From Paraburkholderia azotifigens (lineage in GTDB: Bacteria > Pseudomonadota > Gammaproteobacteria > Burkholderiales > Burkholderiaceae): DNA of 64,000 nucleotides. The stretch spans positions 3,038,001-3,102,000 of the forward strand of contig NZ_VOQS01000003.1 of assembly GCF_007995085.1 (NCBI RefSeq). Direction: 5' to 3'. Both the position numbers and the translations under genes were made by a program. Of this stretch, positions 1 to 64,000 are shown one piece after another. Numbering within the stretch: position 1 is the stretch's first letter; each line of letters opens with the position of its first letter. The notes under the pieces were generated by a model. The model worked only from the letters and a program-made list of their open reading frames with translations. It had not been told where the DNA came from and did no database searches.

Positions 1-469
1 GCGGTCATTCGCGGGCGAATCTTGAGAGACCACTTTTGGCCGACCCGGCTCTGACATAGTGCCGTCGCCGTTGTTGCCTCACTCATCGGGCCGCGTCAGG
101 CAGAAACCGGACCCGCAACGGCCGCACGCGCACTGATCTCACGAAAGGCGGCTACAGAACGTATCGATGTAGCCGGCAAGGAGTCGGAGCGTCAAAGCGA
201 AGACGGTTGTCCCGCCAGACATGTCGAACTGGCAATACCGGCCCTACACACCCTCCTGGCGAGGCACATGGCTGAATCCGGGCAGACGGCGAACGCGCCG
301 TACCGCCCCTGAGCGGACACATGGTTACACCGTGCAAATCCCAGGACTGCGCGCGTCCACACATCGACGCTTACGCATTCAACGACATCCCGATTTCGTA
401 GCTCCACTAGAGAACCGTTCTTATGAATCACTTCGACGTCAATTCCGTTGGGACATTCAATGCAAAGGA
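1..469. other. Region without a supportable gene
   Basis: Short open frames exist on both strands, but none has a good ribosome-binding site, recognisable domain or convincing composition. The right end runs directly into the transposase remnant, so part of this stretch may be decayed insertion-sequence DNA. I see nothing else in it. Confidence 0.5.
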
Positions 470-745
470 CGCGTTGCGCCCTGACGCTCATCCGCGAACG
501 CTACGCCGATTTCGGGCCGACGCTGGCGCGCGAGAAGCTTGAGGAATGTCACGGCATCGCGTGCCGCGCAAGGTCTCCAATGCGCTGACCGTGCAGCACG
601 ACCGCGTGATGTATTTGCTGGATGACACGCCTGTGTGTCGTGGGCTGATCCATGAATACGTCGAGGTCGTTGAATATCCCGATGGCGTGATCGAGATCCA
701 GGCCAGCGGTGTCACGCTGCCGTACCGGCAATACGATCGCATCAT
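470..745 (+). pseudogene. ISNCY (IS1202-like) transposase remnant
   Basis: Two pieces of one transposase lie side by side in different frames. The first, about 470-560, reads LIRERYADFGPTLAREKL, typical of the N-terminal DNA-binding half of ISNCY-type transposases in Burkholderiaceae. The second, from about 546, reads YVEVVEYPDGVIEI and LPYRQYDR, typical of the region after the catalytic core. The DDE core that should lie between them is missing, so this is an internal deletion derivative and cannot be active. Homology after about 745 is lost. The family assignment is from recalled motifs, not a search. Confidence 0.7.
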
Positions 746-763
746 GCGTAGCACGGCAAAACC

Positions 764-857
764 CGACATTTTTTATATGGTCGCCTCCCGCCTGAACGGG
801 CCGCTCAACGCCGCGAAATTGCCTTGCAAATGGGAGCCGACCATATAAGAAATGTCG
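764..857. repeat. 26-bp inverted repeat next to the transposase remnant
   Basis: Positions 764-789 and 832-857 are reverse complements at 24 of 26 positions, separated by 42 bases. The arms contain TTATATGGTCG. The position just 3' of the ISNCY remnant suggests element end sequence, either two ends facing each other or paired transposase-binding sites in one end. It could also fold as a long hairpin that insulates the convergent gene at 863. Confidence 0.7.
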
Positions 858-862
858 CGTCG

Positions 863-1630
863 TTACGGCTTCTCCAGCGACTGCAAAAGCCGCGTCAGGT
901 TCTGAGGCTGGACATGGATGATGCCGCCCCGAGGACTGTCGATATCGGCGATAAGCGCCAGCGAAAGCGCGACGGTCACAGGCAGAACCGTAACGAGCAG
1001 CCCTCGTTTCAACGAGCCTTTCGTGCCGTAACCCTGAACGACGCACCCCAGCACGGCAATCAGGATCATGAGAAGCCATGAGCCGAGCGGGATATGGTTG
1101 ATCCGGGCGGCCTCCGAATAATCCTGCGAGTTCAGCACGTCGTTCATTCCGGCGACCACGAGAGCGCCTATCGGCGTCGGCTTGTCCTGCGCGACCTGGG
1201 TCGCGAGCTTCCATAGTTCAGTTTGCAAATTCGCCGTATCCCGCATGATGCGTTCGAGCTTCTGCGGATCGCGCGTCAGGTAGTCTTCCCGCCGCAGTTT
1301 CGTGTACCGAACCAACCCGTCCTTGATCTTCGCGCCGACGCTCGCGTCTGCAAGGTCGGCGCGCGCATATTCGGTGCCGATTGCGTTGGCCTCGCCTTCC
1401 TCCAGATTCTTGCGTTGATCGTACCGGCCAACCGCCATCGACAGGCTGAAGCCGACAAGCAGCGCCAGCAGTGTCAGCGTCGCCGACTGGACGATGTTGA
1501 AGTCCTCGCGATCTTCTTCGGGCAGTCTGGCGATGTGTCGAAGCCCGTGCGCGCCGAACACCACCGCGCCAACAAACAGAAGGAACAGGACCACGAACAG
1601 GATACCGGGATGATCGATGAATGCTCTCAT
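863..1630 (-). CDS. DUF4239-type inner-membrane protein
   Basis: A 255-residue membrane protein resembling the DUF4239 (bestrophin-like) family. Two N-terminal membrane segments are visible (FVVLFLLFVGAVVFGAHGL and the SATLTLLALLVGFSLSMAV region), and two more lie near the C-terminus (LLMILIAVLGCVV and LLVTVLPVTVALSLALI). The central part is soluble and charged and includes NAIGTEYARADL, a segment typical of the family. The start at 1630 is chosen because the protein then begins right before the first hydrophobic segment. Upstream in-frame codons would add a low-quality leader. The family has no firmly established function; ion-channel activity is only suggested by its distant bestrophin similarity. 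Confidence 0.75.
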   Translation of the reverse strand: MRAFIDHPGILFVVLFLLFVGAVVFGAHGLRHIARLPEEDREDFNIVQSATLTLLALLVGFSLSMAVGRYDQRKNLEEGEANAIGTEYARADLADASVGAKIKDGLVRYTKLRREDYLTRDPQKLERIMRDTANLQTELWKLATQVAQDKPTPIGALVVAGMNDVLNSQDYSEAARINHIPLGSWLLMILIAVLGCVVQGYGTKGSLKRGLLVTVLPVTVALSLALIADIDSPRGGIIHVQPQNLTRLLQSLEKP

Positions 1631-1951
1631 GCGTGACCCACGGGTTATGGCGCCCCCTTCGTTTCGACGATTCCATGTAGCGCAAGATGCAAGCTGCTTG
1701 CGAGGCAAGGCTAACTGAATTGGCCTTCGCCTTTATCGGCAACCGCCCTTCCGCCAGGGTTCGTTTGCCGTGAAAGGTTAGCCCACGGACCGTTTGAAAG
1801 GATATTGGACCTTGGTCCAATGGCCCACGGGCCTCGATCGCCGTCGACAGTGAAGTCGGACGCGGCACCACGCGTGCTCGCCACGGGCCATGACGCCGGA
1901 AGCATCCCCGCCGACTACATGCGGCGTACGGCGACGACTCTCAGTGGAGCG
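1631..1951. promoter_or_regulatory. Intergenic region with an 18-bp perfect palindrome
   Basis: About 320 bases without a gene between two minus-strand genes. It contains a perfect inverted repeat, ATTGGACC-TT-GGTCCAAT at 1804-1821, about 175 bases upstream of the DUF4239 gene. Such a symmetric site usually binds a dimeric repressor or activator, but no regulator gene is adjacent, so the partner is unknown. Confidence 0.45.
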
Positions 1952-2353
1952 CTATCCGAAAACGCGCGCCCAGACCGCCCTGATTCGCCGTGCGCGATCG
2001 GCAAAGAGATAGGACGCGGCCAGCGCGAACACACCGGAAACGACGCCAGTCAGAACGTGTTCGACGACGGGAACGCGGTAGTGACTCGTATGCGAGAATG
2101 CGTCGCCGACGGCCGTCAGACAGCCTACGATCAGCGCATTGCCATATCGATTCGTGTAGAGCTTCGCGGCCGGCGTGAACGTCAGAAGTACGGCCAGAAT
2201 CCCGGTGAGCAGTCCTGTCTGGAGTGCGATCGTCCAGTGTACGAGGCTCATGAGGTTGCCCCAACTTCCCGGCATGCAGGTCATACATGCACTGGTCGGT
2301 TGCCAGAAACGCTGGACGAACAACCTGATCCGGCGTTTCCATTCGCTTGACAT
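1952..2353 (-). CDS. Conserved inner-membrane protein, unknown function
   Basis: A predicted 133-residue protein with three to four hydrophobic stretches (LVHWTIALQTGLLTGILAVLL, a middle segment around NALIVGCLTAVGDAF, and LTGVVSGVFALAASYLF), so it should sit in the cytoplasmic membrane. The start at 2353 has GGGGG about eight bases upstream; longer reading would add an unlikely arginine-rich leader. I recall similar short proteins in many Burkholderiaceae but know no function. It lies about 145 bases from the porin stop on the same strand, so independent transcription is likely. Confidence 0.6.
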   Translation of the reverse strand: MSSEWKRRIRLFVQRFWQPTSACMTCMPGSWGNLMSLVHWTIALQTGLLTGILAVLLTFTPAAKLYTNRYGNALIVGCLTAVGDAFSHTSHYRVPVVEHVLTGVVSGVFALAASYLFADRARRIRAVWARVFG

Positions 2354-2497
2354 GATGCACCCCCGATCGACGCCACGCCTGAACAGCGTATCCAGAGTGG
2401 AATAGTACTCCGTGGCTGGAACCATGCCTGTTCGCGCCGTGCTGCGACCGAGTGCCTGCTCGCAACGGCGCAAGCCCGCCGCCCCGCCACAACACGA

Positions 2498-3628
2498 TCA
2501 AAACGTATGCCGGATCCCGACGATCGCCCCGACTTGTCCAACACCCGCCGCAGGTGTGGTACCGCCGCCACCCGCGCTCACCGAATACCTGGCATGCGCG
2601 CTGTTCCACAAATACGCGACGTTGCCATACACGGCCGTTTGCTTCGACAGGAAGTACGTGGCGCGCATGCTGGCCATCGTCGCGCGCGCGTCCTGCTGCT
2701 GGACGATCACGCGATACGCTTCACCATCGATGGCAAACACGGGTGTCACATAATACTGCGCGCCCAGATAGAACAGATTGGAGCGCACGTCGCCGCCCCG
2801 TCCGTTCGATTCCACGCGACGCCCGACCCATCCGCCGCCGATCTTCACACCCGCAACGTTCACATAGCCGTTCGCCTGTAGACGCGCATCCTTGTCGCCC
2901 GCGCCGGTCACTGGAAACGGCGCGACGCCATCGAAGAAGTTCGCCGCCGCGTTGGTGCCGCCGCGCTGCTCATCGTAGGCCGTCGCCACGCCGAAATAAG
3001 TGCCGTCGTATTTGAGCATCGCACTCCATTCGCGGCATTGATTCACGTCGCCCGGCACCTGCCCGGCGCACGTCCCCTGCCCCGGCGAATTGCCCGTGCC
3101 CGTGCTGTCGCGTCCGAACGACCACGTTGCGCCGACCGTGAATCCATAGAATTTGCCTTTGTAGGCGACCGTATTGTCGCTTCTCGCGTTTGGCAAGAAC
3201 GCGTCCAGTGCACCGATACCGTAGATGTCGGGCCCGAGAATATCGGCATCCGACAGCGCCCAATACGACATCGTGTATTGGCGGCCGAACGTCAGCGCGC
3301 CCCACGGCCCTTCCAGTCCGACGAGCGCCTGCCGCCCGAACAGCCGTCCCCCTTGCCCCGAGTCGCCGCCTTTGAGATTGAACCCGCTTTCGAGGATGAA
3401 TACGGCCTTGAGTCCGCCGCCCAGGTCTTCAGCGCCGCGCATTCCCCAGCGCGAGGGCAGTTCGCCTGTGATGCCGGGCATCCGGATTACGTGATCGCCC
3501 GCAGCGTTTGCGTGGGAAACATACTCGATGCCCGTGTCCAGCACGCCATAGAGCGTGACGCTGCTTTGCGCAAATGCCGTCGTGCTGAACAGCCCTGCCG
3601 CCAGCGCTGCAAACCTGCTGTATTTCAT
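2498..3628 (-). CDS. Gram-negative general porin, OmpC-like
   Basis: A 376-residue outer-membrane trimeric porin of the Burkholderia/Neisseria type, allowing passive entry of small hydrophilic solutes. A signal peptide is clear (residues 1-20, ending TTAFA before QSS), followed by the family-typical first strand SVTLYGVLDTGIEY. The middle holds the constriction-loop region (NARSDNTVAYKGKFYGFTVG). The protein ends VGIRHTF, with the terminal phenylalanine needed for outer-membrane assembly. The start is supported by AAGGAG seven bases upstream. Length fits the family (about 350-400). It may supply entry for substrates of the catabolic operons that follow, but porins are too unspecific to prove that. 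Confidence 0.92.
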   Translation of the reverse strand: MKYSRFAALAAGLFSTTAFAQSSVTLYGVLDTGIEYVSHANAAGDHVIRMPGITGELPSRWGMRGAEDLGGGLKAVFILESGFNLKGGDSGQGGRLFGRQALVGLEGPWGALTFGRQYTMSYWALSDADILGPDIYGIGALDAFLPNARSDNTVAYKGKFYGFTVGATWSFGRDSTGTGNSPGQGTCAGQVPGDVNQCREWSAMLKYDGTYFGVATAYDEQRGGTNAAANFFDGVAPFPVTGAGDKDARLQANGYVNVAGVKIGGGWVGRRVESNGRGGDVRSNLFYLGAQYYVTPVFAIDGEAYRVIVQQQDARATMASMRATYFLSKQTAVYGNVAYLWNSAHARYSVSAGGGGTTPAAGVGQVGAIVGIRHTF

Positions 3629-3954
3629 GGAGTCTCCTTAGCCGCGATTCATTAGTCTGGATGACGAATCTATCGTCATGCGTTCAATGCATGCCCGCGA
3701 GCTTAGGGTTGGACAATAAATGCAACAACGGGGAAAACCTCGACGCTATAAAGCCGATCACAGAGGCGAGGCAAAGGCGGAAGGATGTTGTTACTCGGAA
3801 TCGAGCAACGAGGTTGAATAATCTTCTATCGGCAGTGCAATACGCGGGGCAAATCCACCAGGAACGATGTGATGTATTCGCGCGCGCCTACTCCAGACGG
3901 CACAGTGAAATGTATTCAAGCCAATCTTGAACAAATCGAATTGCGCGGCGCAGA
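3629..3954. promoter_or_regulatory. Porin upstream region with a 7-bp inverted repeat
   Basis: Upstream region of the porin. An inverted repeat ATGACGA-5-TCGTCAT lies at 3661-3679, some 33 bases before the porin start, in the position expected for an operator or for a 5' leader hairpin. An 89-codon frame on the plus strand (3661-3930) has no ribosome-binding site or recognisable domain and is not called. Confidence 0.35.
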
Positions 3955-4563
3955 TCAAAGCCAACGTCTTACGCGCGAGCAATATTCGGCATAACGCTGC
4001 GGGTGCAAGCTGAACATGTGCTCTTCTTCGAATCGGACCTGAACCTGTACGAGCAACTCCGACATCACCCATATGACAAGCACCGGCCACGTGCCCAGCA
4101 CGAGCAACTGACCGAATATCGTCACCCGGATGCCAAGATAGATCGGGTTGCGCGACAACGCGAACGGACCCTTCGTGATCAATTCGGTAGCCGTGCGGCT
4201 GTCGACGCCCATTCGCCATGCGCTACCCATCGCGGCCTGCGAGCACACGACCCATATCAACGCGATTGTCATGCAAGCCGCGCCGATCCATCGAACCCAT
4301 TCGCCATCGAAGATGCTCAGAACGGTTTGTCCTCGCTGGCCCGTGAGGCCGTAAAACGCGAGCAATACTCCATCGACAACGGGCAGCCACACGTAAAAGC
4401 ATCGCGCGACGAAATCGCGTGCCGACTCACCACGTGAAAACGACACGGCGTCATGCCGGTTCGTGCGCGCAATCACTATGCGGCCAAACACGGCCGTTGC
4501 GCCGAACACGCCCGCATGAACGAGAGGAAGAAATCGCCAGAAGCTGGAATCGCCGAAGTGCAT
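3955..4563 (-). CDS. Isoprenylcysteine carboxyl-methyltransferase-like membrane protein
   Basis: A 202-residue integral membrane protein of the ICMT/PEMT-like methyltransferase family, which binds S-adenosylmethionine with the conserved C-terminal part. Seen here are several N-terminal membrane segments and then the signature region: GPFALSRNPIYLGIRV (RNPIYLG is the family hallmark) and FEEEHMFSLHPQRYAEYCSRVRRW, the EE-H-Y-Y-V-RRW pattern that closes these enzymes. Bacterial members have mostly unknown substrates, since bacteria lack prenylated proteins; lipids or small isoprenoids are possible. Start at 4563 is the first ATG in frame; a GTG at 4608 would add 15 residues. No partner gene is adjacent. 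Confidence 0.75.
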   Translation of the reverse strand: MHFGDSSFWRFLPLVHAGVFGATAVFGRIVIARTNRHDAVSFSRGESARDFVARCFYVWLPVVDGVLLAFYGLTGQRGQTVLSIFDGEWVRWIGAACMTIALIWVVCSQAAMGSAWRMGVDSRTATELITKGPFALSRNPIYLGIRVTIFGQLLVLGTWPVLVIWVMSELLVQVQVRFEEEHMFSLHPQRYAEYCSRVRRWL

Positions 4564-4825
4564 AGCTTTATCGAACCGCGTGATCTTTTGTGGTGCGCAT
4601 GTTCTCACATCACGCTGCCATCAGCCCGAACGCCATTTCACGCGCTCGTCTCGCGGCGTTCAAGGTGCACGATCGCAATATGCACGACGTGCAGCAGGGT
4701 GTTGCAGGAGTTTCGCTTCCTGGGATGATGCTGCTATGGCATCTTGAGATCGCCATGAAGCACATCGCAACGCGTGCACGACGCAAGGACGGTGTGCCGG
4801 GCCATCACATCAAGGAGAAAGCGAA

Positions 4826-5377
4826 ATGTCCGAAGCCCCTGCATCGAGCACAAAAGATCAGCTTGTCGCGCGCTGCCTGCCCTTCCTCGAAGAAGTGAAA
4901 GACATGACGACGGGCACCAACGTCGAGCAATGGCTGAATACGAAATACGGCGTCGATAGCGAACTGTACAAGGATCTTGCGCGCCTCATTACGCTCGGCG
5001 TCGAAGAAGGCTGGGCCGCCGATGTCGAAATCGCCGGACGGAAGTATCGTCGCGCAAGACTCGTCGAACCCGCCGCAGAGACGTTCTATTTCAGCATCAC
5101 CGCCGTGTTGATCGACAGTACGGGCAACACGCAGGGCAACCCGGAAGATGCGTTTCGCGGCGACTACCACTCGCACCCTTATGGCGAGTTCAACATGGTC
5201 GTTCCGCTCAACGCAGGCGCGGCGCTCGCAGGACCGAACGGATGGTGCCATGGCGGCTGGACGGCGCCCGCACCGGGCAGCCATCACTTCCCGGAAGCCA
5301 AAGGCGGTGCCGTGATCGCATTGTTCTTCCTGCCTTCGGGACGTATTGCATACGACGTCAAGCCGCCCGTTCAATGA
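4826..5377 (+). CDS. DUF4863 family protein, PnbB-like
   Basis: A 183-residue soluble protein of the DUF4863 family. To my knowledge the family includes p-hydroxylaminobenzoate lyase (PnbB), which converts 4-hydroxylaminobenzoate to protocatechuate and ammonia in 4-nitrobenzoate degradation. The second half has a cupin-like metal-site pattern: GDYHSHPYGEFNMVVPL (two His and a Glu), then WCHGGWTAPAPGSHHFPEA. A strong ribosome-binding site (AAGGAG about nine bases before ATG) fixes the start. It stands alone but faces an aromatic-acid transporter, and a nitroreductase lies 9 kb away, which fits a role in nitro- or aminoaromatic metabolism. The family call is good; the exact reaction is inferred. 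Confidence 0.75.
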   Translation: MSEAPASSTKDQLVARCLPFLEEVKDMTTGTNVEQWLNTKYGVDSELYKDLARLITLGVEEGWAADVEIAGRKYRRARLVEPAAETFYFSITAVLIDSTGNTQGNPEDAFRGDYHSHPYGEFNMVVPLNAGAALAGPNGWCHGGWTAPAPGSHHFPEAKGGAVIALFFLPSGRIAYDVKPPVQ

Positions 5378-5446
5378 CATGCAAAAGTACTGCGAGCCTC
5401 ACGCGAGGCCCGCAGCCGGTCTGCGACACGTCACGGTTGCTCGCCT

Positions 5447-6808
5447 TCAATGCGCGAGCGATTCGCCATCCGCCACATCCGCTGCCGTTTCCGTCGAACC
5501 CGTCGCCTGTTTGATCAGCAGCGCCACGCACGACACTGCACCCGCTATCGCAACGACCGTGAAAATGCCGGGCAAACCGACCTGCTGCCGCGACAACTCC
5601 GCGACCAGAAACGAGCCCGCGATGCCGCCGAACCGACCCACGCCCAGCATCCATGCAACGCCCGTTCCGCGTCCCGCCGTTGGATAGAACGCGGCCGCCA
5701 GCGCAGGCATCGATGCCTGCGCGGTATTCACCAGCACGCCGGCGATAAATACCGCGCACATCAGCAGGCCGATATTGCCCATTGCCTGACCGATCGCATA
5801 CACGGCGACGGCACCGAACGCATACGCGGCGGCCACCACGCGATTGGGATTGAAGCGGTCCATCAACAAGCCGCACAAGACCGTCCCCGCGCCGCCGAGC
5901 GGAAACAGTGCGGCGACGAGTGCGGCACGTTGCGGCGTGAGTCCGGCATCCTTGAGCAACACGGGCATCCAGTTGACGAGTCCATAGAAGATGACGAGGC
6001 CCATGAAGTAGCACACCCACAGCATCACGGAACCCAGAATGAACGGACGCGACAACACGATGCGAAGGCCGCCCTCGCCCGTCGCATGCTTCACGCTTTC
6101 CTGCATGACGAATGCGTGCGCAAAACGCGCGTCCGGACTGATGCGCATGAGTACCTTGCGGATCTTCCCGGCCGGCTTCCCTTTCGCCACCATGTAACGG
6201 ATCGACTCGGGCAAGCGGAACACGAGCACGACGGCGAGCAGCAACGGCACCGCGCCGCCGAGCAGCAGCACACTGCGCCAGCCGAAATGCGGAATCATCC
6301 ACGCGGCGAGAAATCCGCCGAACGCGGCGCCCAGCGGAAAGCCGCAGAACATCAGATTTACGATCGTCGCGCGCCGGCCGTCTGGACTGAATTCGCTCAT
6401 GAGCGTAACGGCATTCGGCATCGCAGCGCCGAGCCCGACGCCCGTCACGAAGCGCAGCGCGGTCAGTTCGCCCAGATCCCGTGCGAAAGCGGAAGCGAAA
6501 CAGGACGCGCCGAACAACATTACCGACAAGGTCAGTACGACGCGCCGCCCGCATCGGTCGGACAGCGGGCCCGACAGCAATGCGCCGCATGCGAGCCCGA
6601 ACAGTGCAGCGCTCAGCACGGGCGCGAGCGCCGCCTTGCCGATATTCCACTCCGACAGCAGCGAAGGTGCGATGAAGCCGATCGCAGCCGTATCGAAGCC
6701 ATCCATCAGCACGATCACGAAGCACATCGCAAATACGAGCCATTGAAAGCGGGAAAAACGGTGCTCGTTGATGAGCGTCTGTACATCGACAGTCCTTGTC
6801 TCTTCCAT
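5447..6808 (-). CDS. MFS transporter, aromatic acid:H+ symporter (AAHS) family
   Basis: A 453-residue twelve-helix permease of the AAHS group (PcaK/BenK relatives), which import aromatic acids with protons. The diagnostic DGFDTAAIGFIAPSL lies in the first membrane helix; its Asp is needed for transport in PcaK. The loop 2-3 signature is GPLSDRCGRRVV and a matching loop follows helix 8 (LMDRFNPNRVV). The long hydrophilic middle loop around KPAGKIRKVLMRI is typical. The start at 6808 is preceded by GAGGATGCA, a good ribosome-binding site. It lies 288 bases after the LysR gene on the same strand, so it probably has its own promoter. Its substrate is probably the acid handled by the neighbouring oxygenase cluster or DUF4863 enzyme. 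Confidence 0.88.
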   Translation of the reverse strand: MEETRTVDVQTLINEHRFSRFQWLVFAMCFVIVLMDGFDTAAIGFIAPSLLSEWNIGKAALAPVLSAALFGLACGALLSGPLSDRCGRRVVLTLSVMLFGASCFASAFARDLGELTALRFVTGVGLGAAMPNAVTLMSEFSPDGRRATIVNLMFCGFPLGAAFGGFLAAWMIPHFGWRSVLLLGGAVPLLLAVVLVFRLPESIRYMVAKGKPAGKIRKVLMRISPDARFAHAFVMQESVKHATGEGGLRIVLSRPFILGSVMLWVCYFMGLVIFYGLVNWMPVLLKDAGLTPQRAALVAALFPLGGAGTVLCGLLMDRFNPNRVVAAAYAFGAVAVYAIGQAMGNIGLLMCAVFIAGVLVNTAQASMPALAAAFYPTAGRGTGVAWMLGVGRFGGIAGSFLVAELSRQQVGLPGIFTVVAIAGAVSCVALLIKQATGSTETAADVADGESLAH

Positions 6809-7096
6809 TGCATCCTCACTGGTGGGATTGAACTGTCGGCGTCGCCACGGCAGCGCGCGCTGCGTGCCTCGCCGATCTATCGGGCGCAGATTAAGAGCAC
6901 CAGATGCGGTCAACAACCCGGCGAATCACGCAAGCGGCGCGCAGATGCCCGTCGCGCGACGCGGCGGCATTGCGCGATCTGTCCGGATCGAATCAGGAAG
7001 CCCTATGTTTTCAGGCTATTTCGACGACGTTCGCGTCGTTGCACCCAAGGCGGGCACGCCGTGAATTGTTTGCATACCGATCTTGAACGGCTTCGA

Positions 7097-8071
7097 TCAG
7101 CCGCTTCGAACCTGGCGCGCGACATCGGCAAGCTGATGCCGCAGCCATTGCAATGCGGGGTCGGCGTCATTGCGTTCGTGCCATACGGCACGCACGGCGA
7201 CGTTAGGCGATTCATAAGGCGTCGGGCACATTTTCAGTTCGCCGTAGCGCTCCAGTTCGCGTCCAAGCGACGACGGCACGAGCGCCAGCATGTCGCTATG
7301 GCGAAGCAGCGCCGGAATCGCGAGCGAATGCGCGACGGACATGCGCATGCGCGGCATCTCGGCGGCCTGCGCAAACGCGCGGTTGAGCGCGTCGCGATTG
7401 AACATCTCCGATTGCCGCGCGAGTCCCCGTTCGACGATAAAGCCGCTCACCGCGCCCTCCTCCTCGCCGCCCTGCGAGATCGCGATGAGCGGATGCGCGA
7501 GCAGGTCGTCGCGCGTGATCGGCCGGCCGGCGATGGGGTGATCGCGATGAAGCAGCACGACGTCCGTCTGTTCCCAGAGCTTCGTCGAACGGAAACGCGC
7601 CGGCACGTCCGCGAAAATGCCGATTGCCATATCGATCCGGCCGACGTCGATCTGGCCTGCGAGATCGAGGCGCGTCGAAGGCCGCACGACCAGGTCGACG
7701 AGCGGCGCCTCGGCGTGCAGCCGTTGACTGAGGCGCCCCAGCACGAGCGACGTAATGTAATCGTTCGCGGCGACCACGAACTTGCGTTGCGCGACGCGCG
7801 GATCGAACGCATCGACACCGAGCGCGGCCCGGATCTGCTGAAGCGCGCCGCGTACCTGCGCCGCCATGCCGAGTGCACGCACGGTCGGCTCCATGCCTCT
7901 GCCCGTGCGCACGAACAGGTCGTCGCCGAGCACCTCTCGCATCCGCGCGAGCGCGTGACTGATCGCGGACTGGCTCAGATGCAGGCGCTTGCCCGCGAGC
8001 GCGAGATTGCGGTCTTCGAAAATCGCGTCGAACACCCGCAACAGGTTCAGGTCAATACGGTCTGCTGACAT
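7097..8071 (-). CDS. LysR-family transcriptional regulator
   Basis: A 324-residue regulator. The N-terminal winged helix-turn-helix is clear (DLNLLRVFDAIFEDRNLALA to SQSAISHALARMREVLGDDLF, residues about 6-60), followed by the two-lobed inducer-binding domain. The start follows the upstream hydrolase stop by four bases, so this gene looks like the last member of the oxygenase operon rather than a divergently oriented regulator, which is unusual for LysR proteins. Upstream GAAAGG serves as the ribosome-binding site. In this position it is co-transcribed with the genes it may control. It probably senses a pathway intermediate; which one cannot be read from the sequence. Confidence 0.88.
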   Translation of the reverse strand: MSADRIDLNLLRVFDAIFEDRNLALAGKRLHLSQSAISHALARMREVLGDDLFVRTGRGMEPTVRALGMAAQVRGALQQIRAALGVDAFDPRVAQRKFVVAANDYITSLVLGRLSQRLHAEAPLVDLVVRPSTRLDLAGQIDVGRIDMAIGIFADVPARFRSTKLWEQTDVVLLHRDHPIAGRPITRDDLLAHPLIAISQGGEEEGAVSGFIVERGLARQSEMFNRDALNRAFAQAAEMPRMRMSVAHSLAIPALLRHSDMLALVPSSLGRELERYGELKMCPTPYESPNVAVRAVWHERNDADPALQWLRHQLADVARQVRSG

Positions 8072-8075
8072 GGTT

Positions 8076-8864
8076 CTACGCCTTTCGATGAGCGGCTGTC
8101 CGTTGTGTTGCATGACGATAGCGGCGGCAACTTGCGCCGAATGCTTCGAAAAGGGCACGCGACAGCGCATCGTCTTCGAGCATCGCTTCGGGATGCCACT
8201 GCACGCCGAGCGCGAACGCGTGTTCGCCGACCCGAAACGCTTCGACCAGACCATCGGGCGCGCGTGCTTCCACCACGAGCCGCGGCGCGAGTGCCGCCGC
8301 GCCCTGACGATGCAGCGAATTCACGCGCACGTGTGGCGCGTGCGCGAGCGTCGACAGGATGCCAGCAGGCGCGATTTCGACTTCGTGGCGGTACCGATAG
8401 CGCGTGGGCAGATCGTCCGAGAGGTCTTCGAGATGATCGACAGAATGTCCGCTCGCATGAATATCCGTGTGCAGCGTGCCGCCGAAAGCGACATTCATTT
8501 CCTGAAAGCCGCGGCAGATCGCGAGCATCGGCATGCCGCGCGCGGCGGCGCCTTGCATCAGCGTCAGCGCGACGTGATCGCGATCGGGATCGACATGCAT
8601 GTCGTCCGCCGCGTGGCCGCCATACCGGTGGGCTTCCACATTGGATGCGCCGCCTGGAAACAGCAGGCCGCTTACGGCATCGAGATAGCCGTCGAACGCG
8701 TCGATGTCGCGCGTCGCGGGAATCAGCACGGGGTTCACGTTTGCGCCCGACATCAACGCGCGGACATAGCTGTGCTTCGCGCTGTGCAGATCGTGTTCGC
8801 CAACGAAGAAGCGGTCGCACACCACGCCGACGAGAGGACGCCCGTGACTTGCCTCGATCGTCAT
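8076..8864 (-). CDS. Gamma-glutamyl hydrolase, peptidase C26 (PuuD-like)
   Basis: A 262-residue class-I glutamine-amidotransferase-fold hydrolase related to PuuD, which cleaves gamma-glutamyl-gamma-aminobutyrate. The catalytic triad is present: Cys117 in MLAICRGFQEMNVAFGG, and His224 and Glu226 in LGVQWHPE. Other family marks are PLVGVVCDR near the start and GLLFPGG. Its start overlaps the reductase stop by four bases (ATGA), showing translational coupling. With a glutamine-synthetase-like ligase in the same operon, it most likely removes the glutamyl group that the ligase puts on an amine, or hydrolyses the oxidised glutamylated product. The substrate is unknown. Confidence 0.88.
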   Translation of the reverse strand: MTIEASHGRPLVGVVCDRFFVGEHDLHSAKHSYVRALMSGANVNPVLIPATRDIDAFDGYLDAVSGLLFPGGASNVEAHRYGGHAADDMHVDPDRDHVALTLMQGAAARGMPMLAICRGFQEMNVAFGGTLHTDIHASGHSVDHLEDLSDDLPTRYRYRHEVEIAPAGILSTLAHAPHVRVNSLHRQGAAALAPRLVVEARAPDGLVEAFRVGEHAFALGVQWHPEAMLEDDALSRALFEAFGASCRRYRHATQRTAAHRKA

Positions 8865-10117
8865 ACGGCGCCTCGCGCAGCGTGCATGTCGCCGCTCGCG
8901 AGCGACTTCAGATCGAAGGCGGGATCGCGCACTTCGTCGGCCAAGACGTGCGCGCCGCTCGCGAGCAGCTTGCGCGCAAGCATGTGATCTTGCGGGCGGT
9001 TGATACTGTCGACGGCGATCAGCGTCTTGCCGCGAAAATAGAACAGCGAACACTTTCTCTCTTCGACAGAGCCGCGCACCGCATAGTCGTTGAAACCCGT
9101 ATTCACGCCCGCCATTTGCAGCTTGAGGTCGTACTGATCGGACCAGAACCACGGCACCGCGCGATACGGCTCGGATCGCCCGAGAATCGAGGCCGCTGCC
9201 GTCTTCGCCATATCGTTGGCGTTCTGCACGGATTCGATGCGGCAAGCGCGCGCGTCCGGCAGCGCCCAGTGAGGAACGAACGACGCGCAATCGCCCGCCG
9301 CAACGATCCGCGGATCGCTGGTGCGCGCGCAGGCATCGACGGTAATGCCGCCTTGCACGTGCAGTCCGCAGTCCGCGGCCAGTTCGGTGTTCGGAATCAC
9401 GCCGATACCGACCACGACCAGATCGCACAGCAGACGCGTGCCGTTGTCCAGTTCGACGGAGACGATGCCGTACGCGTCGTGCAGCGCCACCACCTTGCGT
9501 CCGCATTCGAACGCAACGCCGCGCTCGACGTGAGCACGCAGCATGAAGTCCGATATCCATGGCGACGCGACGCGCGCAAGCAGTCGCGGCTCGGTCTCTA
9601 CGACGGTCACGTCGACCCCTTGCTGGCGCAGCGAGGCGGCCGCCTCGAGGCCGATATAGCCGCCGCCGATCACGACAGCCCGCCTTGCCGTGCACGCCGT
9701 CTGCGCGAGCCGCCTCGCATCGCGCAGATCGCGAAGATAGTGAACGGCATCGAGCGCCGCGCCCGGGCAATCGAGCTTGCGCACGCGCGCGCCCGTTGTC
9801 AGCGCGACATGGTCGTATGCGATCCGCGAACCGTCGTGCAGCCCGATTTCGCGCCGCTCGCGGTCGATGCGGATGGCGCGCGTCGACGGCATCCACTCGA
9901 TCTTTTCTTCGTCGAAGAACACCTGTGAGCGAAGCGGCAAACGCGCTTCGGCGACACTGCCTGTCAGAAAGCCCTTCGACAGCGGCGGCCGTTGATAGGG
10001 CGCATCGGGTTCGTCGCCGAGCAGCACGATACGGCCGTCGAAGCCCAGTTCGCGCGCCGACGCGGCAAGCTGAACGCCCGCATACGACGCGCCGACAATC
10101 ACCAGCGTGCGTTTCAT
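8861..10117 (-). CDS. FAD-dependent ferredoxin reductase
   Basis: A 418-residue pyridine-nucleotide:ferredoxin oxidoreductase of the putidaredoxin/rubredoxin-reductase type. It passes electrons from NAD(P)H through FAD to a [2Fe-2S] ferredoxin. The FAD-binding motif is at the N-terminus (VIVGASYAGVQLA), a second Rossmann motif for NAD(P)H is in the middle (VVIGGGYIGLEAAASL), and the FAD-closing motif is IVAAGDCASF. The gene starts 13 bases after the ferredoxin stop and overlaps the next gene by four bases. It should be the first electron carrier for the Rieske oxygenase of the operon. Length is normal for the family. Confidence 0.93.
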   Translation of the reverse strand: MKRTLVIVGASYAGVQLAASARELGFDGRIVLLGDEPDAPYQRPPLSKGFLTGSVAEARLPLRSQVFFDEEKIEWMPSTRAIRIDRERREIGLHDGSRIAYDHVALTTGARVRKLDCPGAALDAVHYLRDLRDARRLAQTACTARRAVVIGGGYIGLEAAASLRQQGVDVTVVETEPRLLARVASPWISDFMLRAHVERGVAFECGRKVVALHDAYGIVSVELDNGTRLLCDLVVVGIGVIPNTELAADCGLHVQGGITVDACARTSDPRIVAAGDCASFVPHWALPDARACRIESVQNANDMAKTAAASILGRSEPYRAVPWFWSDQYDLKLQMAGVNTGFNDYAVRGSVEERKCSLFYFRGKTLIAVDSINRPQDHMLARKLLASGAHVLADEVRDPAFDLKSLASGDMHAARGAV

Positions 10118-10130
10118 GATGTCACCCTTA

Positions 10131-10454
10131 TCACGCCTGTTTCGGTGGAATCTGCACGACGAGTCCGTGCATCGCGGGCATCACGACGAGCTGACAACTG
10201 AGCCGGCTTTCGGGACGGCGCCCGGCGGCCACGCCCTCGAGCAGTTCGAGTTCGGACTCGTCGGGCAGCGGCAAATCCGCCGTCGACGACGCGTCGACAT
10301 AAACATGGCAGGTCGCACACGACAGACAGCCGCCGCATTCCGCGTCGATGCCGCGCACGTTGTGATGGATCGCGGCCTCCATCACGCTGGTGCCGGCGGC
10401 CACGTCGATGGCGCGGCGCTCGCCGTCGCGCAGGATGTAGGTGACGATAGGCAT
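10131..10454 (-). CDS. [2Fe-2S] ferredoxin, adrenodoxin/putidaredoxin type
   Basis: A 107-residue ferredoxin. Cluster ligands fit C-x5-C-x2-C-x37-C (Cys40, Cys46, Cys49, Cys87). An additional Cys43 sits inside the first loop (ECGGCLSCATCHVYVDA). The acidic region DESELELLEG resembles the partner-binding helix of putidaredoxin-type proteins. The ATG at 10454 has AAGGAGAG upstream and is preferred over an in-frame start 20 codons earlier. It lies 26 bases after the ligase stop, in the middle of the operon, and should shuttle electrons from the reductase to the Rieske oxygenase. Confidence 0.93.
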   Translation of the reverse strand: MPIVTYILRDGERRAIDVAAGTSVMEAAIHHNVRGIDAECGGCLSCATCHVYVDASSTADLPLPDESELELLEGVAAGRRPESRLSCQLVVMPAMHGLVVQIPPKQA

Positions 10455-10480
10455 GACTTCTCTCCTTGATGGGAACACCA

Positions 10481-11917
10481 TCAGAACGTTTCGAAATACT
10501 CCCGGTGTTCCCACTCGGTGACTTCCAGATTGAAACGGTCGATCTCCGCTTCCTTCAGCTTGCAGAAGTAATCGACGAATGCGCTGCCGAAGCCTTCGCG
10601 CAGACAGTCGTCGGCACGCAGCGCGGCGATGGCGTCGCTCAACGTGCGCGGCAGCGCATCGGCCTGCGTTTCGTAGGGCGTATCCGCCGACGGCGGCAGT
10701 TCGAGCTTGCGCCGCAGTCCGTCGAGCCCCGACAGCACCTGCGAGCCGAAATACAGATACGGATTCGCTGTCGGTTCGCCGACGCGGTTTTCGACGCGCG
10801 TCGCCGGATCGTTCGCTCCGCCCAGCACGCGCAGCATCACGCCGCGGTTGTCGCAGCCCCAGATCGCGCGATCGGGCGCATTCGAATACGGCCGGTAGCG
10901 GCGGTAGCCGTTGATGGTCGGCGTCGACAAGGCGGTCGCGCCCTGCGCATGTGCAAGCAGTCCCGCGAGATAGCGCTGGCCCGTGACGGAAAGCGGCGCG
11001 CCCGGATCCGTCGGCATGAATGCGTTAGTGCCGCCCGCGACATGCACGAGCGACTGATGCAGATGCCATCCGCTCGATACGACATTCGGAATGCGCGGAC
11101 GGCACATGAAGGTCGCGTGATAGCCGTTGCGCTGGCAGATCTGCTTCACCGCGCTGCGGAACAGGATCATGTCGTCGGCGCTTTGGATGCCCGTGGTCGG
11201 CGCGAACGTGAACTCGAACTGGCTAGGGCCGTATTCGACTTCGAGCGAGCGCACGGGCAACGCGAGTCCGTCGATGCCGCGCCGGAGCATCTCCATCACG
11301 CCGTCGACGGCGTCGTAGCGCAGTTCCGTCAGATATTGGTAACCATGCGACAGCAGTTCGACATCGGGCGGAATGCCCGGCTGCCCCGAATGCTCGGGCT
11401 TCATGTTCGGATTGGTGACCTTGAAGACATGAAATTCCACTTCGAGGCCGGACATGAATTCATAGCCGTGATTGCCGAGCTGTTCCAGCGCGCGCCGGAA
11501 CAGATGACGCGTCGCGAACGGCACGGGCCTGCCGTTCGCGAAGTACACGTCGCACAGCACCCAGCCCGTGTGCGGCGCCCACGGCAACACGCGGAAGGTT
11601 TCGGGATCGGCGACCATCAGCGTGTCGCAGGCGCCCTGCATTTCAGGCATATCGAAGCCGCCGCCCGCCGTGAACACGGGGAACACCGTGCGGTGCGACG
11701 TATCTTTGGCGAGCAGCGTGCTCGTCAGCGTGACGCCGTTCCTGAACGCGCGGATCGCTTCGTCGACGACGAGCGTCTTGCCGCGCAGCAGTCCGTGCTG
11801 ATCCGGGAACGAAAAACGCACCACCTGCACGTCGCTTTCTTTCAGCCGTTCGAGCAGCGCGGCATGAGCCGTGTGCTGGTCGTCCGTCCACAAGCCGTGA
11901 GTTTCGACAAATGACAT
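10481..11917 (-). CDS. Glutamine-synthetase-like gamma-glutamyl-amine ligase
   Basis: A 478-residue member of the glutamine synthetase superfamily, most like the PuuA/AtdA1/IpuC group that uses ATP to join glutamate to an organic amine. Visible signature elements: the metal-site segment GLEVEFHVFK, GPSQFEFTFAP, the nucleotide/metal segment SSGWHLHQSL, the glutamate-binding segment TINGYRRYRPYSNAPDRAIW and the closing RVENRVGEPTANPYLY. The adenylylation loop of true GlnA is not evident. ATG 11917 is used; a GTG four codons upstream is possible and neither has a strong ribosome-binding site. Its context with a gamma-glutamyl hydrolase and an oxygenase argues against ammonia assimilation and for activation or detoxification of an amine substrate. 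Confidence 0.85.
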   Translation of the reverse strand: MSFVETHGLWTDDQHTAHAALLERLKESDVQVVRFSFPDQHGLLRGKTLVVDEAIRAFRNGVTLTSTLLAKDTSHRTVFPVFTAGGGFDMPEMQGACDTLMVADPETFRVLPWAPHTGWVLCDVYFANGRPVPFATRHLFRRALEQLGNHGYEFMSGLEVEFHVFKVTNPNMKPEHSGQPGIPPDVELLSHGYQYLTELRYDAVDGVMEMLRRGIDGLALPVRSLEVEYGPSQFEFTFAPTTGIQSADDMILFRSAVKQICQRNGYHATFMCRPRIPNVVSSGWHLHQSLVHVAGGTNAFMPTDPGAPLSVTGQRYLAGLLAHAQGATALSTPTINGYRRYRPYSNAPDRAIWGCDNRGVMLRVLGGANDPATRVENRVGEPTANPYLYFGSQVLSGLDGLRRKLELPPSADTPYETQADALPRTLSDAIAALRADDCLREGFGSAFVDYFCKLKEAEIDRFNLEVTEWEHREYFETF

Positions 11918-11975
11918 GTTGCTTCGCACGGCCGCTCGACGGCCGCGCGCTCCATTGTGGTTGCGGGGTTCGTCG

Positions 11976-13292
11976 TCAGGCTTTCGGCGCGGGCCACGGC
12001 GCGGCGTCGCGGCGCTTCACGTCGGAGGCCTTCCAGTAGTCGTCCCAGCCGTCGGCGGGGCCGATGCCGTCGATCGACGCCGGTCCCGTCAGATGCGCTG
12101 CCTGCTGTGTGTCGATCATCATCAGCGTCTTCTCGCCCGCCTGCGTCTTCTCGATCGCATCGACGAGCAGACGGCGATACGCGATGATGCCCTTGTCGGT
12201 CGTGCCCAGATGCTCGCGCGTGCGGTCCTGGATCGCGCCCTGCGATTCGACGGCCCACTGGTCATGCACGTTGATGTCGAAGCCCATCCCCGTGTAGGTC
12301 TGGGTCTGTTGCTCGTCGGCATCGAAGCCGTAGTGATTGCGCCGGTTCTTGCGCGACGTGTAATCCGGCAGCTCGTACAGTTCGAGCCGCTGCGCGCGCA
12401 TCTGCGCCTTGTCGGTGGGCGCGCCGAAGCTCGTGAAGATCGCGTACCAGTAGCAGTTCTCGTCGTCGACGGGCACGTGCCATTGCGTGATCGTCATCTC
12501 CGCGCTCATCGGAATCACGAAGGCCTGCGGGAACACGACATTGGTCACGCGCACGTGAGTCTGTGCTTCGTTCAGCGGGCGCTTCGCGATCAGGCGAAGT
12601 CCATAGTCGGCCGGGCTGACGAGAATCTCCGGCGATTCGAATTCGCGCAGCACCTGCGTGATCGGCATGTCCGAATCCGCCGATGCGCCGCGAAACTGCT
12701 TGCCGTAGCTCTCGCTCACATCTTCGTCTTCGAAGAAGCGGTGCAGAAACGACGCGTGCGCGGGATCGATGCCGACTTCGAGCGCCTGCAGCCAGTTGCA
12801 TTCGAACAGGCCTTTGAACGCGAACGTGTATTCGCCCGGCGCGGCGAAGCAGTCGAAGTTCGGGAATGCGGGCGGCTCGCCGCCGCCGATGTACGCGAAC
12901 AGAATGCCGCTGCGCTCGACCACGGGATACGCGCTCTGCCGCACCTTCCTGCAAAGCGTGCTGCCGACGGGTTCGCCCGGCGTCGACAGGCACTGGCCGT
13001 CGACATCGAACAGCCAGCCATGGAACGCGCAGCGCAGGCCGCCCGCTTCGAGACGGCCCGCCGCGAGATCCGCGCCACGGTGCGGGCAATCGCGATCCAG
13101 CATGCCGTAGCGGCCCTGCTCGTCCTTGAACACGACGAAATCCTGACCCATCAGCCGTACTGCGCGAACGGGACGCTGTGCGGGCAACTCCTCGACCAGC
13201 GCGACGGGCTGCCAGTAATTGCGCAGTAACTGCCCGGCGGGCGTGCCCTTGCCTACGCGCGTGATCGTGTCGTTTTGCTGCGAACTCATCAT
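11976..13292 (-). CDS. Rieske non-heme iron oxygenase, alpha subunit
   Basis: A 438-residue oxygenase of the single-subunit (phthalate dioxygenase/demethylase-like) Rieske class. It uses electrons from the ferredoxin to hydroxylate or dealkylate its substrate. The Rieske centre is Cys69-x-His71 and Cys88-x2-His91. The mononuclear-iron motif is D176-P-A-H179-ASFL-H184, where Asp176 bridges subunits and the two His bind iron. No small beta-subunit gene is present, which fits an alpha-only oligomer. GGAG precedes the paired ATG codons (13292/13289). It is the first gene of a six-gene operon, 58 bases before the ligase. The substrate could be a gamma-glutamylated arylamine, but an O- or N-demethylase role is also possible. 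Confidence 0.9.
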   Translation of the reverse strand: MMSSQQNDTITRVGKGTPAGQLLRNYWQPVALVEELPAQRPVRAVRLMGQDFVVFKDEQGRYGMLDRDCPHRGADLAAGRLEAGGLRCAFHGWLFDVDGQCLSTPGEPVGSTLCRKVRQSAYPVVERSGILFAYIGGGEPPAFPNFDCFAAPGEYTFAFKGLFECNWLQALEVGIDPAHASFLHRFFEDEDVSESYGKQFRGASADSDMPITQVLREFESPEILVSPADYGLRLIAKRPLNEAQTHVRVTNVVFPQAFVIPMSAEMTITQWHVPVDDENCYWYAIFTSFGAPTDKAQMRAQRLELYELPDYTSRKNRRNHYGFDADEQQTQTYTGMGFDINVHDQWAVESQGAIQDRTREHLGTTDKGIIAYRRLLVDAIEKTQAGEKTLMMIDTQQAAHLTGPASIDGIGPADGWDDYWKASDVKRRDAAPWPAPKA

Positions 13293-13678
13293 GGCCTGTC
13301 TCCAGTTGCGGTGAATGCACGGGATCGATTGCTGTATGCAAAACGACCCCCAATGAGCACGAAGAATAGAGCCAAGAATTCAAATGTTCAATCACTGCAT
13401 ACAGCCGTTCGCGGTAATCGCGTTCAACAACTGTGTTCCCGCCTGCATCTAACAGACTTTATTCGTTGATTTATATACATTTTTTACAGATAACCAGGAA
13501 TTTCCCCAGGACGATTCATCAGATCATAAAAACTCCGAATTCAACCGTCATTGTATGCAACAAAGAACAACAATGATAAAAGTTGCAGGCGCCGAAACCC
13601 TATCCAGCCGCTCATGCTCTACAATCGGGCGAACCAGCAACGCAGGCATCGCGCCCGCCAGGGTCACCGGAGAAGGAA
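13293..13678. promoter_or_regulatory. Divergent promoter region with three GntR-like operator candidates
   Basis: The 386-base region between the Rieske oxygenase and the GntR gene is more A/T-rich than its flanks and must hold both promoters. Three copies of one 10-bp motif, (C/T)TGTATGCA(A/G), are present: CTGTATGCAA at 13332-13341, the reverse-strand copy CTGCATACAG at 13395-13404, and TTGTATGCAA at 13551-13560. The form TTGTATNCAA is typical of FCD-subfamily GntR operators, so these are the likely binding sites of the adjacent regulator, flanking both start regions. Confidence 0.6.
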
Positions 13679-14410
13679 ATGGAATCCCAGCAAGAACGTG
13701 TGTTGGTGTATCTGCGCGACCTGATCCTCAAGGGCGAATTCGCGCCTGGAGAACGCCTCGGCGAAGTCGCGCTCGCGGAGCGGCTGCAGGCGTCGCGCAC
13801 CCCGGTCCGGCTGGCGCTCACGACACTCGAACAGGAAGGTCTCGTCGAGCCGTCTCCCGCAGGCGGTTATGTGATGCGCCGTATCACGGCGGCCGAAATC
13901 GCCGATGCCATTGCCGTGCGCGGACACCTCGAAGGCATGGCCGCGCGCCTCGTCGCCGAACACGGCGTGCCGCGCCAGTTGTCGAACGGGCTGAACGAAT
14001 GTCTGCGTGCGGGCGACCGGCTGCTGGCGAAGGCCGAACTCGATCTCGACGATTACGCCGCCTACACGGACATGAATAACCGCTTCCACAAGCTGATCGT
14101 CGAGGGCTCGGGCAATGCGGCGCTGATCCGTGCGATCGACATGAACAACCGCCTGCCGTTCGCCGCAGCCAGCGCGATGCTGCCGATGCAATCCGCCATC
14201 GAGGAGGGACGTCAATGGCTTTTCATGGCGCATCAGCAACATCACAGCCTCGTGCAGTCGATGGAACGCGGCGAAGGCACGCGAGCGCAATCGCTCGCCA
14301 CGGAGCACGTGCAGATCGCGCAACGCAATCTGACCTACGCGCTCGAGCGGCCAGAGGTGTATCTCAAACTCGCGCCAGCGTTGCAACTCGTCGCCGAAGC
14401 GGTTTTATAG
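13679..14410 (+). CDS. GntR-family regulator, FadR/FCD type
   Basis: A 243-residue regulator. The N-terminal winged helix is clear (ERVLVYLRDLILKGEFAPGERL then ALAERLQASRTPVRLALTTL, residues 5-60), and the all-helical FCD ligand domain follows (RGHLEGMAARLVAEHG, NNRFHKLIVEGSGNAALIRAI, HQQHHSLVQSMERGEG). The His/Asp positions that bind a metal and acid ligand in FCD proteins appear to be present. ATG 13679 has GGAGAAGGAA directly upstream; reading further 5' adds a proline-rich leader without support. It is transcribed away from the Rieske operon across a shared promoter region with three operator-like motifs, so it very probably represses that operon and itself until an acidic inducer binds. 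Confidence 0.9.
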   Translation: MESQQERVLVYLRDLILKGEFAPGERLGEVALAERLQASRTPVRLALTTLEQEGLVEPSPAGGYVMRRITAAEIADAIAVRGHLEGMAARLVAEHGVPRQLSNGLNECLRAGDRLLAKAELDLDDYAAYTDMNNRFHKLIVEGSGNAALIRAIDMNNRLPFAAASAMLPMQSAIEEGRQWLFMAHQQHHSLVQSMERGEGTRAQSLATEHVQIAQRNLTYALERPEVYLKLAPALQLVAEAVL

Positions 14411-14561
14411 AAGGCATACGCGGGTTCGACACGAACGGGCCCGCATTCATGCACCCAAATCCAGTCTGCTGCAAGTTGATCATGCAGTTTTTTCACCGGG
14501 CGCGAGGCTTTCCGTGTGGCATGATCCGCCAGACATGCTGATACCGTGGAGACCGGTGCAA

Positions 14562-15245
14562 ATGAATTCGGATACCTATCTTGTCGATTCCGTGATCCGC
14601 TCACGAAAAGCCGTTCGGGTCTTTCGTCCGGATGCTGTTTCGAAGCAGGACGTGATCGACATTCTCGATGTCGCGCGGACCGCGCCCAGCAATTCGAACA
14701 CGCAGCCGTGGCGTGTCCATGTGCTGGCGGGCGGCGCCAGACAGCAACTGAGCGATGCGCTGGCGCGTGCTCACACAGACGGAGCGCATCCGCAACTGCA
14801 GCACATGCCGGATCCTTTGCCCGATTCGTATCGGCTGAGACAGGAAGACTTCGGCGCGCGATATTACGGCGCACTGGGCATCGACAAAGCGGACGTCGAT
14901 GCACGCTCGCAGGCAACGGGCAGGAACTTCGAGTTTTTCGGCGCTCCGCTCGGCATGATCTTCACCATCGATGCCCAACTGAAGAAATACAGCTGGCTCG
15001 ACTATGGGCTGTTCATTCAGAACATCATGATCGCGGCGCGTTCGCGTGGTCTGGATACGTGCCCACAGGTGTCATTCGCGCGCTATCAGGAAGTCATCGC
15101 AAAGCATCTCGACATCGAAGCGGGCCACGAGGTCGTCTGCGGGATGTCGCTCGGCTATGCGGATGAAGATTCCGTCGTGAACCGGCTCGAACTTCCGCGT
15201 GAGCCGGTCGTCCGGTTCGCACGTTTTGCCGGCCTCGACGCGTAG
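14562..15245 (+). CDS. Nitroreductase-family FMN oxidoreductase
   Basis: A 227-residue NfsB/NfnB-fold flavoprotein. The FMN-binding start is clear (VIRSRKAVRVFRPDAVS, then ARTAPSNSNTQPWRVHVL), and the second flavin segment is FGAPLGMIFTID and YGLFIQNIMIAARSRGL. Such enzymes reduce nitroaromatics to hydroxylamines with NAD(P)H, although many members act on quinones or enones. The ATG at 14562 is preferred (GGAG 14 bases upstream); an ATG at 14535 would add nine residues. It lies 150 bases after the GntR gene on the same strand. The PnbB-like protein at 4826 makes a PnbA-type 4-nitrobenzoate reductase role possible, but the two genes are not in one operon. Confidence 0.82.
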   Translation: MNSDTYLVDSVIRSRKAVRVFRPDAVSKQDVIDILDVARTAPSNSNTQPWRVHVLAGGARQQLSDALARAHTDGAHPQLQHMPDPLPDSYRLRQEDFGARYYGALGIDKADVDARSQATGRNFEFFGAPLGMIFTIDAQLKKYSWLDYGLFIQNIMIAARSRGLDTCPQVSFARYQEVIAKHLDIEAGHEVVCGMSLGYADEDSVVNRLELPREPVVRFARFAGLDA

Positions 15246-15280
15246 AGCGAATTGACGTTCGCGCACGCGCCGGCGCAGAT

Positions 15281-16243
15281 TCATGGCCGCGACGGCCCGC
15301 CTGCGCCGCGCGTCTCTCTGCCGAAGCGGCGGACTGCCTGAGGCGGTTGACCGATGGTCCGCAGAAACGCCCGCCTCATGCGCTCCCGATCCGAGAAGCC
15401 CACTTCGTCCGCGATCACGTCCAGCGATAAACGTCCTTTTTCCAGCAGCAATCTCGCGGCTTCCACGCGCAGATGTTCGACGGCCTTGGCAGGAGACTGC
15501 CCCGTTTCGGCACTGAACGCACGACTGAACTGACGCGGACTGAGGCCCGCGACATCGGCCAGTTCCTCGACGGTCAGCGTATTGCGCAGATTGGCGCTCG
15601 CATAGTCGATCGCCTTCTGGATGCGGTCGGACTTGGGTTCGAGATCGAGCAGCGTGGAAAACTGCGACTGCCCGCCGGAGCGCCGATGATAAACAACCAG
15701 TTTGCGCGCGACGGCACGTGAAACGTCCTGGCCATGATCGCGCTCGATCATGGCGAGCGCCATGTCGATCGTGGCCGTCATGCCGGCCGACGTCCAGATC
15801 GGACCATCGACGATAAAGATCTGATCCTCTTCGACCGAGACAGCCGGAAAGCGGCGCTGCAGATCGTTTGCAAAGCGCCAATGCGTCGTCGCGCGGCGAC
15901 CGTCCAGCACCCCTGCTTCAGCCAGGATGAAAGCGCCCGTGCATGGCGCGGCGATCCGCCTCGACATCGTCAGCGAGCGCCTGACGAACGTCGTCAATGC
16001 GGCGGAGACAATGTCGATCTCCACACCTGAGCCGAACATCACCGTGTCGAATGAGGCGTCGCCGAAGGGCTGCGTTTCCACCCGGATGCCCGCCGACGAC
16101 ATCACGAGTCCTCCTGCTTCGGACAGAACGGTCACTTCGTATGCCGGTTCTCCGAGCACCGCGTTCGCCAGTTCGAAGGCGGTCACTGCCGCAAAGCCCA
16201 GCAGATAGAAGTTCGGAAATACGACGAAGCCGATCGTGTGCAT
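15281..16243 (-). CDS. GlxA-like regulator (DJ-1/PfpI domain plus AraC HTH)
   Basis: A 320-residue transcriptional regulator. Residues about 1-185 form a DJ-1/PfpI (class-I amidotransferase-like) domain (TIGFVVFPNFYLLGFAAV; RRIAAPCTGAFILAEAGVLDGR with the nucleophile-elbow Cys), and residues 215-310 an AraC double helix-turn-helix (LTVEELADVAGLSPRQFSRAF and LDVIADEVGFSDRERMRRAF). The DJ-1 part senses a small ligand in this family and normally has no enzymatic role. It is divergent from the MFS gene with about 107 bases between start codons, so it probably controls that exporter. Confidence 0.9.
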   Translation of the reverse strand: MHTIGFVVFPNFYLLGFAAVTAFELANAVLGEPAYEVTVLSEAGGLVMSSAGIRVETQPFGDASFDTVMFGSGVEIDIVSAALTTFVRRSLTMSRRIAAPCTGAFILAEAGVLDGRRATTHWRFANDLQRRFPAVSVEEDQIFIVDGPIWTSAGMTATIDMALAMIERDHGQDVSRAVARKLVVYHRRSGGQSQFSTLLDLEPKSDRIQKAIDYASANLRNTLTVEELADVAGLSPRQFSRAFSAETGQSPAKAVEHLRVEAARLLLEKGRLSLDVIADEVGFSDRERMRRAFLRTIGQPPQAVRRFGRETRGAGGPSRP

Positions 16244-16350
16244 CTCGAGCTCAAGTCATGTCATGAATTGCGTGTATATACGACATTTGAGACACGGTCA
16301 ACGACGATTATTCTCTGTCCATATCAACCGCTTATCGCAAGAAGTCCCGT

Positions 16351-17541
16351 ATGGATCGTCGATTATTGATACTCGCCTTGGGCATGTTCGCAATGGGCAC
16401 CGACAACTTCGTCGTCGCCGGTATTCTTCCTGGCGTCGCGGCGTCGTTGAATACATCTGTGGGTCTTGCCGGTCTGATGGTCACCTGCTACGCGCTGACC
16501 TACGCGCTCGCCGCGCCCGTCATGGCGGCACTCGCGGGCGGCTGGCCGCGCAAGCTGCTGCTGGTGTGCGCGCTCGGCATATTCGTCGCGGGCAACATGC
16601 TCACCGCGCTCGCCACAGACCTGCACTGCGTGTTGTTGAGCCGTGCCCTGTCGGGGTTCGGCGCAGCACTGTTCTCGCCGACCGCACTGGGCGTAGCCTC
16701 CACGCTCGCATCACCCGAAAAACGTGGCCGCGCGCTGGCGGCCGTGACGGCGGGATTGACGGGCGCGACGGCACTCGGCTCACCGCTCGGAACGTTCATC
16801 GGCGGCTTCGGAAGCTGGCGAACCACACTCTGGTTTGTTGCGCTGCTGGGAATCGTGGCGATGCTCGGCGTCTGGACGATGCTGCCGTCCGTTCCTCGTC
16901 CTGCATCCATCAGGTTGCGCGAGCGGCTTGCACCGGCGCGTGACGGACGGATAGCACTGACCTTGCTCACTTCGCTGTTCGCCTTCGGCGGTTTCCTCAT
17001 GGTCTACACGTATGCGGGCGTCGTGCTGCAGCGTGTGACGCATGGCGACGAACGCACGCTCGCCGCGCTGTTTCTGCTCTGGGGCGTAGCCGCGACAGCG
17101 GGAAATCTGCTGGCTGGCCGCCTCGTGGACCGATTCGAGGGCCGCAGCATCATCAACGCGATGCTGTGGATCGCCATCGTCAATTTCTGCGCATTGCCGT
17201 GGACTTCCGCTCATGCGTTCAGCGCTGCCGTCGCGCTGGCGATATGGGGCATCTGCGGATGGGGGCTGATCGTGCCGCAACAGCATCGGCTGGTGCACCT
17301 CACGCCTCGCGTGGCGCCGCTGCTGCTGGCGCTCAACAACACGGCGACATACATCGGGCTCGCCTGTTCCGGCGTGCTTGGCGGTGCAGTGCTGCCGTGG
17401 ATCGGCGGGCAGTACCTGAGTCTCGTCGCGGCTGCGCTGATCGCCATTGCCTTCCTGCTTGCCGAAGCCGCGCACCGTTGCACGCATACGCAGTCCATCA
17501 CGCATCGCTCGACCATCGGGCGCGGGAAAGAATCCGTCTGA
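16351..17541 (+). CDS. MFS drug/purine-efflux-like transporter (DHA1)
   Basis: A 396-residue twelve-helix major facilitator of the DHA1 type (AraJ/YdhP/PbuE relatives), expected to export a small molecule in exchange for protons. The first helix carries ALGMFAMGTDNFVVAGILPG, with the conserved D-x-F-V near the helix end. The loop 2-3 region is GGWPRKLLLV and helix 5 has the motif-C-like GLTGATALGSPLGTFIGG. Expression is probably set by the divergent GlxA-like regulator, a common pairing for exporters. The C-terminus is short and hydrophilic. The substrate cannot be named from sequence. Confidence 0.85.
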   Translation: MDRRLLILALGMFAMGTDNFVVAGILPGVAASLNTSVGLAGLMVTCYALTYALAAPVMAALAGGWPRKLLLVCALGIFVAGNMLTALATDLHCVLLSRALSGFGAALFSPTALGVASTLASPEKRGRALAAVTAGLTGATALGSPLGTFIGGFGSWRTTLWFVALLGIVAMLGVWTMLPSVPRPASIRLRERLAPARDGRIALTLLTSLFAFGGFLMVYTYAGVVLQRVTHGDERTLAALFLLWGVAATAGNLLAGRLVDRFEGRSIINAMLWIAIVNFCALPWTSAHAFSAAVALAIWGICGWGLIVPQQHRLVHLTPRVAPLLLALNNTATYIGLACSGVLGGAVLPWIGGQYLSLVAAALIAIAFLLAEAAHRCTHTQSITHRSTIGRGKESV

Positions 17542-17545
17542 CCCG

Positions 17546-17738
17546 CCCACACGCACAACTGATCGAATTCCGCGACATGCTGGTCACAGTACGCAATAAC
17601 GTCGCATCGCTGAAGAAGCAGGGAATGTCGCTGGACGAAATCGTTGCTGCCAGACCGACGGCCGCCTTCGACGCGAAATGGGGAAACTTCGTATTCAACG
17701 GCGCTCAGTTCACGAAGATGGACTATGCAGGACTGTGA
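17546..17738 (+). pseudogene. C-terminal fragment of an MBL-fold metallo-hydrolase
   Basis: About 60 codons directly after the MFS stop read like the very C-terminus of a beta-lactamase-fold metal-dependent hydrolase: FRDMLVTVRNNVASLKKQG, then SLDEIVAARPTAAFDAKWG and a tail FTKMDYAGL. The metal-binding HxHxDH core is absent, so only the tail remains and the fragment cannot be enzymatic. It probably marks a deletion junction that placed the MFS gene next to the end of another gene. The assignment is from remembered family tails and should be confirmed by alignment. Confidence 0.55.
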
Positions 17739-17880
17739 ACGAGCGTCCGATGAGAGCCTCTCGATCGCGCTGAACGCCATGCGTTGAATCTTCGAACGAA
17801 GTCTTTGAAGGAAGTTGAAATTCCGTCAGGCAAACGGAGATGCAGGGCGCAATGACACTTGCGCCCTGCGTTGCACACAC

Positions 17881-18201
17881 TTAGTTGCTGTTGTCGGCCG
17901 GCGACTTCACCGACGGCGTCGCCAGCGTATTGTTGGTCTTCGGCGCAGGCGTCGAACTGTTGTTCGGACCCTGTTGCATGCTCGGGTTCATCGTTCCGCT
18001 CATGCCGCTGCCCGAGCTGGTCGCGCCAGGCGTGCCATAGCCACCGTTCGTGTCGTTCATCTGGTTGGTCGCCGGGCTCGACGTGCTGCCATGGCTCGAC
18101 TGGCCGCCCGCGGCCGTGCCGCCCGTCGACTGTGCATAAGCGCCGCCCGACAGGGCGAGCGCGGCGAGCGCCGCGATGACTGCGCTGGTTGCCTTCTTCA
18201 T
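17881..18201 (-). CDS. Small secreted Ser/Thr/Asn/Gly-rich protein
   Basis: A 106-residue protein with a signal peptide (residues 1-23, MKKATSAVIAALAALALSGG then AYAQ) and a mature part almost wholly of Ser, Thr, Gly, Asn, Pro and Gln, so probably disordered in the periplasm. The start is strongly supported by AAGGAGG. Similar low-complexity exported proteins are common in Burkholderiaceae and have no known function. It stands alone between the MFS/hydrolase fragment and the Rhs island. Confidence 0.75.
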   Translation of the reverse strand: MKKATSAVIAALAALALSGGAYAQSTGGTAAGGQSSHGSTSSPATNQMNDTNGGYGTPGATSSGSGMSGTMNPSMQQGPNNSSTPAPKTNNTLATPSVKSPADNSN

Positions 18202-18332
18202 GATCGGATCCTCCTTAACCGGACTGGATATCGACGCAGACGACCGTCGTCTGCCCTGACCATGAATCGAGCAAGCGCCGTACCGCGCACCCTGCCCGCG
18301 CCATTAGCAAAGAGTTTGCCGTGCCCATTGCA

Positions 18333-18617
18333 TCACGGATGATGCGTTTCGCCCGCCACCAGCAGATGCCGGTGTATCGTGCAGTAACACTCGTCATGCC
18401 AGCCGTAGTGAAGGTCGCGGCAGATCGAATGCCGCACGGATTCCGGAAAGCTCGATGGTTCGCTGCGCAGATCGAACTCGAGCGCCGCGAACACCGAGCC
18501 GGGTTCGGGCCAGTCGGCCTGGTTCGGCCCGTCTTTCAGCCGGTTGCCCTGGGCGATCTCGTTCCCAAGAATGGCCGCGAGTTCCGGGCACAAGGCAACC
18601 GCGTTCTTCTTCGTCAT
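18333..18617 (-). CDS. Candidate immunity protein for the Rhs toxin
   Basis: A 94-residue cytoplasmic protein starting 39 bases after the rhs stop on the same strand, the place where the immunity gene of a polymorphic toxin is normally found. It has no signal peptide, so it would act in the cytoplasm. Its C-terminal half is rich in His and Cys (RHSICRDLHYGWHDECYC then HRHLLVAGE), suggesting a bound metal. I do not recognise a named family. The immunity role is inferred from position and size only. Confidence 0.6.
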   Translation of the reverse strand: MTKKNAVALCPELAAILGNEIAQGNRLKDGPNQADWPEPGSVFAALEFDLRSEPSSFPESVRHSICRDLHYGWHDECYCTIHRHLLVAGETHHP

Positions 18618-18656
18618 CGTGTGAATCCTGTGTGCGTGCGCCAGCTGGCTTATGCG

Positions 18657-21600
18657 TCAAATGTTCCTGATGATACCCGGCGTCAGATGCACTTTCTCTG
18701 ACGGCGGAATGAAATACTGCAGCCCGCCGCCCGGATAGACGTGATCGTCCTTGACGCCGTCGAACGTGGGATTGGCCAGCGCGCGTCCCTTCGCCACGCA
18801 GATATCCTTCGTCACGAAGTACGCGCGAACCTGCGTGCGTCGCGCACGCGGATTGCCGTCGCCGTCGACACCCGGCGTGACCTGAACGAGGTCGTGGAAT
18901 TTCTCCGAGCTGCTCGCCGCCTGACGCAGCGATCCGATCGTCACCGCATAGCCCGGCGCACCGCCCGGATGTAGTGAATACAGCACGGTGCCGCGCTTGA
19001 GCACCGTGTTCTGATACGAGTCCACGCCCTTGTACGGCGCCGTGCCCTGCCAGCCGCGCGCTTCCTTCGCGGGATCTTTTCCTTCGCACGGGTTCGGACT
19101 GCAGCAGGCTTGCCCCGATGCCTGCGCCTTCTTGCCCTTGAGTCCGCGCGGATCGATCCAGTCGGTCGGATTCGGCGCGTACTGATACGGATTGGTGTTG
19201 CCGAGCAGGCCGATCGGCTCCTGTGAAATGTACCGGCCCGTGCGCGGATCGTAATAGCGATAGCGGTTGTAGGCGAGACCCGTTTCGTCGTCGAACTGCT
19301 GCCCCTGGAAGCGGATCGGATTGTGTACGGGCACGTGCGTGATATGCGACGCGCGTGCATCGACGGCGATCGTCTCGCCCCACGCCTTGTAGCGCGCTTC
19401 CCAGACGATGTCGCCTAGCTCGTCCGTCATCATCAACGGCGTGCCGATCTGATCGCAGTGGTAGAACAGCGCGCTGGCGGGCGCGCTTGCCGCAGGCGGT
19501 TGCATCAGCGGATCGTCTTCGGGTGCGTAGCGATCCGTTGCGTTCCATTGCGGCGTGTCGATGCCTTCGACGGCGGCGCCCGCATACTGCGCGAGCGGCG
19601 TGAACGAACCCGCTTCGTAGACGAAGTGAATGCTGTGCGCGCCGCTGCTCTCGAAGGCGAGCGTGTCGCCGTCCCAGCCGAAAATCGTCTGCACGCGATC
19701 GACCTGCCTCGCGATGCGCCGGCCGAACGGATCGTAGAAATAGCGTGCCTCGCGCGAACCGGCCGGCTCGTCGACACGCGCACCGACCAGCCGGTTGAAA
19801 GCATCCCACTGATAATGCTGCGCGCTGCCGGGTGAACGCCGGCCGGTCAGATTGCCGCGCGCATCGTAGTCGAAATGCGTGCCCGCATAGTCCCGCAGCA
19901 GATTGCCGAGCGTCTTCGGGATCTGCGTGGGCAGCGTGTTCGACGTGCTTGCGCCCGCAGACGGATAGCCGATGTTGTTGGCGGGATCGAAGGCGAACTG
20001 TTCTTTCGCCATCGGACTCAGCGCTTCGAGCAGCCTGCCGACGGGATCGTAGCGATACGTCGTCGGCCCATGACGGCTGTCGTCGATGTGCGTCAGTTGT
20101 CCCGCCGGATCGTAACCATAACGGCGCTCGGCGACATGGCCCGGTGCGTTCTCGCGCGCGAGCCGCTGTTCGGCCACGCGCCCGGCGGGATCGTATTTCG
20201 TGCGCTGCTCGAGCCGGCTCGAGAAATTGCGCTGAATCTCGCGATGCAGATCGTCGCGTTCGAACTGCACCAGTTCGCGGCCATCGAGCATCATGCCGTG
20301 CACGTGGCCCGCGCCGTACGTCAGCCAGTCGACCGTGTGGCCGTCGGGCCGCTGCGTGCGGATGCGCGTGCCGATCTCGTCGTACTCGTGACGCCACACA
20401 TAGCTGCGTTTTTCGCCGAACAGCTCGTACGCGTGATGCTCGCGAATCAGGTTGCCGACGGCATCGTAGAAGTGCTGCACGCGACAGTGCGCGTTGCGCG
20501 CTTCCGCGAGGCGGCCGCCTGCATCGTATGCAAACGACTCTTCGTCGCCGCCCGCCACGCGCCGCGCGAGACGTCCCGCGCGATCGTATTCGAGGTGCGT
20601 CAGCTGACCCGCCTCGTCGATCGCGATCAGCTTGCTGCTCGCCGCGTCGTATTCGTAGCGCGTTTGCTTGCCGTCGAAACCAATCTCGGCCGTGAGCCGG
20701 CTCACGGGATCGTAGAACAGCCGGTACGTCGCGTGATTTGCGTCTTCGAGCGCGCTCAGGCGGCCGAGGCGATCGTAGCGATATGCGAGCGTCTGGCCCA
20801 GCGCATCGGTGCGATACGCGATGCGCCCTGCCGCGTCGTATCCGTAGCGCGTACTCGCTCTGGACGGATCGGCGTGCTCCGTCAAACGGCCTTCGGCATC
20901 GTGCTCCATGATCTCGATGCCGGACGGCTTGACCACCGCGCTCAGCTGGCCGTTGGCGCCATAGCGGTACAGCGTGCTTTGCCCGGCGGCGTCCGTCGCT
21001 TCGAGAAGACGGCCGTGTCCGTCGTACGTCCATTGCGTGGTCTTGCCCGAGCAATCGGTGTAGCTCGTCAGCTGCCCATATGCGTTGTAGGCCAGCGCCT
21101 TGGCGCCGCCTTTCGCGTCGGTGATCTGCGTCGGCAGGCCTTCGCCGTTGTACGTGTACTTCGTCTCGCGTCCGAGCGGATCGGTCTGCGTGACGACGTT
21201 GCCCTTGTCGTCGTATTCGCGCTCCCAGCGAAAGCCTTGCGGATCGACGATTGCCGTCATCTGATCCTGCGTGTCGTACTCCATGCGCACGACGCTGCCG
21301 TCCGGCCGGATCTGTTCGACGAGATTGCCGCGCGCGTCGTAGGCGAAGCGCGCGACCGTGCCATCGGGATAGATGCGTTGCGTCACATGGTGATTCGCAT
21401 CGCGATAGAACCACTCCTCGCGCGCGTCGGGATGAACGATCCGATACGTGTAGCCATCAATGTCGTAATAGTGGCGCGTCATGCTGCCCAGACCGTCCGT
21501 CACGTAGACGAGGCGAATCTCGGGATGCCACGCGAGGCGCGTTTCGTTCGAACCGTCGTCGGCATATTCCCGCACGCAACGCGCCTTCGGACCTGTGCCG

Positions 21601-23375
21601 TCCCACTCGAGATTCATCCCGCGTCCCGTGCGGTCGGTATAGCGCGTCACGAGATGATGCGCGTACGCATACTCGCGGCGATTGCCGTAGCGATCGGCGG
21701 CCGCGACGAGATCGCCCTCGCGATCGTAGGTGTACGTGGCGAGCGTGCCGACGCGCACGCCTTCGCTGTCGTAATGCGCGGCCTCGACGATGCGCCCCGC
21801 TCCGTCGTGCGAAAAAGCGATCACGCCTTGCGCCGCGATCAGCCGCGACAGCTGGTGATCCTTCGTATAGTCGAGCGTGATCTGATTGCCGCTGCGGTCC
21901 TTGATGAACGCGAGCCTGAACGCGTCGCCATGCTTCTCGTACGCCTCCATCAGTTCATGGCCGCGCGTGACGGTCAGCCATTGCTCGTCGAGTTGCGCGA
22001 GCGTCACGCCTTCGCCGAGGTCGTCGTGCGTATCGCCCGCCTTCAGCAGCGGATAGTCGATGCTGCGGCCGCCCGGATCGTGATACACGAGTCTGGCCGC
22101 GTGAATATCGAAGCGCGTCGTGTACGGCGTGACCCAGCGCGCGCCGAGTTCGCCGTGATCGTACGCATCGAGGAACGAACGATAGGTACGCTGCCAGACG
22201 ATGGGCATCGCGCCCGGCAGCATGAAGTCTTCGTGCTCGAAGCGTTCGTCGCCGAGCGCATAGCCGATCGATCCCGCGCTGCGCCCCGCCGAGCAGCTCT
22301 TGCAGTTCGGGCCGGGATGCTTCGCCTTCGCCTGCTTGCCGATCGTCTCCAGCTCGCCTTCCGTCTTCTTGAGTTCCGCTTCGACCTTGCCCGCTTCCTT
22401 GATGCCGACCGTCTGCGCGCCCTTGCCGCCATGTTTCTCGCGCCACTTCGCAACGGCTTGCAGCAACGCATCGATCAGCCACAGCATGCCGCCCACATCC
22501 GAACTGTTGAGCCCCTTGATCTTCTGCGTGACCATGGGAATCGCGTGACGCGCCTGCGTCGCCATGTGCATCAGCTGCTGGTTGGTCGACGGCGAAATCT
22601 CGTTGACGGCGCGCGTGGCGAGATTCGCCGCGTCTTTCACGAACACTTTCGTGCCGTCCTTCAGATACGACCACACGCTGTCGGCGATCTTGCCTGCGTC
22701 GTGCGCGGCGAATGCGTCGCCCGCTTCGCGCAGATGCTTGTCGGCTGCACGATAGTTGCCCGACGTATCGAACAGACGCCCCGTCGCCGCGCCTTCGAAA
22801 ATCTGCGCGAGCCCTTCTAGCAGCTTCTGCGCGTGCGCCGCGCAATCGTCGAGCAACTGCGCGACGCGTGCCTTGATCTCCTTGACGAAGCTGTCGATCT
22901 CGCCCGCGAACTTCGCGCTGATGTGCGCGACGAGCACCGAGATGATCGAGTCGGCGATCATCTGCCCGCCCGCTTCGGCAACGGCCTTGCCGCTGCGGAT
23001 CAGTTCTTCGCGCGCGAGCTTCAGCAGCGGCCGCGCGCCCATGCGGAATTCGCCCATCACGGGCGGCATCGGAATGACGCCGATCAGGTCGATGCCGAGA
23101 TTCAGGTAGTCGAACAGATCGCGGACCTCGGCTTCGATCAGTCGCTTGATGTCCATCACGACGTCGATCGCCGACAGAATGTTCGACACGACAGGCACCG
23201 CGTTCGCGAGATCCTTCACGCGTTCGAGCGTGATGTAGCCGTCGCTGACGCTGCGCAGCCACGCGTCGAATTCTTCGAGCGCGGAGCCGACGTCTTCTTT
23301 GGTGAACGTGACGAGCGGCGCGATGGCCACTTCGGTTGCAACGGCGGATTGGGATGTCACAGCAGCGGCGCACAT
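18657..23375 (-). CDS. Rhs-family polymorphic toxin, T6SS-associated
   Basis: A 1572-residue Rhs protein. Residues 1-355 are helical with no PAAR motif, so delivery must rely on the VgrG. Next comes a DUF6531-like segment (about 360-440, starting NCKSCSAGRSAGSIGYALGD). A long series of YD repeats follows (for example RFAYDARGNLVEQIRPDGS) and forms the cocoon that encloses the toxin. The core ends with RYRYYDPRTGRYISQEPIG and the autocleavage-type motif DPRGL at 1408-1412. The last 160 residues (18660-19139) are the variable toxin tip, beginning KGKKAQASGQACCSPNPCEG. It carries RGTVLYSLHPG and a closing GGGLQYFIPP; I cannot assign it, though the layout is reminiscent of ADP-ribosyltransferase/TNT-like toxins. 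It is the fourth gene of a vgrG operon. Confidence 0.92.
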   Translation of the reverse strand: MCAAAVTSQSAVATEVAIAPLVTFTKEDVGSALEEFDAWLRSVSDGYITLERVKDLANAVPVVSNILSAIDVVMDIKRLIEAEVRDLFDYLNLGIDLIGVIPMPPVMGEFRMGARPLLKLAREELIRSGKAVAEAGGQMIADSIISVLVAHISAKFAGEIDSFVKEIKARVAQLLDDCAAHAQKLLEGLAQIFEGAATGRLFDTSGNYRAADKHLREAGDAFAAHDAGKIADSVWSYLKDGTKVFVKDAANLATRAVNEISPSTNQQLMHMATQARHAIPMVTQKIKGLNSSDVGGMLWLIDALLQAVAKWREKHGGKGAQTVGIKEAGKVEAELKKTEGELETIGKQAKAKHPGPNCKSCSAGRSAGSIGYALGDERFEHEDFMLPGAMPIVWQRTYRSFLDAYDHGELGARWVTPYTTRFDIHAARLVYHDPGGRSIDYPLLKAGDTHDDLGEGVTLAQLDEQWLTVTRGHELMEAYEKHGDAFRLAFIKDRSGNQITLDYTKDHQLSRLIAAQGVIAFSHDGAGRIVEAAHYDSEGVRVGTLATYTYDREGDLVAAADRYGNRREYAYAHHLVTRYTDRTGRGMNLEWDGTGPKARCVREYADDGSNETRLAWHPEIRLVYVTDGLGSMTRHYYDIDGYTYRIVHPDAREEWFYRDANHHVTQRIYPDGTVARFAYDARGNLVEQIRPDGSVVRMEYDTQDQMTAIVDPQGFRWEREYDDKGNVVTQTDPLGRETKYTYNGEGLPTQITDAKGGAKALAYNAYGQLTSYTDCSGKTTQWTYDGHGRLLEATDAAGQSTLYRYGANGQLSAVVKPSGIEIMEHDAEGRLTEHADPSRASTRYGYDAAGRIAYRTDALGQTLAYRYDRLGRLSALEDANHATYRLFYDPVSRLTAEIGFDGKQTRYEYDAASSKLIAIDEAGQLTHLEYDRAGRLARRVAGGDEESFAYDAGGRLAEARNAHCRVQHFYDAVGNLIREHHAYELFGEKRSYVWRHEYDEIGTRIRTQRPDGHTVDWLTYGAGHVHGMMLDGRELVQFERDDLHREIQRNFSSRLEQRTKYDPAGRVAEQRLARENAPGHVAERRYGYDPAGQLTHIDDSRHGPTTYRYDPVGRLLEALSPMAKEQFAFDPANNIGYPSAGASTSNTLPTQIPKTLGNLLRDYAGTHFDYDARGNLTGRRSPGSAQHYQWDAFNRLVGARVDEPAGSREARYFYDPFGRRIARQVDRVQTIFGWDGDTLAFESSGAHSIHFVYEAGSFTPLAQYAGAAVEGIDTPQWNATDRYAPEDDPLMQPPAASAPASALFYHCDQIGTPLMMTDELGDIVWEARYKAWGETIAVDARASHITHVPVHNPIRFQGQQFDDETGLAYNRYRYYDPRTGRYISQEPIGLLGNTNPYQYAPNPTDWIDPRGLKGKKAQASGQACCSPNPCEGKDPAKEARGWQGTAPYKGVDSYQNTVLKRGTVLYSLHPGGAPGYAVTIGSLRQAASSSEKFHDLVQVTPGVDGDGNPRARRTQVRAYFVTKDICVAKGRALANPTFDGVKDDHVYPGGGLQYFIPPSEKVHLTPGIIRNI

Positions 23376-23391
23376 ACGAATTCAGTCCGGT

Positions 23392-23946
23392 TCAGAAATT
23401 ATCGAAAGAAGCCTGGTCGTACCTGCAGCCGAGCAGAATCCAGCCGGGCGTCTCCTTCTGATCGACGAGCAGCCGGATTTCCCGGCCGCCGCCCGCCTTG
23501 CGATAGTCGGCGCCGCGCCAGTTCATGTGCTCGCGCATCGACACCGCGCCTGCGTCTTCGCGCATTCCGCCGATACGCTCGGCCCATTGCTTTCCGACGT
23601 CGACCTCGCCGCCCTTCGGAGCAGCAATCGCCATCAGCATTTCGCGCGGCGACACCAGCGTGACGACCCTGGACTGCACGCCCCACGCTTCGACGGGTTT
23701 CCGTGTTTGCCAGCCGAGAGCAATCGCATCGGGCTTTCCGGACTGGTTCGTCAGGCCGGGCACCGCATTTGCGTCGACGCGCGCGATGAAGCGCTCGATC
23801 TGTTTGGGGCTGAGCTTGCATTCGATGAAATCGGCCATCGTGCGCAGGTCGGCAGCCGATTGCGCGTGTGCGGGCATCGACAACGCGATGGCCGTGATGG
23901 CGCCGAGCACGGCGGCGCCACGCATGGCGCGTCGGATACAGGTCAT
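23392..23946 (-). CDS. Secreted protein of unknown function in the vgrG-rhs operon
   Basis: A 184-residue protein with a signal peptide (about residues 1-29, ending MPAHAQ). The mature part has two cysteines (FIECKL and LLGCRYDQ) that could form a disulfide. No catalytic motif or named domain is recognised. It begins four bases after the OB-fold gene and ends 16 bases before rhs, so it is translated with them. Its periplasmic destination makes it a possible protective or maturation factor for the secreted toxin, or a second effector; neither is shown by sequence. Confidence 0.7.
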   Translation of the reverse strand: MTCIRRAMRGAAVLGAITAIALSMPAHAQSAADLRTMADFIECKLSPKQIERFIARVDANAVPGLTNQSGKPDAIALGWQTRKPVEAWGVQSRVVTLVSPREMLMAIAAPKGGEVDVGKQWAERIGGMREDAGAVSMREHMNWRGADYRKAGGGREIRLLVDQKETPGWILLGCRYDQASFDNF

Positions 23947-23950
23947 GGCG

Positions 23951-24325
23951 TCAGTCGGGTTGGCAGGCGGTGGCGGTCGCGAAGCCGGTAGAAAACTGGC
24001 CGACGCAATGCAGGGTCACTGTCTGCCCGACGCGTTTGCGTATCTTCGCGACAGCAGCCTGATTGGCGAACGCGACGCGCACGGCCTGGTCGGGATCGTC
24101 GCCGAGCTTGCCGACGACATCGCCCGTCAAGCCCTCGTCGAGCGAGAGCAGCGTGCCCGTCAGCGCGACGCGCCTGTCCGCGTAATTCGATGCGATGTCC
24201 GAGGTCGACACCGCGCCACTGCCGAACTTTTCGGCCAGTTGCGCAGCGTTGATCCTGAGTTCGTTCGCGGCGTGGACGTCGAGCGCGACGACGGCCGTCA
24301 TGAGTAGTGCAGCAGCGGTTTTCAT
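23951..24325 (-). CDS. Exported OB-fold (tRNA_anti-like) protein
   Basis: A 124-residue exported protein with a signal peptide (MKTAAALLMTAVVALDVHA) followed by a pattern typical of the tRNA_anti-like OB-fold family: AAQLAEKF, then SNYADRRVALTGTLLSL, VRVAFANQAAVAKIRKRVGQ and a final Cys. The fold binds oligosaccharides or nucleic acids elsewhere, but this periplasmic subgroup has no assigned ligand. ATG 24325 is chosen because it starts the signal peptide. It lies 43 bases after vgrG and four bases before the next gene, so it belongs to the toxin operon. Confidence 0.7.
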   Translation of the reverse strand: MKTAAALLMTAVVALDVHAANELRINAAQLAEKFGSGAVSTSDIASNYADRRVALTGTLLSLDEGLTGDVVGKLGDDPDQAVRVAFANQAAVAKIRKRVGQTVTLHCVGQFSTGFATATACQPD

Positions 24326-24368
24326 GGTTCTTGCCGGCGGTGCGCCGGATGGAAATAGCGATGCAGCA

Positions 24369-27300
24369 TCACACGATGCTCTTGATGGCGGGCGCCGCAC
24401 TGCGCGCCGCTTCGGCGATCGAGCTGACCTGTTTCGCCGCACTCGCCGCCTGACTCGCTTGCGACAGCGCCGTACTCGCGCCCGACGGCAATGCCTTCGC
24501 GATCGCGCTTTGTGCGAGGCCAGACGCCTGCGAGGTCGCCAGCGATGCGAGACCGCCGTCTTGTGTCGCCGACTTCGCCATTTGTGCCATCTGCGTTATC
24601 TGCGCCGCCTGGCTTGCCATGCCCGTCAGTTGCGAAGCGCCGCTCGTTGCCGCCGTTGCCGCGCTTGCCGCTCCGCTCGCACCACCCGCATCCGGCAGGA
24701 ACGACGCCATCTGCGAAGCCGCCGCCGAACCGTCGCCCGCCGCCGACGCCTCGGGCGGCCATTTCAGGCTCTTGAAGTAGTTCGCCGGTTGCGACGGGTC
24801 GCGCGGATCGATGCCGAACTTGACCTGCGCGACGCCCGGCGGCAAACCGCTGACGGTCGTGCGCCCGCTCGCGTCGAGTGCGCCCTGGCGCAGCACGCCG
24901 CCGTTCGCGTTCAGCACGGAGAACTGCCCGCCCTTGACCGCCTCGCCGTTCGCATACTGGTGCAGCAGGTCGAGCTGTCCCGGCTGGTCAGGACGTGCGG
25001 ACGGCAGCGGATAGCCCTGGCTCGCCGGCCCGTTGAAACTGTGCTGCGCGCCCTTGATGTCGATCGTTCCGGGCGCATGCACTTCGATGTTGCCGCCCGC
25101 GATGCGGATATACGCGCCGCCGCTCGTCAGCAGGATCTGCTGGTCGGCGGCGGCTTCGATCGTTTCGGTGGCGGACAGCAGGCGCAGCGTCTTTTGCGCG
25201 GTGAGTTCGACGTTGTCGGACTGCGCCTTGATCTCGACCTTGCCCTTCGCCGCGAAGAGCTTCATGCCCGCGTTCTGCACGAACAGGCTGATCTTTTCGC
25301 TGACGCTCGCGAGCAGCGACTTGCCCGCCGCGATATGCGTGCTCTCGCCGCTCACCAGATTGATGTGCTCATTGGCTGTCAGATGCACGGTGTTTTGCGT
25401 CGACAGCGCGATGCCCGCAGGCGACGCCATCAACATCACCGGTTCCTTGAACGCGTTCGCGCTGCCCGTGCCGCCGCCCGCGGTGTTGGAGCCCGCTGGG
25501 CTGTCGCCGCTCGCTGCCGCGCCCGTCACGCTGTTTTGCGTGGCGTCGGCGAACGACTTCAGGCTCGTGTGGCCATCCTGCAGATTCTCGGCCTGATGCG
25601 CGCTCGCGGCCTCCGACAGCGCGTCGAGCACGCTTTGCGCGTCGTTCAGCTGCGTACTCGCGGCGCGCACGTCGAGCGGCTGGCTCGATACGCCTGTAGC
25701 CGGATGCGTCGATACGACCATCCCCTGCGCGGCGCGCACTGCGCCATAGGCATCGGTGCTGAGAGAAAAACCGCTGCCCAGATACGCGCCGCGGCTGTTG
25801 CCGTTCTGCGCAACGAGATAGCCGAGATGCAGCTGCGCGTTCGTGCTCGTGCTGTACAACTGCACGCGATTCTGGCCCGTTGCGTCGTCCATCACGAGCT
25901 GGTTGTAGCCGCTGCCCTGATACTCCTTCGACCGGTAGCCCGACAGAATGCCGTTCGAATGCCACTGGGGCGTCTTCGAGCCGTTGTACACGCGCCCCGT
26001 GACGATCGGCCGGTCGCAGTCGCCGTCGAGGAACGACACGATCACCTCTTCGCCGATGCGCGGCACATGCACGGCGCCATAACCGCCGCCCGTATCCGAT
26101 TGCGCGACGCGCATCCAGCACGACGCGTTTTCGTCGCCGGGGTTCAGCCGGTCCCAGTGCATGCGCACCTTGATCCGGTTGAGTTCGTCGGTGTAGACCT
26201 CTTCGTTTTCCGGACCGACGACCGTCGCCGTCTGCAAATGCATGCGCGGCTTGTGATGTTCAACCGGGCTGCGGAACTGGACGGACTTGCGCTGCGCCTC
26301 GATGCGCGTCAGGAAAAAACCTTCGCTGCCGTCGCCGGCCTGCACGGCGACGGGCGCTTGCGCGCCATGTTCGGCGCGTGCGGCGGCCAGCGTCGCGTTC
26401 AGGCTGTGCGGAAAGTCAGTCGTGCCCGCCGACACGGGCAGGTTGTTCTCGATCACCCATTCGACTTCGATCACCGCGAACTGGCGTTCCTGCTCGCCGC
26501 CCACGCTGTGCCCGGGATGATTCACCAGTTCGAACCAGCGACCCGTATCGATGCCGCGCACGGCGCCCGTACCGTGAAAACGCTTTGCACGCGACTCCCA
26601 CTCCTCGACACGCACCGTCGATTGACGATCGCCAAGATCCTGTTTGCCGTATGTGTAGGCGCCCGTGTATTCGTACACTTCGGCCTGCATGGGCAGATCG
26701 CCTTGCGTCGCCATGGTCGGCACCGATGTGCCCTTCGGATTCGCCGCTGTCGCGGGCGACTTGTAGTCGAACGTGCGCGTGGTCAGCGACGTGCTTTGCA
26801 GCGTGCGCGTGCCGCTCCATTGCACGAACGCGTCGGTCTCGCTGCCCGTGCCCGCCCGATAGAAACCGATCTGCTGCGGCGCCATGGCTTGCAGCGTGGC
26901 GATGTCGTCAGTGATGGCGAGCGTGTGCGACTTGCCGTCGGCGGCCTGCTCGACATAGCTGAAAAGGCCTTCCCGCTCCATCAGCCGCTGGCAGAAATTC
27001 CAGTCGTCTTCGTATTGAACGCAGAATGAATGCGCCGCCAATGGCTTGCTCAATGCAAAGCGAAACGCGCCCTGCGCCTGATTATGCGAATTAAATACAT
27101 CGGCGAGAATTTGATCGGCGGTTTTATCCTGCCAGATCCGGGCATCTTTGCGAAAGCGCAAAAAATGCATCCACGAAGTAAACCCGATCTGATAACTGGT
27201 CAATGCGCTATCGGAACCGAGGCGCCGTGCAGTATGGATATAACCGTGATGCGGCAGATAGGACTGGTTGGCCTGCTGCATCCATAGCGTGACGGGCTGC

Positions 27301-27458
27301 GCAATCAGCGATTTGAGTTCGATGCCGTCGTTAATAGAAACGACATCGACGGTAAATGCGAAATCGCGCCCGAGACGGCTATGCCCGATAAGCCTTTGCG
27401 GCACGAGTACGTCGGCGCCGAGCGGCGTATCCAGTTTCAGCAGCCGATTATCCTGCAC
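24369..27458 (-). CDS. vgrG: T6SS spike protein VgrG with C-terminal extension
   Basis: A 1029-residue VgrG, the trimeric tip of the T6SS tube. The N-terminal two-thirds hold the gp27-like base and gp5-type OB fold ([35 protein letters not shown] is the hallmark region), then a DUF2345 beta-helix (about 640-810). Unlike the second VgrG in this window it goes on with a transthyretin-like domain ([20 protein letters not shown] then [20 protein letters not shown]) and a tail of about 140 residues rich in Ala, Ser and Gln, probably a cargo dock. The open frame can only start at GTG 27458, yet a good ribosome-binding site and the homologous ATG lie at 27499 in another frame, one G short (see findings). 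It is the first gene of the rhs operon. Confidence 0.92.
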   Translation of the reverse strand: [1029 protein letters not shown]

Positions 27459-27499
27459 GAGTCCGCCTGTAATCGCCGCAATCGTATCTTGCGCCCCAT

Positions 27500-27908
27500 A
27501 ATGCCTCTTTTTTACTCAATTGCGCCCCGCGCCACCGCGCGATAATACATAAGTTCAGACGATTGCAGCAATCGTATTTTTAATGGCATTTTTCGGGCGG
27601 TCGTAGTTACATGGCGATTTAATGATTGAAATCGAATCGGTAAGAATCGCCATTCTTTTGGACGCTGCATTTAACATTTTTGAATGCTGCCGATGTCGCG
27701 GATTTGACGCATCGCTAAACTTTCATGCGGATTGGCTGTCGTAACGGCGATATCGGGAAAACCGCACCGGGAAAACCGCACATTAACCAGACAAAATAGC
27801 CAGACAAAAGCGCCCGCTGCGGCCGGGCGTTGATTCGCTCCGCCATAAGCGATACCTTTGCATCTATCCTGGTCGTCGAATTCCGATCAACGAGGGGAGA
27901 ACCATTTC
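27500..27908. other. A/T-rich intergenic region upstream of vgrG island A
   Basis: About 400 bases with no supportable gene, clearly richer in A/T than the surroundings. It separates the minus-strand vgrG operon from the plus-strand lipoprotein gene and must carry both promoters. GAGTAAAAAAGAGGCATT just before 27499 is the vgrG ribosome-binding region. I see no defined operator. Confidence 0.5.
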
Positions 27909-28391
27909 GTGAAGAGAGCCTGGGTTGTCTCCTCGATGGTGGGCGTTCTCGTGACCTGTTGCGTGACCCTCGCCGGATGCAACAAGGGAGGATCGGGAAA
28001 TGTCACCGAGGCATCGGGCGCATCCGCGAGTTCGGCGCCCGTAGCGTCAGGCGTGGGTGCCAGCGACACACTCGCCGCCTCCGGCGCGCAAGCCTCGGGC
28101 ACGCTCGGCACCATCGTCAAAACCCAGTTGCCGGGCGAAGCCGCCGAAACACTGCGGCTGATCAAGGCGGGTGGCCCTTTTCCTTTCGGCGAAGACGGCG
28201 TCCTGTTCCGCAACAGTGCGGGATTGCTGCCCCAGCATCCGCGCGGCTATTACCACGCGTACACGGTTCGCACACCCGGCGCGACGGACCGCGGGCTGCG
28301 CCGTGTCGTGTGCGGCGGACCGCGCAAGCAGACGCGCGACTGCTATTACACCGACAATTACTACGCCAGTTTCAAGCGCATTGCCGAATAA
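27909..28391 (+). CDS. RNase Sa/barnase-fold lipoprotein lacking catalytic residues
   Basis: A 160-residue predicted lipoprotein: hydrophobic leader and lipobox LAGC (Cys24), a Ser/Ala/Gly linker (25-70), then a complete microbial guanyl-ribonuclease domain (80-158). By comparison with the remembered RNase Sa sequence, ETLRLIKAGGPFPFGEDGV, GYYHAYTVRTPGA, RGLRRVVCGG and YYTDNYYASF align along the whole domain. The general base Glu54 is Ala117 here and the general acid His85 is Tyr151; Arg65 and Arg69 are kept (Arg128, Arg132). Cleavage should therefore be lost or strongly reduced. The GTG start has GAGGGGAG upstream. No barstar-like inhibitor gene is adjacent, which fits a harmless protein. 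Confidence 0.85.
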   Translation: MKRAWVVSSMVGVLVTCCVTLAGCNKGGSGNVTEASGASASSAPVASGVGASDTLAASGAQASGTLGTIVKTQLPGEAAETLRLIKAGGPFPFGEDGVLFRNSAGLLPQHPRGYYHAYTVRTPGATDRGLRRVVCGGPRKQTRDCYYTDNYYASFKRIAE

Positions 28392-28447
28392 GATCCGAAC
28401 TGACGCCTGCCATGGCCGGCGTGGATGACCGGGAGCATAACGGCTGC

Positions 28448-28503
28448 TGGCAATGCTCAGTTGGCAATGCTCAGTGGGCAACGCTCAGTGGGCAACGCTC
28501 AAT
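28448..28503 (+). repeat. Four tandem copies of a 14-bp unit
   Basis: Four direct copies of (T/G)GGCAA(T/C)GCTCAGT in a row: units 1 and 2 are identical, and units 3 and 4 differ from them by the same two changes, with one further change in unit 4. A short slippage-prone array like this often varies in copy number between strains. It lies 57 bases after the RNase-like lipoprotein gene. Confidence 0.85.
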
Positions 28504-28723
28504 CTGGGCGATCAGAACGACGGGCTTGCCCTGCGAACGCTCGAGCGTCGATGGCAGACGAATCAAAAACCAGGTATTGCCTGGCCAGCAGTCCGGCTAC
28601 CCACAGAGAGACGGGAAACATAATGACCGCCCCCAGGAATAGCGCGCCATGCGATCCGAAGCAGGGGGAAAGCATGCGGCCTGAAACGAGTGAAAAAGGC
28701 GCGACAAGCATGACAACCCACAT
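28499..28723 (-). CDS. Possible small two-helix membrane protein
   Basis: A 74-residue reading frame from ATG 28723 with two strong hydrophobic segments (MWVVMLVAPFSLVSG and GALFLGAVIMFPVSLWVAGLL) separated by a short Cys-containing loop, then a soluble tail. The hydrophobic pattern on this strand is better than on any other frame, which is the main support. No good ribosome-binding site is seen, the 3' end runs into the 14-bp repeats, and I know no homologue, so this is tentative. Confidence 0.35.
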   Translation of the reverse strand: MWVVMLVAPFSLVSGRMLSPCFGSHGALFLGAVIMFPVSLWVAGLLARQYLVFDSSAIDARAFAGQARRSDRPD

Positions 28724-28767
28724 AGGCAATTTGCCCGACGGACTTCTTGCGTTGGTGAACGCGCGAT

Positions 28768-29475
28768 TCACGCCTGCACGTCGATCAACGCGCCGACCGG
28801 GCGCCACCTGATGCTCTTCGTCTCTTTCGACAACCCGTCGAGTACGGCAGCGAGGGGAACGCTCGCCCCCGAATCCTGCGAGAGCGCTGCGACGTGATTC
28901 TGCAACGCCTGGTTCAACTGCGCGATGGCGGACATCATGGGGTCGCTCTCGTCCGTCGACGTATCGGTGCTCGACGTGGCGACGGGATCGGAAAATCCCC
29001 AGTCCCATTCGTCCCATTCGTCCCGTTCTGCATCGTCGTGCGGAATCTGTCCGGCGAGGTTCGCCAGGTCGGCGATCTGTGCGCTGAGATCGCGGTAGCC
29101 GTTGTCGTTCGTGGACGCGTTCTGCGCACCGCTCACTCCACTCAGCGCGCCCTCGTCGGCCTCAGGCGTCGGGCCGTTCTCCGACGCGATCGCCTGATGC
29201 AGTTTGAGCGCCTGATACAGCGCCGCAATCAGCGATGCACTCGACGCGCTCGCGCGCTTATGAAACAGCGCGCCCTCATGCGTGCCGTCGTTGATCGCAA
29301 GACCCGTCGACGCATCGATGCCGAGCCGGGTCAGTGTGCGCTTGAGCGCCACCATGAGTTCGTGATTGCCACGGTCGGCTGCACTGGCCGACGGCGAGCT
29401 TCCATTCGATGAAGGCGGCTCGGGCGGCGGCGATGTGGTGAGCGACAGGTTCGTGTTGATTGGATCGGGCGACAT
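28768..29475 (-). CDS. Hypothetical soluble protein, 235 residues
   Basis: A 235-residue protein starting MSPDPINTNLSLTTSPPPEP, supported by GAAGGAAG upstream of ATG 29475. After a Pro/Ser-rich leader there is a helical part (NHELMVALKRTLTRLGID, SASSASLIAALYQALKLHQAI), then an acidic, Trp-rich stretch (DDAERDEWDEWDWGF) and a second helical block before the C-terminus (MMSAIAQLNQALQNHVAAL). There is no signal peptide or membrane segment. I do not recognise a family. The composition of long amphipathic helices with disordered links resembles proteobacterial secreted or surface-binding proteins, but that is not enough for a function. Confidence 0.6.
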   Translation of the reverse strand: MSPDPINTNLSLTTSPPPEPPSSNGSSPSASAADRGNHELMVALKRTLTRLGIDASTGLAINDGTHEGALFHKRASASSASLIAALYQALKLHQAIASENGPTPEADEGALSGVSGAQNASTNDNGYRDLSAQIADLANLAGQIPHDDAERDEWDEWDWGFSDPVATSSTDTSTDESDPMMSAIAQLNQALQNHVAALSQDSGASVPLAAVLDGLSKETKSIRWRPVGALIDVQA

Positions 29476-29611
29476 GGGGCAGAGGCTTCCTTCGTTCGGC
29501 GCTGCGAAAACGGTCGAAAGTGATTGCAGACGGTGTCGTGCAGTCGGGTTATCGGGCCGCCGAATCGAGACTTGATGTTTTGTAATTGCCCGAAAGTTTG
29601 TCGTCCGTGCT

Positions 29612-30042
29612 ATGGCTGGTCTGCGCCCGCCGCCCGGCGTCTGCGCTTTCTGCTCGATTTCGGCTTGGCGACCGGCTTGCGCCAGCGAACTCGTCGGCGC
29701 AACGCTCGGCGACTTCGACACGGATGCCCGCGGCGAGCACTGGCTGCGGGTGACCGGGAAGGGCCATAAGGCCGGCCGGGTCGCGCTGCCGCCACTCGCC
29801 TGGAACGCTCTTACGCAGTATCTGCTGGCCAGGCGGTTACCGGTCTCGCCGGCGCGGTGGCGCCCCGACACCCCGCTGGTCGGCAGTCTGGACGCCGATG
29901 ACGTCGGTGCCATCAGTGGCATGCGCCTGTGGGCGGTGCTGGGACGGTTTTTCCGGCAGGCGGCGGACCTGATTGCCACCGATCATCCACTCCTGGCCGA
30001 CAAGCTGCGCCGCGCGAGTCCTCACTGGATGCGGCACACGCC
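29612..30042 (+). pseudogene. Tyrosine-recombinase (phage-type integrase) remnant
   Basis: Reading RRLRFLLDFGLATGLR and then, after a frame change, ASELVGATLGDFDTDARG and WLRVTGKGHKAGRVALP, this is the catalytic domain of a tyrosine recombinase: the first catalytic Arg region (TGLRASELVG) and KGHKAGR are present, and HWMRHT contains the H-x-x-R box. The frame break lies at about 29688, where a GC dinucleotide appears lost. The sequence stops matching right after HWMRHT, so the final His/Trp and catalytic Tyr are missing. It cannot recombine DNA. It marks the left side of the accessory segment between the two T6SS islands. Confidence 0.75.
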
Positions 30043-30150
30043 GGAGGGGGCGGCAGAGGTGAGGCGCGTTTTCATGAGTGGCAGTTTCGCACAGAAATAC
30101 AGCTATCAAGATAAGAAGGCTTATCTTGATCGACGTATATATTTCTCGAT

Positions 30151-30406
30151 TATGGTTGACAGACGTGACCAGAATGCTAACGGCGAAGTGCCCGGATCCA
30201 GTATCGAACCGACGAACGATCAAGTGGCCGAGGACCCAATGAATTTCGCGCCGCACGATGTGATGGTCCACATCTTCACCACAGGAACCCCCGACGCGCA
30301 GGGCGGCCGGATTCTCGGGTCGCCATACCTGATAAAGCGAGGCAAGAAATATATCCTTCAAGATCGCACGGGCTATTGGCTGCTGACAGGCCGATGTGAT
30401 TACTAA
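30151..30406 (+). CDS. Short hypothetical open frame after the integrase remnant
   Basis: About 84 codons in frame with, but unrelated to, the integrase piece: MVDRRDQNANGEVPGSS to YILQDRTGYWLLTGRCDY. It has no clear ribosome-binding site and no recognised domain. The C-terminal third (GSPYLIKRGKKYILQDRTGYWLL) has a protein-like mix of residues, so it may be the end of another interrupted gene. Given with low confidence. Confidence 0.25.
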
Positions 30407-30651
30407 CGCTCGGCGATCCATGGCGTGCTCGGCGTCCGTCTCGACCCGAGCGCCGCGCGGCGGCTATAGCACGCGTATTTGGTCGTCCGCTTCGACCAGC
30501 ACCCCGTCACAATGCCGCGGGTTGACGGCGCGAGCGAGCCTTACCCATGAGCCAAACTATTTTGTAACAGCGGGAAGGTTACAAGCTTCTCGATCCTGTT
30601 AAGCATTGGGGCGCGGTCCCGCGCCCTTATCCCTGTCTACGAGGCCAGTAA

Positions 30652-31614
30652 ATGAGCACCAGCATCCCCACGCAAGACCTGATCAGCCAGGCAATGGCGA
30701 TCGTTATCGAAGAACAAAGTCCTTCCGTGGCGCTCCTCCAGCGGCGGTTGCGCATCGGATTCAATTCGGCCGAGGGTTTGATGGAAGCGCTTGAGGCGTT
30801 GGAGGTGGTCACGCCACGATACGACGGAATTCGTCGGCTGACGGCGTGCTATGAAAAGCCGGAAACCGCAACGCGCGCCGCCCATGTCCGGAAGGTCTTC
30901 GAGACAGCCCGTTTTTTCTGGGAAATGTGGGAAGAGAACTGTGACGGACACACTCTCGCCATCGGGTTTCTCAAACCCACGAAGCTATCGAACACGGCGG
31001 TACGGGACCTTGTCCTAGGCGAGTTCTACAGGAAACGCGGATTCTCGATGCACGATGCAGCAGTTGGTCTCGCGCAATGGCTGCAACAGAATGATGACGG
31101 CCCAGCGTTCGACCCAATGATGGAAGTCGACATCGCCATCCTGTGCGCCACCGCGACGAGGGCCTTCGAGCCCGTCAGCGACGTCGAGGCGATCATCCAG
31201 CGCTCCTTCGTCCGCGTTGTTCGGTACATCCAGCAAACCCGTCTGGACGGCAAAGTAGCAGACTCCCGATGCTTCGATTACTACCCGGCAGCAGAGCATG
31301 TTCCGACGGGTTATGGAAAGAACGGCGGCACGCACCCCGAGCACGTCGTGCCCTGCGCGTTTTTGCGTGATCGATGTATTGCCCGACTTGGCGAGGGCGC
31401 CTCGGTCGAAGACGTAGCGAAAGAGATTCGGCCGTTCCTTGCCATCGTGATGATCAACAAACACGAGTGGGACAAGCTTGATGACAGCCCCGCCTCCGGC
31501 GGCCTGGGCTTGAAAGAAGTCATGCCATCGAACTGGGACTTCGAGACAGGCGACCGGTTCGCACGACTTCACGCAGCGGGTATTGCATTCGATCCGCCCG
31601 CCGCCCGCACTTGA
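30652..31614 (+). CDS. FtsK-gamma-like DNA-binding domain fused to an HNH-like nuclease region
   Basis: A 320-residue protein of unusual build. Residues 8-57 (LISQAMAIVIEEQSPSVALL, QRRLRIGFNSAEGLMEALEA, then VVTP) match the winged-helix gamma domain of FtsK, which reads the short chromosomal KOPS sequence. No FtsK motor or membrane part is present. After a helical middle region (70-200) comes GGTHPEHVVPCAF (His228, Glu230, His231), and later INKHEWDKLD (His271, Glu272), a spacing like the His-Me (HNH) finger. This suggests a site-directed nuclease that recognises an FtsK-type site. The wHTH match is good; the nuclease call is tentative. It stands alone between a broken integrase and a RidA gene. 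Confidence 0.65.
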   Translation: MSTSIPTQDLISQAMAIVIEEQSPSVALLQRRLRIGFNSAEGLMEALEALEVVTPRYDGIRRLTACYEKPETATRAAHVRKVFETARFFWEMWEENCDGHTLAIGFLKPTKLSNTAVRDLVLGEFYRKRGFSMHDAAVGLAQWLQQNDDGPAFDPMMEVDIAILCATATRAFEPVSDVEAIIQRSFVRVVRYIQQTRLDGKVADSRCFDYYPAAEHVPTGYGKNGGTHPEHVVPCAFLRDRCIARLGEGASVEDVAKEIRPFLAIVMINKHEWDKLDDSPASGGLGLKEVMPSNWDFETGDRFARLHAAGIAFDPPAART

Positions 31615-31869
31615 CAGCCAGCGGCGGCTGAGCGATCGAGGTTGACATACCGATCGCGGCAAATTTATCGAGCCGTACCCGTGCCGACGAATGTCTCCTC
31701 TCTCCAACGGCGAATGGGTCTTGCCGACCCGGCACGGTCTCATGAGCTGCCCGGAAGCGGACGATCATCATGGCTAGAGGCGATCGGGAATAAATTGGTG
31801 GAGGCGGTGTTTGCCGAGAAAGATGATTCGTAATCGAATCTTGTTACTTCACATCACTCCGAGCGACAC

Positions 31870-32325
31870 ATGAACGCATCCGAACGCCTTGCGCAGGTGG
31901 GCCTCCAATTGCCGCCGCCCATTAACCCACTCGGCTCCTATCGAACGGTCTCGGTTTCGGGGAGCCAACTCTATGTCTCGGGTCTCGGACCCTTTGAGAA
32001 TGGCAAGCCAATCATCGGAATAGTCGGCGGCGATATGTCGCTGGAAAGAGCTCAGCACGCGGCACGCCTGACAATGCTGATGATCTTGGCCTGCGTCGAT
32101 CAGGCATGCGGGCTCGACAACGTCGAGAGATGCAGCCGACTGACAGTTTACGTGCGTGGGGAACCGTCGTTTACCCAGCATCCGCAAGTGGCCAATGGCG
32201 CCAGTGACCTCTTGCTAACCTTGTTTGGGCAGAGCAAGCTTCCGGCTCGAAGCGCACTGGGGGTGCACACGTTGCCGATGGGCATCCCAGTTGAGATCGA
32301 CAGCATCTTCGAATTGAAGCGGTGA
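31870..32325 (+). CDS. RidA-family protein (YjgF/YjgH-like)
   Basis: A 151-residue member of the RidA superfamily of small trimeric enzymes that hydrolyse reactive enamine/imine intermediates or have lost that activity. Visible features: LGSYRTVSVSGSQLYVSGLGP, the helix KPIIGIVGGDMSLERAQHAA, and the C-terminal ARSALGVHTLPMGIPVEIDSIFEL, whose Arg is at the position of the substrate-binding Arg105 of RidA. Length is slightly longer than RidA itself, like the YjgH group. It is not in an obvious operon; the closest genes are the FtsK-gamma fusion (255 bases upstream) and an IS630 element. Confidence 0.85.
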   Translation: MNASERLAQVGLQLPPPINPLGSYRTVSVSGSQLYVSGLGPFENGKPIIGIVGGDMSLERAQHAARLTMLMILACVDQACGLDNVERCSRLTVYVRGEPSFTQHPQVANGASDLLLTLFGQSKLPARSALGVHTLPMGIPVEIDSIFELKR

Positions 32326-32617
32326 ACTTGGTCGGTACACGCGTTATCCCATCCTGCGTGAACGTTACGACTACCCATCCGTATAGGCCGCAACCATAAC
32401 TGGGCCTGGCGTTGACGCGCGAAGTTTGAGTGAAACTCAATCACGATTGTCGACGATCGTGGAGGCGACGTCGAACGACCGGAGTTGGCCGGAACGACTC
32501 ATTCAACAACTGGCAGAAGTGCAAGCCGCTGTCACAGGCTAGGAACGTAAGCAGACTAACCTGACTCTGAACGGTATGGAAAGTCATACAACACGAGGCT
32601 TTGGGTACTGGTCGCTG
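32326..32617. other. Non-coding stretch before the IS630 element
   Basis: About 290 bases without a plausible gene on either strand; no terminator or repeat is evident apart from the IS boundary at its right end. Confidence 0.4.
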
Positions 32618-32618
32618 C

Positions 32619-33734
32619 TAGTCCATCGCGTCATTGAAATGGCACCGGGCGAATTCGCCGCGATGGATCGTTGTACTTCCATTTGATCGGCTTCGGATTC
32701 TTGTTGTGCTCACGGATATAGCGCATCAGTTTGCGATCCAGATCCTTAACGGTGGTGAAGACGCCTCGCGCGATTACGTCGCGCTGGATACGCGCGAACC
32801 AGTTTTCCACCTGATTTAGCCAGGAGGTATAGGTCGGTGTGTAATGCAGCCGCACGTTGCAGTGTTGCTGCAGAAACTCCTGCACACGTGCGGTCTTGTG
32901 ACTACTGACATTGTCGCAAATCACATGAATTTCCTGTCTGGGCCGCTGGCTGGCGATCACGCCGGTGAGGAAGGCGACGAACTGCTCGCTGGTATGGCGT
33001 GGCGCGGTTTTGCCGATGACTTCCCCGGTCGCCGTATTGAGCGCAGCGAACAGGCTCAGAGTGCCGTTACGCTTGTATTCAAAGCCATGACTCTCGGCGC
33101 GGCCCGGTGACAGCGGCAACATCCGGTCCTTACGATCCAGCGCCTGAATGGCGGTCTTCTCGTCCACACAGAACACCGCCGCATGAGCGGGAGGGTTCAG
33201 ATAGAGGCCTATCACGTCTGCAGCCTTGGTCTCGAAGTCAGGATCGTTCGAGACCATATGCGTATCGAGCCGATGAGGACGCACGCCATGCTTGCGCCAG
33301 ATCCGCTGTACCGTCGAGGCGCCCACATCACCCAGTGCCGCAGCCAGCTTATAGCTGCTCCAATGCGTCGATCCGTCCAGAGGACGGCGTGTGAGCGTGA
33401 GTTTCAACACGCGCGCCTCTAGCTTTTCAGGTGGGTGCACGGGAGCACGTCCAGGATGGCGCGCATACAGGCCGGCCAGCCGCTCGGCCAGGAACCGACT
33501 CGACCACCGTGAAATGAAGCGCGAGTCACATCGCAGCCGCTGCATGATCGCCTCGCGTGATTGGCCATCGTCAAGCATCAAAATAAGCCGGGCACGCCGC
33601 GCGTTAGCTGCGCGCACTGTCTGGCTGCGAGTTGCTGAGAGCAATTGCTCGCGCTCAAGCGCCGTCAGATTCATCTTTTCCATGCATTTCATTGAATACC
33701 ACATCGGGTGCCTTTTCAATGACGCAATGGACTA
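32619..33734 (-). mobile_element. IS630-family insertion sequence, apparently intact
   Basis: The ends are imperfect inverted repeats: starting at 32618, CTAGTCCATCGCGTCATTGA, and on the reverse strand from 33735, CTAGTCCATTGCGTCATTGA, extending for about 26 bases with few mismatches. Both ends carry TA (32619-32620 and 33733-33734), the target duplicated by the IS630/mariner superfamily. The single transposase gene fills the interior and has no frameshift, so the element may be mobile. It sits between the RidA gene and the truncated end of the T6SS island B. Confidence 0.88.
32631..33683 (-). CDS. IS630-family transposase
   Basis: A 350-residue cut-and-paste transposase. It has an N-terminal HTH (residues from MEKMNLTALEREQLL; ARRARLILMLDDGQSREAIM) and a DDE catalytic core: Asp in AVFCVDEKTAIQAL, Asp in IHVICDNVSSHKTARV, and Glu in TSWLNQVENWFARIQRD, with the D34E-like spacing of the family. 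The start is placed at 33683, just inside the right inverted repeat; an in-frame ATG three codons later is also possible. The 3' end reaches into the left terminal repeat, as is usual for compact elements. All catalytic residues are intact. Confidence 0.88.
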   Translation of the reverse strand: MEKMNLTALEREQLLSATRSQTVRAANARRARLILMLDDGQSREAIMQRLRCDSRFISRWSSRFLAERLAGLYARHPGRAPVHPPEKLEARVLKLTLTRRPLDGSTHWSSYKLAAALGDVGASTVQRIWRKHGVRPHRLDTHMVSNDPDFETKAADVIGLYLNPPAHAAVFCVDEKTAIQALDRKDRMLPLSPGRAESHGFEYKRNGTLSLFAALNTATGEVIGKTAPRHTSEQFVAFLTGVIASQRPRQEIHVICDNVSSHKTARVQEFLQQHCNVRLHYTPTYTSWLNQVENWFARIQRDVIARGVFTTVKDLDRKLMRYIREHNKNPKPIKWKYNDPSRRIRPVPFQ

Positions 33735-33801
33735 GTGCGGCGAAGAACAGTCATTTCATGGTTTGTTCTGCAGGCGGCGACGAGGCCTGTGCTGCATGGC
33801 T

Positions 33802-35393
33802 TCAAAGCGGCGATGCAGGTCCCGACAGACTCCAGTCGTTTGCCGGCTCGTACGCAACCTGACCGAAATACACCATCCGCCAATTCTGCAATTTGGAAAA
33901 ATCTTTCGCGAAACCCGCGACGGAATCGTGGACCAGATAGTCGAAGAAGTCGAGCAAACGGTCGCGCTGTTCCGCCTCGCCGACAATCAGCGAGACATCC
34001 TCATATGCTCTTGCAAGCGTCTCTTCCCGCAAGCTGAGTTTGCCGCCGTCGAGCCGTTTGGTCTCGGCGGAAGCAGTCGCCTCATTCACAGCGTTGCCAT
34101 CCGCCGTGATAATGGCGAGTTCCTTCCTGACGTTCGGCACGAGGTCGTTATTGTGGGTCTCGGTCAGTACCTGTTCGGCTGCCGCAACCCGCGCCTGGGC
34201 TTTCTCGTCGTTCGTGAGCTTCGACAGATAGCTGCGCGCGATATACATCTGAAAGAGATGATCCGACGTCGCTTTCTCAACGGGGCCGCTTGCCTTCGCG
34301 CGGCTCATGTACGAGTCGAAGAGCGCGGCTGTCTTTGACGAAACGGTGAACGCCCCTTGATACCCGGACCCAGAATGTCAAGCGCGGACAGCGGTACGCC
34401 CGCCGCTCTTGCCGCGCGATACATATGAAGCAGCGGCACCTGGCTGAGTTTGTCTTCGTCCTTCAAAGCGCGCGTCTGCTCGCCCGGCGCGTATCCGCCG
34501 CCGACGTCCGAATGCGCACCCGGATAGATGACTTCGTGAACATTGGCCGGATAGTGCTTTCCGTCACGCACGGAATCGAGCGGAAACGAGTCTCTGACTT
34601 CATGTGCGGCGATGTAGTGAACGCACTGCTCCACCATCGCCGGTATGCGCAGATCCTTCGCCCACTCGTAGTGGCCGTCCTTGCTCGTGACGGACAATCC
34701 GATGCCTGCCAACGGCGAAATGACATAGGTGCCAATCCTGACGAGAGGACTGTGATCATACGTTTTGGCGCTTGCGGGCACGCCGGCCGAAGCGACGGTG
34801 TCGAACAGTCCCATGAAATAGAGGCGAATGGGATGCCCTTGATACGTCCAGCCGCCGGCACCCTGGCGACAGTCTTTCGCAATTCGAATCGCGAAAGCCC
34901 GTGCAAGTGCCGCGCCGCGCGAAAAGCCGAACAGCGCCAGATTGATCATGCGGATCGGCTGTGACGGATTCTTTGCGCGCGCTTTGGCTTTCGTCACCAG
35001 CTTGTCGAAATCGGCGCGCGCTTTCACAAGCCGCGCGTCGCCGCCCGACGCCACGCCAAGCCCCATCGTGCTGTAGTCATGCTCGCCGATTTCCGGATAC
35101 GGCGTACCGAGTCCGGGAACATAGATGGCGTACTTGCCCAACTCGTCATCGCTTTCCGGATGTGTCAGGAAGAGCCGCGCGACGTTGCTTTGCTTGAGTT
35201 TCGGTGTGTCGTTGAAGCGGTTGTTGCCCGTTCCATCAAAGAACACCGAGACCCATACCGTCTGGGAACAGTCAGGCGTTCCGGGCTTTTTCGACGGGTC
35301 AAGGCAAGCGATTGCGGTCGCCCGTTGCCTGCGCTCTTCGAGCGACAACGGGCGTAATCCTGCCAATGGCGGAAGCTGGGTATCGTCGAGCAT
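33802..35393 (-). CDS. Tle1-type T6SS phospholipase effector (DUF2235), frameshifted
   Basis: Two adjoining frames together form one effector of about 530 residues. The first (35393 to 34305) has the catalytic features of DUF2235/Tle1 lipases: VWVSVFFDGTGNN, the nucleophile elbow LFGFSRGAAL (GxSxG), Asp in GLFDTVASAG and His in YPGAHSDVGGGY. The second (34308 to 33802) supplies the C-terminal part (RSYLSKLTNDEKAQARVAAA to WRMVYFGQVAYEP). The break lies at 34353-34356, where the coding strand has GGGG; a fifth G restores IKGAFTVSSKTAALFDSYMSR across the junction. Such effectors hydrolyse membrane phospholipids in target cells. It is the last gene of the vgrG-DUF4123-DUF3304 operon. Whether it is truly broken depends on the homopolymer call. 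Confidence 0.85.
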
Positions 35394-35403
35394 GTCTGCC
35401 CCG

Positions 35404-35901
35404 TCAGCGAACGTAAGGCAAACGGCGTTCGAGCTTCAAACGCGGTGGCGAAGGGCCGTCGTCACCTGAAATCGCGCCTTCGATATGTCCATCCGGATAG
35501 AAGTGCACTTCGAGATATGCAGGCTTCTCCGGAATAGGCCCTTTGACTTCGACGTGCGCCTTCAGATGATCCTTGTCGGCGGGTTCGACAATCTTGTCCG
35601 ACGGATAGGTCACGAGTGCTTCGCGCATGTAGTCGACGTCGATCGTGAACGGCGTTTTCGTCGAACGATCGAGCAGCACACAGCAGGCGTATTTGCCGCC
35701 ACCCGATGTCTTTGTACTCAAAAAGACGTTGCCACCCGATATGCCGTTGACCGCGAAGTCCAGCAATGCCCGATCCGTGTAGTCGTAACCGACCAGTTCG
35801 AGCTCATACGGCTCTTTCGCGCAACCCGTCAAACTTGAAGATCCCACCATACCGACTCCGACAAGAATTCCGACCTTGAGCAGTTTTCTCAAACGCATCA
35901 C
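35404..35901 (-). CDS. DUF3304 lipoprotein, probable Tle1 immunity protein
   Basis: A 165-residue lipoprotein: signal segment LLKVGILVGVGMVGSSS with lipobox LTGC, then a DUF3304-type domain (YDYTDRALLDFAVNGISGGN; GGGKYACCVLLDRST; DYMREALVTYPSDK). The family is nearly always found beside T6SS lipase genes, and outer-leaflet lipoproteins are the known mode of immunity to Tle-type effectors because these act from the periplasm. It lies 10 bases before the lipase gene and overlaps the DUF4123 gene by four bases. The immunity role is inferred from that context. Confidence 0.8.
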   Translation of the reverse strand: MMRLRKLLKVGILVGVGMVGSSSLTGCAKEPYELELVGYDYTDRALLDFAVNGISGGNVFLSTKTSGGGKYACCVLLDRSTKTPFTIDVDYMREALVTYPSDKIVEPADKDHLKAHVEVKGPIPEKPAYLEVHFYPDGHIEGAISGDDGPSPPRLKLERRLPYVR

Positions 35902-36713
35902 TCGAGTTTGTCCTCACAAAATGCGATCAGCGCGCAACGCGCACGGTCGGCGAGCAGCAAAGAACTGTTCCTTTCCTGATCACTCGCCCCATTCAGCGCG
36001 TCGGCTACGAGGTCGTAGCGCATCGATTCATCGATCATTGCCAGCAAATCGTCGTCCGTCTGCGCCAACATATATAAGATTGAATCGACGACCCCCGCGT
36101 CGGTGAAGACGCTTACCTGTCGATCGTTCAACTTCAGTGGCGCGAGATATGGCGCATCGGCCTGAAACTCGTGGATCACTTTCTGAAGCGAACCCTTGCG
36201 ATCCAGATACCACCATTCGTCCAACATCGCGAGATACGACTTCAATTGGTATTCCGTCAATGCTTTTACCAATACGGGAATCACGCGTGTGTCGAACAGT
36301 TTGACCTGCCATTCCGTTCCGTCGTCGCATCTGGCATCCAGTCTAATCCGGATCGCGTCGGTCAGGCGTTGAAGCGAAAGCGGTGACACGATGAACGATA
36401 ACCCGCGTGGATCCTCGACACATTTCTCGCAAAGCAGGCGCACTACATCGGACTGCGGCGAGTGGATTGCGATGACGAATGGCCCGAATTGCCGTGCGCC
36501 GATGTCATCCGGCGCGTCGAACACCAGCTCGATGTTCGGGGTCGCCGTAAAATCCAGCGCTTTCTCCGATAGCACAGAGAAAAGCGTTGGATAGGCGACG
36601 CCATATACCAGGGCATAAAGCACCCGTCCAGCGGCGTGTGCATGGAACCCGGCGATTTCCTGCTCCAGCGCTCCGGGCGCCATAGACTCGTTGACGGACA
36701 CGTTTGAACTCAT
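35898..36713 (-). CDS. DUF4123 T6SS effector adaptor (Tap/TEC-like)
   Basis: A 271-residue DUF4123 protein, the adaptor that loads a specific effector on a VgrG spike before firing and is not itself secreted. The N-terminal DUF4123 part is seen in GRVLYALVYGVAYPTLFSVL, FGPFVIAIHS and LSFIVSPLSLQRLTDAIRIR, and the C-terminal helical region in DDDLLAMIDESMRYDLVADA. It overlaps vgrG by four bases (ATGA) and the lipoprotein gene by four bases, so the three are translationally coupled. The cargo is expected to be the Tle1-type lipase downstream. Confidence 0.88.
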   Translation of the reverse strand: MSSNVSVNESMAPGALEQEIAGFHAHAAGRVLYALVYGVAYPTLFSVLSEKALDFTATPNIELVFDAPDDIGARQFGPFVIAIHSPQSDVVRLLCEKCVEDPRGLSFIVSPLSLQRLTDAIRIRLDARCDDGTEWQVKLFDTRVIPVLVKALTEYQLKSYLAMLDEWWYLDRKGSLQKVIHEFQADAPYLAPLKLNDRQVSVFTDAGVVDSILYMLAQTDDDLLAMIDESMRYDLVADALNGASDQERNSSLLLADRARCALIAFCEDKLE

Positions 36714-39262
36714 TTCGTACCCAGCAGCGCGCCCTGCGAGTATTCAGCGAGCAGGCAAGGAATGCAGATGGATTTCGGCATCGACGGCAGCGGATACACA
36801 TCGCCCATCGGCCCCGCAAACGAATGTTGACTTCCCTTGATGTCAATCTTCCCTGGCGCGTGAATCTCGATGTTTCCGCCTTTGATCCGAAGATACGCGC
36901 CCCCAGACGTGAGCAGGATCTCCTGCTTCGCCGCCGCTTCGATGTTTTCCGTCGCCGACAGTACCTTGAAGGTCTTCTGCGCGGTCAGTTCGATGTTATC
37001 GGCATGGGCCTGAATCTCGAGTTTGCCCTTGGCCGCGAAGAGTTTCATCCCTGCGTTCTGGACAAACAGGCTGAGCGTCTCCCCCACGCTTGCGATCAGC
37101 GACTTACCCGCTGCGATATGCGTGCTTTGCCCACTGACCAGATTGATCTGCTGTGCCGCCGACACATGCGTCGAATCGTGCGTCGACATGCCGATACCCG
37201 CCGGACTCGCGAGCGCGATCACGGGTTGCGCGAACGCATTCGCACTGCCCGTGCCGCCGCCCGCTGTTCGACCACCCGAGGCTGAACCCTCGACGCTGTC
37301 TTGCATCGCATCGGCAAACGACTTCAACGCGTCGGAACCGCCCTTGAGGTTCTCCGCTTGATGCATCTCGCCAGCCGCGGACATCGCATCGATCACACCC
37401 TGTGAATTCGTGATTTGCTGCCGCGTCTCGCTCACATCCAGTTGCTGGCTGCCCACGCTCTTCGCGTACGTCGTCATGAGGAGACCTTCGGCAGCCCGTA
37501 CCGCGCCGTAGTTGTCTGTGGCGAGATCGAAACCGCTGCCGAGATACGCACCGCGCGTGTTGCCATTTTGCGCGACCAGATAGCCCAGGTGCAGACCAGA
37601 ATTTGCCGTCGTACTGTAGAGGCGCAAGCGGTTTTGGCCCGTCGCGTCGTCCATCACCATCTGGTTGTATCCACTACCTCCGAATTCCTTCGAACGATAG
37701 CCAGACAGCAAACCATTCGAATGCCACTGCGGTTTCGCCGCGCCGTTGTAGACCCTTGCCACCACAATCGGACGATCACAATCGCCATCGACGTAATCAA
37801 CCAGGACTTCCTCGCCAACACGCGGCAGATGCACGCCACCATAACCACCGCCCGCATCCGACTGCACGACGCGCAGCCAGCAGGACGCCCGTTCGTCGCC
37901 GCTATGGAGCCGGTCCCAAACGAAGCGCACCTGGATGCGATTCAGTTCGTCGGTATAGACCTCGTCGTTCTGCGGGCCGACAACAATCGCCGATTCAAGC
38001 TGCACGTCCGGCTTCGCGTGCTCGAACGGACTGCGATAAGGCACTGTCGTTCGTTGCGCCTCGACATCGACGCGATAGAAACCTTCTGATCCATCGCTGA
38101 CCAATCCACTCAACGCAGATTCACCTTCATGTCGCGCACGCACTGCTGCCACAGTTGCCTGAAGGCTATACGGAAAGACGGGCGCATCGCTGCTGACAGG
38201 CAGGTTGTTCTCGATCGTCCAGACGGTTTCGATCGCGGCGAATTCCCGCTGATCCGCCGCATCGCGATCGTGATCGGGGTGCCCGCTCAATGTGAAGCGC
38301 TGTCCGGCATTGATACCGCGCACGCCGCCGACACCATGAAAGCGCTTCGCTCGCGACTCCCACTCTTCCATGCGAATACGCGAAAGCTGATCGCCGCGAT
38401 CCTGCTGGCCGTAGGTATAAGCACCGGTATATTCGTACACCTCGGTCTGCGCCGGCAATGCGCCCTGTGTGGGCATCGTCGGCGTGCTGGTGCCCTTGGG
38501 ATTATAGACACTGGCGGGACTTTTATAGTCGAACGTACGCGTCGTCAGCAGCGCGCTTTGCAATGTGCGCGTGCCTGACCATTGCGTGAGTGCATCCGTT
38601 TCACTGTTCGTTCCAGCACGGAAGAAGTTCACCGTTTGCGGCGACGGGGGCTTGAATGACGACAGATTGTCTGTGATCGTCAGCGTGTGCGATTTCCCAT
38701 CCTCTGCCTGCCGCCAGAAACCACAAAGGCCTTCCGACTCCAGCAATCGATGCACGAAGTTCCAGTCGTATTCGTCCTGCCGGCAATACGAACGCGTAGG
38801 CAACTGCCCGGAGAGTGCAAACTGAAATCGTCCTTGAGCCTGAGGATGGGCATTGAAAACATCACTGACGATTTCTTCGACGCTCACGTCCTGCCAGATA
38901 CGCTGATCGCGCCTGAACTTGAGGAAATGCATCCACGACGCAAAGCCGATCTGATAGCTCGTTAGCGTGCTATCCGAACCGAGCCGGCGTGCGGTATGGA
39001 CAAAACCGTTATGCGGCAAATAGGACTTATCGGACTGCTGGATCCAGAGCGTAACGGGCTGCGCGATAAGTTTCTTGAGTTCGATGTTCGACGACGTCGA
39101 AACGACGTCCAGCGTGAACTCGAAGTGCCGCCCGATGCGCGATTTGCCGACCACTCGTTGCGGTACAAGTACATCGCTGCCGAGCGGCGTATCCAGTTTC
39201 AACAGCCGGTCGCCCTGTGCAAGACGACCAGTAATGGCCGCGATAACGTCCTGCGCCCCCAT
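36710..39262 (-). CDS. vgrG: T6SS spike protein VgrG
   Basis: An 850-residue VgrG, closely similar to the first one in this window over its whole length up to the DUF2345 beta-helix. Hallmarks are [20 protein letters not shown] then [15 protein letters not shown] in the gp5 OB region and [18 protein letters not shown] in the beta-helix. It ends soon after [19 protein letters not shown] and lacks the transthyretin-like domain and Ala/Ser tail of its paralogue. The start ATG at 39262 has AGAGG upstream and the first codons follow a run of five G, intact here. It heads a four-gene effector operon. No T6SS structural genes are in the window, so it is an orphan island. Confidence 0.93.
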   Translation of the reverse strand: [850 protein letters not shown]

Positions 39263-40405
39263 AAGCCTCTTTTTGTCCGTTACTATTTAACGTGCGCGAT
39301 TTTACAAGAATAAAACGAATAAACCATTTGCCGAATTTAAAAAATCGATAAATGGGAATGGAAAAGGTTAAATATGCGCTGGGCATTCTAGTGGAGCGAA
39401 AAATTTACTTATGTTTTATGCGCCTGGTGCTGCATACCGGACACTGTCGCGCAGGGCAGCAACTACCTTAAATTCATCGCGGAGCATCAGGTAAGACGCG
39501 TACCAATAGGGAGTGGCGAGCCCAGCTTAAGCAACATGCATGGCGACGACGGGTTCGGAAAATACGGTCGTCACATAGAGAGATCACGCGGGTACCAAAA
39601 TCGGATGCGGAACAACGTCAAGGACATGCTCCTAGACTGTCAACGATCCTTGGGATAGTGTCGAGTGCCGGTATTGGCCGGGTTGAAGCAGTACGAACCG
39701 CAATTGGCTCGCCGGAGACCCGCCATTGAGCGGGTGCGGACGAGACCTGCACTACTCAAACTGGACGACGACCTCGACCGATCACTCATGGCCGAACGCG
39801 GGCCGACGGCGATCGGCGGTCGACCCTAAGCGGAAGTTGCGCGAGATCGAAAGCGAACGGTGCTCTTACGGCTAATGGGAAAAATCGGAAAGACGCGCCA
39901 CTGGCATTCTTAGTCCCACCAGCAATAAAGAGGATCTCCGCAGACGCCGTATGCACCAAGATCATCGGGATCTGTTCCCCAAAAACAATAGTACTGCTCT
40001 TTTCAGCCTAAACTGGCCAATCAAATATCTCCCGTGCGACGGCGGCCGTGATGATTAACGCGTGACTGCCACCATCTTGAATTGCAGTCAACTGTTGAAC
40101 AGTCGCAACGAATTCGGGTTCGTTCAAAGGTGGTGTTCCTCGAAGTAAAAACGGCACGAGGCGTGATTCTGCAGACGACAAGCGCACCGTTTTGCCGGTT
40201 AACCAAGATACCTAAAATTGTCGACGATCTGGCATCCAGTGCCGGTGTCCGTTCATGGCCGAACCCGGAAGTTCGTCTGACGCCGCTGATCGCCATGGGT
40301 CGCGCGATGTGCCAGCTTCCGCAGTCGACCCGTTGCTGCCGGTCGTTTCTGGCGCGTGTCAAGGGCTGCTCGCAACCCCAAAACGGTCCTTCGGTGGATC
40401 TGCAT
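39263..40405. other. 1.1 kb without a supportable gene
   Basis: The first 150 bases are A/T-rich and should hold the vgrG promoter. Between 39400 and 40405 overlapping open frames of up to 140 codons exist on both strands (for example about 40020-40500), but none has a ribosome-binding site, recognisable domain or consistent coding composition. It is probably eroded coding DNA; I cannot say of what. Confidence 0.45.
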
Positions 40406-40747
40406 CTACTCGGCAAACCTCGCAATCAACGACCTGCACGCATCGGCTCCTACGGTAGAAGCCCAAAATTCAGCCTCTTTGATCTTGGGTTCAAGCTTTG
40501 CTAGAGCACGCTGATCCCAATGCTCTCGAACTGAACCAAGCGGGAACGCATCGGTTTCTGAATCGATAGCCACGAAAATCAAAAAATCTGCGTCGTCGTC
40601 AGTGATATCGGTCTCATGGCGCAAACCGGCCAGTTGTCGTGAACCGATCAAAAAGCTCAACCGCCCGTCGAGCATCGCCTGCGCTGTTGAGACAACCTGT
40701 TGGCGAACTGATCGCACATATTCCCAATGGGTCGTGTGTTTCTTCAC
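40406..40747 (-). CDS. Small soluble conserved hypothetical protein
   Basis: A 113-residue cytoplasmic protein (HWEYVRSVRQQVVSTAQAM, LSFLIGSRQLAGL, then ITDDDADFLIFVAIDSETD and AKLEPKIKEAEFWASTVGA). Its size, acidity and the A-I-DSETD-P-G pattern resemble small proteins found beside polymorphic toxins in Burkholderiaceae, so an immunity-like role is possible. It starts 12 bases after the stop of the membrane-protein gene upstream, so the two form a small operon. No toxin gene is adjacent now, which would make it an orphan. Confidence 0.6.
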   Translation of the reverse strand: MKKHTTHWEYVRSVRQQVVSTAQAMLDGRLSFLIGSRQLAGLRHETDITDDDADFLIFVAIDSETDAFPLGSVREHWDQRALAKLEPKIKEAEFWASTVGADACRSLIARFAE

Positions 40748-40759
40748 CGTTGCGCCCCA

Positions 40760-41167
40760 TCACAAGTACATAAATTTTCTGACATTTATCTTGCCATTCA
40801 GCCGACCCGTCGTATATTCGACAGGCGCGGTGGTATCGCTCTTCGCCCGCTCCATAATCCACGGAATTGGCCGATACACGATCTTCTGACCGTCGATGAC
40901 TAGATCAAGGACTTCATAGTCCTCCACATAGACCCGCATGATGGCGCGCCCTCGGCTTTGCCATTCCCAATGCGCGGGAACAAGACGCCTCGCCACATTG
41001 GCCTCACCAACTCGGGGCGCTACACCTGCGTAGTTGATAATTTCGTAAACCAGCGCTCCTATTAGCAAAAGTACGACCGTATAGAAAAACGAAATGATGA
41101 TGCCGGAGGCGACCATCCCACTCTCGAATGCGCGAAATGGGAGTAGCAGAAGACGAGGAAGATGCAT
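40760..41167 (-). CDS. Small membrane-anchored hypothetical protein
   Basis: A 135-residue protein with one long hydrophobic segment (SGIIISFFYTVVLLLIGALV) near the N-terminus and a soluble C-terminal part (RAIMRVYVEDYEVLDLVIDG; KIVYRPIPWIMERAKSD). The pattern of one anchor plus a small folded domain suggests an inner-membrane protein facing the cytoplasm or periplasm. Not recognised. It is transcribed with the following 113-residue gene. Confidence 0.55.
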   Translation of the reverse strand: MHLPRLLLLPFRAFESGMVASGIIISFFYTVVLLLIGALVYEIINYAGVAPRVGEANVARRLVPAHWEWQSRGRAIMRVYVEDYEVLDLVIDGQKIVYRPIPWIMERAKSDTTAPVEYTTGRLNGKINVRKFMYL

Positions 41168-41588
41168 TTTTAATCCATGCCCGACTATCGAGCGATGACA
41201 TCGTTTATACGACCATCGGGCGAGAAACTTGAGAGATCGACTGGATGACCGTTCTGGAGAGGCCGCCGACGCTTGAATGTCTGGCCGATGCTTCCGGCGA
41301 CCGTCTCATGTTGGCCGGGAAGACTCATTCATTACCACGAGAAGTACCACTCGTCCGCCCGGGCTTGCAATGGCGGCAAATCAGCATGCAACGGACCAGC
41401 CGCCGTCCGTCTCCGAGCGTCGGCATGGCACTGACGACCGGTCCGTCAGCTCGCGCCTAATGGGCATGAGGCTTTCCATGCACTTCCTATAAGCGCCTAC
41501 CTGTGCCGTTCCCGCCCGAAAATGTACGGAAAGTAAGATCACCCTGACAAGATATGCTTCGACGTGATCGTCGCGTGCACGGTAAGCG
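41168..41588. other. Intergenic region
   Basis: About 420 bases between two minus-strand transcription units. Only short frames without ribosome-binding sites occur. No repeat, hairpin or operator stands out. Confidence 0.4.
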
Positions 41589-42752
41589 TCACGCGGTAGC
41601 TAGCGAGTCAGGACTCGCCAGTTCGACTCGCCCTTTCCCCTTCCGCTTCGCGCGATACAGCGCTGCGTCAGCGCGAGTTATCAGGTCGGTGAGCGTATCG
41701 TCAAACCGGCATGTATCGATACCGGCACTGAAGGTCCAGCGGGGTTGGCCTTCTTCTGTTTTGCTGGCCGTGGCCGACAACAAAACCGATTCGATCAGTC
41801 CGGCCGCCTGCTCTTTCCCAGTCTGAGGGAGGAAAATTGCAAACTCTTCCCCACCAAGTCGCCCGAAAACGTCCGTACGTCGAAGCTGTCGGGACACCTC
41901 AATGGCAAAGTTCTGCAGAACACGGTCGCCAGCAGGATGCCCGTAACGGTCGTTGATAACCTTGAAATCGTCGAGGTCAATGATGGCAACCGAGAGCAGC
42001 GAATGCGAGGAACGGGCATCCTCCAGCAGCGCTCCGCCACGCAACAGAAGCTCACGTCTTGCAAGCAGACCTGTCAGCTCGTCAACTGTTGCGAGGCGTT
42101 GCGCCTGGTCCACAAGACTGTCGTTCACCAGCATGACGAGCCCAATTGACAGCAGGAGCAGCGAAAGAATGCCCGCTGCGATGAAAGCGATGTTCGATGC
42201 CGTCGGCTCCAGGACCCTCGTCGTGGGACTCGCGAAGACAATGCACTGAACAACTCTCGACGCATGCACTGCCGTACCGGCAGCTGCGCCGAGGATGACC
42301 AGCCAATGACCGTACTGGCGCCGACGCAGTGCCCGGGTATTCCAGATGGTCCAGCCCGCGGCCATCCGTGTATAGCCGAGCACAGCCGACATCACGCCCG
42401 CTCGCGCATTCTCATCGGGCGCAAATACAGCCCAATAGAACACGGCACCAAATGACACCGCCAGGCCCAGATACTCGTATCGCAGGATAGCCGGGCGACC
42501 GGCAAAGCGTCGGCAGCCTTGCAAGATCAGCGCAGCGGCCGTGAGGACGCACACACATGCAACGAGTACGATCGAGGGAGGGTAACTGCCGCGCCTTGAG
42601 ACGAGCACGCCGAATGCCACAAATAGAATGCAGTGTGCGGCGAGCCATTGGCCAAGACCTGCAATGCGATGACGGGCGAGGCTACCAAGCACGCCAGCGC
42701 TGGCGATGCATGACACCATGGCGACAACAAGAAGGACGTCAGTGCTGGACAT
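41589..42752 (-). CDS. Membrane diguanylate cyclase (GGDEF)
   Basis: A 387-residue protein. Residues 1-215 contain six to eight hydrophobic helices, forming an integral membrane sensor. Residues 220-375 are a GGDEF domain that makes cyclic di-GMP from two GTP. The active-site loop reads GRLGGEEFAIFLP, an accepted active variant, preceded by VDELTGLLARREL and AIIDLDDFKVINDRYGHPAGD. An inhibitory I-site (RRTD) is five residues before GGEEF, so product feedback should operate. It appears to be monocistronic. The signal it senses is unknown. Confidence 0.9.
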   Translation of the reverse strand: MSSTDVLLVVAMVSCIASAGVLGSLARHRIAGLGQWLAAHCILFVAFGVLVSRRGSYPPSIVLVACVCVLTAAALILQGCRRFAGRPAILRYEYLGLAVSFGAVFYWAVFAPDENARAGVMSAVLGYTRMAAGWTIWNTRALRRRQYGHWLVILGAAAGTAVHASRVVQCIVFASPTTRVLEPTASNIAFIAAGILSLLLLSIGLVMLVNDSLVDQAQRLATVDELTGLLARRELLLRGGALLEDARSSHSLLSVAIIDLDDFKVINDRYGHPAGDRVLQNFAIEVSRQLRRTDVFGRLGGEEFAIFLPQTGKEQAAGLIESVLLSATASKTEEGQPRWTFSAGIDTCRFDDTLTDLITRADAALYRAKRKGKGRVELASPDSLATA

Positions 42753-43602
42753 TGTTCTGCGTTACATTGTTGTTAGCCTGGGCCTGTCATTCAGAAACCA
42801 CCTCTGCCCGAACGAGCGCAGGCGATCTCAATGATGCTTCGGGCTCGTCTCCCCGAGGATCAGAATCACATCCCTCGCCCGAGCAGACCTGCGTTCATCG
42901 AGAGAAACTGGCGTCTTCCCTGCGACGCAATCGGTCGTAATGAGCGAACCGGTCGCCCCGCGAGGAACCCTCGCTGGTCCAACTGTGCGTACGCCGCAGT
43001 CAGCTTTCCAGCAGGTTCACCCGCTCCTCCATGCTCGTCAAACCGACACTGTCGTTCAGCAAACCGAAAAAGACCGTGTCGTACTCAATCTGCTGGCGCG
43101 GCAACCGACAGGTCGGTGCGAAGGTTAACGACGGCCGGCGGGGTGCTATGAGCCGACTGGAGGATCTGTCGAGATGCGCTTCTGTCCATGTCTGTATATC
43201 GACACGGATGCGAGATACTGAACTGGGCCGCACACATAGACCGAACGCACCGGATGGACCGACAACGAAGCGCTACGGCCGCGAACAGGAGGCTGAGAGT
43301 CTAGCGGCGCACCGTCACGTGAAATCTCGGGGCGTTAAGAGCCAAGACACTCGCGCTCGCATAAGGCAGCGTTTGCGGGATTCTGAAGCGGACCGGCGTG
43401 AGCCTGCCCACCTTGACGGCCCCGCCCACGGGCCGCCGCGAATGCCTTGGCGACAAAGTGCTCCCGTTCGCATCAGGCAGCGTTGTTTGCAGAAACCGAT
43501 GCAGCCGCGCCCACCGACTGCCGCGAACACCTTGACGGTGTCTCCGTAGCTCGAACGAGCGATTACCCCGCCCCCCGTTTAGAACCATTCATTCAATGCG
43601 TA
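42753..43602. other. 850 bases without a gene; degenerate repeats at the right
   Basis: Several overlapping short frames exist on both strands and none is convincing. From about 43350 to 43545 two imperfect copies of a roughly 100-bp unit are present (see separate entry). The rest shows nothing I can name. Confidence 0.4.
43350..43545. repeat. Two degenerate copies of a ~100-bp direct repeat
   Basis: The blocks GCATAAGGCAGCGTT (43359-) and GCATCAGGCAGCGTT (43472-) are followed in each copy by a CCGC-rich stretch and CCGCGAA..CCTTG. ACCTTGACGG also occurs in both. The copies differ by substitutions and small indels, so the array is old. It does not read through as a repeated protein in any frame I could support. 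Confidence 0.45.
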
Positions 43603-43624
43603 AAACCCTGCCGAAGCAGGGTTT
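43603..43624 (-). terminator. Intrinsic terminator of the small His-rich gene
   Basis: Perfect 9-bp stem AAACCCTGC / GCAGGGTTT with a four-base loop. On the minus strand the loop is UUCG, an especially stable tetraloop, and the stem ends in a short T run. It lies 27 bases beyond the stop of the minus-strand gene at 43652. Confidence 0.8.
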
Positions 43625-43651
43625 GGTACTCCACATCAGGACCGCTTCCTG

Positions 43652-43843
43652 TTACGCCGCCTTCTTGTGTGTCACGTGGTGACTCACTTTATGAATGTGC
43701 TTCGTCGTCTTGTGGGCGGGAACCGGTTTCGTGGCGGGCGCCGTAGCGGCAACTGCGGGTGCGGTTGCGGCAGGTGCGGAAGCCTGGGCGAACGCGACCG
43801 TAGCAAACAGGGAGGTAACCAAGGCGGCAGCAAGCTTCTTCAT
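43652..43843 (-). CDS. Small exported Ala/His/Lys-rich protein
   Basis: A 63-residue protein with a signal peptide (MKKLAAALVTSLFATVAFA, cleavage before QAS) and a short mature part rich in Ala, Pro and Thr, ending with a His/Lys cluster (HKTTKHIHKVSHHVTHKKAA). Its layout recalls acid-shock (Asr-like) periplasmic proteins, but that comparison is by composition only. GGAGA eight bases before ATG supports the start, and a strong terminator follows. Confidence 0.75.
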   Translation of the reverse strand: MKKLAAALVTSLFATVAFAQASAPAATAPAVAATAPATKPVPAHKTTKHIHKVSHHVTHKKAA

Positions 43844-44599
43844 CCGGAGTCTCCAGTGGTAAGGCGACGATTCATTGCGTCGTCCACTGCCATAACGTTG
43901 TGGGGTCCGGTTTCGTTGACGTCAGATGGTGCGTTGACGTAGATACTGAAACCGCTCGTTGTTGGTGATGTTCGCTTTTAGCTTCGCGTTTGCTGAAGAC
44001 TGGCATGTAGGGGCTCGTGCACCGTGGCTATCGCGTGCCTGAAGATTAGCGGGTTTCCGTTTGACGACTGCAAAAGATCGGCGCACATGTCGAATAACGC
44101 GATCGACCCCGTCAGCCGGATTCCCGTGATCAGAAAACCCCCACGATTTTGCTCCCGGCTGCGCAGGCAGTCAGGAAATCGGTCTGTGCGTCACGAACCC
44201 TCGGGGACAGGGATGATCCCTCACAAGGCTCGCCGGCCATTGCGCGAGCAAGCCGCTACCAATCACCGGCGCTGCATTCTTTCCGCGTCGCCACGTTGGC
44301 TCGACCAACCCTTCGTGCAGCCGGCTGAATTCCTGACGCGAACTGACCAGTTCGTACGGGTCGCCCTCGCGCTCCCGGCGCAGGACCTCGCCGAGCAGCG
44401 CCTGCGCCCGCGATGCCGGCTCGTCATGTTGCATACGTTCGTGGGCCGGCCCGCGAGCGCCGGCTTGACCATCAGCAGCCAGACGGTGAAAACCGACAGA
44501 AAATGCATCAAAGAACGGATACCCCGGGTGTCGAACGCCAGCGGGTTTTATGTCAAATATGAAGCGCACCCAGCAGTGAACGGATGCCCACGCCGGGTA
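43844..44599. other. Degraded region without an intact gene
   Basis: No intact gene. A minus-strand frame continues from the Tn3-like remnant through this region but loses similarity to it after about 44600. The left 200 bases probably hold the promoter of the small His-rich gene. Confidence 0.4.
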
Positions 44600-44915
44600 G
44601 TCGATGGCCAGAAGAGCCTGTTTGACAGTGGTTTTGTCATAGGCCTGACGTACAAGATCGGATACGCGACGAGCCGTCTGGTAGAGCAAAGCGTCAGTCA
44701 GTTCAAGCAGGGTAATGCGAAGAAAAAAGACAACTTCAAGCGTGCGCCTAGATGGCAGCAGCTCACGGACCTTCGCGGGACGGCGCGCCTGAATGCGCTG
44801 TGCGTACGCGCGCTGCTTCTCGACAGGCACTGCGTCGAGCGCCCAGGAATGTGCGCCCAATTGCTTGAGATAGCGGATCTTCGAAAGCGTATCGATGACG
44901 GTCGACGGACTGTGT
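44600..44915 (-). pseudogene. Tn3-family transposase internal fragment
   Basis: About 100 codons reading TVIDTLSKIRYLKQLGAHSW, then LDAVPVEKQRAYAQRIQARR and RTLEVVFFLRITLLELTDAL before RRVSDLVRQAYDKTTVKQA. This matches the region of Tn3-family TnpA proteins preceding the catalytic core, where the helices IRYLK-LGA and FLR-TLLELTD are conserved. Both the N-terminus and the whole DDE domain are absent, and I found no terminal repeats nearby. Assignment is from remembered motifs. Confidence 0.6.
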
Positions 44916-44997
44916 TTGTGGGCCGGCCCCCGCGAAAACCGGACACTGGGTAACGCTTAAACTATGAGGAAGTCTTCCGCCTATGTTTAAGCCTACA

Positions 44998-45288
44998 ACT
45001 AACAACATGGAACCCGTTGAGGTTCTGACCCAGCCGGAGCAACGCCGACGCCGCTCGGTTGAAGAGAAACTGGCGATTGTGCGTGAAACCTTCGAACCCG
45101 GAGCCACCGTTTCCGGGGTAGCCCGTCGTCATCAGGTGAATGCGAACCAGGTGTTTGCGTGGCGCTAGCTCTTTCGGGACGGCAGCCTGTCGGCGGTGAG
45201 TGCCGGGGAGCAGGTGGTGCCGGCATCGGACCTGGCCGAAGCCATGAAGCAGATTCGTGAACTGCAGCGGCTGCTGGGCACATGGGCG
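44998..45288 (+). pseudogene. IS3-family (IS2 group) OrfA remnant with in-frame stop
   Basis: Reads [20 protein letters not shown], then [17 protein letters not shown], a TAG stop at 45166-45168 where the family has Lys, and on with [20 protein letters not shown] and [12 protein letters not shown]. This is the helix-turn-helix OrfA of IS2-group IS3 elements, which works together with OrfB. OrfB is missing, because the sequence changes to unrelated DNA at about 45289. The AAG to TAG change is a true substitution, so the element decayed by mutation and truncation. Confidence 0.75.
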
Positions 45289-46009
45289 CGCGGCGACTCG
45301 ATCCGCTTGTCCTCAGAGACCCCGAAGGTCGTTGCATTCTCCATGCGCACCAACCCATCACTGGATTCCCCCACCGCCCACGAGGACAAGCGTTTTCTGT
45401 TCGGGTCGGTACGTGCGGACGGATTTCTAGATGTATCCAACGTCACATTGCCGGACGAGGTTCAGACGGCCTACAACAGGGATCCAAACTCGGTGCGAGC
45501 GTCGTATCGCTTCGAGATCGTCGCGTCGTTGCGCGGGAGCCAATGGCAGCTCCATCGGCGTGTGGTGCGTGAGAACTCTGCGATTCAACGTACATACGAT
45601 GAACTATTTCCGAAGGACTCGAATGGCGTGCTCGCTGCGAGCCAGGACAACAGCCCTCATCTTTTTTCGTTGTTCCTCGATCCGGCGAAAAGCCAGCGCC
45701 AGGACGGCAGTGTGTCGTACTCGTTCCCGACTATGAGATCGACGGTGTTCTGTGGCTCAAGCGGCATTTTGAAGGGGATACCTCGTCCGAAAACTCGTCG
45801 TAGTGGAAGCGAAGGTGGATCCTGCTGCGCCAGTCGGCTGGTCGATACAGTACGGTATTCAGAGCGAAACGCCCAACGACGCCTCCACGCCCGCGAATGT
45901 CCAGATCGTCAATGGCGCCATGCTGTTCGAGATCGATGTCAACTCGCCGCCGACCGCGCAACCGAGCATTGCCAGCAAGTTGCGCATCGTCATAAGGAAC
46001 TGGAGCTAG
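45289..46009 (+). pseudogene. Truncated, frameshifted gene of unknown function
   Basis: The 5' end is cut off by the IS3 remnant. The readable protein is [40 protein letters not shown], then [21 protein letters not shown] sequence in a second frame, and [20 protein letters not shown] to [11 protein letters not shown] in a third. Two one-base gaps restore continuity: one G at about 45732 and one G in the GGGG run near 45775. The beta-rich, polar sequence suggests a secreted or surface protein, but I do not recognise it. Confidence 0.55.
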
Positions 46010-46128
46010 CTAGCAGATGCGCGGCACGGCCGGGAGGGCTATCGCGAGCACGCGTCGGTATGGCCGATGTTTTGCGAAGTTCTCGAGTGCCATATCATGG
46101 ATCGCAAACCGCAGTCGTAGCTCTACCT

Positions 46129-46506
46129 CTACTTGTCAAATGGGCGGGTGGTCAATACTGCCGGCGCGCTTGCATCGGTACGACCGAGAAGCGTATCGAG
46201 CACCAAAGTATCAAATACGTAGGCGTTGTGTGCGCATCCCATCATTGAGTCCCACGTCTTATAGCGGAAGTTTAGCTCGCGATTCGAAAACTTTTTGTGA
46301 AGATCCCCCTCAAGTGGCACGCCGCTGCAAAACGCGTCATTGCGGGCAAAGAAATCGCTCCATGAGCGAACTGAGTCCGAGCGAAGGCAGTCCCTGACAA
46401 TCGTCTCGATCGAACCGGGCTGGCAACTTCCTTTTCCTTCGCGGCCCCGCAGGAATTCAAGGGGGCTGCCAAGCGTGATGAGCTGCAAAGGTATCCCAGC
46501 ACCCAC
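46129..46506 (-). pseudogene. C-terminal fragment of an alpha/beta-hydrolase-like protein
   Basis: About 125 codons starting PLQLITLGSPLEFLRG, typical of the strand after the nucleophile elbow in lipase-like hydrolases, and continuing to [20 protein letters not shown], where a His near the C-terminus is in the expected place for a catalytic His. The N-terminal half with the GxSxG motif is missing, and there is no proper start codon. The fragment joins the end of the next pseudogene at about 46505. Confidence 0.5.
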
Positions 46507-46749
46507 ACACTGCGAACACGCCCCCGATTAGCAGCCAGAACCGCTCGATACGAACCCCGAAATACTTCCGCGCCACCTGCGCCGCGATGGCAATTACGCC
46601 TATACCGAGAAGTCCCACTCCCAGCCGGCGTCCGCCAGGAAAGCTATACCGATCCAGATCAAGAAAACGCCCCACCCGATGGTGTCCAGTTTCCTGGCCA
46701 GAGCGTGCGCACTCTCTACGCCTTGGTCGTTTGGGCCATCTGCCGCCAT
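46457..46749 (-). pseudogene. Small membrane protein with a one-base frameshift
   Basis: Starts at ATG 46749 with AGAGGTG upstream. Frame 1 reads HALARKLDTIGWGVFLIWIG and IAFLADAGW, then hits a stop. The next frame continues GVGLLGIGVIAIAAQVARKYFG and VRIERFWLLIGGVFAVCGCW. Adding one G to the GGG run at about 46620 restores DAGWGVGLLG across the break and gives a protein of about 95 residues with three hydrophobic segments. I recall such small membrane proteins in beta- and gammaproteobacteria but no function. It precedes the 90-residue gene at 46774 on the other side, 24 bases away, so they may have formed an operon. Confidence 0.6.
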
Positions 46750-46773
46750 GTGTCACCTCTGACCAACCCGTTG

Positions 46774-47046
46774 TCAGTGGACATTGCCTTGCTGGTCGCG
46801 AAGAAGCACGTTCTGTTCTCGCAACAAGGTAATGATCTCCTCGTTTTGTGCTTGAAGTCTTGGCAAGACGGACATGATTAGTTTGGGCGGAGCATCCTCG
46901 GGAAGATTCGCCATCATGTGTTCCAGTCCCGAAGTCATCCGATGCTTCATTCTGGCAGCCATACGACTGCGCAACTCCGGTGATAGCCACCGGAACGCAA
47001 TAACCCCACCGATTGTGGCCAGTCCAACAGCCATGAGTGGCTTCAT
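46774..47046 (-). CDS. Small membrane-anchored conserved hypothetical
   Basis: A 90-residue protein: a short N-terminal hydrophobic helix (MKPLMAVGLATIGGVIAF), then a charged helical region with several Met and Arg (RSRMAARMKHRMTSGLEHMM) and a predicted coiled-coil end (RLQAQNEEIITLLREQNVLL). The ATG at 47046 has GGAGATTCTC upstream. Probably an inner-membrane anchored coiled-coil protein. It is followed by the frameshifted small membrane gene on the same strand. No function is known to me. Confidence 0.6.
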   Translation of the reverse strand: MKPLMAVGLATIGGVIAFRWLSPELRSRMAARMKHRMTSGLEHMMANLPEDAPPKLIMSVLPRLQAQNEEIITLLREQNVLLRDQQGNVH

Positions 47047-47511
47047 GAGAATCTCCACATGCGCGTCTCGATTCAGTTAGCTACCGCTCCCTTCGAGGCG
47101 GCCAGCTTGATCAGGCTGCGCGAATCGCGCAATTCGCGTGTTGACGTAGCTCAATTCATGATAGAAAGGCTCAAACTTCAGTAGCAGGCTAACCAGCGTG
47201 GTCGAACGACAGCTTTGAAGAGGATCGGACGGCCGGTTTGGGTGCGCTACCATTCGCGCAACGCTCTCGCCGATCTGCATATGGATTGGCAACTATCAGC
47301 TACCGATAGTTGCCATCCGCGCAACGCAGAAAATCGTCATTGCACTGGTCGGTTCACGGAACTCGCCGGATGCCCGACGGAAGCAGCTCGGTCTTTGGCA
47401 TTCAAATCGGAATGGCGGCAATCCTCCACGGCGTGCGCAATCACTGCAATGCCCTTCAGACGTAATCCGCCTCCGCGATCATGGATGGCGCGATCCCAAT
47501 GGTCTGATGCC
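47047..47511. other. Intergenic, no gene recognised
   Basis: About 465 bases with scattered short frames. GGATTGGCAACTATCAGCTACCGATAGTTGCCATCC around 47282-47317 forms a hairpin (TTGGCAACTATC / GATAGTTGCCA-type arms), which may end the transcript of the Cys-rich gene at 47512. Nothing else stands out. Confidence 0.4.
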
Positions 47512-47769
47512 CTATCGGTAACAGGATCGCGTCGCGTTCGACACACATTTTTGATATGCCTCCTGGCAATCCCGGGCGCATCGTCTCTGCTGCTCCGCCA
47601 CGCCATTGGCGTCGTCCGTCCGACCGGCGGATGTGCATTGACATTGCGCGAATGTGGAACTGCAGATACTCGCCTGAACGGATACACAGCGTTGGTCAAC
47701 CTCTGCATGTGCATTGGAAGGAGGCACCGCCACAACAAAAATTAACAGGCCGACGACCAGGATGCGCAC
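47512..47769 (-). CDS. Small exported cysteine-rich protein
   Basis: An 85-residue protein from a GTG start with GGGAGATCAAT upstream. A signal peptide (VRILVVGLLIFVVAVPPSNAHA) is followed by a mature part with eight cysteines arranged as spaced pairs (RCVSVQASIC; CQC; RRCARDCQEAYQKC; SC), suggesting several disulfides and an extracytoplasmic fold. I do not recognise the family. The Cys pattern with R-C-x3-C and Y-x2-C resembles small helical hairpin proteins. Confidence 0.5.
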   Translation of the reverse strand: MRILVVGLLIFVVAVPPSNAHAEVDQRCVSVQASICSSTFAQCQCTSAGRTDDANGVAEQQRRCARDCQEAYQKCVSNATRSCYR

Positions 47770-48149
47770 ATTGATCTCCCGCGGCAAGTTCGCTCGTACA
47801 GCTCGAGCGTCAACGCGGACGCCGAACCACAACGTCTTATCATGCTCGGAGGTCCGTCCGTAGGCAACCGCGGCGCACCGCTGTGCGGTGTGCGACTGCG
47901 TCGTGCCAACGGCCCTGCCATCGCATCGGTGCTTGAAGAGGATGGCGAGACGAGATCCCTTTGTGACCTGGGACAGTTTGCCAACCGGGAATCGGCTTTC
48001 GCATTTGTCGTGCGTTGCGGCACCGCGTTCGGCCGTTCGTATGGACCGCGACCGCCGATTCGATCCTCCAGAAAGTGGCTCGGCTATGCAAAGTTATTTC
48101 TGGGACAGAACACTAGCTAAACATGTATAGCCGTCCGCTCCGCGCATCG
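47770..48149. other. Intergenic, no gene recognised
   Basis: About 380 bases. A 92-codon plus-strand frame is present but has no ribosome-binding site or known domain. Probably decayed DNA between the Cys-rich gene and the LysR remnant. Confidence 0.35.
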
Positions 48150-48464
48150 CTTCAGTGCATGGCTAATTTGACGTGCGTGACGCTCAACGTTCGTTATGAG
48201 GTAAACAGCCTATCTATCCTCGTTGGGGTGGCACAGGGAAAGGTCGCCTCCTCGATATTGCCCTTCAGCAGTTGCTTAGACGCTGTACGCTCAGGTGCTC
48301 TCGACGTTCGGCCGATTGCTGAGCCCGGTATTACGCGAGTCCAGTCCATCGTGTGGCCGGAACATCATCCACTTTCTCCCGCTGCGGCCGCTGTCCGCGA
48401 CATCCTGAGAAAGACGATACATGGGCTGCTCGAAAACGGGACTGTTAGAGGTAGATTGCTGTGA
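48150..48464 (+). pseudogene. LysR regulator C-terminal remnant
   Basis: About 105 codons matching the second lobe of a LysR effector domain: YEVNSLSILVGVAQGKVASS then ILPFSSCLDAVRSGALDVRP, IAEPGITRVQSIVWPEHHPL and SPAAAAVRDILRKTIHGL. This follows the usual G-x-A-S-x-LP / G-L-x-x-R-x-I / P-I-x-R / LS-AA-AV order. The DNA-binding domain and first lobe are absent, so it is a remnant. Its stop at 48462-48464 is about 200 bases before the IS5 element. Confidence 0.65.
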
Positions 48465-48660
48465 TATGCGCTCGACCTGTGCCGCGCTGCAAAAGTTGCC
48501 CTTGCTCGTCGCAAAGTGTTTGCTCGACGCCTGAGACCGCTGTGAGCAGCGAGCATCCGGTTGCCGGCCACGTACCGGACCTGCATCCCTTGTGCAGACG
48601 CCGAAATCAGGCATCGAGTCGAACGACGCTTCGAGAAATTCCACCTGTGTTTTGCGCGTA

Positions 48661-49570
48661 CTTAGAACCCTTAACAAAATGATTTCCTGGGTCTGTTAAC
48701 TTCCAACGATTGCTGTTAACCTCGTCATTGTTTCGGTGACGAGGAGACCATGGCCAAACCGATACTCGATGATGAGTTGTGGGCACTCATTGAACCGTTG
48801 CTGCCCCACCCAAACCTCGCCGTTCACGGTATCCCGGACGCAAACCACTGGATGACCGGGCCATGCTTACCGGCATCCTGTTCATCCTGCAGACGGGCCT
48901 GCGCTGGGACCTGCTGCCGCGCGAGATGGGTTGCGGCAGTGGCATGAGCTGCTGGCGCCGTCTACGGGATTGGCAGACCGCCGGCGTCTGGGACAGGCTG
49001 CACGAAGTCTTGCTCGCCAGGTTGCGTGAGGCCGAACAGATTGACTGGTCCCGCGTCGTTGTCGATTCCTCCTCAATCCGCGCAGTGGGCGCAGGTCAAA
49101 AACGGGACCGAATCCCACCGACCGCGCGCGACCTGGTTCAAAGCACCACCTCATTACCGAAGCGCAGGGCATCCCGCTCGCGGTAATCCTCACCGGCGCC
49201 AACCGCCACGATGTCACCCAGCTTCACGCGCTGGTTGACGCGATCCCGCCCATTGCCGGCAAGCGCGGCCGGCCGCTTTCGAAGCCCCGCATCGTGCAGG
49301 GTGACCGAGGCTATGATCACGACAAATACCGGCGCCCGCTACATGCTGCCGGCATCGCCACTGAAATCGCCCGACGTGGCCAGCCTCATGGCAGCGGCCT
49401 TGGAAAAACGCGCTGGGTCGTCGAGCGAACTATCTCGTGGCTTCACAACTTCCGACGACTGCGCATCCGCTTTGAACGCCTCGCATTTATCCACGAAGCC
49501 TTCATGAAACTCGCCTGTTGCATCATCTGTTGGCGAAAACTAAAGAACTCATTTTGTTAACGCCTCTTAG
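48661..49570 (+). mobile_element. IS5-family insertion sequence (IS1031/IS427-like)
   Basis: Inverted ends AACCCTTAACAAAATGATTT (48666-48685) and, reversed, AGGCGTTAACAAAATGAGTT (from 49565) match at most positions. CTTAG occurs just outside both ends (48661-48665 and 49566-49570), consistent with target duplication at a T-N-A or Y-TA-R type site used by this group. The element is about 0.9 kb and contains one transposase gene, present here with two frameshifts. Confidence 0.85.
48750..49560 (+). pseudogene. IS5-family transposase with two one-base deletions
   Basis: Reconstructed, this is a complete DDE transposase: MAKPILDDELWALIEPLL, then LTGILFILQTGLRWDLLPRE, IDWSRVVVDSSSIRAVGAGQ (first Asp), ITEAQGIPLAVILTGANRHD, RIVQGDRGYDHDKYRRP (second Asp) and WVVERTISWLHNFRRLRIRF (the catalytic Glu). 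Two breaks interrupt the frame: CCCC instead of CCCCC near 48803, and AAAAA instead of AAAAAA near 49098. Each is a homopolymer one base short. If these are sequence errors, the gene and element are intact. Confidence 0.85.
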
Positions 49571-49702
49571 TGAAATCGGCGCGCGGCATACGTACCGCCG
49601 CGTCAGCGTGCTGCGGTTCGTCTGCATTTTGTCTATTTGGACTACTAATGCTATTGAGCTTGCGCACCAATCTTTGTTGGCTGAATAACAACACTACGAG
49701 GG

Positions 49703-49885
49703 TCAGTTATACCCACGTACCGCAGGTGAATCGTCTTTGGCGTCGGCATGTTCCGCAGCCAGACGCTCGAAGACTTCCGCAACGTACCCCGGTGCAGCAC
49801 CGATTTGCGTCGAATGATGTCTTACGATTCGAGCAGCCGTTTCGCTGCTCTCATCCTCGACCCAAATTGGTATCCTCATATCCAT
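49703..49885 (-). CDS. Possible 60-residue protein with strong ribosome-binding site
   Basis: ATG 49885 is preceded by AAGGAGCC at optimal distance, which is the main support. The product (MDMRIPIWVEDESSETAARI, GYVAEVFERLAAEHADAK) is soluble, acidic and partly helical, with no signal peptide. It starts close to the right side of the IS5 element and ends 130 bases from it. I do not recognise it; it may be a truncated protein. Confidence 0.45.
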   Translation of the reverse strand: MDMRIPIWVEDESSETAARIVRHHSTQIGAAPGYVAEVFERLAAEHADAKDDSPAVRGYN

Positions 49886-49946
49886 TTCGTGGCTCCTTGA
49901 TTATTTGCGTGTATCGGCCACGCTACCGCGCCGAACGGCTTATGTG

Positions 49947-50885
49947 TTAAGTAAGCCTGTTGACCAACTCTGGCACGACCTCGAACAAGTCCCCGACAAG
50001 CCCATAATCGGCAACCGAGAAAATCGGTGCCTCGGCATCCTTATTCACGGCGATGATTGCCTTCGAGTCCTTCATACCGGCGAGGTGTTGAATGGCGCCT
50101 GAAATTCCGACGGCGATGTAGACATCAGGCGCCACAATCTTGCCTGTCTGGCCAACCTGGTAATCGTTCGGGACGAACCCCGCGTCAACGGCCGCCCGGG
50201 ATGCGCCCAACGCAGCTTCAAGCCGGTCGGCAAGAGGTTCCAGAATCGCTTTGTATTGCTCTTCCGACCCAAGTCCGCGGCCGCCCGAGACGATAACCTT
50301 CGCCGCTGTAAGTTCCGGCCGCTCCAACTTCGTGAGCTTGCGATTTACGAGTGATGAAAGCTCTCGGTCCGGCTCGGCTTCTACCCGCTCAATCGGCGCA
50401 TTCGTTCCTGCGTCCACCTTGCATGCTTCAAAGGAAGAAACGCGTATGGTCAAGACCTTGACTGCGTCTGCCGACTGAACCGTTGCAATGGCGTTGCCGG
50501 CGTAAATGGGCCGCTCAAACGTGTCCGCGCTCACAACCGCGGTGATGTCCGAAATCTGGCTGACAGCCAGTCTGGCGGCGACTCGCGGCGCAACATTTTT
50601 CCCGAATGCGGTTGCCGGGAAAATGAGATGCGAATATTGCTGTGCGACGGCGACTAGCGTCGGCTCAAGATTCTCCGCGAGGTGTGCTGCCAGGTGCTCC
50701 GCGTCAGCATGCAATACTTTCGCTACGCCTTCGAGATTCGCGGCGGCGGACGCAACCAAAGTCGCGCCGAAGCCAGCGATGAATACGTGAACGGGCACGC
50801 CAATTTGCCGTGCAGCTGTCAGCGCATGAAGCGTCGACGCTTTGAGTTCAGCATTGTCGTGTTCTGCAATTACCAGTGTCGTCAT
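49947..50885 (-). CDS. etfA: Electron transfer flavoprotein alpha subunit
   Basis: A 312-residue ETF alpha subunit (FixB/EtfA). It carries the FAD that accepts electrons from flavin dehydrogenases and passes them to ETF-ubiquinone oxidoreductase. The C-terminal FAD domain is complete: VIVSGGRGLGSEEQYK, AAVDAGFVPNDYQVGQTGKI then YIAVGISGAIQHLAGMKDSK, and INKDAEAPIF-type NKDAEAPIFSVADYGLVGD. The ATG at 50885 follows the etfB stop closely (about eight bases). In this cluster it probably collects electrons from the D-2-hydroxyglutarate dehydrogenase-like protein or the FAD amine oxidoreductase, a housekeeping copy being likely elsewhere in the genome. Confidence 0.95.
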   Translation of the reverse strand: MTTLVIAEHDNAELKASTLHALTAARQIGVPVHVFIAGFGATLVASAAANLEGVAKVLHADAEHLAAHLAENLEPTLVAVAQQYSHLIFPATAFGKNVAPRVAARLAVSQISDITAVVSADTFERPIYAGNAIATVQSADAVKVLTIRVSSFEACKVDAGTNAPIERVEAEPDRELSSLVNRKLTKLERPELTAAKVIVSGGRGLGSEEQYKAILEPLADRLEAALGASRAAVDAGFVPNDYQVGQTGKIVAPDVYIAVGISGAIQHLAGMKDSKAIIAVNKDAEAPIFSVADYGLVGDLFEVVPELVNRLT

Positions 50886-50893
50886 GACAAACC

Positions 50894-51643
50894 TCAACTT
50901 AACTTTACTTTGCCTTGCACTACGGTGGCGAGCGCGGCAACGTCCGCCAACATCATTCCCGCCGCGCGCGTGGGCGGCTCCGTCACTTTCAACGTTTTCA
51001 AGCGCGGGTTGATATCAACGCCAAGCTCTGCAACTTCAATCACGTCGACCGGTTTCTTCTTGGCCTTCATAATGTTCGGAAGCGTCACATAGCGAGGCTC
51101 GTTCAGGCGAAGGTCCGTCGTGAGAACCGCCGGCAATTTGACGCTCACGGTCTCTGACCCGCCGTCGATTTCTCGCGTGACCAGTGCTGCACCGTCTTCG
51201 ACCTGAAGATGGGAGGCAAAAGTCGCCTGCGAGATATCGGCGAGCGCCGCCAGCATTTGTCCGGTCTGGTTAGCATCGTCATCGATGGCTTGCTTGCCGA
51301 GGATGACCAGGTCCGGTTTCTCGCGTCCGTAAACTGCCCGAAGAATGCGTGCAACGCCAAGCTGCTGCAATTCGGTATCAACTTTCACGTGGATTCCGCG
51401 GTCTGCACCGATTGCCAGCGCTGTACGCAACGTCTCCTGACAAGGAGCGGGACCCGCGGAAACGACCACCACCTCAGTCGCAACGCCAGCTTCTTTAAGC
51501 CTTACAGCCTCTTCGACAGCAATCTCACAGAACGGATTCATGGAAAACTTCACGTTCGCGAGTTCAACACCTGACTGGTCTGCTTTGACCCGGACCTTGA
51601 CGTTGAAGTCGACGACACGCTTTACGGCGACCATTACTTTCAT
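50894..51643 (-). CDS. etfB: Electron transfer flavoprotein beta subunit
   Basis: A 249-residue ETF beta subunit (FixA/EtfB), which binds AMP or a second flavin and docks with partner dehydrogenases. It reads [20 protein letters not shown], the [18 protein letters not shown] motif typical of the family, [20 protein letters not shown] (nucleotide-binding loop) and [20 protein letters not shown], whose recognition loop follows as [13 protein letters not shown]. The ATG at 51643 is preferred over one three codons upstream. It directly precedes etfA and follows the aminotransferase stop by 24 bases on the same strand, so the three are one operon. Confidence 0.95.
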
Positions 51644-51667
51644 TTCGAGCACCTTTTCCCGCTTGAA

Positions 51668-52885
51668 CTACTGAACTGATGGAGCGAGCACGGCACGGAG
51701 TTCGTCGTAAGCACGCTTTAGCCGCTTTGCTCCCTCTTGTATATCATCGACACCAGGCGCTGCGAACGAAAGCCGCAGCGTGCATGAGTCGACCTTGTCG
51801 GCAAAGAATGCTTTGCCAGGTACGAAGATGACCTTGTTCTCAATGGCCCGCGTCAAGAGCGTTGAGGCATCGACGCCATCGATACGCGCCCAGACGAACA
51901 TGCCACCTTCGGGCTCATGAAACTCCAATCTCTCGTCAAACTGGGCGCGCAGCTCATTGCATAGCGCGTCACTCTTGCGCTTGTACATCGCAGTAATGCG
52001 CGGCAGATGACGTTGAAGTGCGCCATCAGCGAGATACTCCGCCGCAGTCGCCTGAGTCCAGGGTGTGCTGCACAGGTCAACAGTCTGTTTCGCAATGACG
52101 CAGCGGCGAGCAATCTCTTTGGGCGCCACGGTCCAACCAATGCGTAGTCCCGGAGCGACGATTTTTGAGAGGCTCGCGAAATGAACGACCCAGTCACGCG
52201 CCCCGTCTACTTGAGAGGCGAGAGACAAAATCGAGGGCACCTTTTCCCCCGCAAACCTCAAGTCGCCGTAAGGGTCGTCTTCGATGATGAGAAACTCGTA
52301 CTTCACCGCGAGCTTGAGCAATGCGATCCGCCGCTCCTCAGAGAGAGTCGCACCAGTCGGATTCGCGAACGTCGGCACGGTATAGAGAAGCTTCGGCGCG
52401 GTAACGGCGCCGGAAGAAAGCAAGTTCGAAAGGCGGTCGACATCCAGTCCATGCGCGTCAACGGGTACGGTCACTATCCATGCTTGTTGGAGCTTCAGTG
52501 CTTGCAGAGTCGCAGGATACGCAGGCTGCTCCGTGAGTACTACATCACCAGCATTCACCAGAACACGAAGCAGGAGGTCCAATCCCTGTTGCGAGCCGGT
52601 CGTGACGACCAGTTCGTCGTTTGCACACTCGACACCCCGCTGCGCCATCAGCGCAATCAGTTGCTGCTTCAACTCGGGGATACCGTCGGTGGGCGCGTAT
52701 TGGAGGCATCGGACCGGGGTCTTGTAAGCGCGCTCCGTTGCTGTTTGCAATCCTTCAACATCGAACAGGTCACTGGCTGGATATCCGCCAGCGAAAGAAA
52801 TCATCCCTGGTTCACTCAGATACTTGAACAGTTCACGAATGGGCGAACCTGAGGGGTTTTGGAAAGGCGGTGTGAACTTGTACAT
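51668..52885 (-). CDS. PLP-dependent aminotransferase, 2-aminoadipate type
   Basis: A 405-residue fold-type I class I/II aminotransferase of the LysN/AADAT-like group. It has the N-terminal substrate-gate segment MISFAGGYPASDLF, PLP-binding VTTGSQQGLDLLLRVL, Asn in TVPTFANPTGATLS, Asp in IIEDDPYGDLRF, the Schiff-base Lys in FASLSKIVAPGLRIGW, and the carboxylate-binding Arg near TLRLSFAAPG. In a lysine cluster it should interconvert 2-aminoadipate and 2-oxoadipate with 2-oxoglutarate, although branched-chain or aromatic substrates are used by some relatives. It is the first gene of the operon with etfBA; its upstream region shares a 20-bp element with the binding-protein gene at 57435. Confidence 0.85.
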   Translation of the reverse strand: MYKFTPPFQNPSGSPIRELFKYLSEPGMISFAGGYPASDLFDVEGLQTATERAYKTPVRCLQYAPTDGIPELKQQLIALMAQRGVECANDELVVTTGSQQGLDLLLRVLVNAGDVVLTEQPAYPATLQALKLQQAWIVTVPVDAHGLDVDRLSNLLSSGAVTAPKLLYTVPTFANPTGATLSEERRIALLKLAVKYEFLIIEDDPYGDLRFAGEKVPSILSLASQVDGARDWVVHFASLSKIVAPGLRIGWTVAPKEIARRCVIAKQTVDLCSTPWTQATAAEYLADGALQRHLPRITAMYKRKSDALCNELRAQFDERLEFHEPEGGMFVWARIDGVDASTLLTRAIENKVIFVPGKAFFADKVDSCTLRLSFAAPGVDDIQEGAKRLKRAYDELRAVLAPSVQ

Positions 52886-53023
52886 ATCGTCGTTCTATGG
52901 CCAGTTGTTGATGGCGTATGGTTCTTCAACGAAACGATGCGGTTGACTGAGACTAGCAGCAATCCGAAGCGTATGGAGAAATCAGGAATTCATGTCTTGG
53001 ATTGTGGTCAACCAGAACCGCAT

Positions 53024-53074
53024 CATCAAACGATATCTATGCACTAGGTAGTGCGCAATTCTCATCACCCTTGA
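53024..53074. promoter_or_regulatory. Shared upstream element, copy 1 (aminotransferase operon)
   Basis: CATCAAACGATATCTATGCA at 53024-53043 is identical to 57570-57589; over the next 31 bases about two thirds of positions agree (GTA-TGC, ATCA, ACCC, TGA). This copy lies 139 bases before the aminotransferase ATG. Same spacing and same orientation at both genes suggest a binding site of a common regulator. Confidence 0.6.
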
Positions 53075-53184
53075 GTTAATCGAGCGTGCAAGTGCCTTCG
53101 GAACAAGGCTCTCTTGAGAGGCATCTGTACTCATGTGGTAATGAGGTGCTGATTAAGTCTTCTCAATGCGCTGGCGGACCAAAT

Positions 53185-53213
53185 AAAATGGCCCGAACGA
53201 GTCGGGCCATTTT
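53185..53213. terminator. Bidirectional intrinsic terminator
   Basis: A perfect 12-bp stem AAAATGGCCCGA / TCGGGCCATTTT with a 5-base loop. An A run before and a T run after make it work on both strands. It ends the FAD oxidoreductase transcript, whose stop is 50 bases away, and isolates the aminotransferase promoter region. Confidence 0.88.
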
Positions 53214-53262
53214 GTCGAAGAGAGCAGGAGCTATCTACTCATGTATTCGGAGCAGGTTAAAA

Positions 53263-54447
53263 CTAGACGACGTTTTTCTCAACGATAGGTCGGTTTTCAA
53301 GCACACGACCCCAGCTCATAGACGATAGGTCCAGAGAGGTGTACTTGCCGGCCAGAATCAATTCACTCACGCCCCGCCCTGTTGCAGGACCTTGTTGCAG
53401 GCCGTGCCCGCTATACCCATTGGCAAACACGCAGTTTTCGATGTCCGGGTGATAGCCGATGATTGCGTTATGGTCGAACACGTTGTACTCGTAGTAGCCG
53501 GACCAGCAGTTCTCTACGCGTAATGCCTCGAATTCAGGCACGCGATTCGCGAGCGTGGGCCAGATAACTTCGTCGAAGAGGTCGTGGTCGACTTCATCGA
53601 GCGGCAAATCGTCCGGATCATTGTCCGCCGACGGCGACGTACCAGTAATATAGGTCTTGCCTTCGGGACGGAAGTACACGCCAGTCGGGTCGATGAGGAG
53701 CGGCGCGTTGGTCAGGCGTGCGGGAGATGAGACGTTGAAAATGCTCCGTCGACGCGCGTAGACCGGAATATTAATGCCCATCATCTCCGAAATCGTGCGA
53801 GTCCACGCGCCTGCCGCGTTGACCAAGGTGTCGCACGCATACCGCTCGCCATTGCTCGCAAGGACATGAGTCACCTTGCGACCATCACATTCGATTCCGA
53901 TAACGTCGGATGCAACATAGCGCGCTCCCAGTGCTTGCGCCTTCTTGCGCAATGCCTGCACAAGTCCATATCCGTCGAACCAACCTTCCCCGGACACGCC
54001 ATACGCGCCGGCGACCAAGTCGTCAACGTTCAACCATGGGAACTTCGCCTTCAGGGCCTCGGCCGACAGGAGGTCGATGTCGGCTCCGAGGCTTTTCTGA
54101 AGCGCGTGATTCTCACGCAAGATGCCCTCGCCTGCGGGCGTGGCCAGGAAGAGATAACCACCTTCATGAAGGTCAATCTCCGGCTTGTTACCGTCGACCT
54201 CGAGGAGTTCACCGATGTTTCTCAGGAACTCAATGCCGTACAACGACATTTGAATGGACAGCGGCGTGGAGAATTGTTGCCGAATAGATGCTGCCGATAG
54301 CGCAGACGACGACTTCGCATAGCTAGGGTCGCGCTCGATGACTGTCACCGATACCGTCGGGTCTGAAGCCCGCAAAAAATAGGCGATAGAACTACCGATT
54401 ACCCCGCCGCCAACGATAACGACTTGAGAACTCACGTCATGCTCCAA
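53263..54447 (-). CDS. FAD-dependent amine/amino-acid oxidoreductase (DAO family)
   Basis: A 394-residue D-amino-acid-oxidase-fold flavoprotein. It reads VVIVGGGVIGSSIAYFLRAS (FAD Rossmann motif), then ERDPSYAKSSSALSAASIRQ, which places the flavin-covering Ser/Arg region, and the C-terminal VFANGYSGHGLQQGPATGRG, which binds the FAD phosphate and is typical of the sarcosine/pipecolate oxidase and FOXRED1-like group. In a lysine-degradation cluster it is the best candidate for the pipecolate or related imino-acid oxidation that yields aminoadipate semialdehyde (AmaA-like role). Reduced flavin might pass electrons to EtfAB. A terminator follows. The substrate is inferred from context. Confidence 0.8.
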   Translation of the reverse strand: MEHDVSSQVVIVGGGVIGSSIAYFLRASDPTVSVTVIERDPSYAKSSSALSAASIRQQFSTPLSIQMSLYGIEFLRNIGELLEVDGNKPEIDLHEGGYLFLATPAGEGILRENHALQKSLGADIDLLSAEALKAKFPWLNVDDLVAGAYGVSGEGWFDGYGLVQALRKKAQALGARYVASDVIGIECDGRKVTHVLASNGERYACDTLVNAAGAWTRTISEMMGINIPVYARRRSIFNVSSPARLTNAPLLIDPTGVYFRPEGKTYITGTSPSADNDPDDLPLDEVDHDLFDEVIWPTLANRVPEFEALRVENCWSGYYEYNVFDHNAIIGYHPDIENCVFANGYSGHGLQQGPATGRGVSELILAGKYTSLDLSSMSWGRVLENRPIVEKNVV

Positions 54448-54536
54448 ATTGCCAAATTGAGGACGCTCACAACTGAGCGTCCAAGATAACCATCACCGAT
54501 TCGCGACCCACATCGAAACCGGTTTGAAGGAATCAA

Positions 54537-56036
54537 TCAGTCGATGTTGAAGTCGATGCCTTGAGCGAGCGGCAACGCCGAGGAGAAATTGACCGTGTTC
54601 GTTGCACGGCGCATGTACGCTTTCCATGCATCCGAACCCGACTCGCGACCACCGCCCGTTTCCTTCTCACCGCCGAACGCGCCACCAATTTCTGCGCCGC
54701 TCGGCCCAATGTTTACGTTCGCGATACCGCAGTCACTGCCCGATGCAGACAGGAAGCGCTCGCTCTCACGCAGGTCAGTTGTGAACACGCACGAGGACAG
54801 ACCATGATGCGCGGCATTGTTCGCCTCGATAGCCTCGTTGAACTCGCTGTATTTCAGGACGTACAGGATAGGTGCGAACGTCTCTTTCAAGACGATTTCA
54901 GTCTGCGAGGGCATCTCTACAAGCGCCGGACGAACATAGAAGCCGTTTTCGTTTCCAGCGACTGTGTGACGTTCGCCGCCGAAAACCTTGCCGCCTTCAC
55001 TCTTCGCCTGCGCGAGAGCGGCCTGCATGCGATTGAACGACGGCTCGTCGATGAGCGGGCCCATCAGGGTGCCCTGTTCGAGCGGGTTTCCGATTGCGAC
55101 CTTGCCGTAGAACGTCTTGAGACGCTCAACAACCTTGTCATAGACGCTTTCGTGCACAAAGAGTCGTCGCAGGGTCGTACAGCGCTGGCCAGCAGTACCC
55201 ACAGCAGAGAACAGGATGCCTCGCAGCGCGAGCTCCAGGTCAGCCGTGCTCGAGACGATACCGGCGTTGTTGCCGCCGAGTTCCAGAATGGACCGACCGA
55301 AACGTCGAGCGACCTCGATACCGACGGTACGTCCCATCTCCGTGCTGCCAGTGGCACTCACGATGTTGGAGCGCGCGTCGGCGACGAGCTTTGCGCCCAC
55401 GTCGCGACCACCATTGACGAGGGCCGTGAGGCCCGCCGGTGCGTCACCGAATTCCTTCAGCGCGTCTTGCAGAATCTTTTCGACGGCCAACGCGGTCAGC
55501 GGGGTCTTTTCAGACGGCTTCCAGATGACCGCGTTGCCACAGACGAGAGCAAGTGCAGCGTTCCAGGACCACACCGCAGCCGGGAAGTTGAATGCGGAAA
55601 TGACGGTACAAACGCCCATCGGATGCCACGTTTCAGCCATGCGATGGCCCGGACGTTCCGAGGCGATAGTCAGACCATAAAGCTGGCGCGACAGGCCGAC
55701 CGCGAAGTCGCAGATGTCAATCATCTCTTGAACTTCGCCGAGGCCTTCCTGAAGAATCTTGCCGGTCTCGAGGGTGATGATACTTCCGAGCGCCTGCTTG
55801 CGTTCACGCAACTTCTCACCGAGCAAACGCACCAGTTCTCCACGACGTGGAGCCGGAACGTTGCGCCATGTCTTATATGCTTCCTGCGCCGATGCGAGCG
55901 CAGCATCGACGTCGGCAACCGTCTGGCTGGCCACGCGGCCGACGATTTTGCCGTTGATAGGCGAACGAACTTCGATGTCACCGACTTCCGCTTGATGAGA
56001 AATGCCGAGTTCCGAAAGGATGGTGGATGCCTTCAC
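54537..56036 (-). CDS. amaB: Aminoadipate-semialdehyde dehydrogenase (ALDH7/AmaB type)
   Basis: A 499-residue aldehyde dehydrogenase of the antiquitin (ALDH7) group, oxidising L-2-aminoadipate-6-semialdehyde to 2-aminoadipate with NAD+. The catalytic Glu is in SILELGGNNAGIV and the nucleophile Cys in GTAGQRCTTLRRLFV, the group's diagnostic version. Cofactor-binding is shown by CTVISAFNFPAAVWSWNAAL, WKPSEKTPL and SATGSTEMGRTV. Other marks are SNVNIGPSGAEIGGAFGGEKE-type sequence near the end (NVNIGPSGAEIGGAFGGEKE). It lies between the FAD oxidoreductase (89 bases) and the binding-protein gene, all on the minus strand. Confidence 0.88.
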   Translation of the reverse strand: MKASTILSELGISHQAEVGDIEVRSPINGKIVGRVASQTVADVDAALASAQEAYKTWRNVPAPRRGELVRLLGEKLRERKQALGSIITLETGKILQEGLGEVQEMIDICDFAVGLSRQLYGLTIASERPGHRMAETWHPMGVCTVISAFNFPAAVWSWNAALALVCGNAVIWKPSEKTPLTALAVEKILQDALKEFGDAPAGLTALVNGGRDVGAKLVADARSNIVSATGSTEMGRTVGIEVARRFGRSILELGGNNAGIVSSTADLELALRGILFSAVGTAGQRCTTLRRLFVHESVYDKVVERLKTFYGKVAIGNPLEQGTLMGPLIDEPSFNRMQAALAQAKSEGGKVFGGERHTVAGNENGFYVRPALVEMPSQTEIVLKETFAPILYVLKYSEFNEAIEANNAAHHGLSSCVFTTDLRESERFLSASGSDCGIANVNIGPSGAEIGGAFGGEKETGGGRESGSDAWKAYMRRATNTVNFSSALPLAQGIDFNID

Positions 56037-56283
56037 AGTAACGCCCCTTCTGTTTCCGATACGAGAATTGAGTAAGTTAGGAAACTATACGCTTCCGCTT
56101 CCTGCCCGACAATAAGCCAGGCAATGTTTCTAGTTTTTTTGCGCCGATTGAATAAATGGGGAATGCGCCCGCTGCACAGTGCATTTTTCTCATCAGAAAC
56201 TCCCGCAGGCCAGCTGCCACCTACTGTGGGCCGTGATGCGCGACCAGGAAGGCGCGTATGTCCCCGACGAAAACGCTGGAAAT

Positions 56284-57435
56284 TCAGTCCGAGGCCTTCG
56301 TGGTAACCGGCACCCAGGCGACGTTCTTGACCTGATACATCGTCGACCTCGGATTTCTCAGGTCGCCCGTCTGCGTGAACGCAATTTTTCCGGTGATGCC
56401 GGTGAAATCGACGGACCTGAGTGCAGCATTGATGTCCGCGGGCTTCGTCGAATTTGCCTTCTCGATAGAGGTGATTGCAATTTGGGCTGCGTCATATGCG
56501 AACGGTGCGTACGCGAGCATGTCGACACCGAATTTCTGCTTGAACTTTACTTCGAAGTCCTTGCCCTTCGGCAAGGTCGATAACGGCTGGCCATACTCCC
56601 AGACTGATGCTCCCTCCGCCGCATTTCCGGCGAGCTTGAGGAACGTTGCGTCCATCACTCCGCCGCCAGCGAGAAACTGAGCCTTCATACCCAACTGCCG
56701 CATCCGCTTCACCAGCATGGCGCCCTGCGCATCAAGGCCACCGAAGAAAAGAAGGTCGGGATTGCTGCTTTTGATGGTCGTGAGTTGCGCGCTGAAGTCG
56801 ACGGCCTTGTCGTTCGTGAATTCACGCGCGACGATGTTGCCGCCGGCCGCCTTGACTGCCTTCTCGAATTCGTCCGCTTCACCCTGCCCAAAAGCTGTAC
56901 GGTCATCAATGATGGCAATTCGCTTTGCTTTGGTAACAGTCACGGCATAGGTGCCAGCGTTGCCGGCGTTCTGCGCGTCAGTTGCAATCACGCGATAGAC
57001 AGAGGTTGCGCCTCCTTGCGTAATCATCGGATTGGTGGCTGCCGGCGTAATCATCGGGATTCCGGCACGGGCGTAAATCTTCGAAGCCGGCAACGTCGTT
57101 CCCGAATTGAAATGGCCGATTACCACCGCGACGTTGTCATCAACCAGCGACTGAGCCGCCTGAACGCCGATTCGAGGGTCACTTTGGTCGTCTTGAGACT
57201 TGACGACAAATTTCACCGGTTTGCCGCCGACAGTCGGATGGGCCGCGTTTGCCTCATCCACCGCCATACGCACGCCGTTCTCGATGTCCTTACCGTAGGC
57301 CGCGCTTCCGCCCGTCAGCGGAGCAGCGACGCCTATCTTGACCACCACTTCCTGCGCACTGGCGCCGCCTGCGATTAGAAGACCAGACACAGTAACGACA
57401 AGCGCGCGGTGGTAGGTGAAAAGACGATTTGCCAT
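56284..57435 (-). CDS. Branched-chain-amino-acid-type ABC substrate-binding protein
   Basis: A 383-residue periplasmic binding protein of the LivJ/HAAT family. A signal peptide (about 1-27: ALVVTVSGLLIAGGASAQ) is followed by VVVKIGVAAPLTGGSAAYGK, VVIGHFNSGTTLPASKIYAR (the ligand-contacting loop) and ITPAATNPMITQGGATSVYR. It should bind an amino acid and hand it to an ABC permease, but no permease or ATPase genes follow here, so it must share a transporter encoded elsewhere. The neighbours suggest lysine, pipecolate or aminoadipate as ligand. Its upstream region holds the second copy of the shared 20-bp element. Confidence 0.9.
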   Translation of the reverse strand: MANRLFTYHRALVVTVSGLLIAGGASAQEVVVKIGVAAPLTGGSAAYGKDIENGVRMAVDEANAAHPTVGGKPVKFVVKSQDDQSDPRIGVQAAQSLVDDNVAVVIGHFNSGTTLPASKIYARAGIPMITPAATNPMITQGGATSVYRVIATDAQNAGNAGTYAVTVTKAKRIAIIDDRTAFGQGEADEFEKAVKAAGGNIVAREFTNDKAVDFSAQLTTIKSSNPDLLFFGGLDAQGAMLVKRMRQLGMKAQFLAGGGVMDATFLKLAGNAAEGASVWEYGQPLSTLPKGKDFEVKFKQKFGVDMLAYAPFAYDAAQIAITSIEKANSTKPADINAALRSVDFTGITGKIAFTQTGDLRNPRSTMYQVKNVAWVPVTTKASD

Positions 57436-57889
57436 GAAGATGTCCTTTGATATCCAGAGTCGATTTCGGCGTTAATTTGCAGCCCAAGCTTAAGACAGGC
57501 CACACCACCCTCGCTGTGTGCAACTAAATGCGAAGATGCTGAAAGAATTCTGTGTAGTCAAAAGAACGCCATCAAACGATATCTATGCAGGACGTAATGC
57601 ATTTTTATCATTACCCCTGACGGGTCAGGGGTTGGCAGCCGTCAGGGAAAGTCTTATATACATCCGTGATTACCCGAACCTGGAGTTTCCGGGCGATTTC
57701 CTGCAAGGCCTCGGCTGCCAGACGGGTTGCGTCGCCGACACTTTGTGCGCCCGACGCATGAAGTCGTGTAGTTGTGCCGCGCCACTGAAAATAAAAGTCG
57801 TGATAAAAATGTCATGTAGTCCGGTAGGATGCCGACATATCGAGGGATGGACTACGTCATCGCTCCATGTTCAACTCCGCAGTCGTGCC
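57436..57889. promoter_or_regulatory. Divergent upstream region of binding protein and AraC-like gene
   Basis: About 450 bases without a gene. It contains copy 2 of the shared element (57570-57620) and just after it CCCCTGACGGGTCAGGGG (57615-57632), an inverted repeat with CCCTGAC / GTCAGGG arms that may be a terminator-like hairpin or operator. Confidence 0.5.
57570..57620. promoter_or_regulatory. Shared upstream element, copy 2 (binding protein)
   Basis: CATCAAACGATATCTATGCA at 57570-57589, identical to 53024-53043 with partial agreement continuing to the right. It lies 135 bases before the binding-protein ATG, nearly the same distance as copy 1 from its gene, so a common activator or repressor site is likely. 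The local regulator candidates are the XRE-cupin, AraC-like and LysR proteins. Confidence 0.6.
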
Positions 57890-58612
57890 ATGAATCTACG
57901 TTTCCGCCTAGCAAGAACGGTGAGCATCCAGAATGTGCGCTTCCCTTTTCCAATTCTGTGGCACGCTCACACAGGATGTCACCAGCTAGATGCCGAGGTA
58001 GCGCTGAAGCGATGCACCGCTATCGATGGCACGGGCTTGCACATACCCGCAGAGACGCTCTTTTCCGTAACTATCGAGCCCGGCATTGAAGGCAGCGCGT
58101 CTGGCACCTTAACGCTCGAATCATTCGAAATTCGCATCAGTGGGATGCCAGAATGGCAGGAACTGCATCACGCCTTCCGGCAACGCAAAACGCCGTTTGG
58201 CCGCACGCTCGCGCAGCAGATGTTCACTTACCCGGCGTACCCTTGGGCGACCTCGGAGGTGTCCAGCCGGATTGAAGTTGACAGTCGACGGTTGCGCTCG
58301 CGTTTATTCCAAGAGGCATATAGCTTCGCCGCTACATTACGCCGCTGCCGCATGCTCAGAGCCCTGCTGACAGCGCTCTCCGACGATGTAGCTGAATCCG
58401 ACCGTGATGGTCAGTTCATGCCGCAATGTCGATACAAAGTCGACTCCATGTTCAACGCAGCTTTTAATACGAAGCTGTCGACCATCGAACTGAGTCGGAT
58501 GTGGTCGACCTCACGTCCGCGTCACTGCCTCACAGAGCAGCAAAGGTGCATGCCATCAGCTTTTCCCGGCCACGTCAGCAGCAGTGAAACAGGCCTGCAA
58601 AGGCACTGGTAA
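57890..58612 (+). CDS. AraC-like transcriptional regulator, possibly degenerate
   Basis: A 240-residue protein. The N-terminal half (FPFPILWHAHTGCHQLDAEV; LHIPAETLFSVTIEPGIEGS) looks like a small ligand-binding domain, and the C-terminal region (TSEVSSRIEVDSRRLRSRLF then QEAYSFAATLRRCRMLRALL) like the first AraC-type helix-turn-helix plus linker helix. The second HTH that normally follows (the GF-D-x-x-x-F-x-x-F-K-x-x-x-G pattern) is not evident; the last 70 residues look unstructured. It may be an atypical or decayed regulator. The start at 57890 gives an internally consistent domain order but has no strong ribosome-binding site. Divergent from the binding-protein gene. Confidence 0.55.
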   Translation: MNLRFRLARTVSIQNVRFPFPILWHAHTGCHQLDAEVALKRCTAIDGTGLHIPAETLFSVTIEPGIEGSASGTLTLESFEIRISGMPEWQELHHAFRQRKTPFGRTLAQQMFTYPAYPWATSEVSSRIEVDSRRLRSRLFQEAYSFAATLRRCRMLRALLTALSDDVAESDRDGQFMPQCRYKVDSMFNAAFNTKLSTIELSRMWSTSRPRHCLTEQQRCMPSAFPGHVSSSETGLQRHW

Positions 58613-58615
58613 GAA

Positions 58616-58629
58616 TTTCTTATAAGAAA
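58616..58629. promoter_or_regulatory. Perfect 14-bp palindrome upstream of the XRE-cupin gene
   Basis: TTTCTTATAAGAAA is fully self-complementary and lies 99 bases before the XRE-cupin start, in its only upstream gap. XRE-cupin repressors bind such short symmetric sites, so it is a good candidate for autoregulation or for control of neighbouring genes. Confidence 0.55.
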
Positions 58630-58727
58630 CAGTCAAGAACCCCCTCATTTGGCCTTCGAACGGCTACGACGCGAATGGCTGGTATCATTGGAAACAATTT
58701 TTCCCACAACACTCTTCGTACTTCCGT

Positions 58728-59384
58728 ATGGACATCAACGGCGTTAGGCCCGTCGAGAGCACGGTCTCCGAACTTGGAAAACGCGTCAAGGCCGCGCGGA
58801 TGCACCTCGACTACACGCTTGAAGCGGCCAGTCGCGCATGCGGCGTGTCCCGCTCAACACTGTCGAAAGTCGAGAACGGCGTCATGTCGCCGACATTCGA
58901 CGTTCTTCAAAAAATTGTGCACGGTCTGAAAATCGATCTTGGGGAACTGTTCGGCTCCGCTACGCGGCCGAGGGCAAATGGTAGACGAGCAGTCACGCGT
59001 AAAGGCGAAGGCAAACCACATTCAGCAGGTTGCTACAGGATGGAATTGCTCGCCACCGAGTTGGCGAAAAAGTCGATGTACCCATTCCGTATCCGTATCA
59101 CGGCTCATTCGCTCGATGAGTTCACTGAATGGGGCCGCCACGAAGGCGAGGAGTTTTTGTTCGTGCTGAGTGGCTCGGTATGTCTTTACTCAGAACTGTA
59201 TGCTCCAACCGACCTGCAAGAAGGCGACAGCATTTATTTTGACAGTAGAACAGGACATGCCGCAGTGTCGACAAGCACGGAGGACGCAGAAGTCCTCTGG
59301 CTCATCAATGAAAGTGACAACTCCGTTCTCTACGACGTCGATACCAATTCCCCTGCTGCCAGTCGCAGCAAGGACGAGACCTGA
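58728..59384 (+). CDS. XRE-family regulator with C-terminal cupin
   Basis: A 218-residue regulator. Residues 12-70 are a lambda-repressor-type HTH (LGKRVKAARMHLDYTLEAAS, RACGVSRSTLSKVENGVMSP). Residues about 105-200 are a cupin (TEWGRHEGEEFLFVLSGSVC; LQEGDSIYFDSRTGHAAVST), which senses a small ligand. This class commonly controls amine and amino-acid catabolism (PuuR-like), in line with the module around it. Its 3' end overlaps the 3' end of the convergent FAD/Fe-S gene by 55 bases, so no terminator lies between them. Confidence 0.9.
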   Translation: MDINGVRPVESTVSELGKRVKAARMHLDYTLEAASRACGVSRSTLSKVENGVMSPTFDVLQKIVHGLKIDLGELFGSATRPRANGRRAVTRKGEGKPHSAGCYRMELLATELAKKSMYPFRIRITAHSLDEFTEWGRHEGEEFLFVLSGSVCLYSELYAPTDLQEGDSIYFDSRTGHAAVSTSTEDAEVLWLINESDNSVLYDVDTNSPAASRSKDET

Positions 59385-62311
59385 TTCGGTGATTGACCTT
59401 CGAGCGCCTGAAGCACCAGTTGAGCAATGTGAATCGGGCGCCGGTCGCTGCCGTGCTCAATCTGCTCGCGACAGCTAAAGCCGTTCGTGACAACAATCGC
59501 GTCAGCCGGCGCCGCACGGAGCAACGGCAAAAGCTTATCTTCAGCGACCTTCATGGACAGTTCATAGTGGTCCTTGTTGAAGCCGAATGAACCCGCCATT
59601 CCGCAGCACCCGGTCTCGAGCAATTTCCAGCGCGTGCCCAGCTTGTCCAGAAGCGCGGTCTCCCCCTTCATGCCAAACAGCGCTTTCTGGTGGCAATGCC
59701 CATGCACAACAACGTCCGCATCAAGCTTCGGCCAAGGATAATCCAACTGAGCCAGAAAGTCGGAGAGCAGATATGTCTGTTCCGATAGCTTCTTTGCAGC
59801 AGGCACGTTCGGCAGTTGCTTCAGCAGTTCGTCCTTGAAGACAGAAAGACAGCCGGGTTCGAGGCCAACAACCGGCACACCGGCAAAGACGTCGTCAGCC
59901 AGAGCACCTACAGCCGTCTCGAGCAAAGCCTTCGCCTCGTCCAGTAGACCGAAGTCATACAGTGGCCTGCCACAACATAAACGCTTGCGCGGCAGGACCA
60001 CTTCGAAGCCAACCCTCGTGAGGACCTCGAAAGCCGCACCCGCCACCTCTGGCGAGAAGTTGTCGCTGAAGGTGTCAACCCAGAGGATGACCTTCGGTTT
60101 CGATGCCGTACCCGCCGTAAGCTTGCGCGCGCGGTTCGCACCGGCGATTCTCCTGAAGGTCTTTGGCGCGAACTTCGGAAGCTTCCGTTCCGGCGCGGCC
60201 CCCGCCACCCATTTGCCGATATGGGAAATAGGGGCGGTTGAGGCCAAAAAATTCGTCAACCTCGGAAAATAGCTCGCTATCGGTGCCCATTGCGCAATTC
60301 TTCCCATGAACATCGCCTGTCGAGGTCGGCGATGATTTTCGTAGTAGTGCGAGAGAAACTCTGCTTTGTAAGACGCCATGTCGGTATGCGTCGGACAATC
60401 CGACTTGCAGCCTTTGCACGCGAGACATGTGTCAAGCGCTTCCTTGACCTCGCGGCTGTTCCAGCCATCAGTGATGACCTCGCCCTGCAACATCTCCCAG
60501 AAAAGGTGCACCCGTCCCCGCGTGGAGAACTTCTCCTCCCTCGTGGCCCGAAAACTCGGACACATCGTCCCGCCATCAAGCGAGCGACACTTGCCCATGC
60601 CGATACAGCGTTCAACAGCCCGCTGCATGCCGTCACCCTCTTCGCTGGCAAAGGTAAGCTTGGTCGTCAGCGTGACAGGCTTGTACGCTGGGCCCATCCG
60701 CAAATTTTCATCTGCGCGGTACGCGTTGATGACTTTACCGGGATTGAGCCGATTAGCTGGGTCCCAAATGGCCTTGAACTCAGCCATCGCCTGCATGACC
60801 TCGGCGCCATACATGATGGGAAGGAATTCCGCCTTTGCCTGACCATCTCCGTGCTCCCCGGAAAGCGAGCCGCCGAAATCGACAACCAGTTGAGCGGCCT
60901 CCCGCAGGAAGTCGCGCCATACGAGTACGCCTCGCGATGTCCGGATGTCGAACGTTATGCGAGCATGAACGCACCCGTCACCGAAGTGACCATACAGACA
61001 CGTCTCGTAGCCATACCGGTCAACGAGCGCTTGAAACTGTCGGAGGTAATCGCCCAGGCGCATCGGGTCCACTGCAGCGTCTTCCCAGCCAACAATCGGG
61101 TCTGGCTTCGACGGGTCAATGGACAAGGAGACTGCGGACGCTCCGGTCTCGCGAATGGACCAAATCTTTTGTTGCTTTGGCTTGTCTTCAACGACTAGCC
61201 CAGAAACGTTTTCGCCCGCATTGCCGGCGCTGAAATACTCATCGGCTTCGACAGCCTGTGCCGTCGCATCGCAGACAGTGTTTGCTCCGAATTCGAGAAC
61301 GACCCAAGCGTCACCTTCTGGCAGGAGAGCAATTTCTTCTGCCTTCAGTTTCCGAGCTTGCAGCCCGCGGATGATACCTCGGTCGAGGCCTTCGATAGCA
61401 ATCGGCGAGAACTTCTGAAAATGAGGAACCGCGTCAGCGGCCGTGTAGATGTCTTTGAATCCAAGAACGAGCAAGACGCGACAAGACGGACTATGAACGA
61501 GACGGACCTTTGCTTGCAACGTGACCGCACAGGTGCCCTCCGTGCCTACAAGCGCACGTGCAACATTGAAGCCATTTTCTGGAAGCAGCTGGTCGAGGTT
61601 AAATCCAGAGACGCGCCGCTTGATTTGCGGAAACTCTTTGCGGATGTGTTGGGCATAGCGGTTGCGCAGGTCCCTCAGCTTCGAGTAAATCTCACCTTTG
61701 CGGCCGCCAGCGCGAATAATTTCGGCGAGCTCGACTTCACTTGTCGGGCCGACCCAGAACCGAGCTCCGTCGTACGTCGCAATTTCGAGCGCCTCGACAT
61801 TCTCGACTGTCTTGCCTGCCATCACGGAATGCGCGCCACACGAGTTATTGGCAATCATGCCGCCGAGCGTGCATCGACTGTGAGTGGCTGGGTCCGGCGC
61901 AAAAGTCAGACCATGCGCCTCTGCCGCATCCCGCAACGTGTCGCATACGACGCCCGGTTCGACGATAGCGGTCTGCTCTTCGGGGTCAATCGAGACGACC
62001 CGGTTCACATACTTGCTTGCATCAGCCACTACCGCAACGTTCACACATTGCCCGTTCTGCGACGTACCACCGCCTCGCGTCAGAAACGGAACGTCCATCC
62101 GATGGCAGACTTCGAGCGCCATGACGAGGTCGTTGACATCAGCCGGAACGACGACGCCAAGCGGAATCTGCCGGTAGTTTGAAGCGTCAGAGGCGTACAA
62201 CGCCTTCGAACCGTTGTCGAACCGGACCTCGCCACGTAGGCACGAGCGCAACTCCGTTTCGACTTTGTGCAGAAGGCCGTGGCTTGCCTGGAACGGTGTG
62301 GCTGTCTTCAC
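59330..62311 (-). CDS. ydiJ: FAD/Fe-S dehydrogenase, D-2-hydroxyglutarate dehydrogenase type
   Basis: A 993-residue fusion protein of YdiJ type. The N-terminal half is an FAD-binding PCMH domain (VVVPADVNDLVMALEVCHRM, LTRGGGTSQNGQCVN, GGMIANNSCGAHSVMAGKTV) with its FAD-oxidase C domain (CLYGHFGDGCVHARITFDIR; SLSGEHGDGQAKAEFLP). Then follow a 4Fe-4S region (CIGMGKCRSLDG; CLACKGCKSDCPTHTDM) and a CCG domain (LCCGRPLYDFGLLDEAKALL, LEPGCLSVF, HGHCHQKALFG, TGCCGMAGSFG). YdiJ proteins oxidise D-2-hydroxyglutarate to 2-oxoglutarate. It starts at GTG 62311, one base after the HglS stop (TAA-C-GTG), so translation is coupled and the two reactions are consecutive. Electron acceptor could be EtfAB or quinone. 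Confidence 0.9.
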   Translation of the reverse strand: MKTATPFQASHGLLHKVETELRSCLRGEVRFDNGSKALYASDASNYRQIPLGVVVPADVNDLVMALEVCHRMDVPFLTRGGGTSQNGQCVNVAVVADASKYVNRVVSIDPEEQTAIVEPGVVCDTLRDAAEAHGLTFAPDPATHSRCTLGGMIANNSCGAHSVMAGKTVENVEALEIATYDGARFWVGPTSEVELAEIIRAGGRKGEIYSKLRDLRNRYAQHIRKEFPQIKRRVSGFNLDQLLPENGFNVARALVGTEGTCAVTLQAKVRLVHSPSCRVLLVLGFKDIYTAADAVPHFQKFSPIAIEGLDRGIIRGLQARKLKAEEIALLPEGDAWVVLEFGANTVCDATAQAVEADEYFSAGNAGENVSGLVVEDKPKQQKIWSIRETGASAVSLSIDPSKPDPIVGWEDAAVDPMRLGDYLRQFQALVDRYGYETCLYGHFGDGCVHARITFDIRTSRGVLVWRDFLREAAQLVVDFGGSLSGEHGDGQAKAEFLPIMYGAEVMQAMAEFKAIWDPANRLNPGKVINAYRADENLRMGPAYKPVTLTTKLTFASEEGDGMQRAVERCIGMGKCRSLDGGTMCPSFRATREEKFSTRGRVHLFWEMLQGEVITDGWNSREVKEALDTCLACKGCKSDCPTHTDMASYKAEFLSHYYENHRRPRQAMFMGRIAQWAPIASYFPRLTNFLASTAPISHIGKWVAGAAPERKLPKFAPKTFRRIAGANRARKLTAGTASKPKVILWVDTFSDNFSPEVAGAAFEVLTRVGFEVVLPRKRLCCGRPLYDFGLLDEAKALLETAVGALADDVFAGVPVVGLEPGCLSVFKDELLKQLPNVPAAKKLSEQTYLLSDFLAQLDYPWPKLDADVVVHGHCHQKALFGMKGETALLDKLGTRWKLLETGCCGMAGSFGFNKDHYELSMKVAEDKLLPLLRAAPADAIVVTNGFSCREQIEHGSDRRPIHIAQLVLQALEGQSPNQVSSLLRLAAGELVSTS

Positions 62312-62312
62312 G

Positions 62313-63341
62313 TTACTTCGCTGCGTTGGCGGTCATCTTGAAAATTCCGGTCGCGTTGCCGGCATCGAATCGCAGGTCCGTCTGCCAGCGGCGGGACGCC
62401 TGGTCAAACGTGCGTTTGCGAGTGATGAACTCGTAAAACGAACCAGGAACGTCACGAGTAGTTAGTGTACCGTCGACCGCCTTGAACTGACGCTGTACGG
62501 TGTCGGCACGATATGCGGTCTGGAATACGCGACCTGAACGCGAGCGCTCGACTTCCGGCTTCATCGGACGGCCCTTCGCCTTCTCCTCATCCGAAAGCGC
62601 AAAAACATCTTCGACGCGGTCGGTAGCATGATTGAACGCGTTCCCTTCGGTCGAAATCCACGCCATCTCCGCAGACTCAAGGAGCAACGCTTCATAGTCG
62701 GTCTCGCTCGGCAGGTCGTGCTGACGCGAGAACGCACCGACAATGACGGGCAACAATTTCAACGCAGCCTCGATGGTCAACGAACCATCGCGCTCCAACT
62801 CCGAGAGTTGCGATACCGCCAACGGCGTGAGCGGGTCCTTCGACGAAGCGACCACATTGGTCACGGCCTGCTGAAATTCGGTCGAGAAACGTTCCGGATG
62901 CAGTTCGCTTACGAAGAACTGCGCGATGTCGTCCGGAGCATCTTCGTGTGCATATGCGCGACCGGTCATGTTCAGCTTGTCCAGCGGATAACGACCATTG
63001 AGCCTGAAGCCGAGGGGACGAAGAATGCGAGTGAAGGCAGCCTCGCCGGGAGGCAACGCACCGTTTTGCGCCCAACGCACCGTGCGTATCGCGCCGTGGT
63101 CAAAGAAAACCGAACCACCACTCGCGATTGCGTCCTTCGTGTACACCCGGCCATTCTCCGACCGCTGCAGCAAGTCATCAAAGAGTGCCATGTTCATGGC
63201 TTGCGCGAGTTCTGCGCGGGTAACCGTGCCTTCCTCAAAGTCCTCGAGCAACGACGGAAAGTTCAAGGTTGAGAACAGAAAGTCCGTCTTCTCGTTGCCA
63301 AGCAGGCTGGTCAAAAGACGCTCGACGTTTGCATTGCGCAT
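62313..63341 (-). CDS. hglS: 2-oxoadipate dioxygenase/decarboxylase HglS (DUF1338)
   Basis: A 342-residue DUF1338 (VOC-fold) Fe(II) enzyme which converts 2-oxoadipate to D-2-hydroxyglutarate and CO2, first described in Pseudomonas putida lysine breakdown. The metal ligands of the family appear as His82 in VFFDHGAIRTV, His238 in EGNAFNHATDRVED and Glu304 in PGSFYEFITRKRTF; the substrate-binding Arg is Arg86 in the first motif. ATG 63341 starts the conserved part, with GAGAG upstream. It is followed after one base by the D-2-hydroxyglutarate dehydrogenase-like gene and is divergent from a LysR gene, its probable regulator. Confidence 0.92.
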   Translation of the reverse strand: MRNANVERLLTSLLGNEKTDFLFSTLNFPSLLEDFEEGTVTRAELAQAMNMALFDDLLQRSENGRVYTKDAIASGGSVFFDHGAIRTVRWAQNGALPPGEAAFTRILRPLGFRLNGRYPLDKLNMTGRAYAHEDAPDDIAQFFVSELHPERFSTEFQQAVTNVVASSKDPLTPLAVSQLSELERDGSLTIEAALKLLPVIVGAFSRQHDLPSETDYEALLLESAEMAWISTEGNAFNHATDRVEDVFALSDEEKAKGRPMKPEVERSRSGRVFQTAYRADTVQRQFKAVDGTLTTRDVPGSFYEFITRKRTFDQASRRWQTDLRFDAGNATGIFKMTANAAK

Positions 63342-63501
63342 CGCAAATCTCTCAGGGCTGGGGCCGCCCGACCAAGGGCGGGAATGGGTGAAAGGGCCAA
63401 GGTACTTCACCTATCAGCCCTGCATGTTTGGAATTATTCAAGCCCTTGCAAGCCGCGTAAAGCGAGTTTAAATTGTTAGCTGATGAGTTTTTGGAACTAC
63501 C
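63342..63501. promoter_or_regulatory. Divergent promoter region of hglS and a LysR gene
   Basis: A 160-base gap between divergent start codons, the usual place for a LysR-type operator. It has an A/T-rich core (GAATTATTC at 63430-63438; AGTTTAAATTGTTAGC around 63466-63481). No unique T-N11-A box can be singled out by eye. Confidence 0.45.
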
Positions 63502-64000
63502 ATGCGCAAATTCAAGATTCCGAACATGGGTGCGTTGATGGCTTTCGAAGCGTCGGCACGCCACGAAAGCTTCACTCATGCCGCCAAGGAGCTATTTCTC
63601 ACAGAGAGCGCTGTCTCGCGGCAGATTGCCACTCTGGAGTCCAATCTTGGCGTTCGCCTCTTCGTTCGAGCGAAACAACGAGTGATTTTGACCAAGGCGG
63701 GAAAGCTCTACGGCACGCAGGTCCGCAGGTCGCTTGAACATCTCGACCGTGACACGCTCTCAATCATCGCGCACGGTAGTGGCGGCGGCTATCTGGAACT
63801 CGCAGTCCTCCCCACCTTTGCTTCCCAATGGCTCATTCCTCGACTCAAAGATTTCAACGACCGCACACCTGACGTTCGAGTCAACATGGGTGTTCGAACC
63901 GATATGTTCTCGTTCGAAGAGTCGCACTTTGAGGCCGCTATCCACTACGGCAAGCCGACTTGGCCAGGCACATCGTCGGACTACCTCTTCGGCGAGGAAA
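63502..64000 (+). CDS. LysR-family regulator (GcvA-like), 3' end beyond window
   Basis: The first 166 residues of a LysR regulator cut by the window end. The winged HTH is clear (IPNMGALMAFEASARHESFT then LTESAVSRQIATLESNLGVR and LFVRAKQRVILTKAGKLYGT), followed by the start of the effector domain (YLELAVLPTFASQWLIPRLK), a GcvA-subfamily hallmark. Divergent from hglS, so it likely controls the hglS-ydiJ operon and may respond to 2-oxoadipate or a related acid. Confidence 0.9.
   Translation, partial: MRKFKIPNMGALMAFEASARHESFTHAAKELFLTESAVSRQIATLESNLGVRLFVRAKQRVILTKAGKLYGTQVRRSLEHLDRDTLSIIAHGSGGGYLELAVLPTFASQWLIPRLKDFNDRTPDVRVNMGVRTDMFSFEESHFEAAIHYGKPTWPGTSSDYLFGEE

Follow-up and report, generated by a model that had tools for sequence, protein, structure and literature searches.

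A sad-like gamma-glutamylation and Rieske oxygenase operon in Paraburkholderia azotifigens with 4-aminobenzoate as its probable substrate

Described systems and the layout of the operon

The closest described counterpart of the locus analyzed here is the sad operon of Hydrogenophaga intermedia PBC. In the sections of Gan et al. (2017; PMC5632844) considered here, it comprises sadA, which encodes a Rieske-type 4-aminobenzenesulfonate 3,4-dioxygenase, the glutamine synthetase-like gene sadB and a ferredoxin gene; the same sections name Novosphingobium resinovorum SA1 as a sulfanilate degrader, and argue that a natural substrate resembling 4-aminobenzenesulfonate must exist for the sad dioxygenase. 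The accessions given there for SadA and SadB of strain PBC are WP_009515254.1 and WP_009515256.1. For other arylamines, gamma-glutamyl ligation has been published for NpaA1/AtdA1, and hydrolysis of surplus gamma-glutamyl conjugate for AtdA2. These systems for aniline and 1-naphthylamine (AtdA/NpaA) share a glutamine synthetase-like ligase, a hydrolase of the class-I amidotransferase superfamily and a Rieske oxygenase with our locus, but their oxygenase has two subunits, their hydrolase is of the AtdA2 type rather than C26, and their ligase has a phenylalanine instead of a lysine in the amine tunnel. Genes on pTB30 and the SRS16 plasmid, which presumably serve aniline and chloroaniline, have an AtdA-like order; their records give gene families only. 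The Puu route, finally, has the same logic of ligase and C26 gamma-glutamyl hydrolase, but uses an oxidase/dehydrogenase where our locus has a Rieske enzyme.

Gene calls and Pfam matches in the window, the whole analyzed stretch of 64,000 nucleotides from this soil bacterium, confirm that the five genes of the original prediction form one minus-strand operon, including the four-base overlap between reductase and hydrolase genes at 8861-8864 (Table 1). The oxygenase had been described as alpha-only, and indeed no beta-subunit match was found among ten neighbouring proteins scanned. The operon extends past the end reported earlier, with a LysR gene after a 4-base gap and then a PcaK-like transporter gene. 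Aromatic-acid transporter, PnbB-family gene, nitroreductase and porin, which narrow the substrate, had been overlooked.

Table 1. Features of the operon and its surroundings (positions in the window)
Feature	Position	Strand	Basis
Outer-membrane porin	2498-3628	minus	PF13609
PnbB-family protein (4-hydroxylaminobenzoate lyase family), cluster subtype	4826-5377	plus	PF16155, 195 bits
Aromatic acid:H+ symporter, PcaK-like AAHS/MFS	5447-6808	minus	PF07690, NF053517, TIGR00895
LysR regulator	7097-8071	minus	PF00126 + PF03466
C26 gamma-glutamyl hydrolase (predicted)	8076-8864	minus	PF07722, 208 bits
FAD ferredoxin--NAD(P)+ reductase	8861-10117	minus	PF07992 + PF14759
[2Fe-2S] ferredoxin, Fer2 type	10131-10454	minus	PF00111
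Gamma-glutamyl-arylamine ligase, glutamine synthetase-like, GoaS type (predicted)	10481-11917	minus	PF00120, 268 bits
Rieske oxygenase, alpha subunit only, phthalate/isophthalate-dioxygenase type	11976-13292	minus	PF00355 + PF19301 (LigXa_C)
Three TGYATRCA palindromes, possible GntR operators	13333-13340, 13396-13403, 13552-13559	unstranded	motif search
GntR/FCD regulator, divergent from oxygenase	13583-14410	plus	PF00392 + PF07729
Nitroreductase, PnbA candidate	14562-15245	plus	PF00881

As in sad, the Rieske oxygenase gene lies directly beside the ligase gene and is accompanied by a ferredoxin gene. The proposed logic of glutamylation followed by Rieske oxygenation with ferredoxin and reductase is thereby supported, but the combination is largely not new: since sad has a Rieske dioxygenase, a glutamine synthetase-like protein and a ferredoxin, a homologous cluster with known substrate has for the most part already been described. 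With the core gene set known, the new part appears to be the likely natural substrate.

A cluster found in 46 of 60 Hydrogenophaga genomes (E <= 1e-100), which we infer to be sad, shares about 60% identity with the window in the oxygenase and about 45-49% in the ligase. Oxygenase and ligase of the window fall into one clade with those of this cluster (SH-aLRT 91 for the ligase in a quick tree); by identity, the presumed SadB is about as distant as the AtdA-type ligases. The sad system also uses a reductase. As six Hydrogenophaga stretches gave no reductase match, the reductase and C26 genes in the operon are genuine differences from sad; the LysR and PcaK-like genes set the window's operon apart as well. 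Nested in the same family is a cluster on plasmid pSA3 of N. resinovorum SA1 (oxygenase 68%, ligase 61% identical). It has ferredoxin, reductase, glutaminase and maleylacetate reductase genes nearby, the ferredoxin and reductase genes some kb off on the opposite strand, and the plasmid has no PnbB-type gene.

Ligase, oxygenase and hydrolase

The best PDB match of the ligase is NpaA1 (8wwu, 434 bits; next best 177), and in our tree it belongs to a sister clade of the NpaA1/AtdA-type ligases. Because the ligase groups with arylamine ligases, an alkylamine, which had been considered as an alternative substrate, is disfavoured. The oxygenase, by comparison, lies on a branch other than AtdA3/A4. 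The tunnel residue of the naphthylamine ligase (NpaA1 Phe75) is a phenylalanine in all three reference ligases, but a lysine in every one of the 115 family members compared, the window included (residue 70 in the 477-residue reference, 71 counted from the Met at 11917). This replacement by lysine points to an acidic arylamine as the ligase substrate; neither the missing aromatic residue nor the absence of a beta subunit from the scanned neighbours fits an AtdA/NpaA system. The ligase also has the features given as diagnostic for GoaS (glutamyl-organic-amine synthetase) in the part of PMC11335346 considered here: an extra N-terminal loop (15th motif), Glu232/Glu234 kept and the glutamine synthetase flap Glu lost. 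Asp50 of GlnA was unusable as a ligase test, as the position is Asp in the window and variable across the family.

The closest PDB relatives of the oxygenase are phthalate and isophthalate dioxygenases, with which it shares the fold and the carboxylate arginine: in the alignment, its Arg248 matches Arg244, the residue that anchors the carboxylate in PDO-KF1. An O-demethylase of the LigX type, suggested by PF19301, was rejected on the basis of these nearest structures. As tunnel Lys70 and oxygenase Arg248 are common to the whole family and fit any acidic arylamine, they cannot discriminate between substrates inside it.

The C26 protein aligns with PuuD 6vtv and with 7d4r and keeps the Cys and His motifs, which we take to be the catalytic residues. 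Neither hydrolase nor ligase reaches the cut-off of its Puu model (194 bits against 266 for PuuD; 225 against 650 for PuuA, the gamma-glutamylputrescine synthetase), and against GlnA the ligase scores 222 bits (cut-off 429).

4-Aminobenzoate and other candidate substrates

Together, our data suggest a sad-like operon for gamma-glutamylation and Rieske deamination, joined to a pnb-type module, with 4-aminobenzoate as the probable substrate and protocatechuate as the end product of both arms. Porin and PcaK-like symporter would import 4-aminobenzoate, which the ligase would convert with glutamate and ATP to gamma-glutamyl-4-aminobenzoate. Supplied with electrons by reductase and ferredoxin, the Rieske enzyme would then dioxygenate ring carbons 3 and 4, and the unstable diol would shed the amide to yield protocatechuate and probably glutamine. 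C26 would return surplus conjugate to amine and glutamate, as AtdA2 does. In the second arm, nitroreductase and PnbB would convert 4-nitrobenzoate via 4-hydroxylaminobenzoate to protocatechuate, which would enter a pca pathway encoded elsewhere in the genome. A PcaH gene was found, and of seven matches in the genome to the protocatechuate dioxygenase beta-subunit model one is above the cut-off. A position of pca genes close to the relatives' clusters was rejected, since the relatives' loci then collected, with the genome's own L131 and L132 set aside, had no PcaH/PcaG match at E <= 1e-15.

The assignment draws on gene context and conserved residues. Like described pnb modules for 4-nitrobenzoate, the surroundings of the operon contain a nitroreductase, a PF16155 (PnbB-family) gene, a LysR gene and transporter and porin genes; in stretches from genome G068, Cupriavidus campinensis and Arthrobacter, the pnb module has no adjoining ligase or Rieske oxygenase. 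PnbB and PnbA are used here as family names, from which the functions are read. The nitroreductase is 50% identical to one paired with PnbB in Cupriavidus HN-2, and matches no NCBIfam equivalog above its cut-off. The name PnbB was rejected as proof of 4-nitrobenzoate, as PF16155 occurs in 109 of 144 genomes of the genus; the cluster subtype (E <= 1e-50) is present in only 34 of them. The genome's second PF16155 copy, 34% identical, belongs to a second subtype, and box operons can also contain a PF16155 protein, according to the part of PMC6449761 considered here.

Among the loci of the best 80 of 232 ligase relatives, the oxygenase adjoins the ligase in 79, so the grouping is not chance. The ferredoxin is present in 63 of the 80 loci. 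C26 was found in 18 of the 80, all from Burkholderia sensu lato, and AtdA2 relatives occupy its place in other lineages. PnbB (17 loci) and PcaK-like genes (19) are likewise confined to the 22 loci from Burkholderia sensu lato. In the genus, a C26 orthologue (E <= 1e-70) was found in 15 of 144 genomes, all of them oxygenase carriers, at 3.1-3.2 kb from the oxygenase. Of the 21 carriers, 18 have a PnbB-type gene no more than 10 kb from the oxygenase; three carriers have no cluster-type PnbB, and among the nine plasmid records it is missing from three, those of Polaromonas, M. aquaticum and SA1. The same neighbours, differently arranged, are seen again in Cupriavidus and Methylobacterium nodulans. 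On its 1.9-Mb replicon, Paraburkholderia phymatum STM815 has a ligase and a PnbB with 93.5% and 92% identity, respectively, to those of the window. Counting against 4-aminobenzoate are the lack of a C26 orthologue in 6 of the 21 carriers, the carriers and plasmid records without cluster-type PnbB, the missing PcaH/PcaG match in the relatives' loci mentioned above, the absence of PnbB, PcaK-like and C26 genes from the 58 loci outside Burkholderia sensu lato, and the degradation of sulfanilate by SA1, a member of the same clade.

Tunnel lysine and carboxylate arginine leave the ring position unfixed, and would also suit another acidic arylamine (3-aminobenzoate, anthranilate, aminosalicylate or an aminophenyl-alkanoate). 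We consider this unlikely, as the common theme of the neighbours is para-nitrogen benzoates. Moreover, the mab cluster published for 3-aminobenzoate comes without mention of glutamine or Rieske in the parts of PMC9584955 considered here, and anthranilate has its own dioxygenases, to judge from titles cited there. Improbable, too, is a sulfanilate operon with 4-sulfocatechol as product. The core shared with sad and the similar cluster of SA1 with its maleylacetate reductase gene speak for it, but the genes around the core here encode a transporter of the aromatic-carboxylate type, PnbB and a nitroreductase, and a second protocatechuate dioxygenase copy of the 4-sulfocatechol type is not evident in the genome, because only one of the seven beta-subunit matches exceeds the cut-off.

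The two modules could also form one linear pathway, in which N-oxygenation by the Rieske enzyme turns gamma-glutamyl-4-aminobenzoate into a hydroxamate, from which C26 frees 4-hydroxylaminobenzoate for conversion to protocatechuate by PnbB; glutamylation would then be a handle for arylamine N-oxidation, not for ring dioxygenation. The proximity of PnbB to the oxygenase in most carriers and the position of C26 inside the operon are in line with this idea. It is nevertheless very doubtful, since each module is found without the other, the closest structural relatives of the oxygenase are ring dioxygenases, and some carriers lack C26. An ordinary synthetase for glutamine or polyamines (Puu-type), placed beside the oxygenase by accident, is hardly credible as the identity of the ligase, which matches both models but scores well below their cut-offs, adjoins the oxygenase almost throughout and falls into a clade with arylamine ligases. 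Auxin degradation by the iad locus, also with a Rieske enzyme, was rejected as an identity, as iad has a two-subunit oxygenase and a reductase, with no glutamine synthetase or glutamyl mention in the part of PMC12633357 considered here.

With 4-aminobenzoate as the favoured reading, gene context and tunnel lysine lead us to propose this compound as the natural substrate postulated by Gan et al. If correct, the operon would provide an aerobic breakdown route for 4-aminobenzoate, a folate precursor, perhaps a source of enzymes recruited by sulfanilate degraders, and, among the arylamine glutamyl ligases, a subfamily specific for acids and recognizable by a single residue. We saw no characterized 4-aminobenzoate operon of this type in the open-licence literature. 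A passing remark in PMC9584955, as far as considered here, that 2- and 4-aminobenzoate degradation "have been characterized" means that such genes may already be published.

Transport and regulation

The transporter scores 482 bits against NF053517 (PcaK), below the cut-off of 770, and 408 against TIGR00895, slightly under the cut-off of 419. In most of the Burkholderia sensu lato loci drawn, a member of the porin's cluster (c10) comes after PnbB or after the transporter. An amidase, possibly a third hydrolase, occurs in 16 of the 80 loci, in variable position.

GntR and LysR may control the two modules. Relatives of LysR adjoin PnbB also at loci without a nearby oxygenase, and GntR is present in 57 of 81 clustered sequences (the 80 loci and the window). 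Its homologues favour ATG 13679 as start codon. The looser motif TGYATNCA shows no window-wide enrichment (17 found, 12.4 expected); TGYATRCA has just the three occurrences of Table 1 in the window, which fall into blocks that are conserved across an alignment of 16 upstream regions.

Operon content and conservation

The operon is of a known kind, following the logic of the sad operon (4-aminobenzenesulfonate 3,4-dioxygenase, Hydrogenophaga intermedia PBC) and the aniline (Atd) system, so that the original suggestion of an unfamiliar combination largely does not hold. What is new for this kind of system is the C26 hydrolase, the joining with a module like the 4-nitrobenzoate (pnb) one, and the natural substrate predicted from sequence, 4-aminobenzoate, for which no such operon was found in open-licence literature. 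The sequence itself establishes the operon, its conservation, the clade, the residue changes and the linkage, whereas substrate, products, hydrolase role and regulation are inferred. All five predicted genes (oxygenase, ligase, ferredoxin, reductase, C26 hydrolase) were recovered with the claimed order and overlap, but the operon does not end where reported, as LysR and PcaK-like symporter genes follow C26. The 64-kb window has just three TGYATRCA palindromes, all located in the gap from which the GntR and oxygenase genes diverge and within blocks conserved across 16 loci; these may be GntR operators. A looser motif showed no enrichment across the whole window.

Features of the window outside the five predicted genes
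Feature	Position	Strand	Remark
Porin	3628-2498	-	
Isoprenylcysteine/phospholipid methyltransferase-like membrane protein	3955-4608	-	between PnbB and porin; kept in a few relatives
PnbB-family gene (PF16155)	4826-5377	+	
PcaK-like aromatic-acid symporter	6808-5447	-	operon gene, after LysR
LysR regulator	8071-7097	-	4-base gap after C26
GntR/FCD regulator	13583-14410	+	divergent from oxygenase
Nitroreductase	14562-15245	+	
RHS-repeat protein	18657-23375	-	1572 aa
VgrG-type protein	24369-27458	-	Phage_GPD, T6SS_Vgr, DUF2345
Ribonuclease-family protein	27858-28391	+	PF00545

A ligase scan of species genomes gave 232 relatives, whose nearest named members place the source genome (9.7 Mb) in Burkholderia sensu lato. 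In the best 80 loci, several of them truncated at contig ends, genes were scored by tblastn matches spanning half of the query or more. Oxygenase is present in 79, ferredoxin in 63, LIV-type ABC importer genes in 51, reductase in 43, PcaK-like transporter in 19, C26 in 18, PnbB in 17 and nitroreductase in 13. These counts make oxygenase and ligase the core and the remainder lineage-dependent. Every PcaK-like, C26 and PnbB match falls in the 22 Burkholderia sensu lato loci, and tblastn found none in the other 58 of the best 80. Downstream of the core, four loci (L048, L071, L075, L077) have an amidase, a further substrate-binding protein (both Pfam-assigned for L048) and an AtdA2-like amidotransferase.

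Ligase tunnel and hydrolase position

The closest solved structure to the ligase is the 1-naphthylamine glutamyl ligase NpaA1 (8wwu; 434 bits, runner-up 177). In a quick ML tree, the ligase family, the cluster of the sulfanilate degrader Novosphingobium resinovorum SA1 and that of Hydrogenophaga group together (SH-aLRT 91), and their sister group comprises NpaA1 and two plasmid ligases of AtdA-like type; the source genome's four other GS proteins fall far outside, on long branches flagged as unsure by the tree program. PMC11335346 describes the NpaA1 amine tunnel as lined by loop V68'-M81' and Phe75'. The position aligned to Phe75' is Lys in all 115 distinct family members, the window's included, and Phe in all three reference enzymes; five residues further on, a basic residue is the rule (67 R, 44 K, 3 H, 1 Q) where the reference enzymes have Ser or Ala. 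By the criterion applied, basic residues were gained at only four alignment columns. On our reading, the tunnel lysine would pair with an acidic substrate group. The GlnA flap Glu is Asn in the window ligase and Leu in NpaA1.

C26 takes the hydrolase position in 18 of the 80 loci; 18 others have an AtdA2-like class-I amidotransferase (PF00117; 33% identity to that of the AtdA-like plasmid pTB30) there instead, and no locus has both. This exclusion represents few independent events because the two groups are separate lineages. The C26 enzyme probably fills the AtdA2 role.

Linkage with a pnb-like module

We searched 144 Paraburkholderia genomes for the oxygenase (E <= 1e-150), the C26 orthologue (E <= 1e-70) and the PnbB subtype found beside the operon (cluster-type; E <= 1e-50). 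The oxygenase has 21 carriers, and orthologous C26 occurs in 15 genomes, all of them carriers, 3.1-3.2 kb from the oxygenase. Of the 21 carriers, 18 have cluster-type PnbB, no more than 6.7 kb from the oxygenase, versus 16 of 123 non-carriers (Fisher p 5e-11, overstated because the genomes are related). At this cut-off it was not found in carriers G082, G111 and G124; in G124 the oxygenase is diverged (72%) and the ligase is the sole recognisable neighbour in an 18-kb stretch. The family name alone overstates function, since PF16155 has at least two subtypes (34% identity within the source genome, window 4826-5377 vs G000:C1:1305728-1306159) and some member occurs in 109 of the 144 genomes, the cluster subtype in only 34.

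Among the nine plasmid records whose ligase is at least 60% identical, six also have cluster-type PnbB (at least 57%); it was not found on those of Polaromonas JS666 (a 39% relative only), Methylobacterium aquaticum and SA1. Plasmid p2 of Cupriavidus pinatubonensis HN-2 carries nitroreductase, oxygenase, ligase, ferredoxin and reductase; another nitroreductase, C26, PnbB, LysR and an aromatic-acid symporter lie at distances of up to 12 kb. On plasmid p1 of C. necator C39 the gene order differs (LysR, PnbB, nitroreductase, oxygenase, ligase, ferredoxin, reductase, GntR, symporter), and on pMNOD01 of the alphaproteobacterium Methylobacterium nodulans a 2.7-kb interval containing a transposase gene separates nitroreductase and PnbB from the ligase. 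In stretches of Arthrobacter NicSoilB8, C. campinensis and the Paraburkholderia genome G068, PnbB and a nitroreductase are present but no oxygenase matched. We read these arrangements as two modules, pnb-like and ligase-oxygenase, that have come together repeatedly owing to their common action on para-nitrogen benzoates.

Relation to sad and SA1

For sad, PMC5632844 argues for a natural substrate that resembles 4-aminobenzenesulfonate. An oxygenase match (E <= 1e-100; about 60% identity, one 69%) was present in 46 of 60 Hydrogenophaga genomes drawn; where examined, the ligase adjoins it and is 45-49% identical to the window ligase. Ferredoxin matched in five of six longer stretches, and tblastn gave no reductase match in these six. 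We presume this genus-wide cluster to be sad. One metagenome-assembled genome (G001) has both a Hydrogenophaga-type cluster and a closer relative of the window cluster, which hints at two substrates. The SA1 cluster falls in the same clade as that of the window, and genes for maleylacetate reductase and a glutaminase lie close by (the latter at 19204-20115 of L122, the pSA3 locus); a glutaminase would fit if gamma-glutamyl-arylamide dioxygenation releases glutamine.

Elsewhere in the window, 18657-27458 (-) is a type VI secretion Rhs module, in which two small proteins between the VgrG-type and RHS-repeat genes have no Pfam match.
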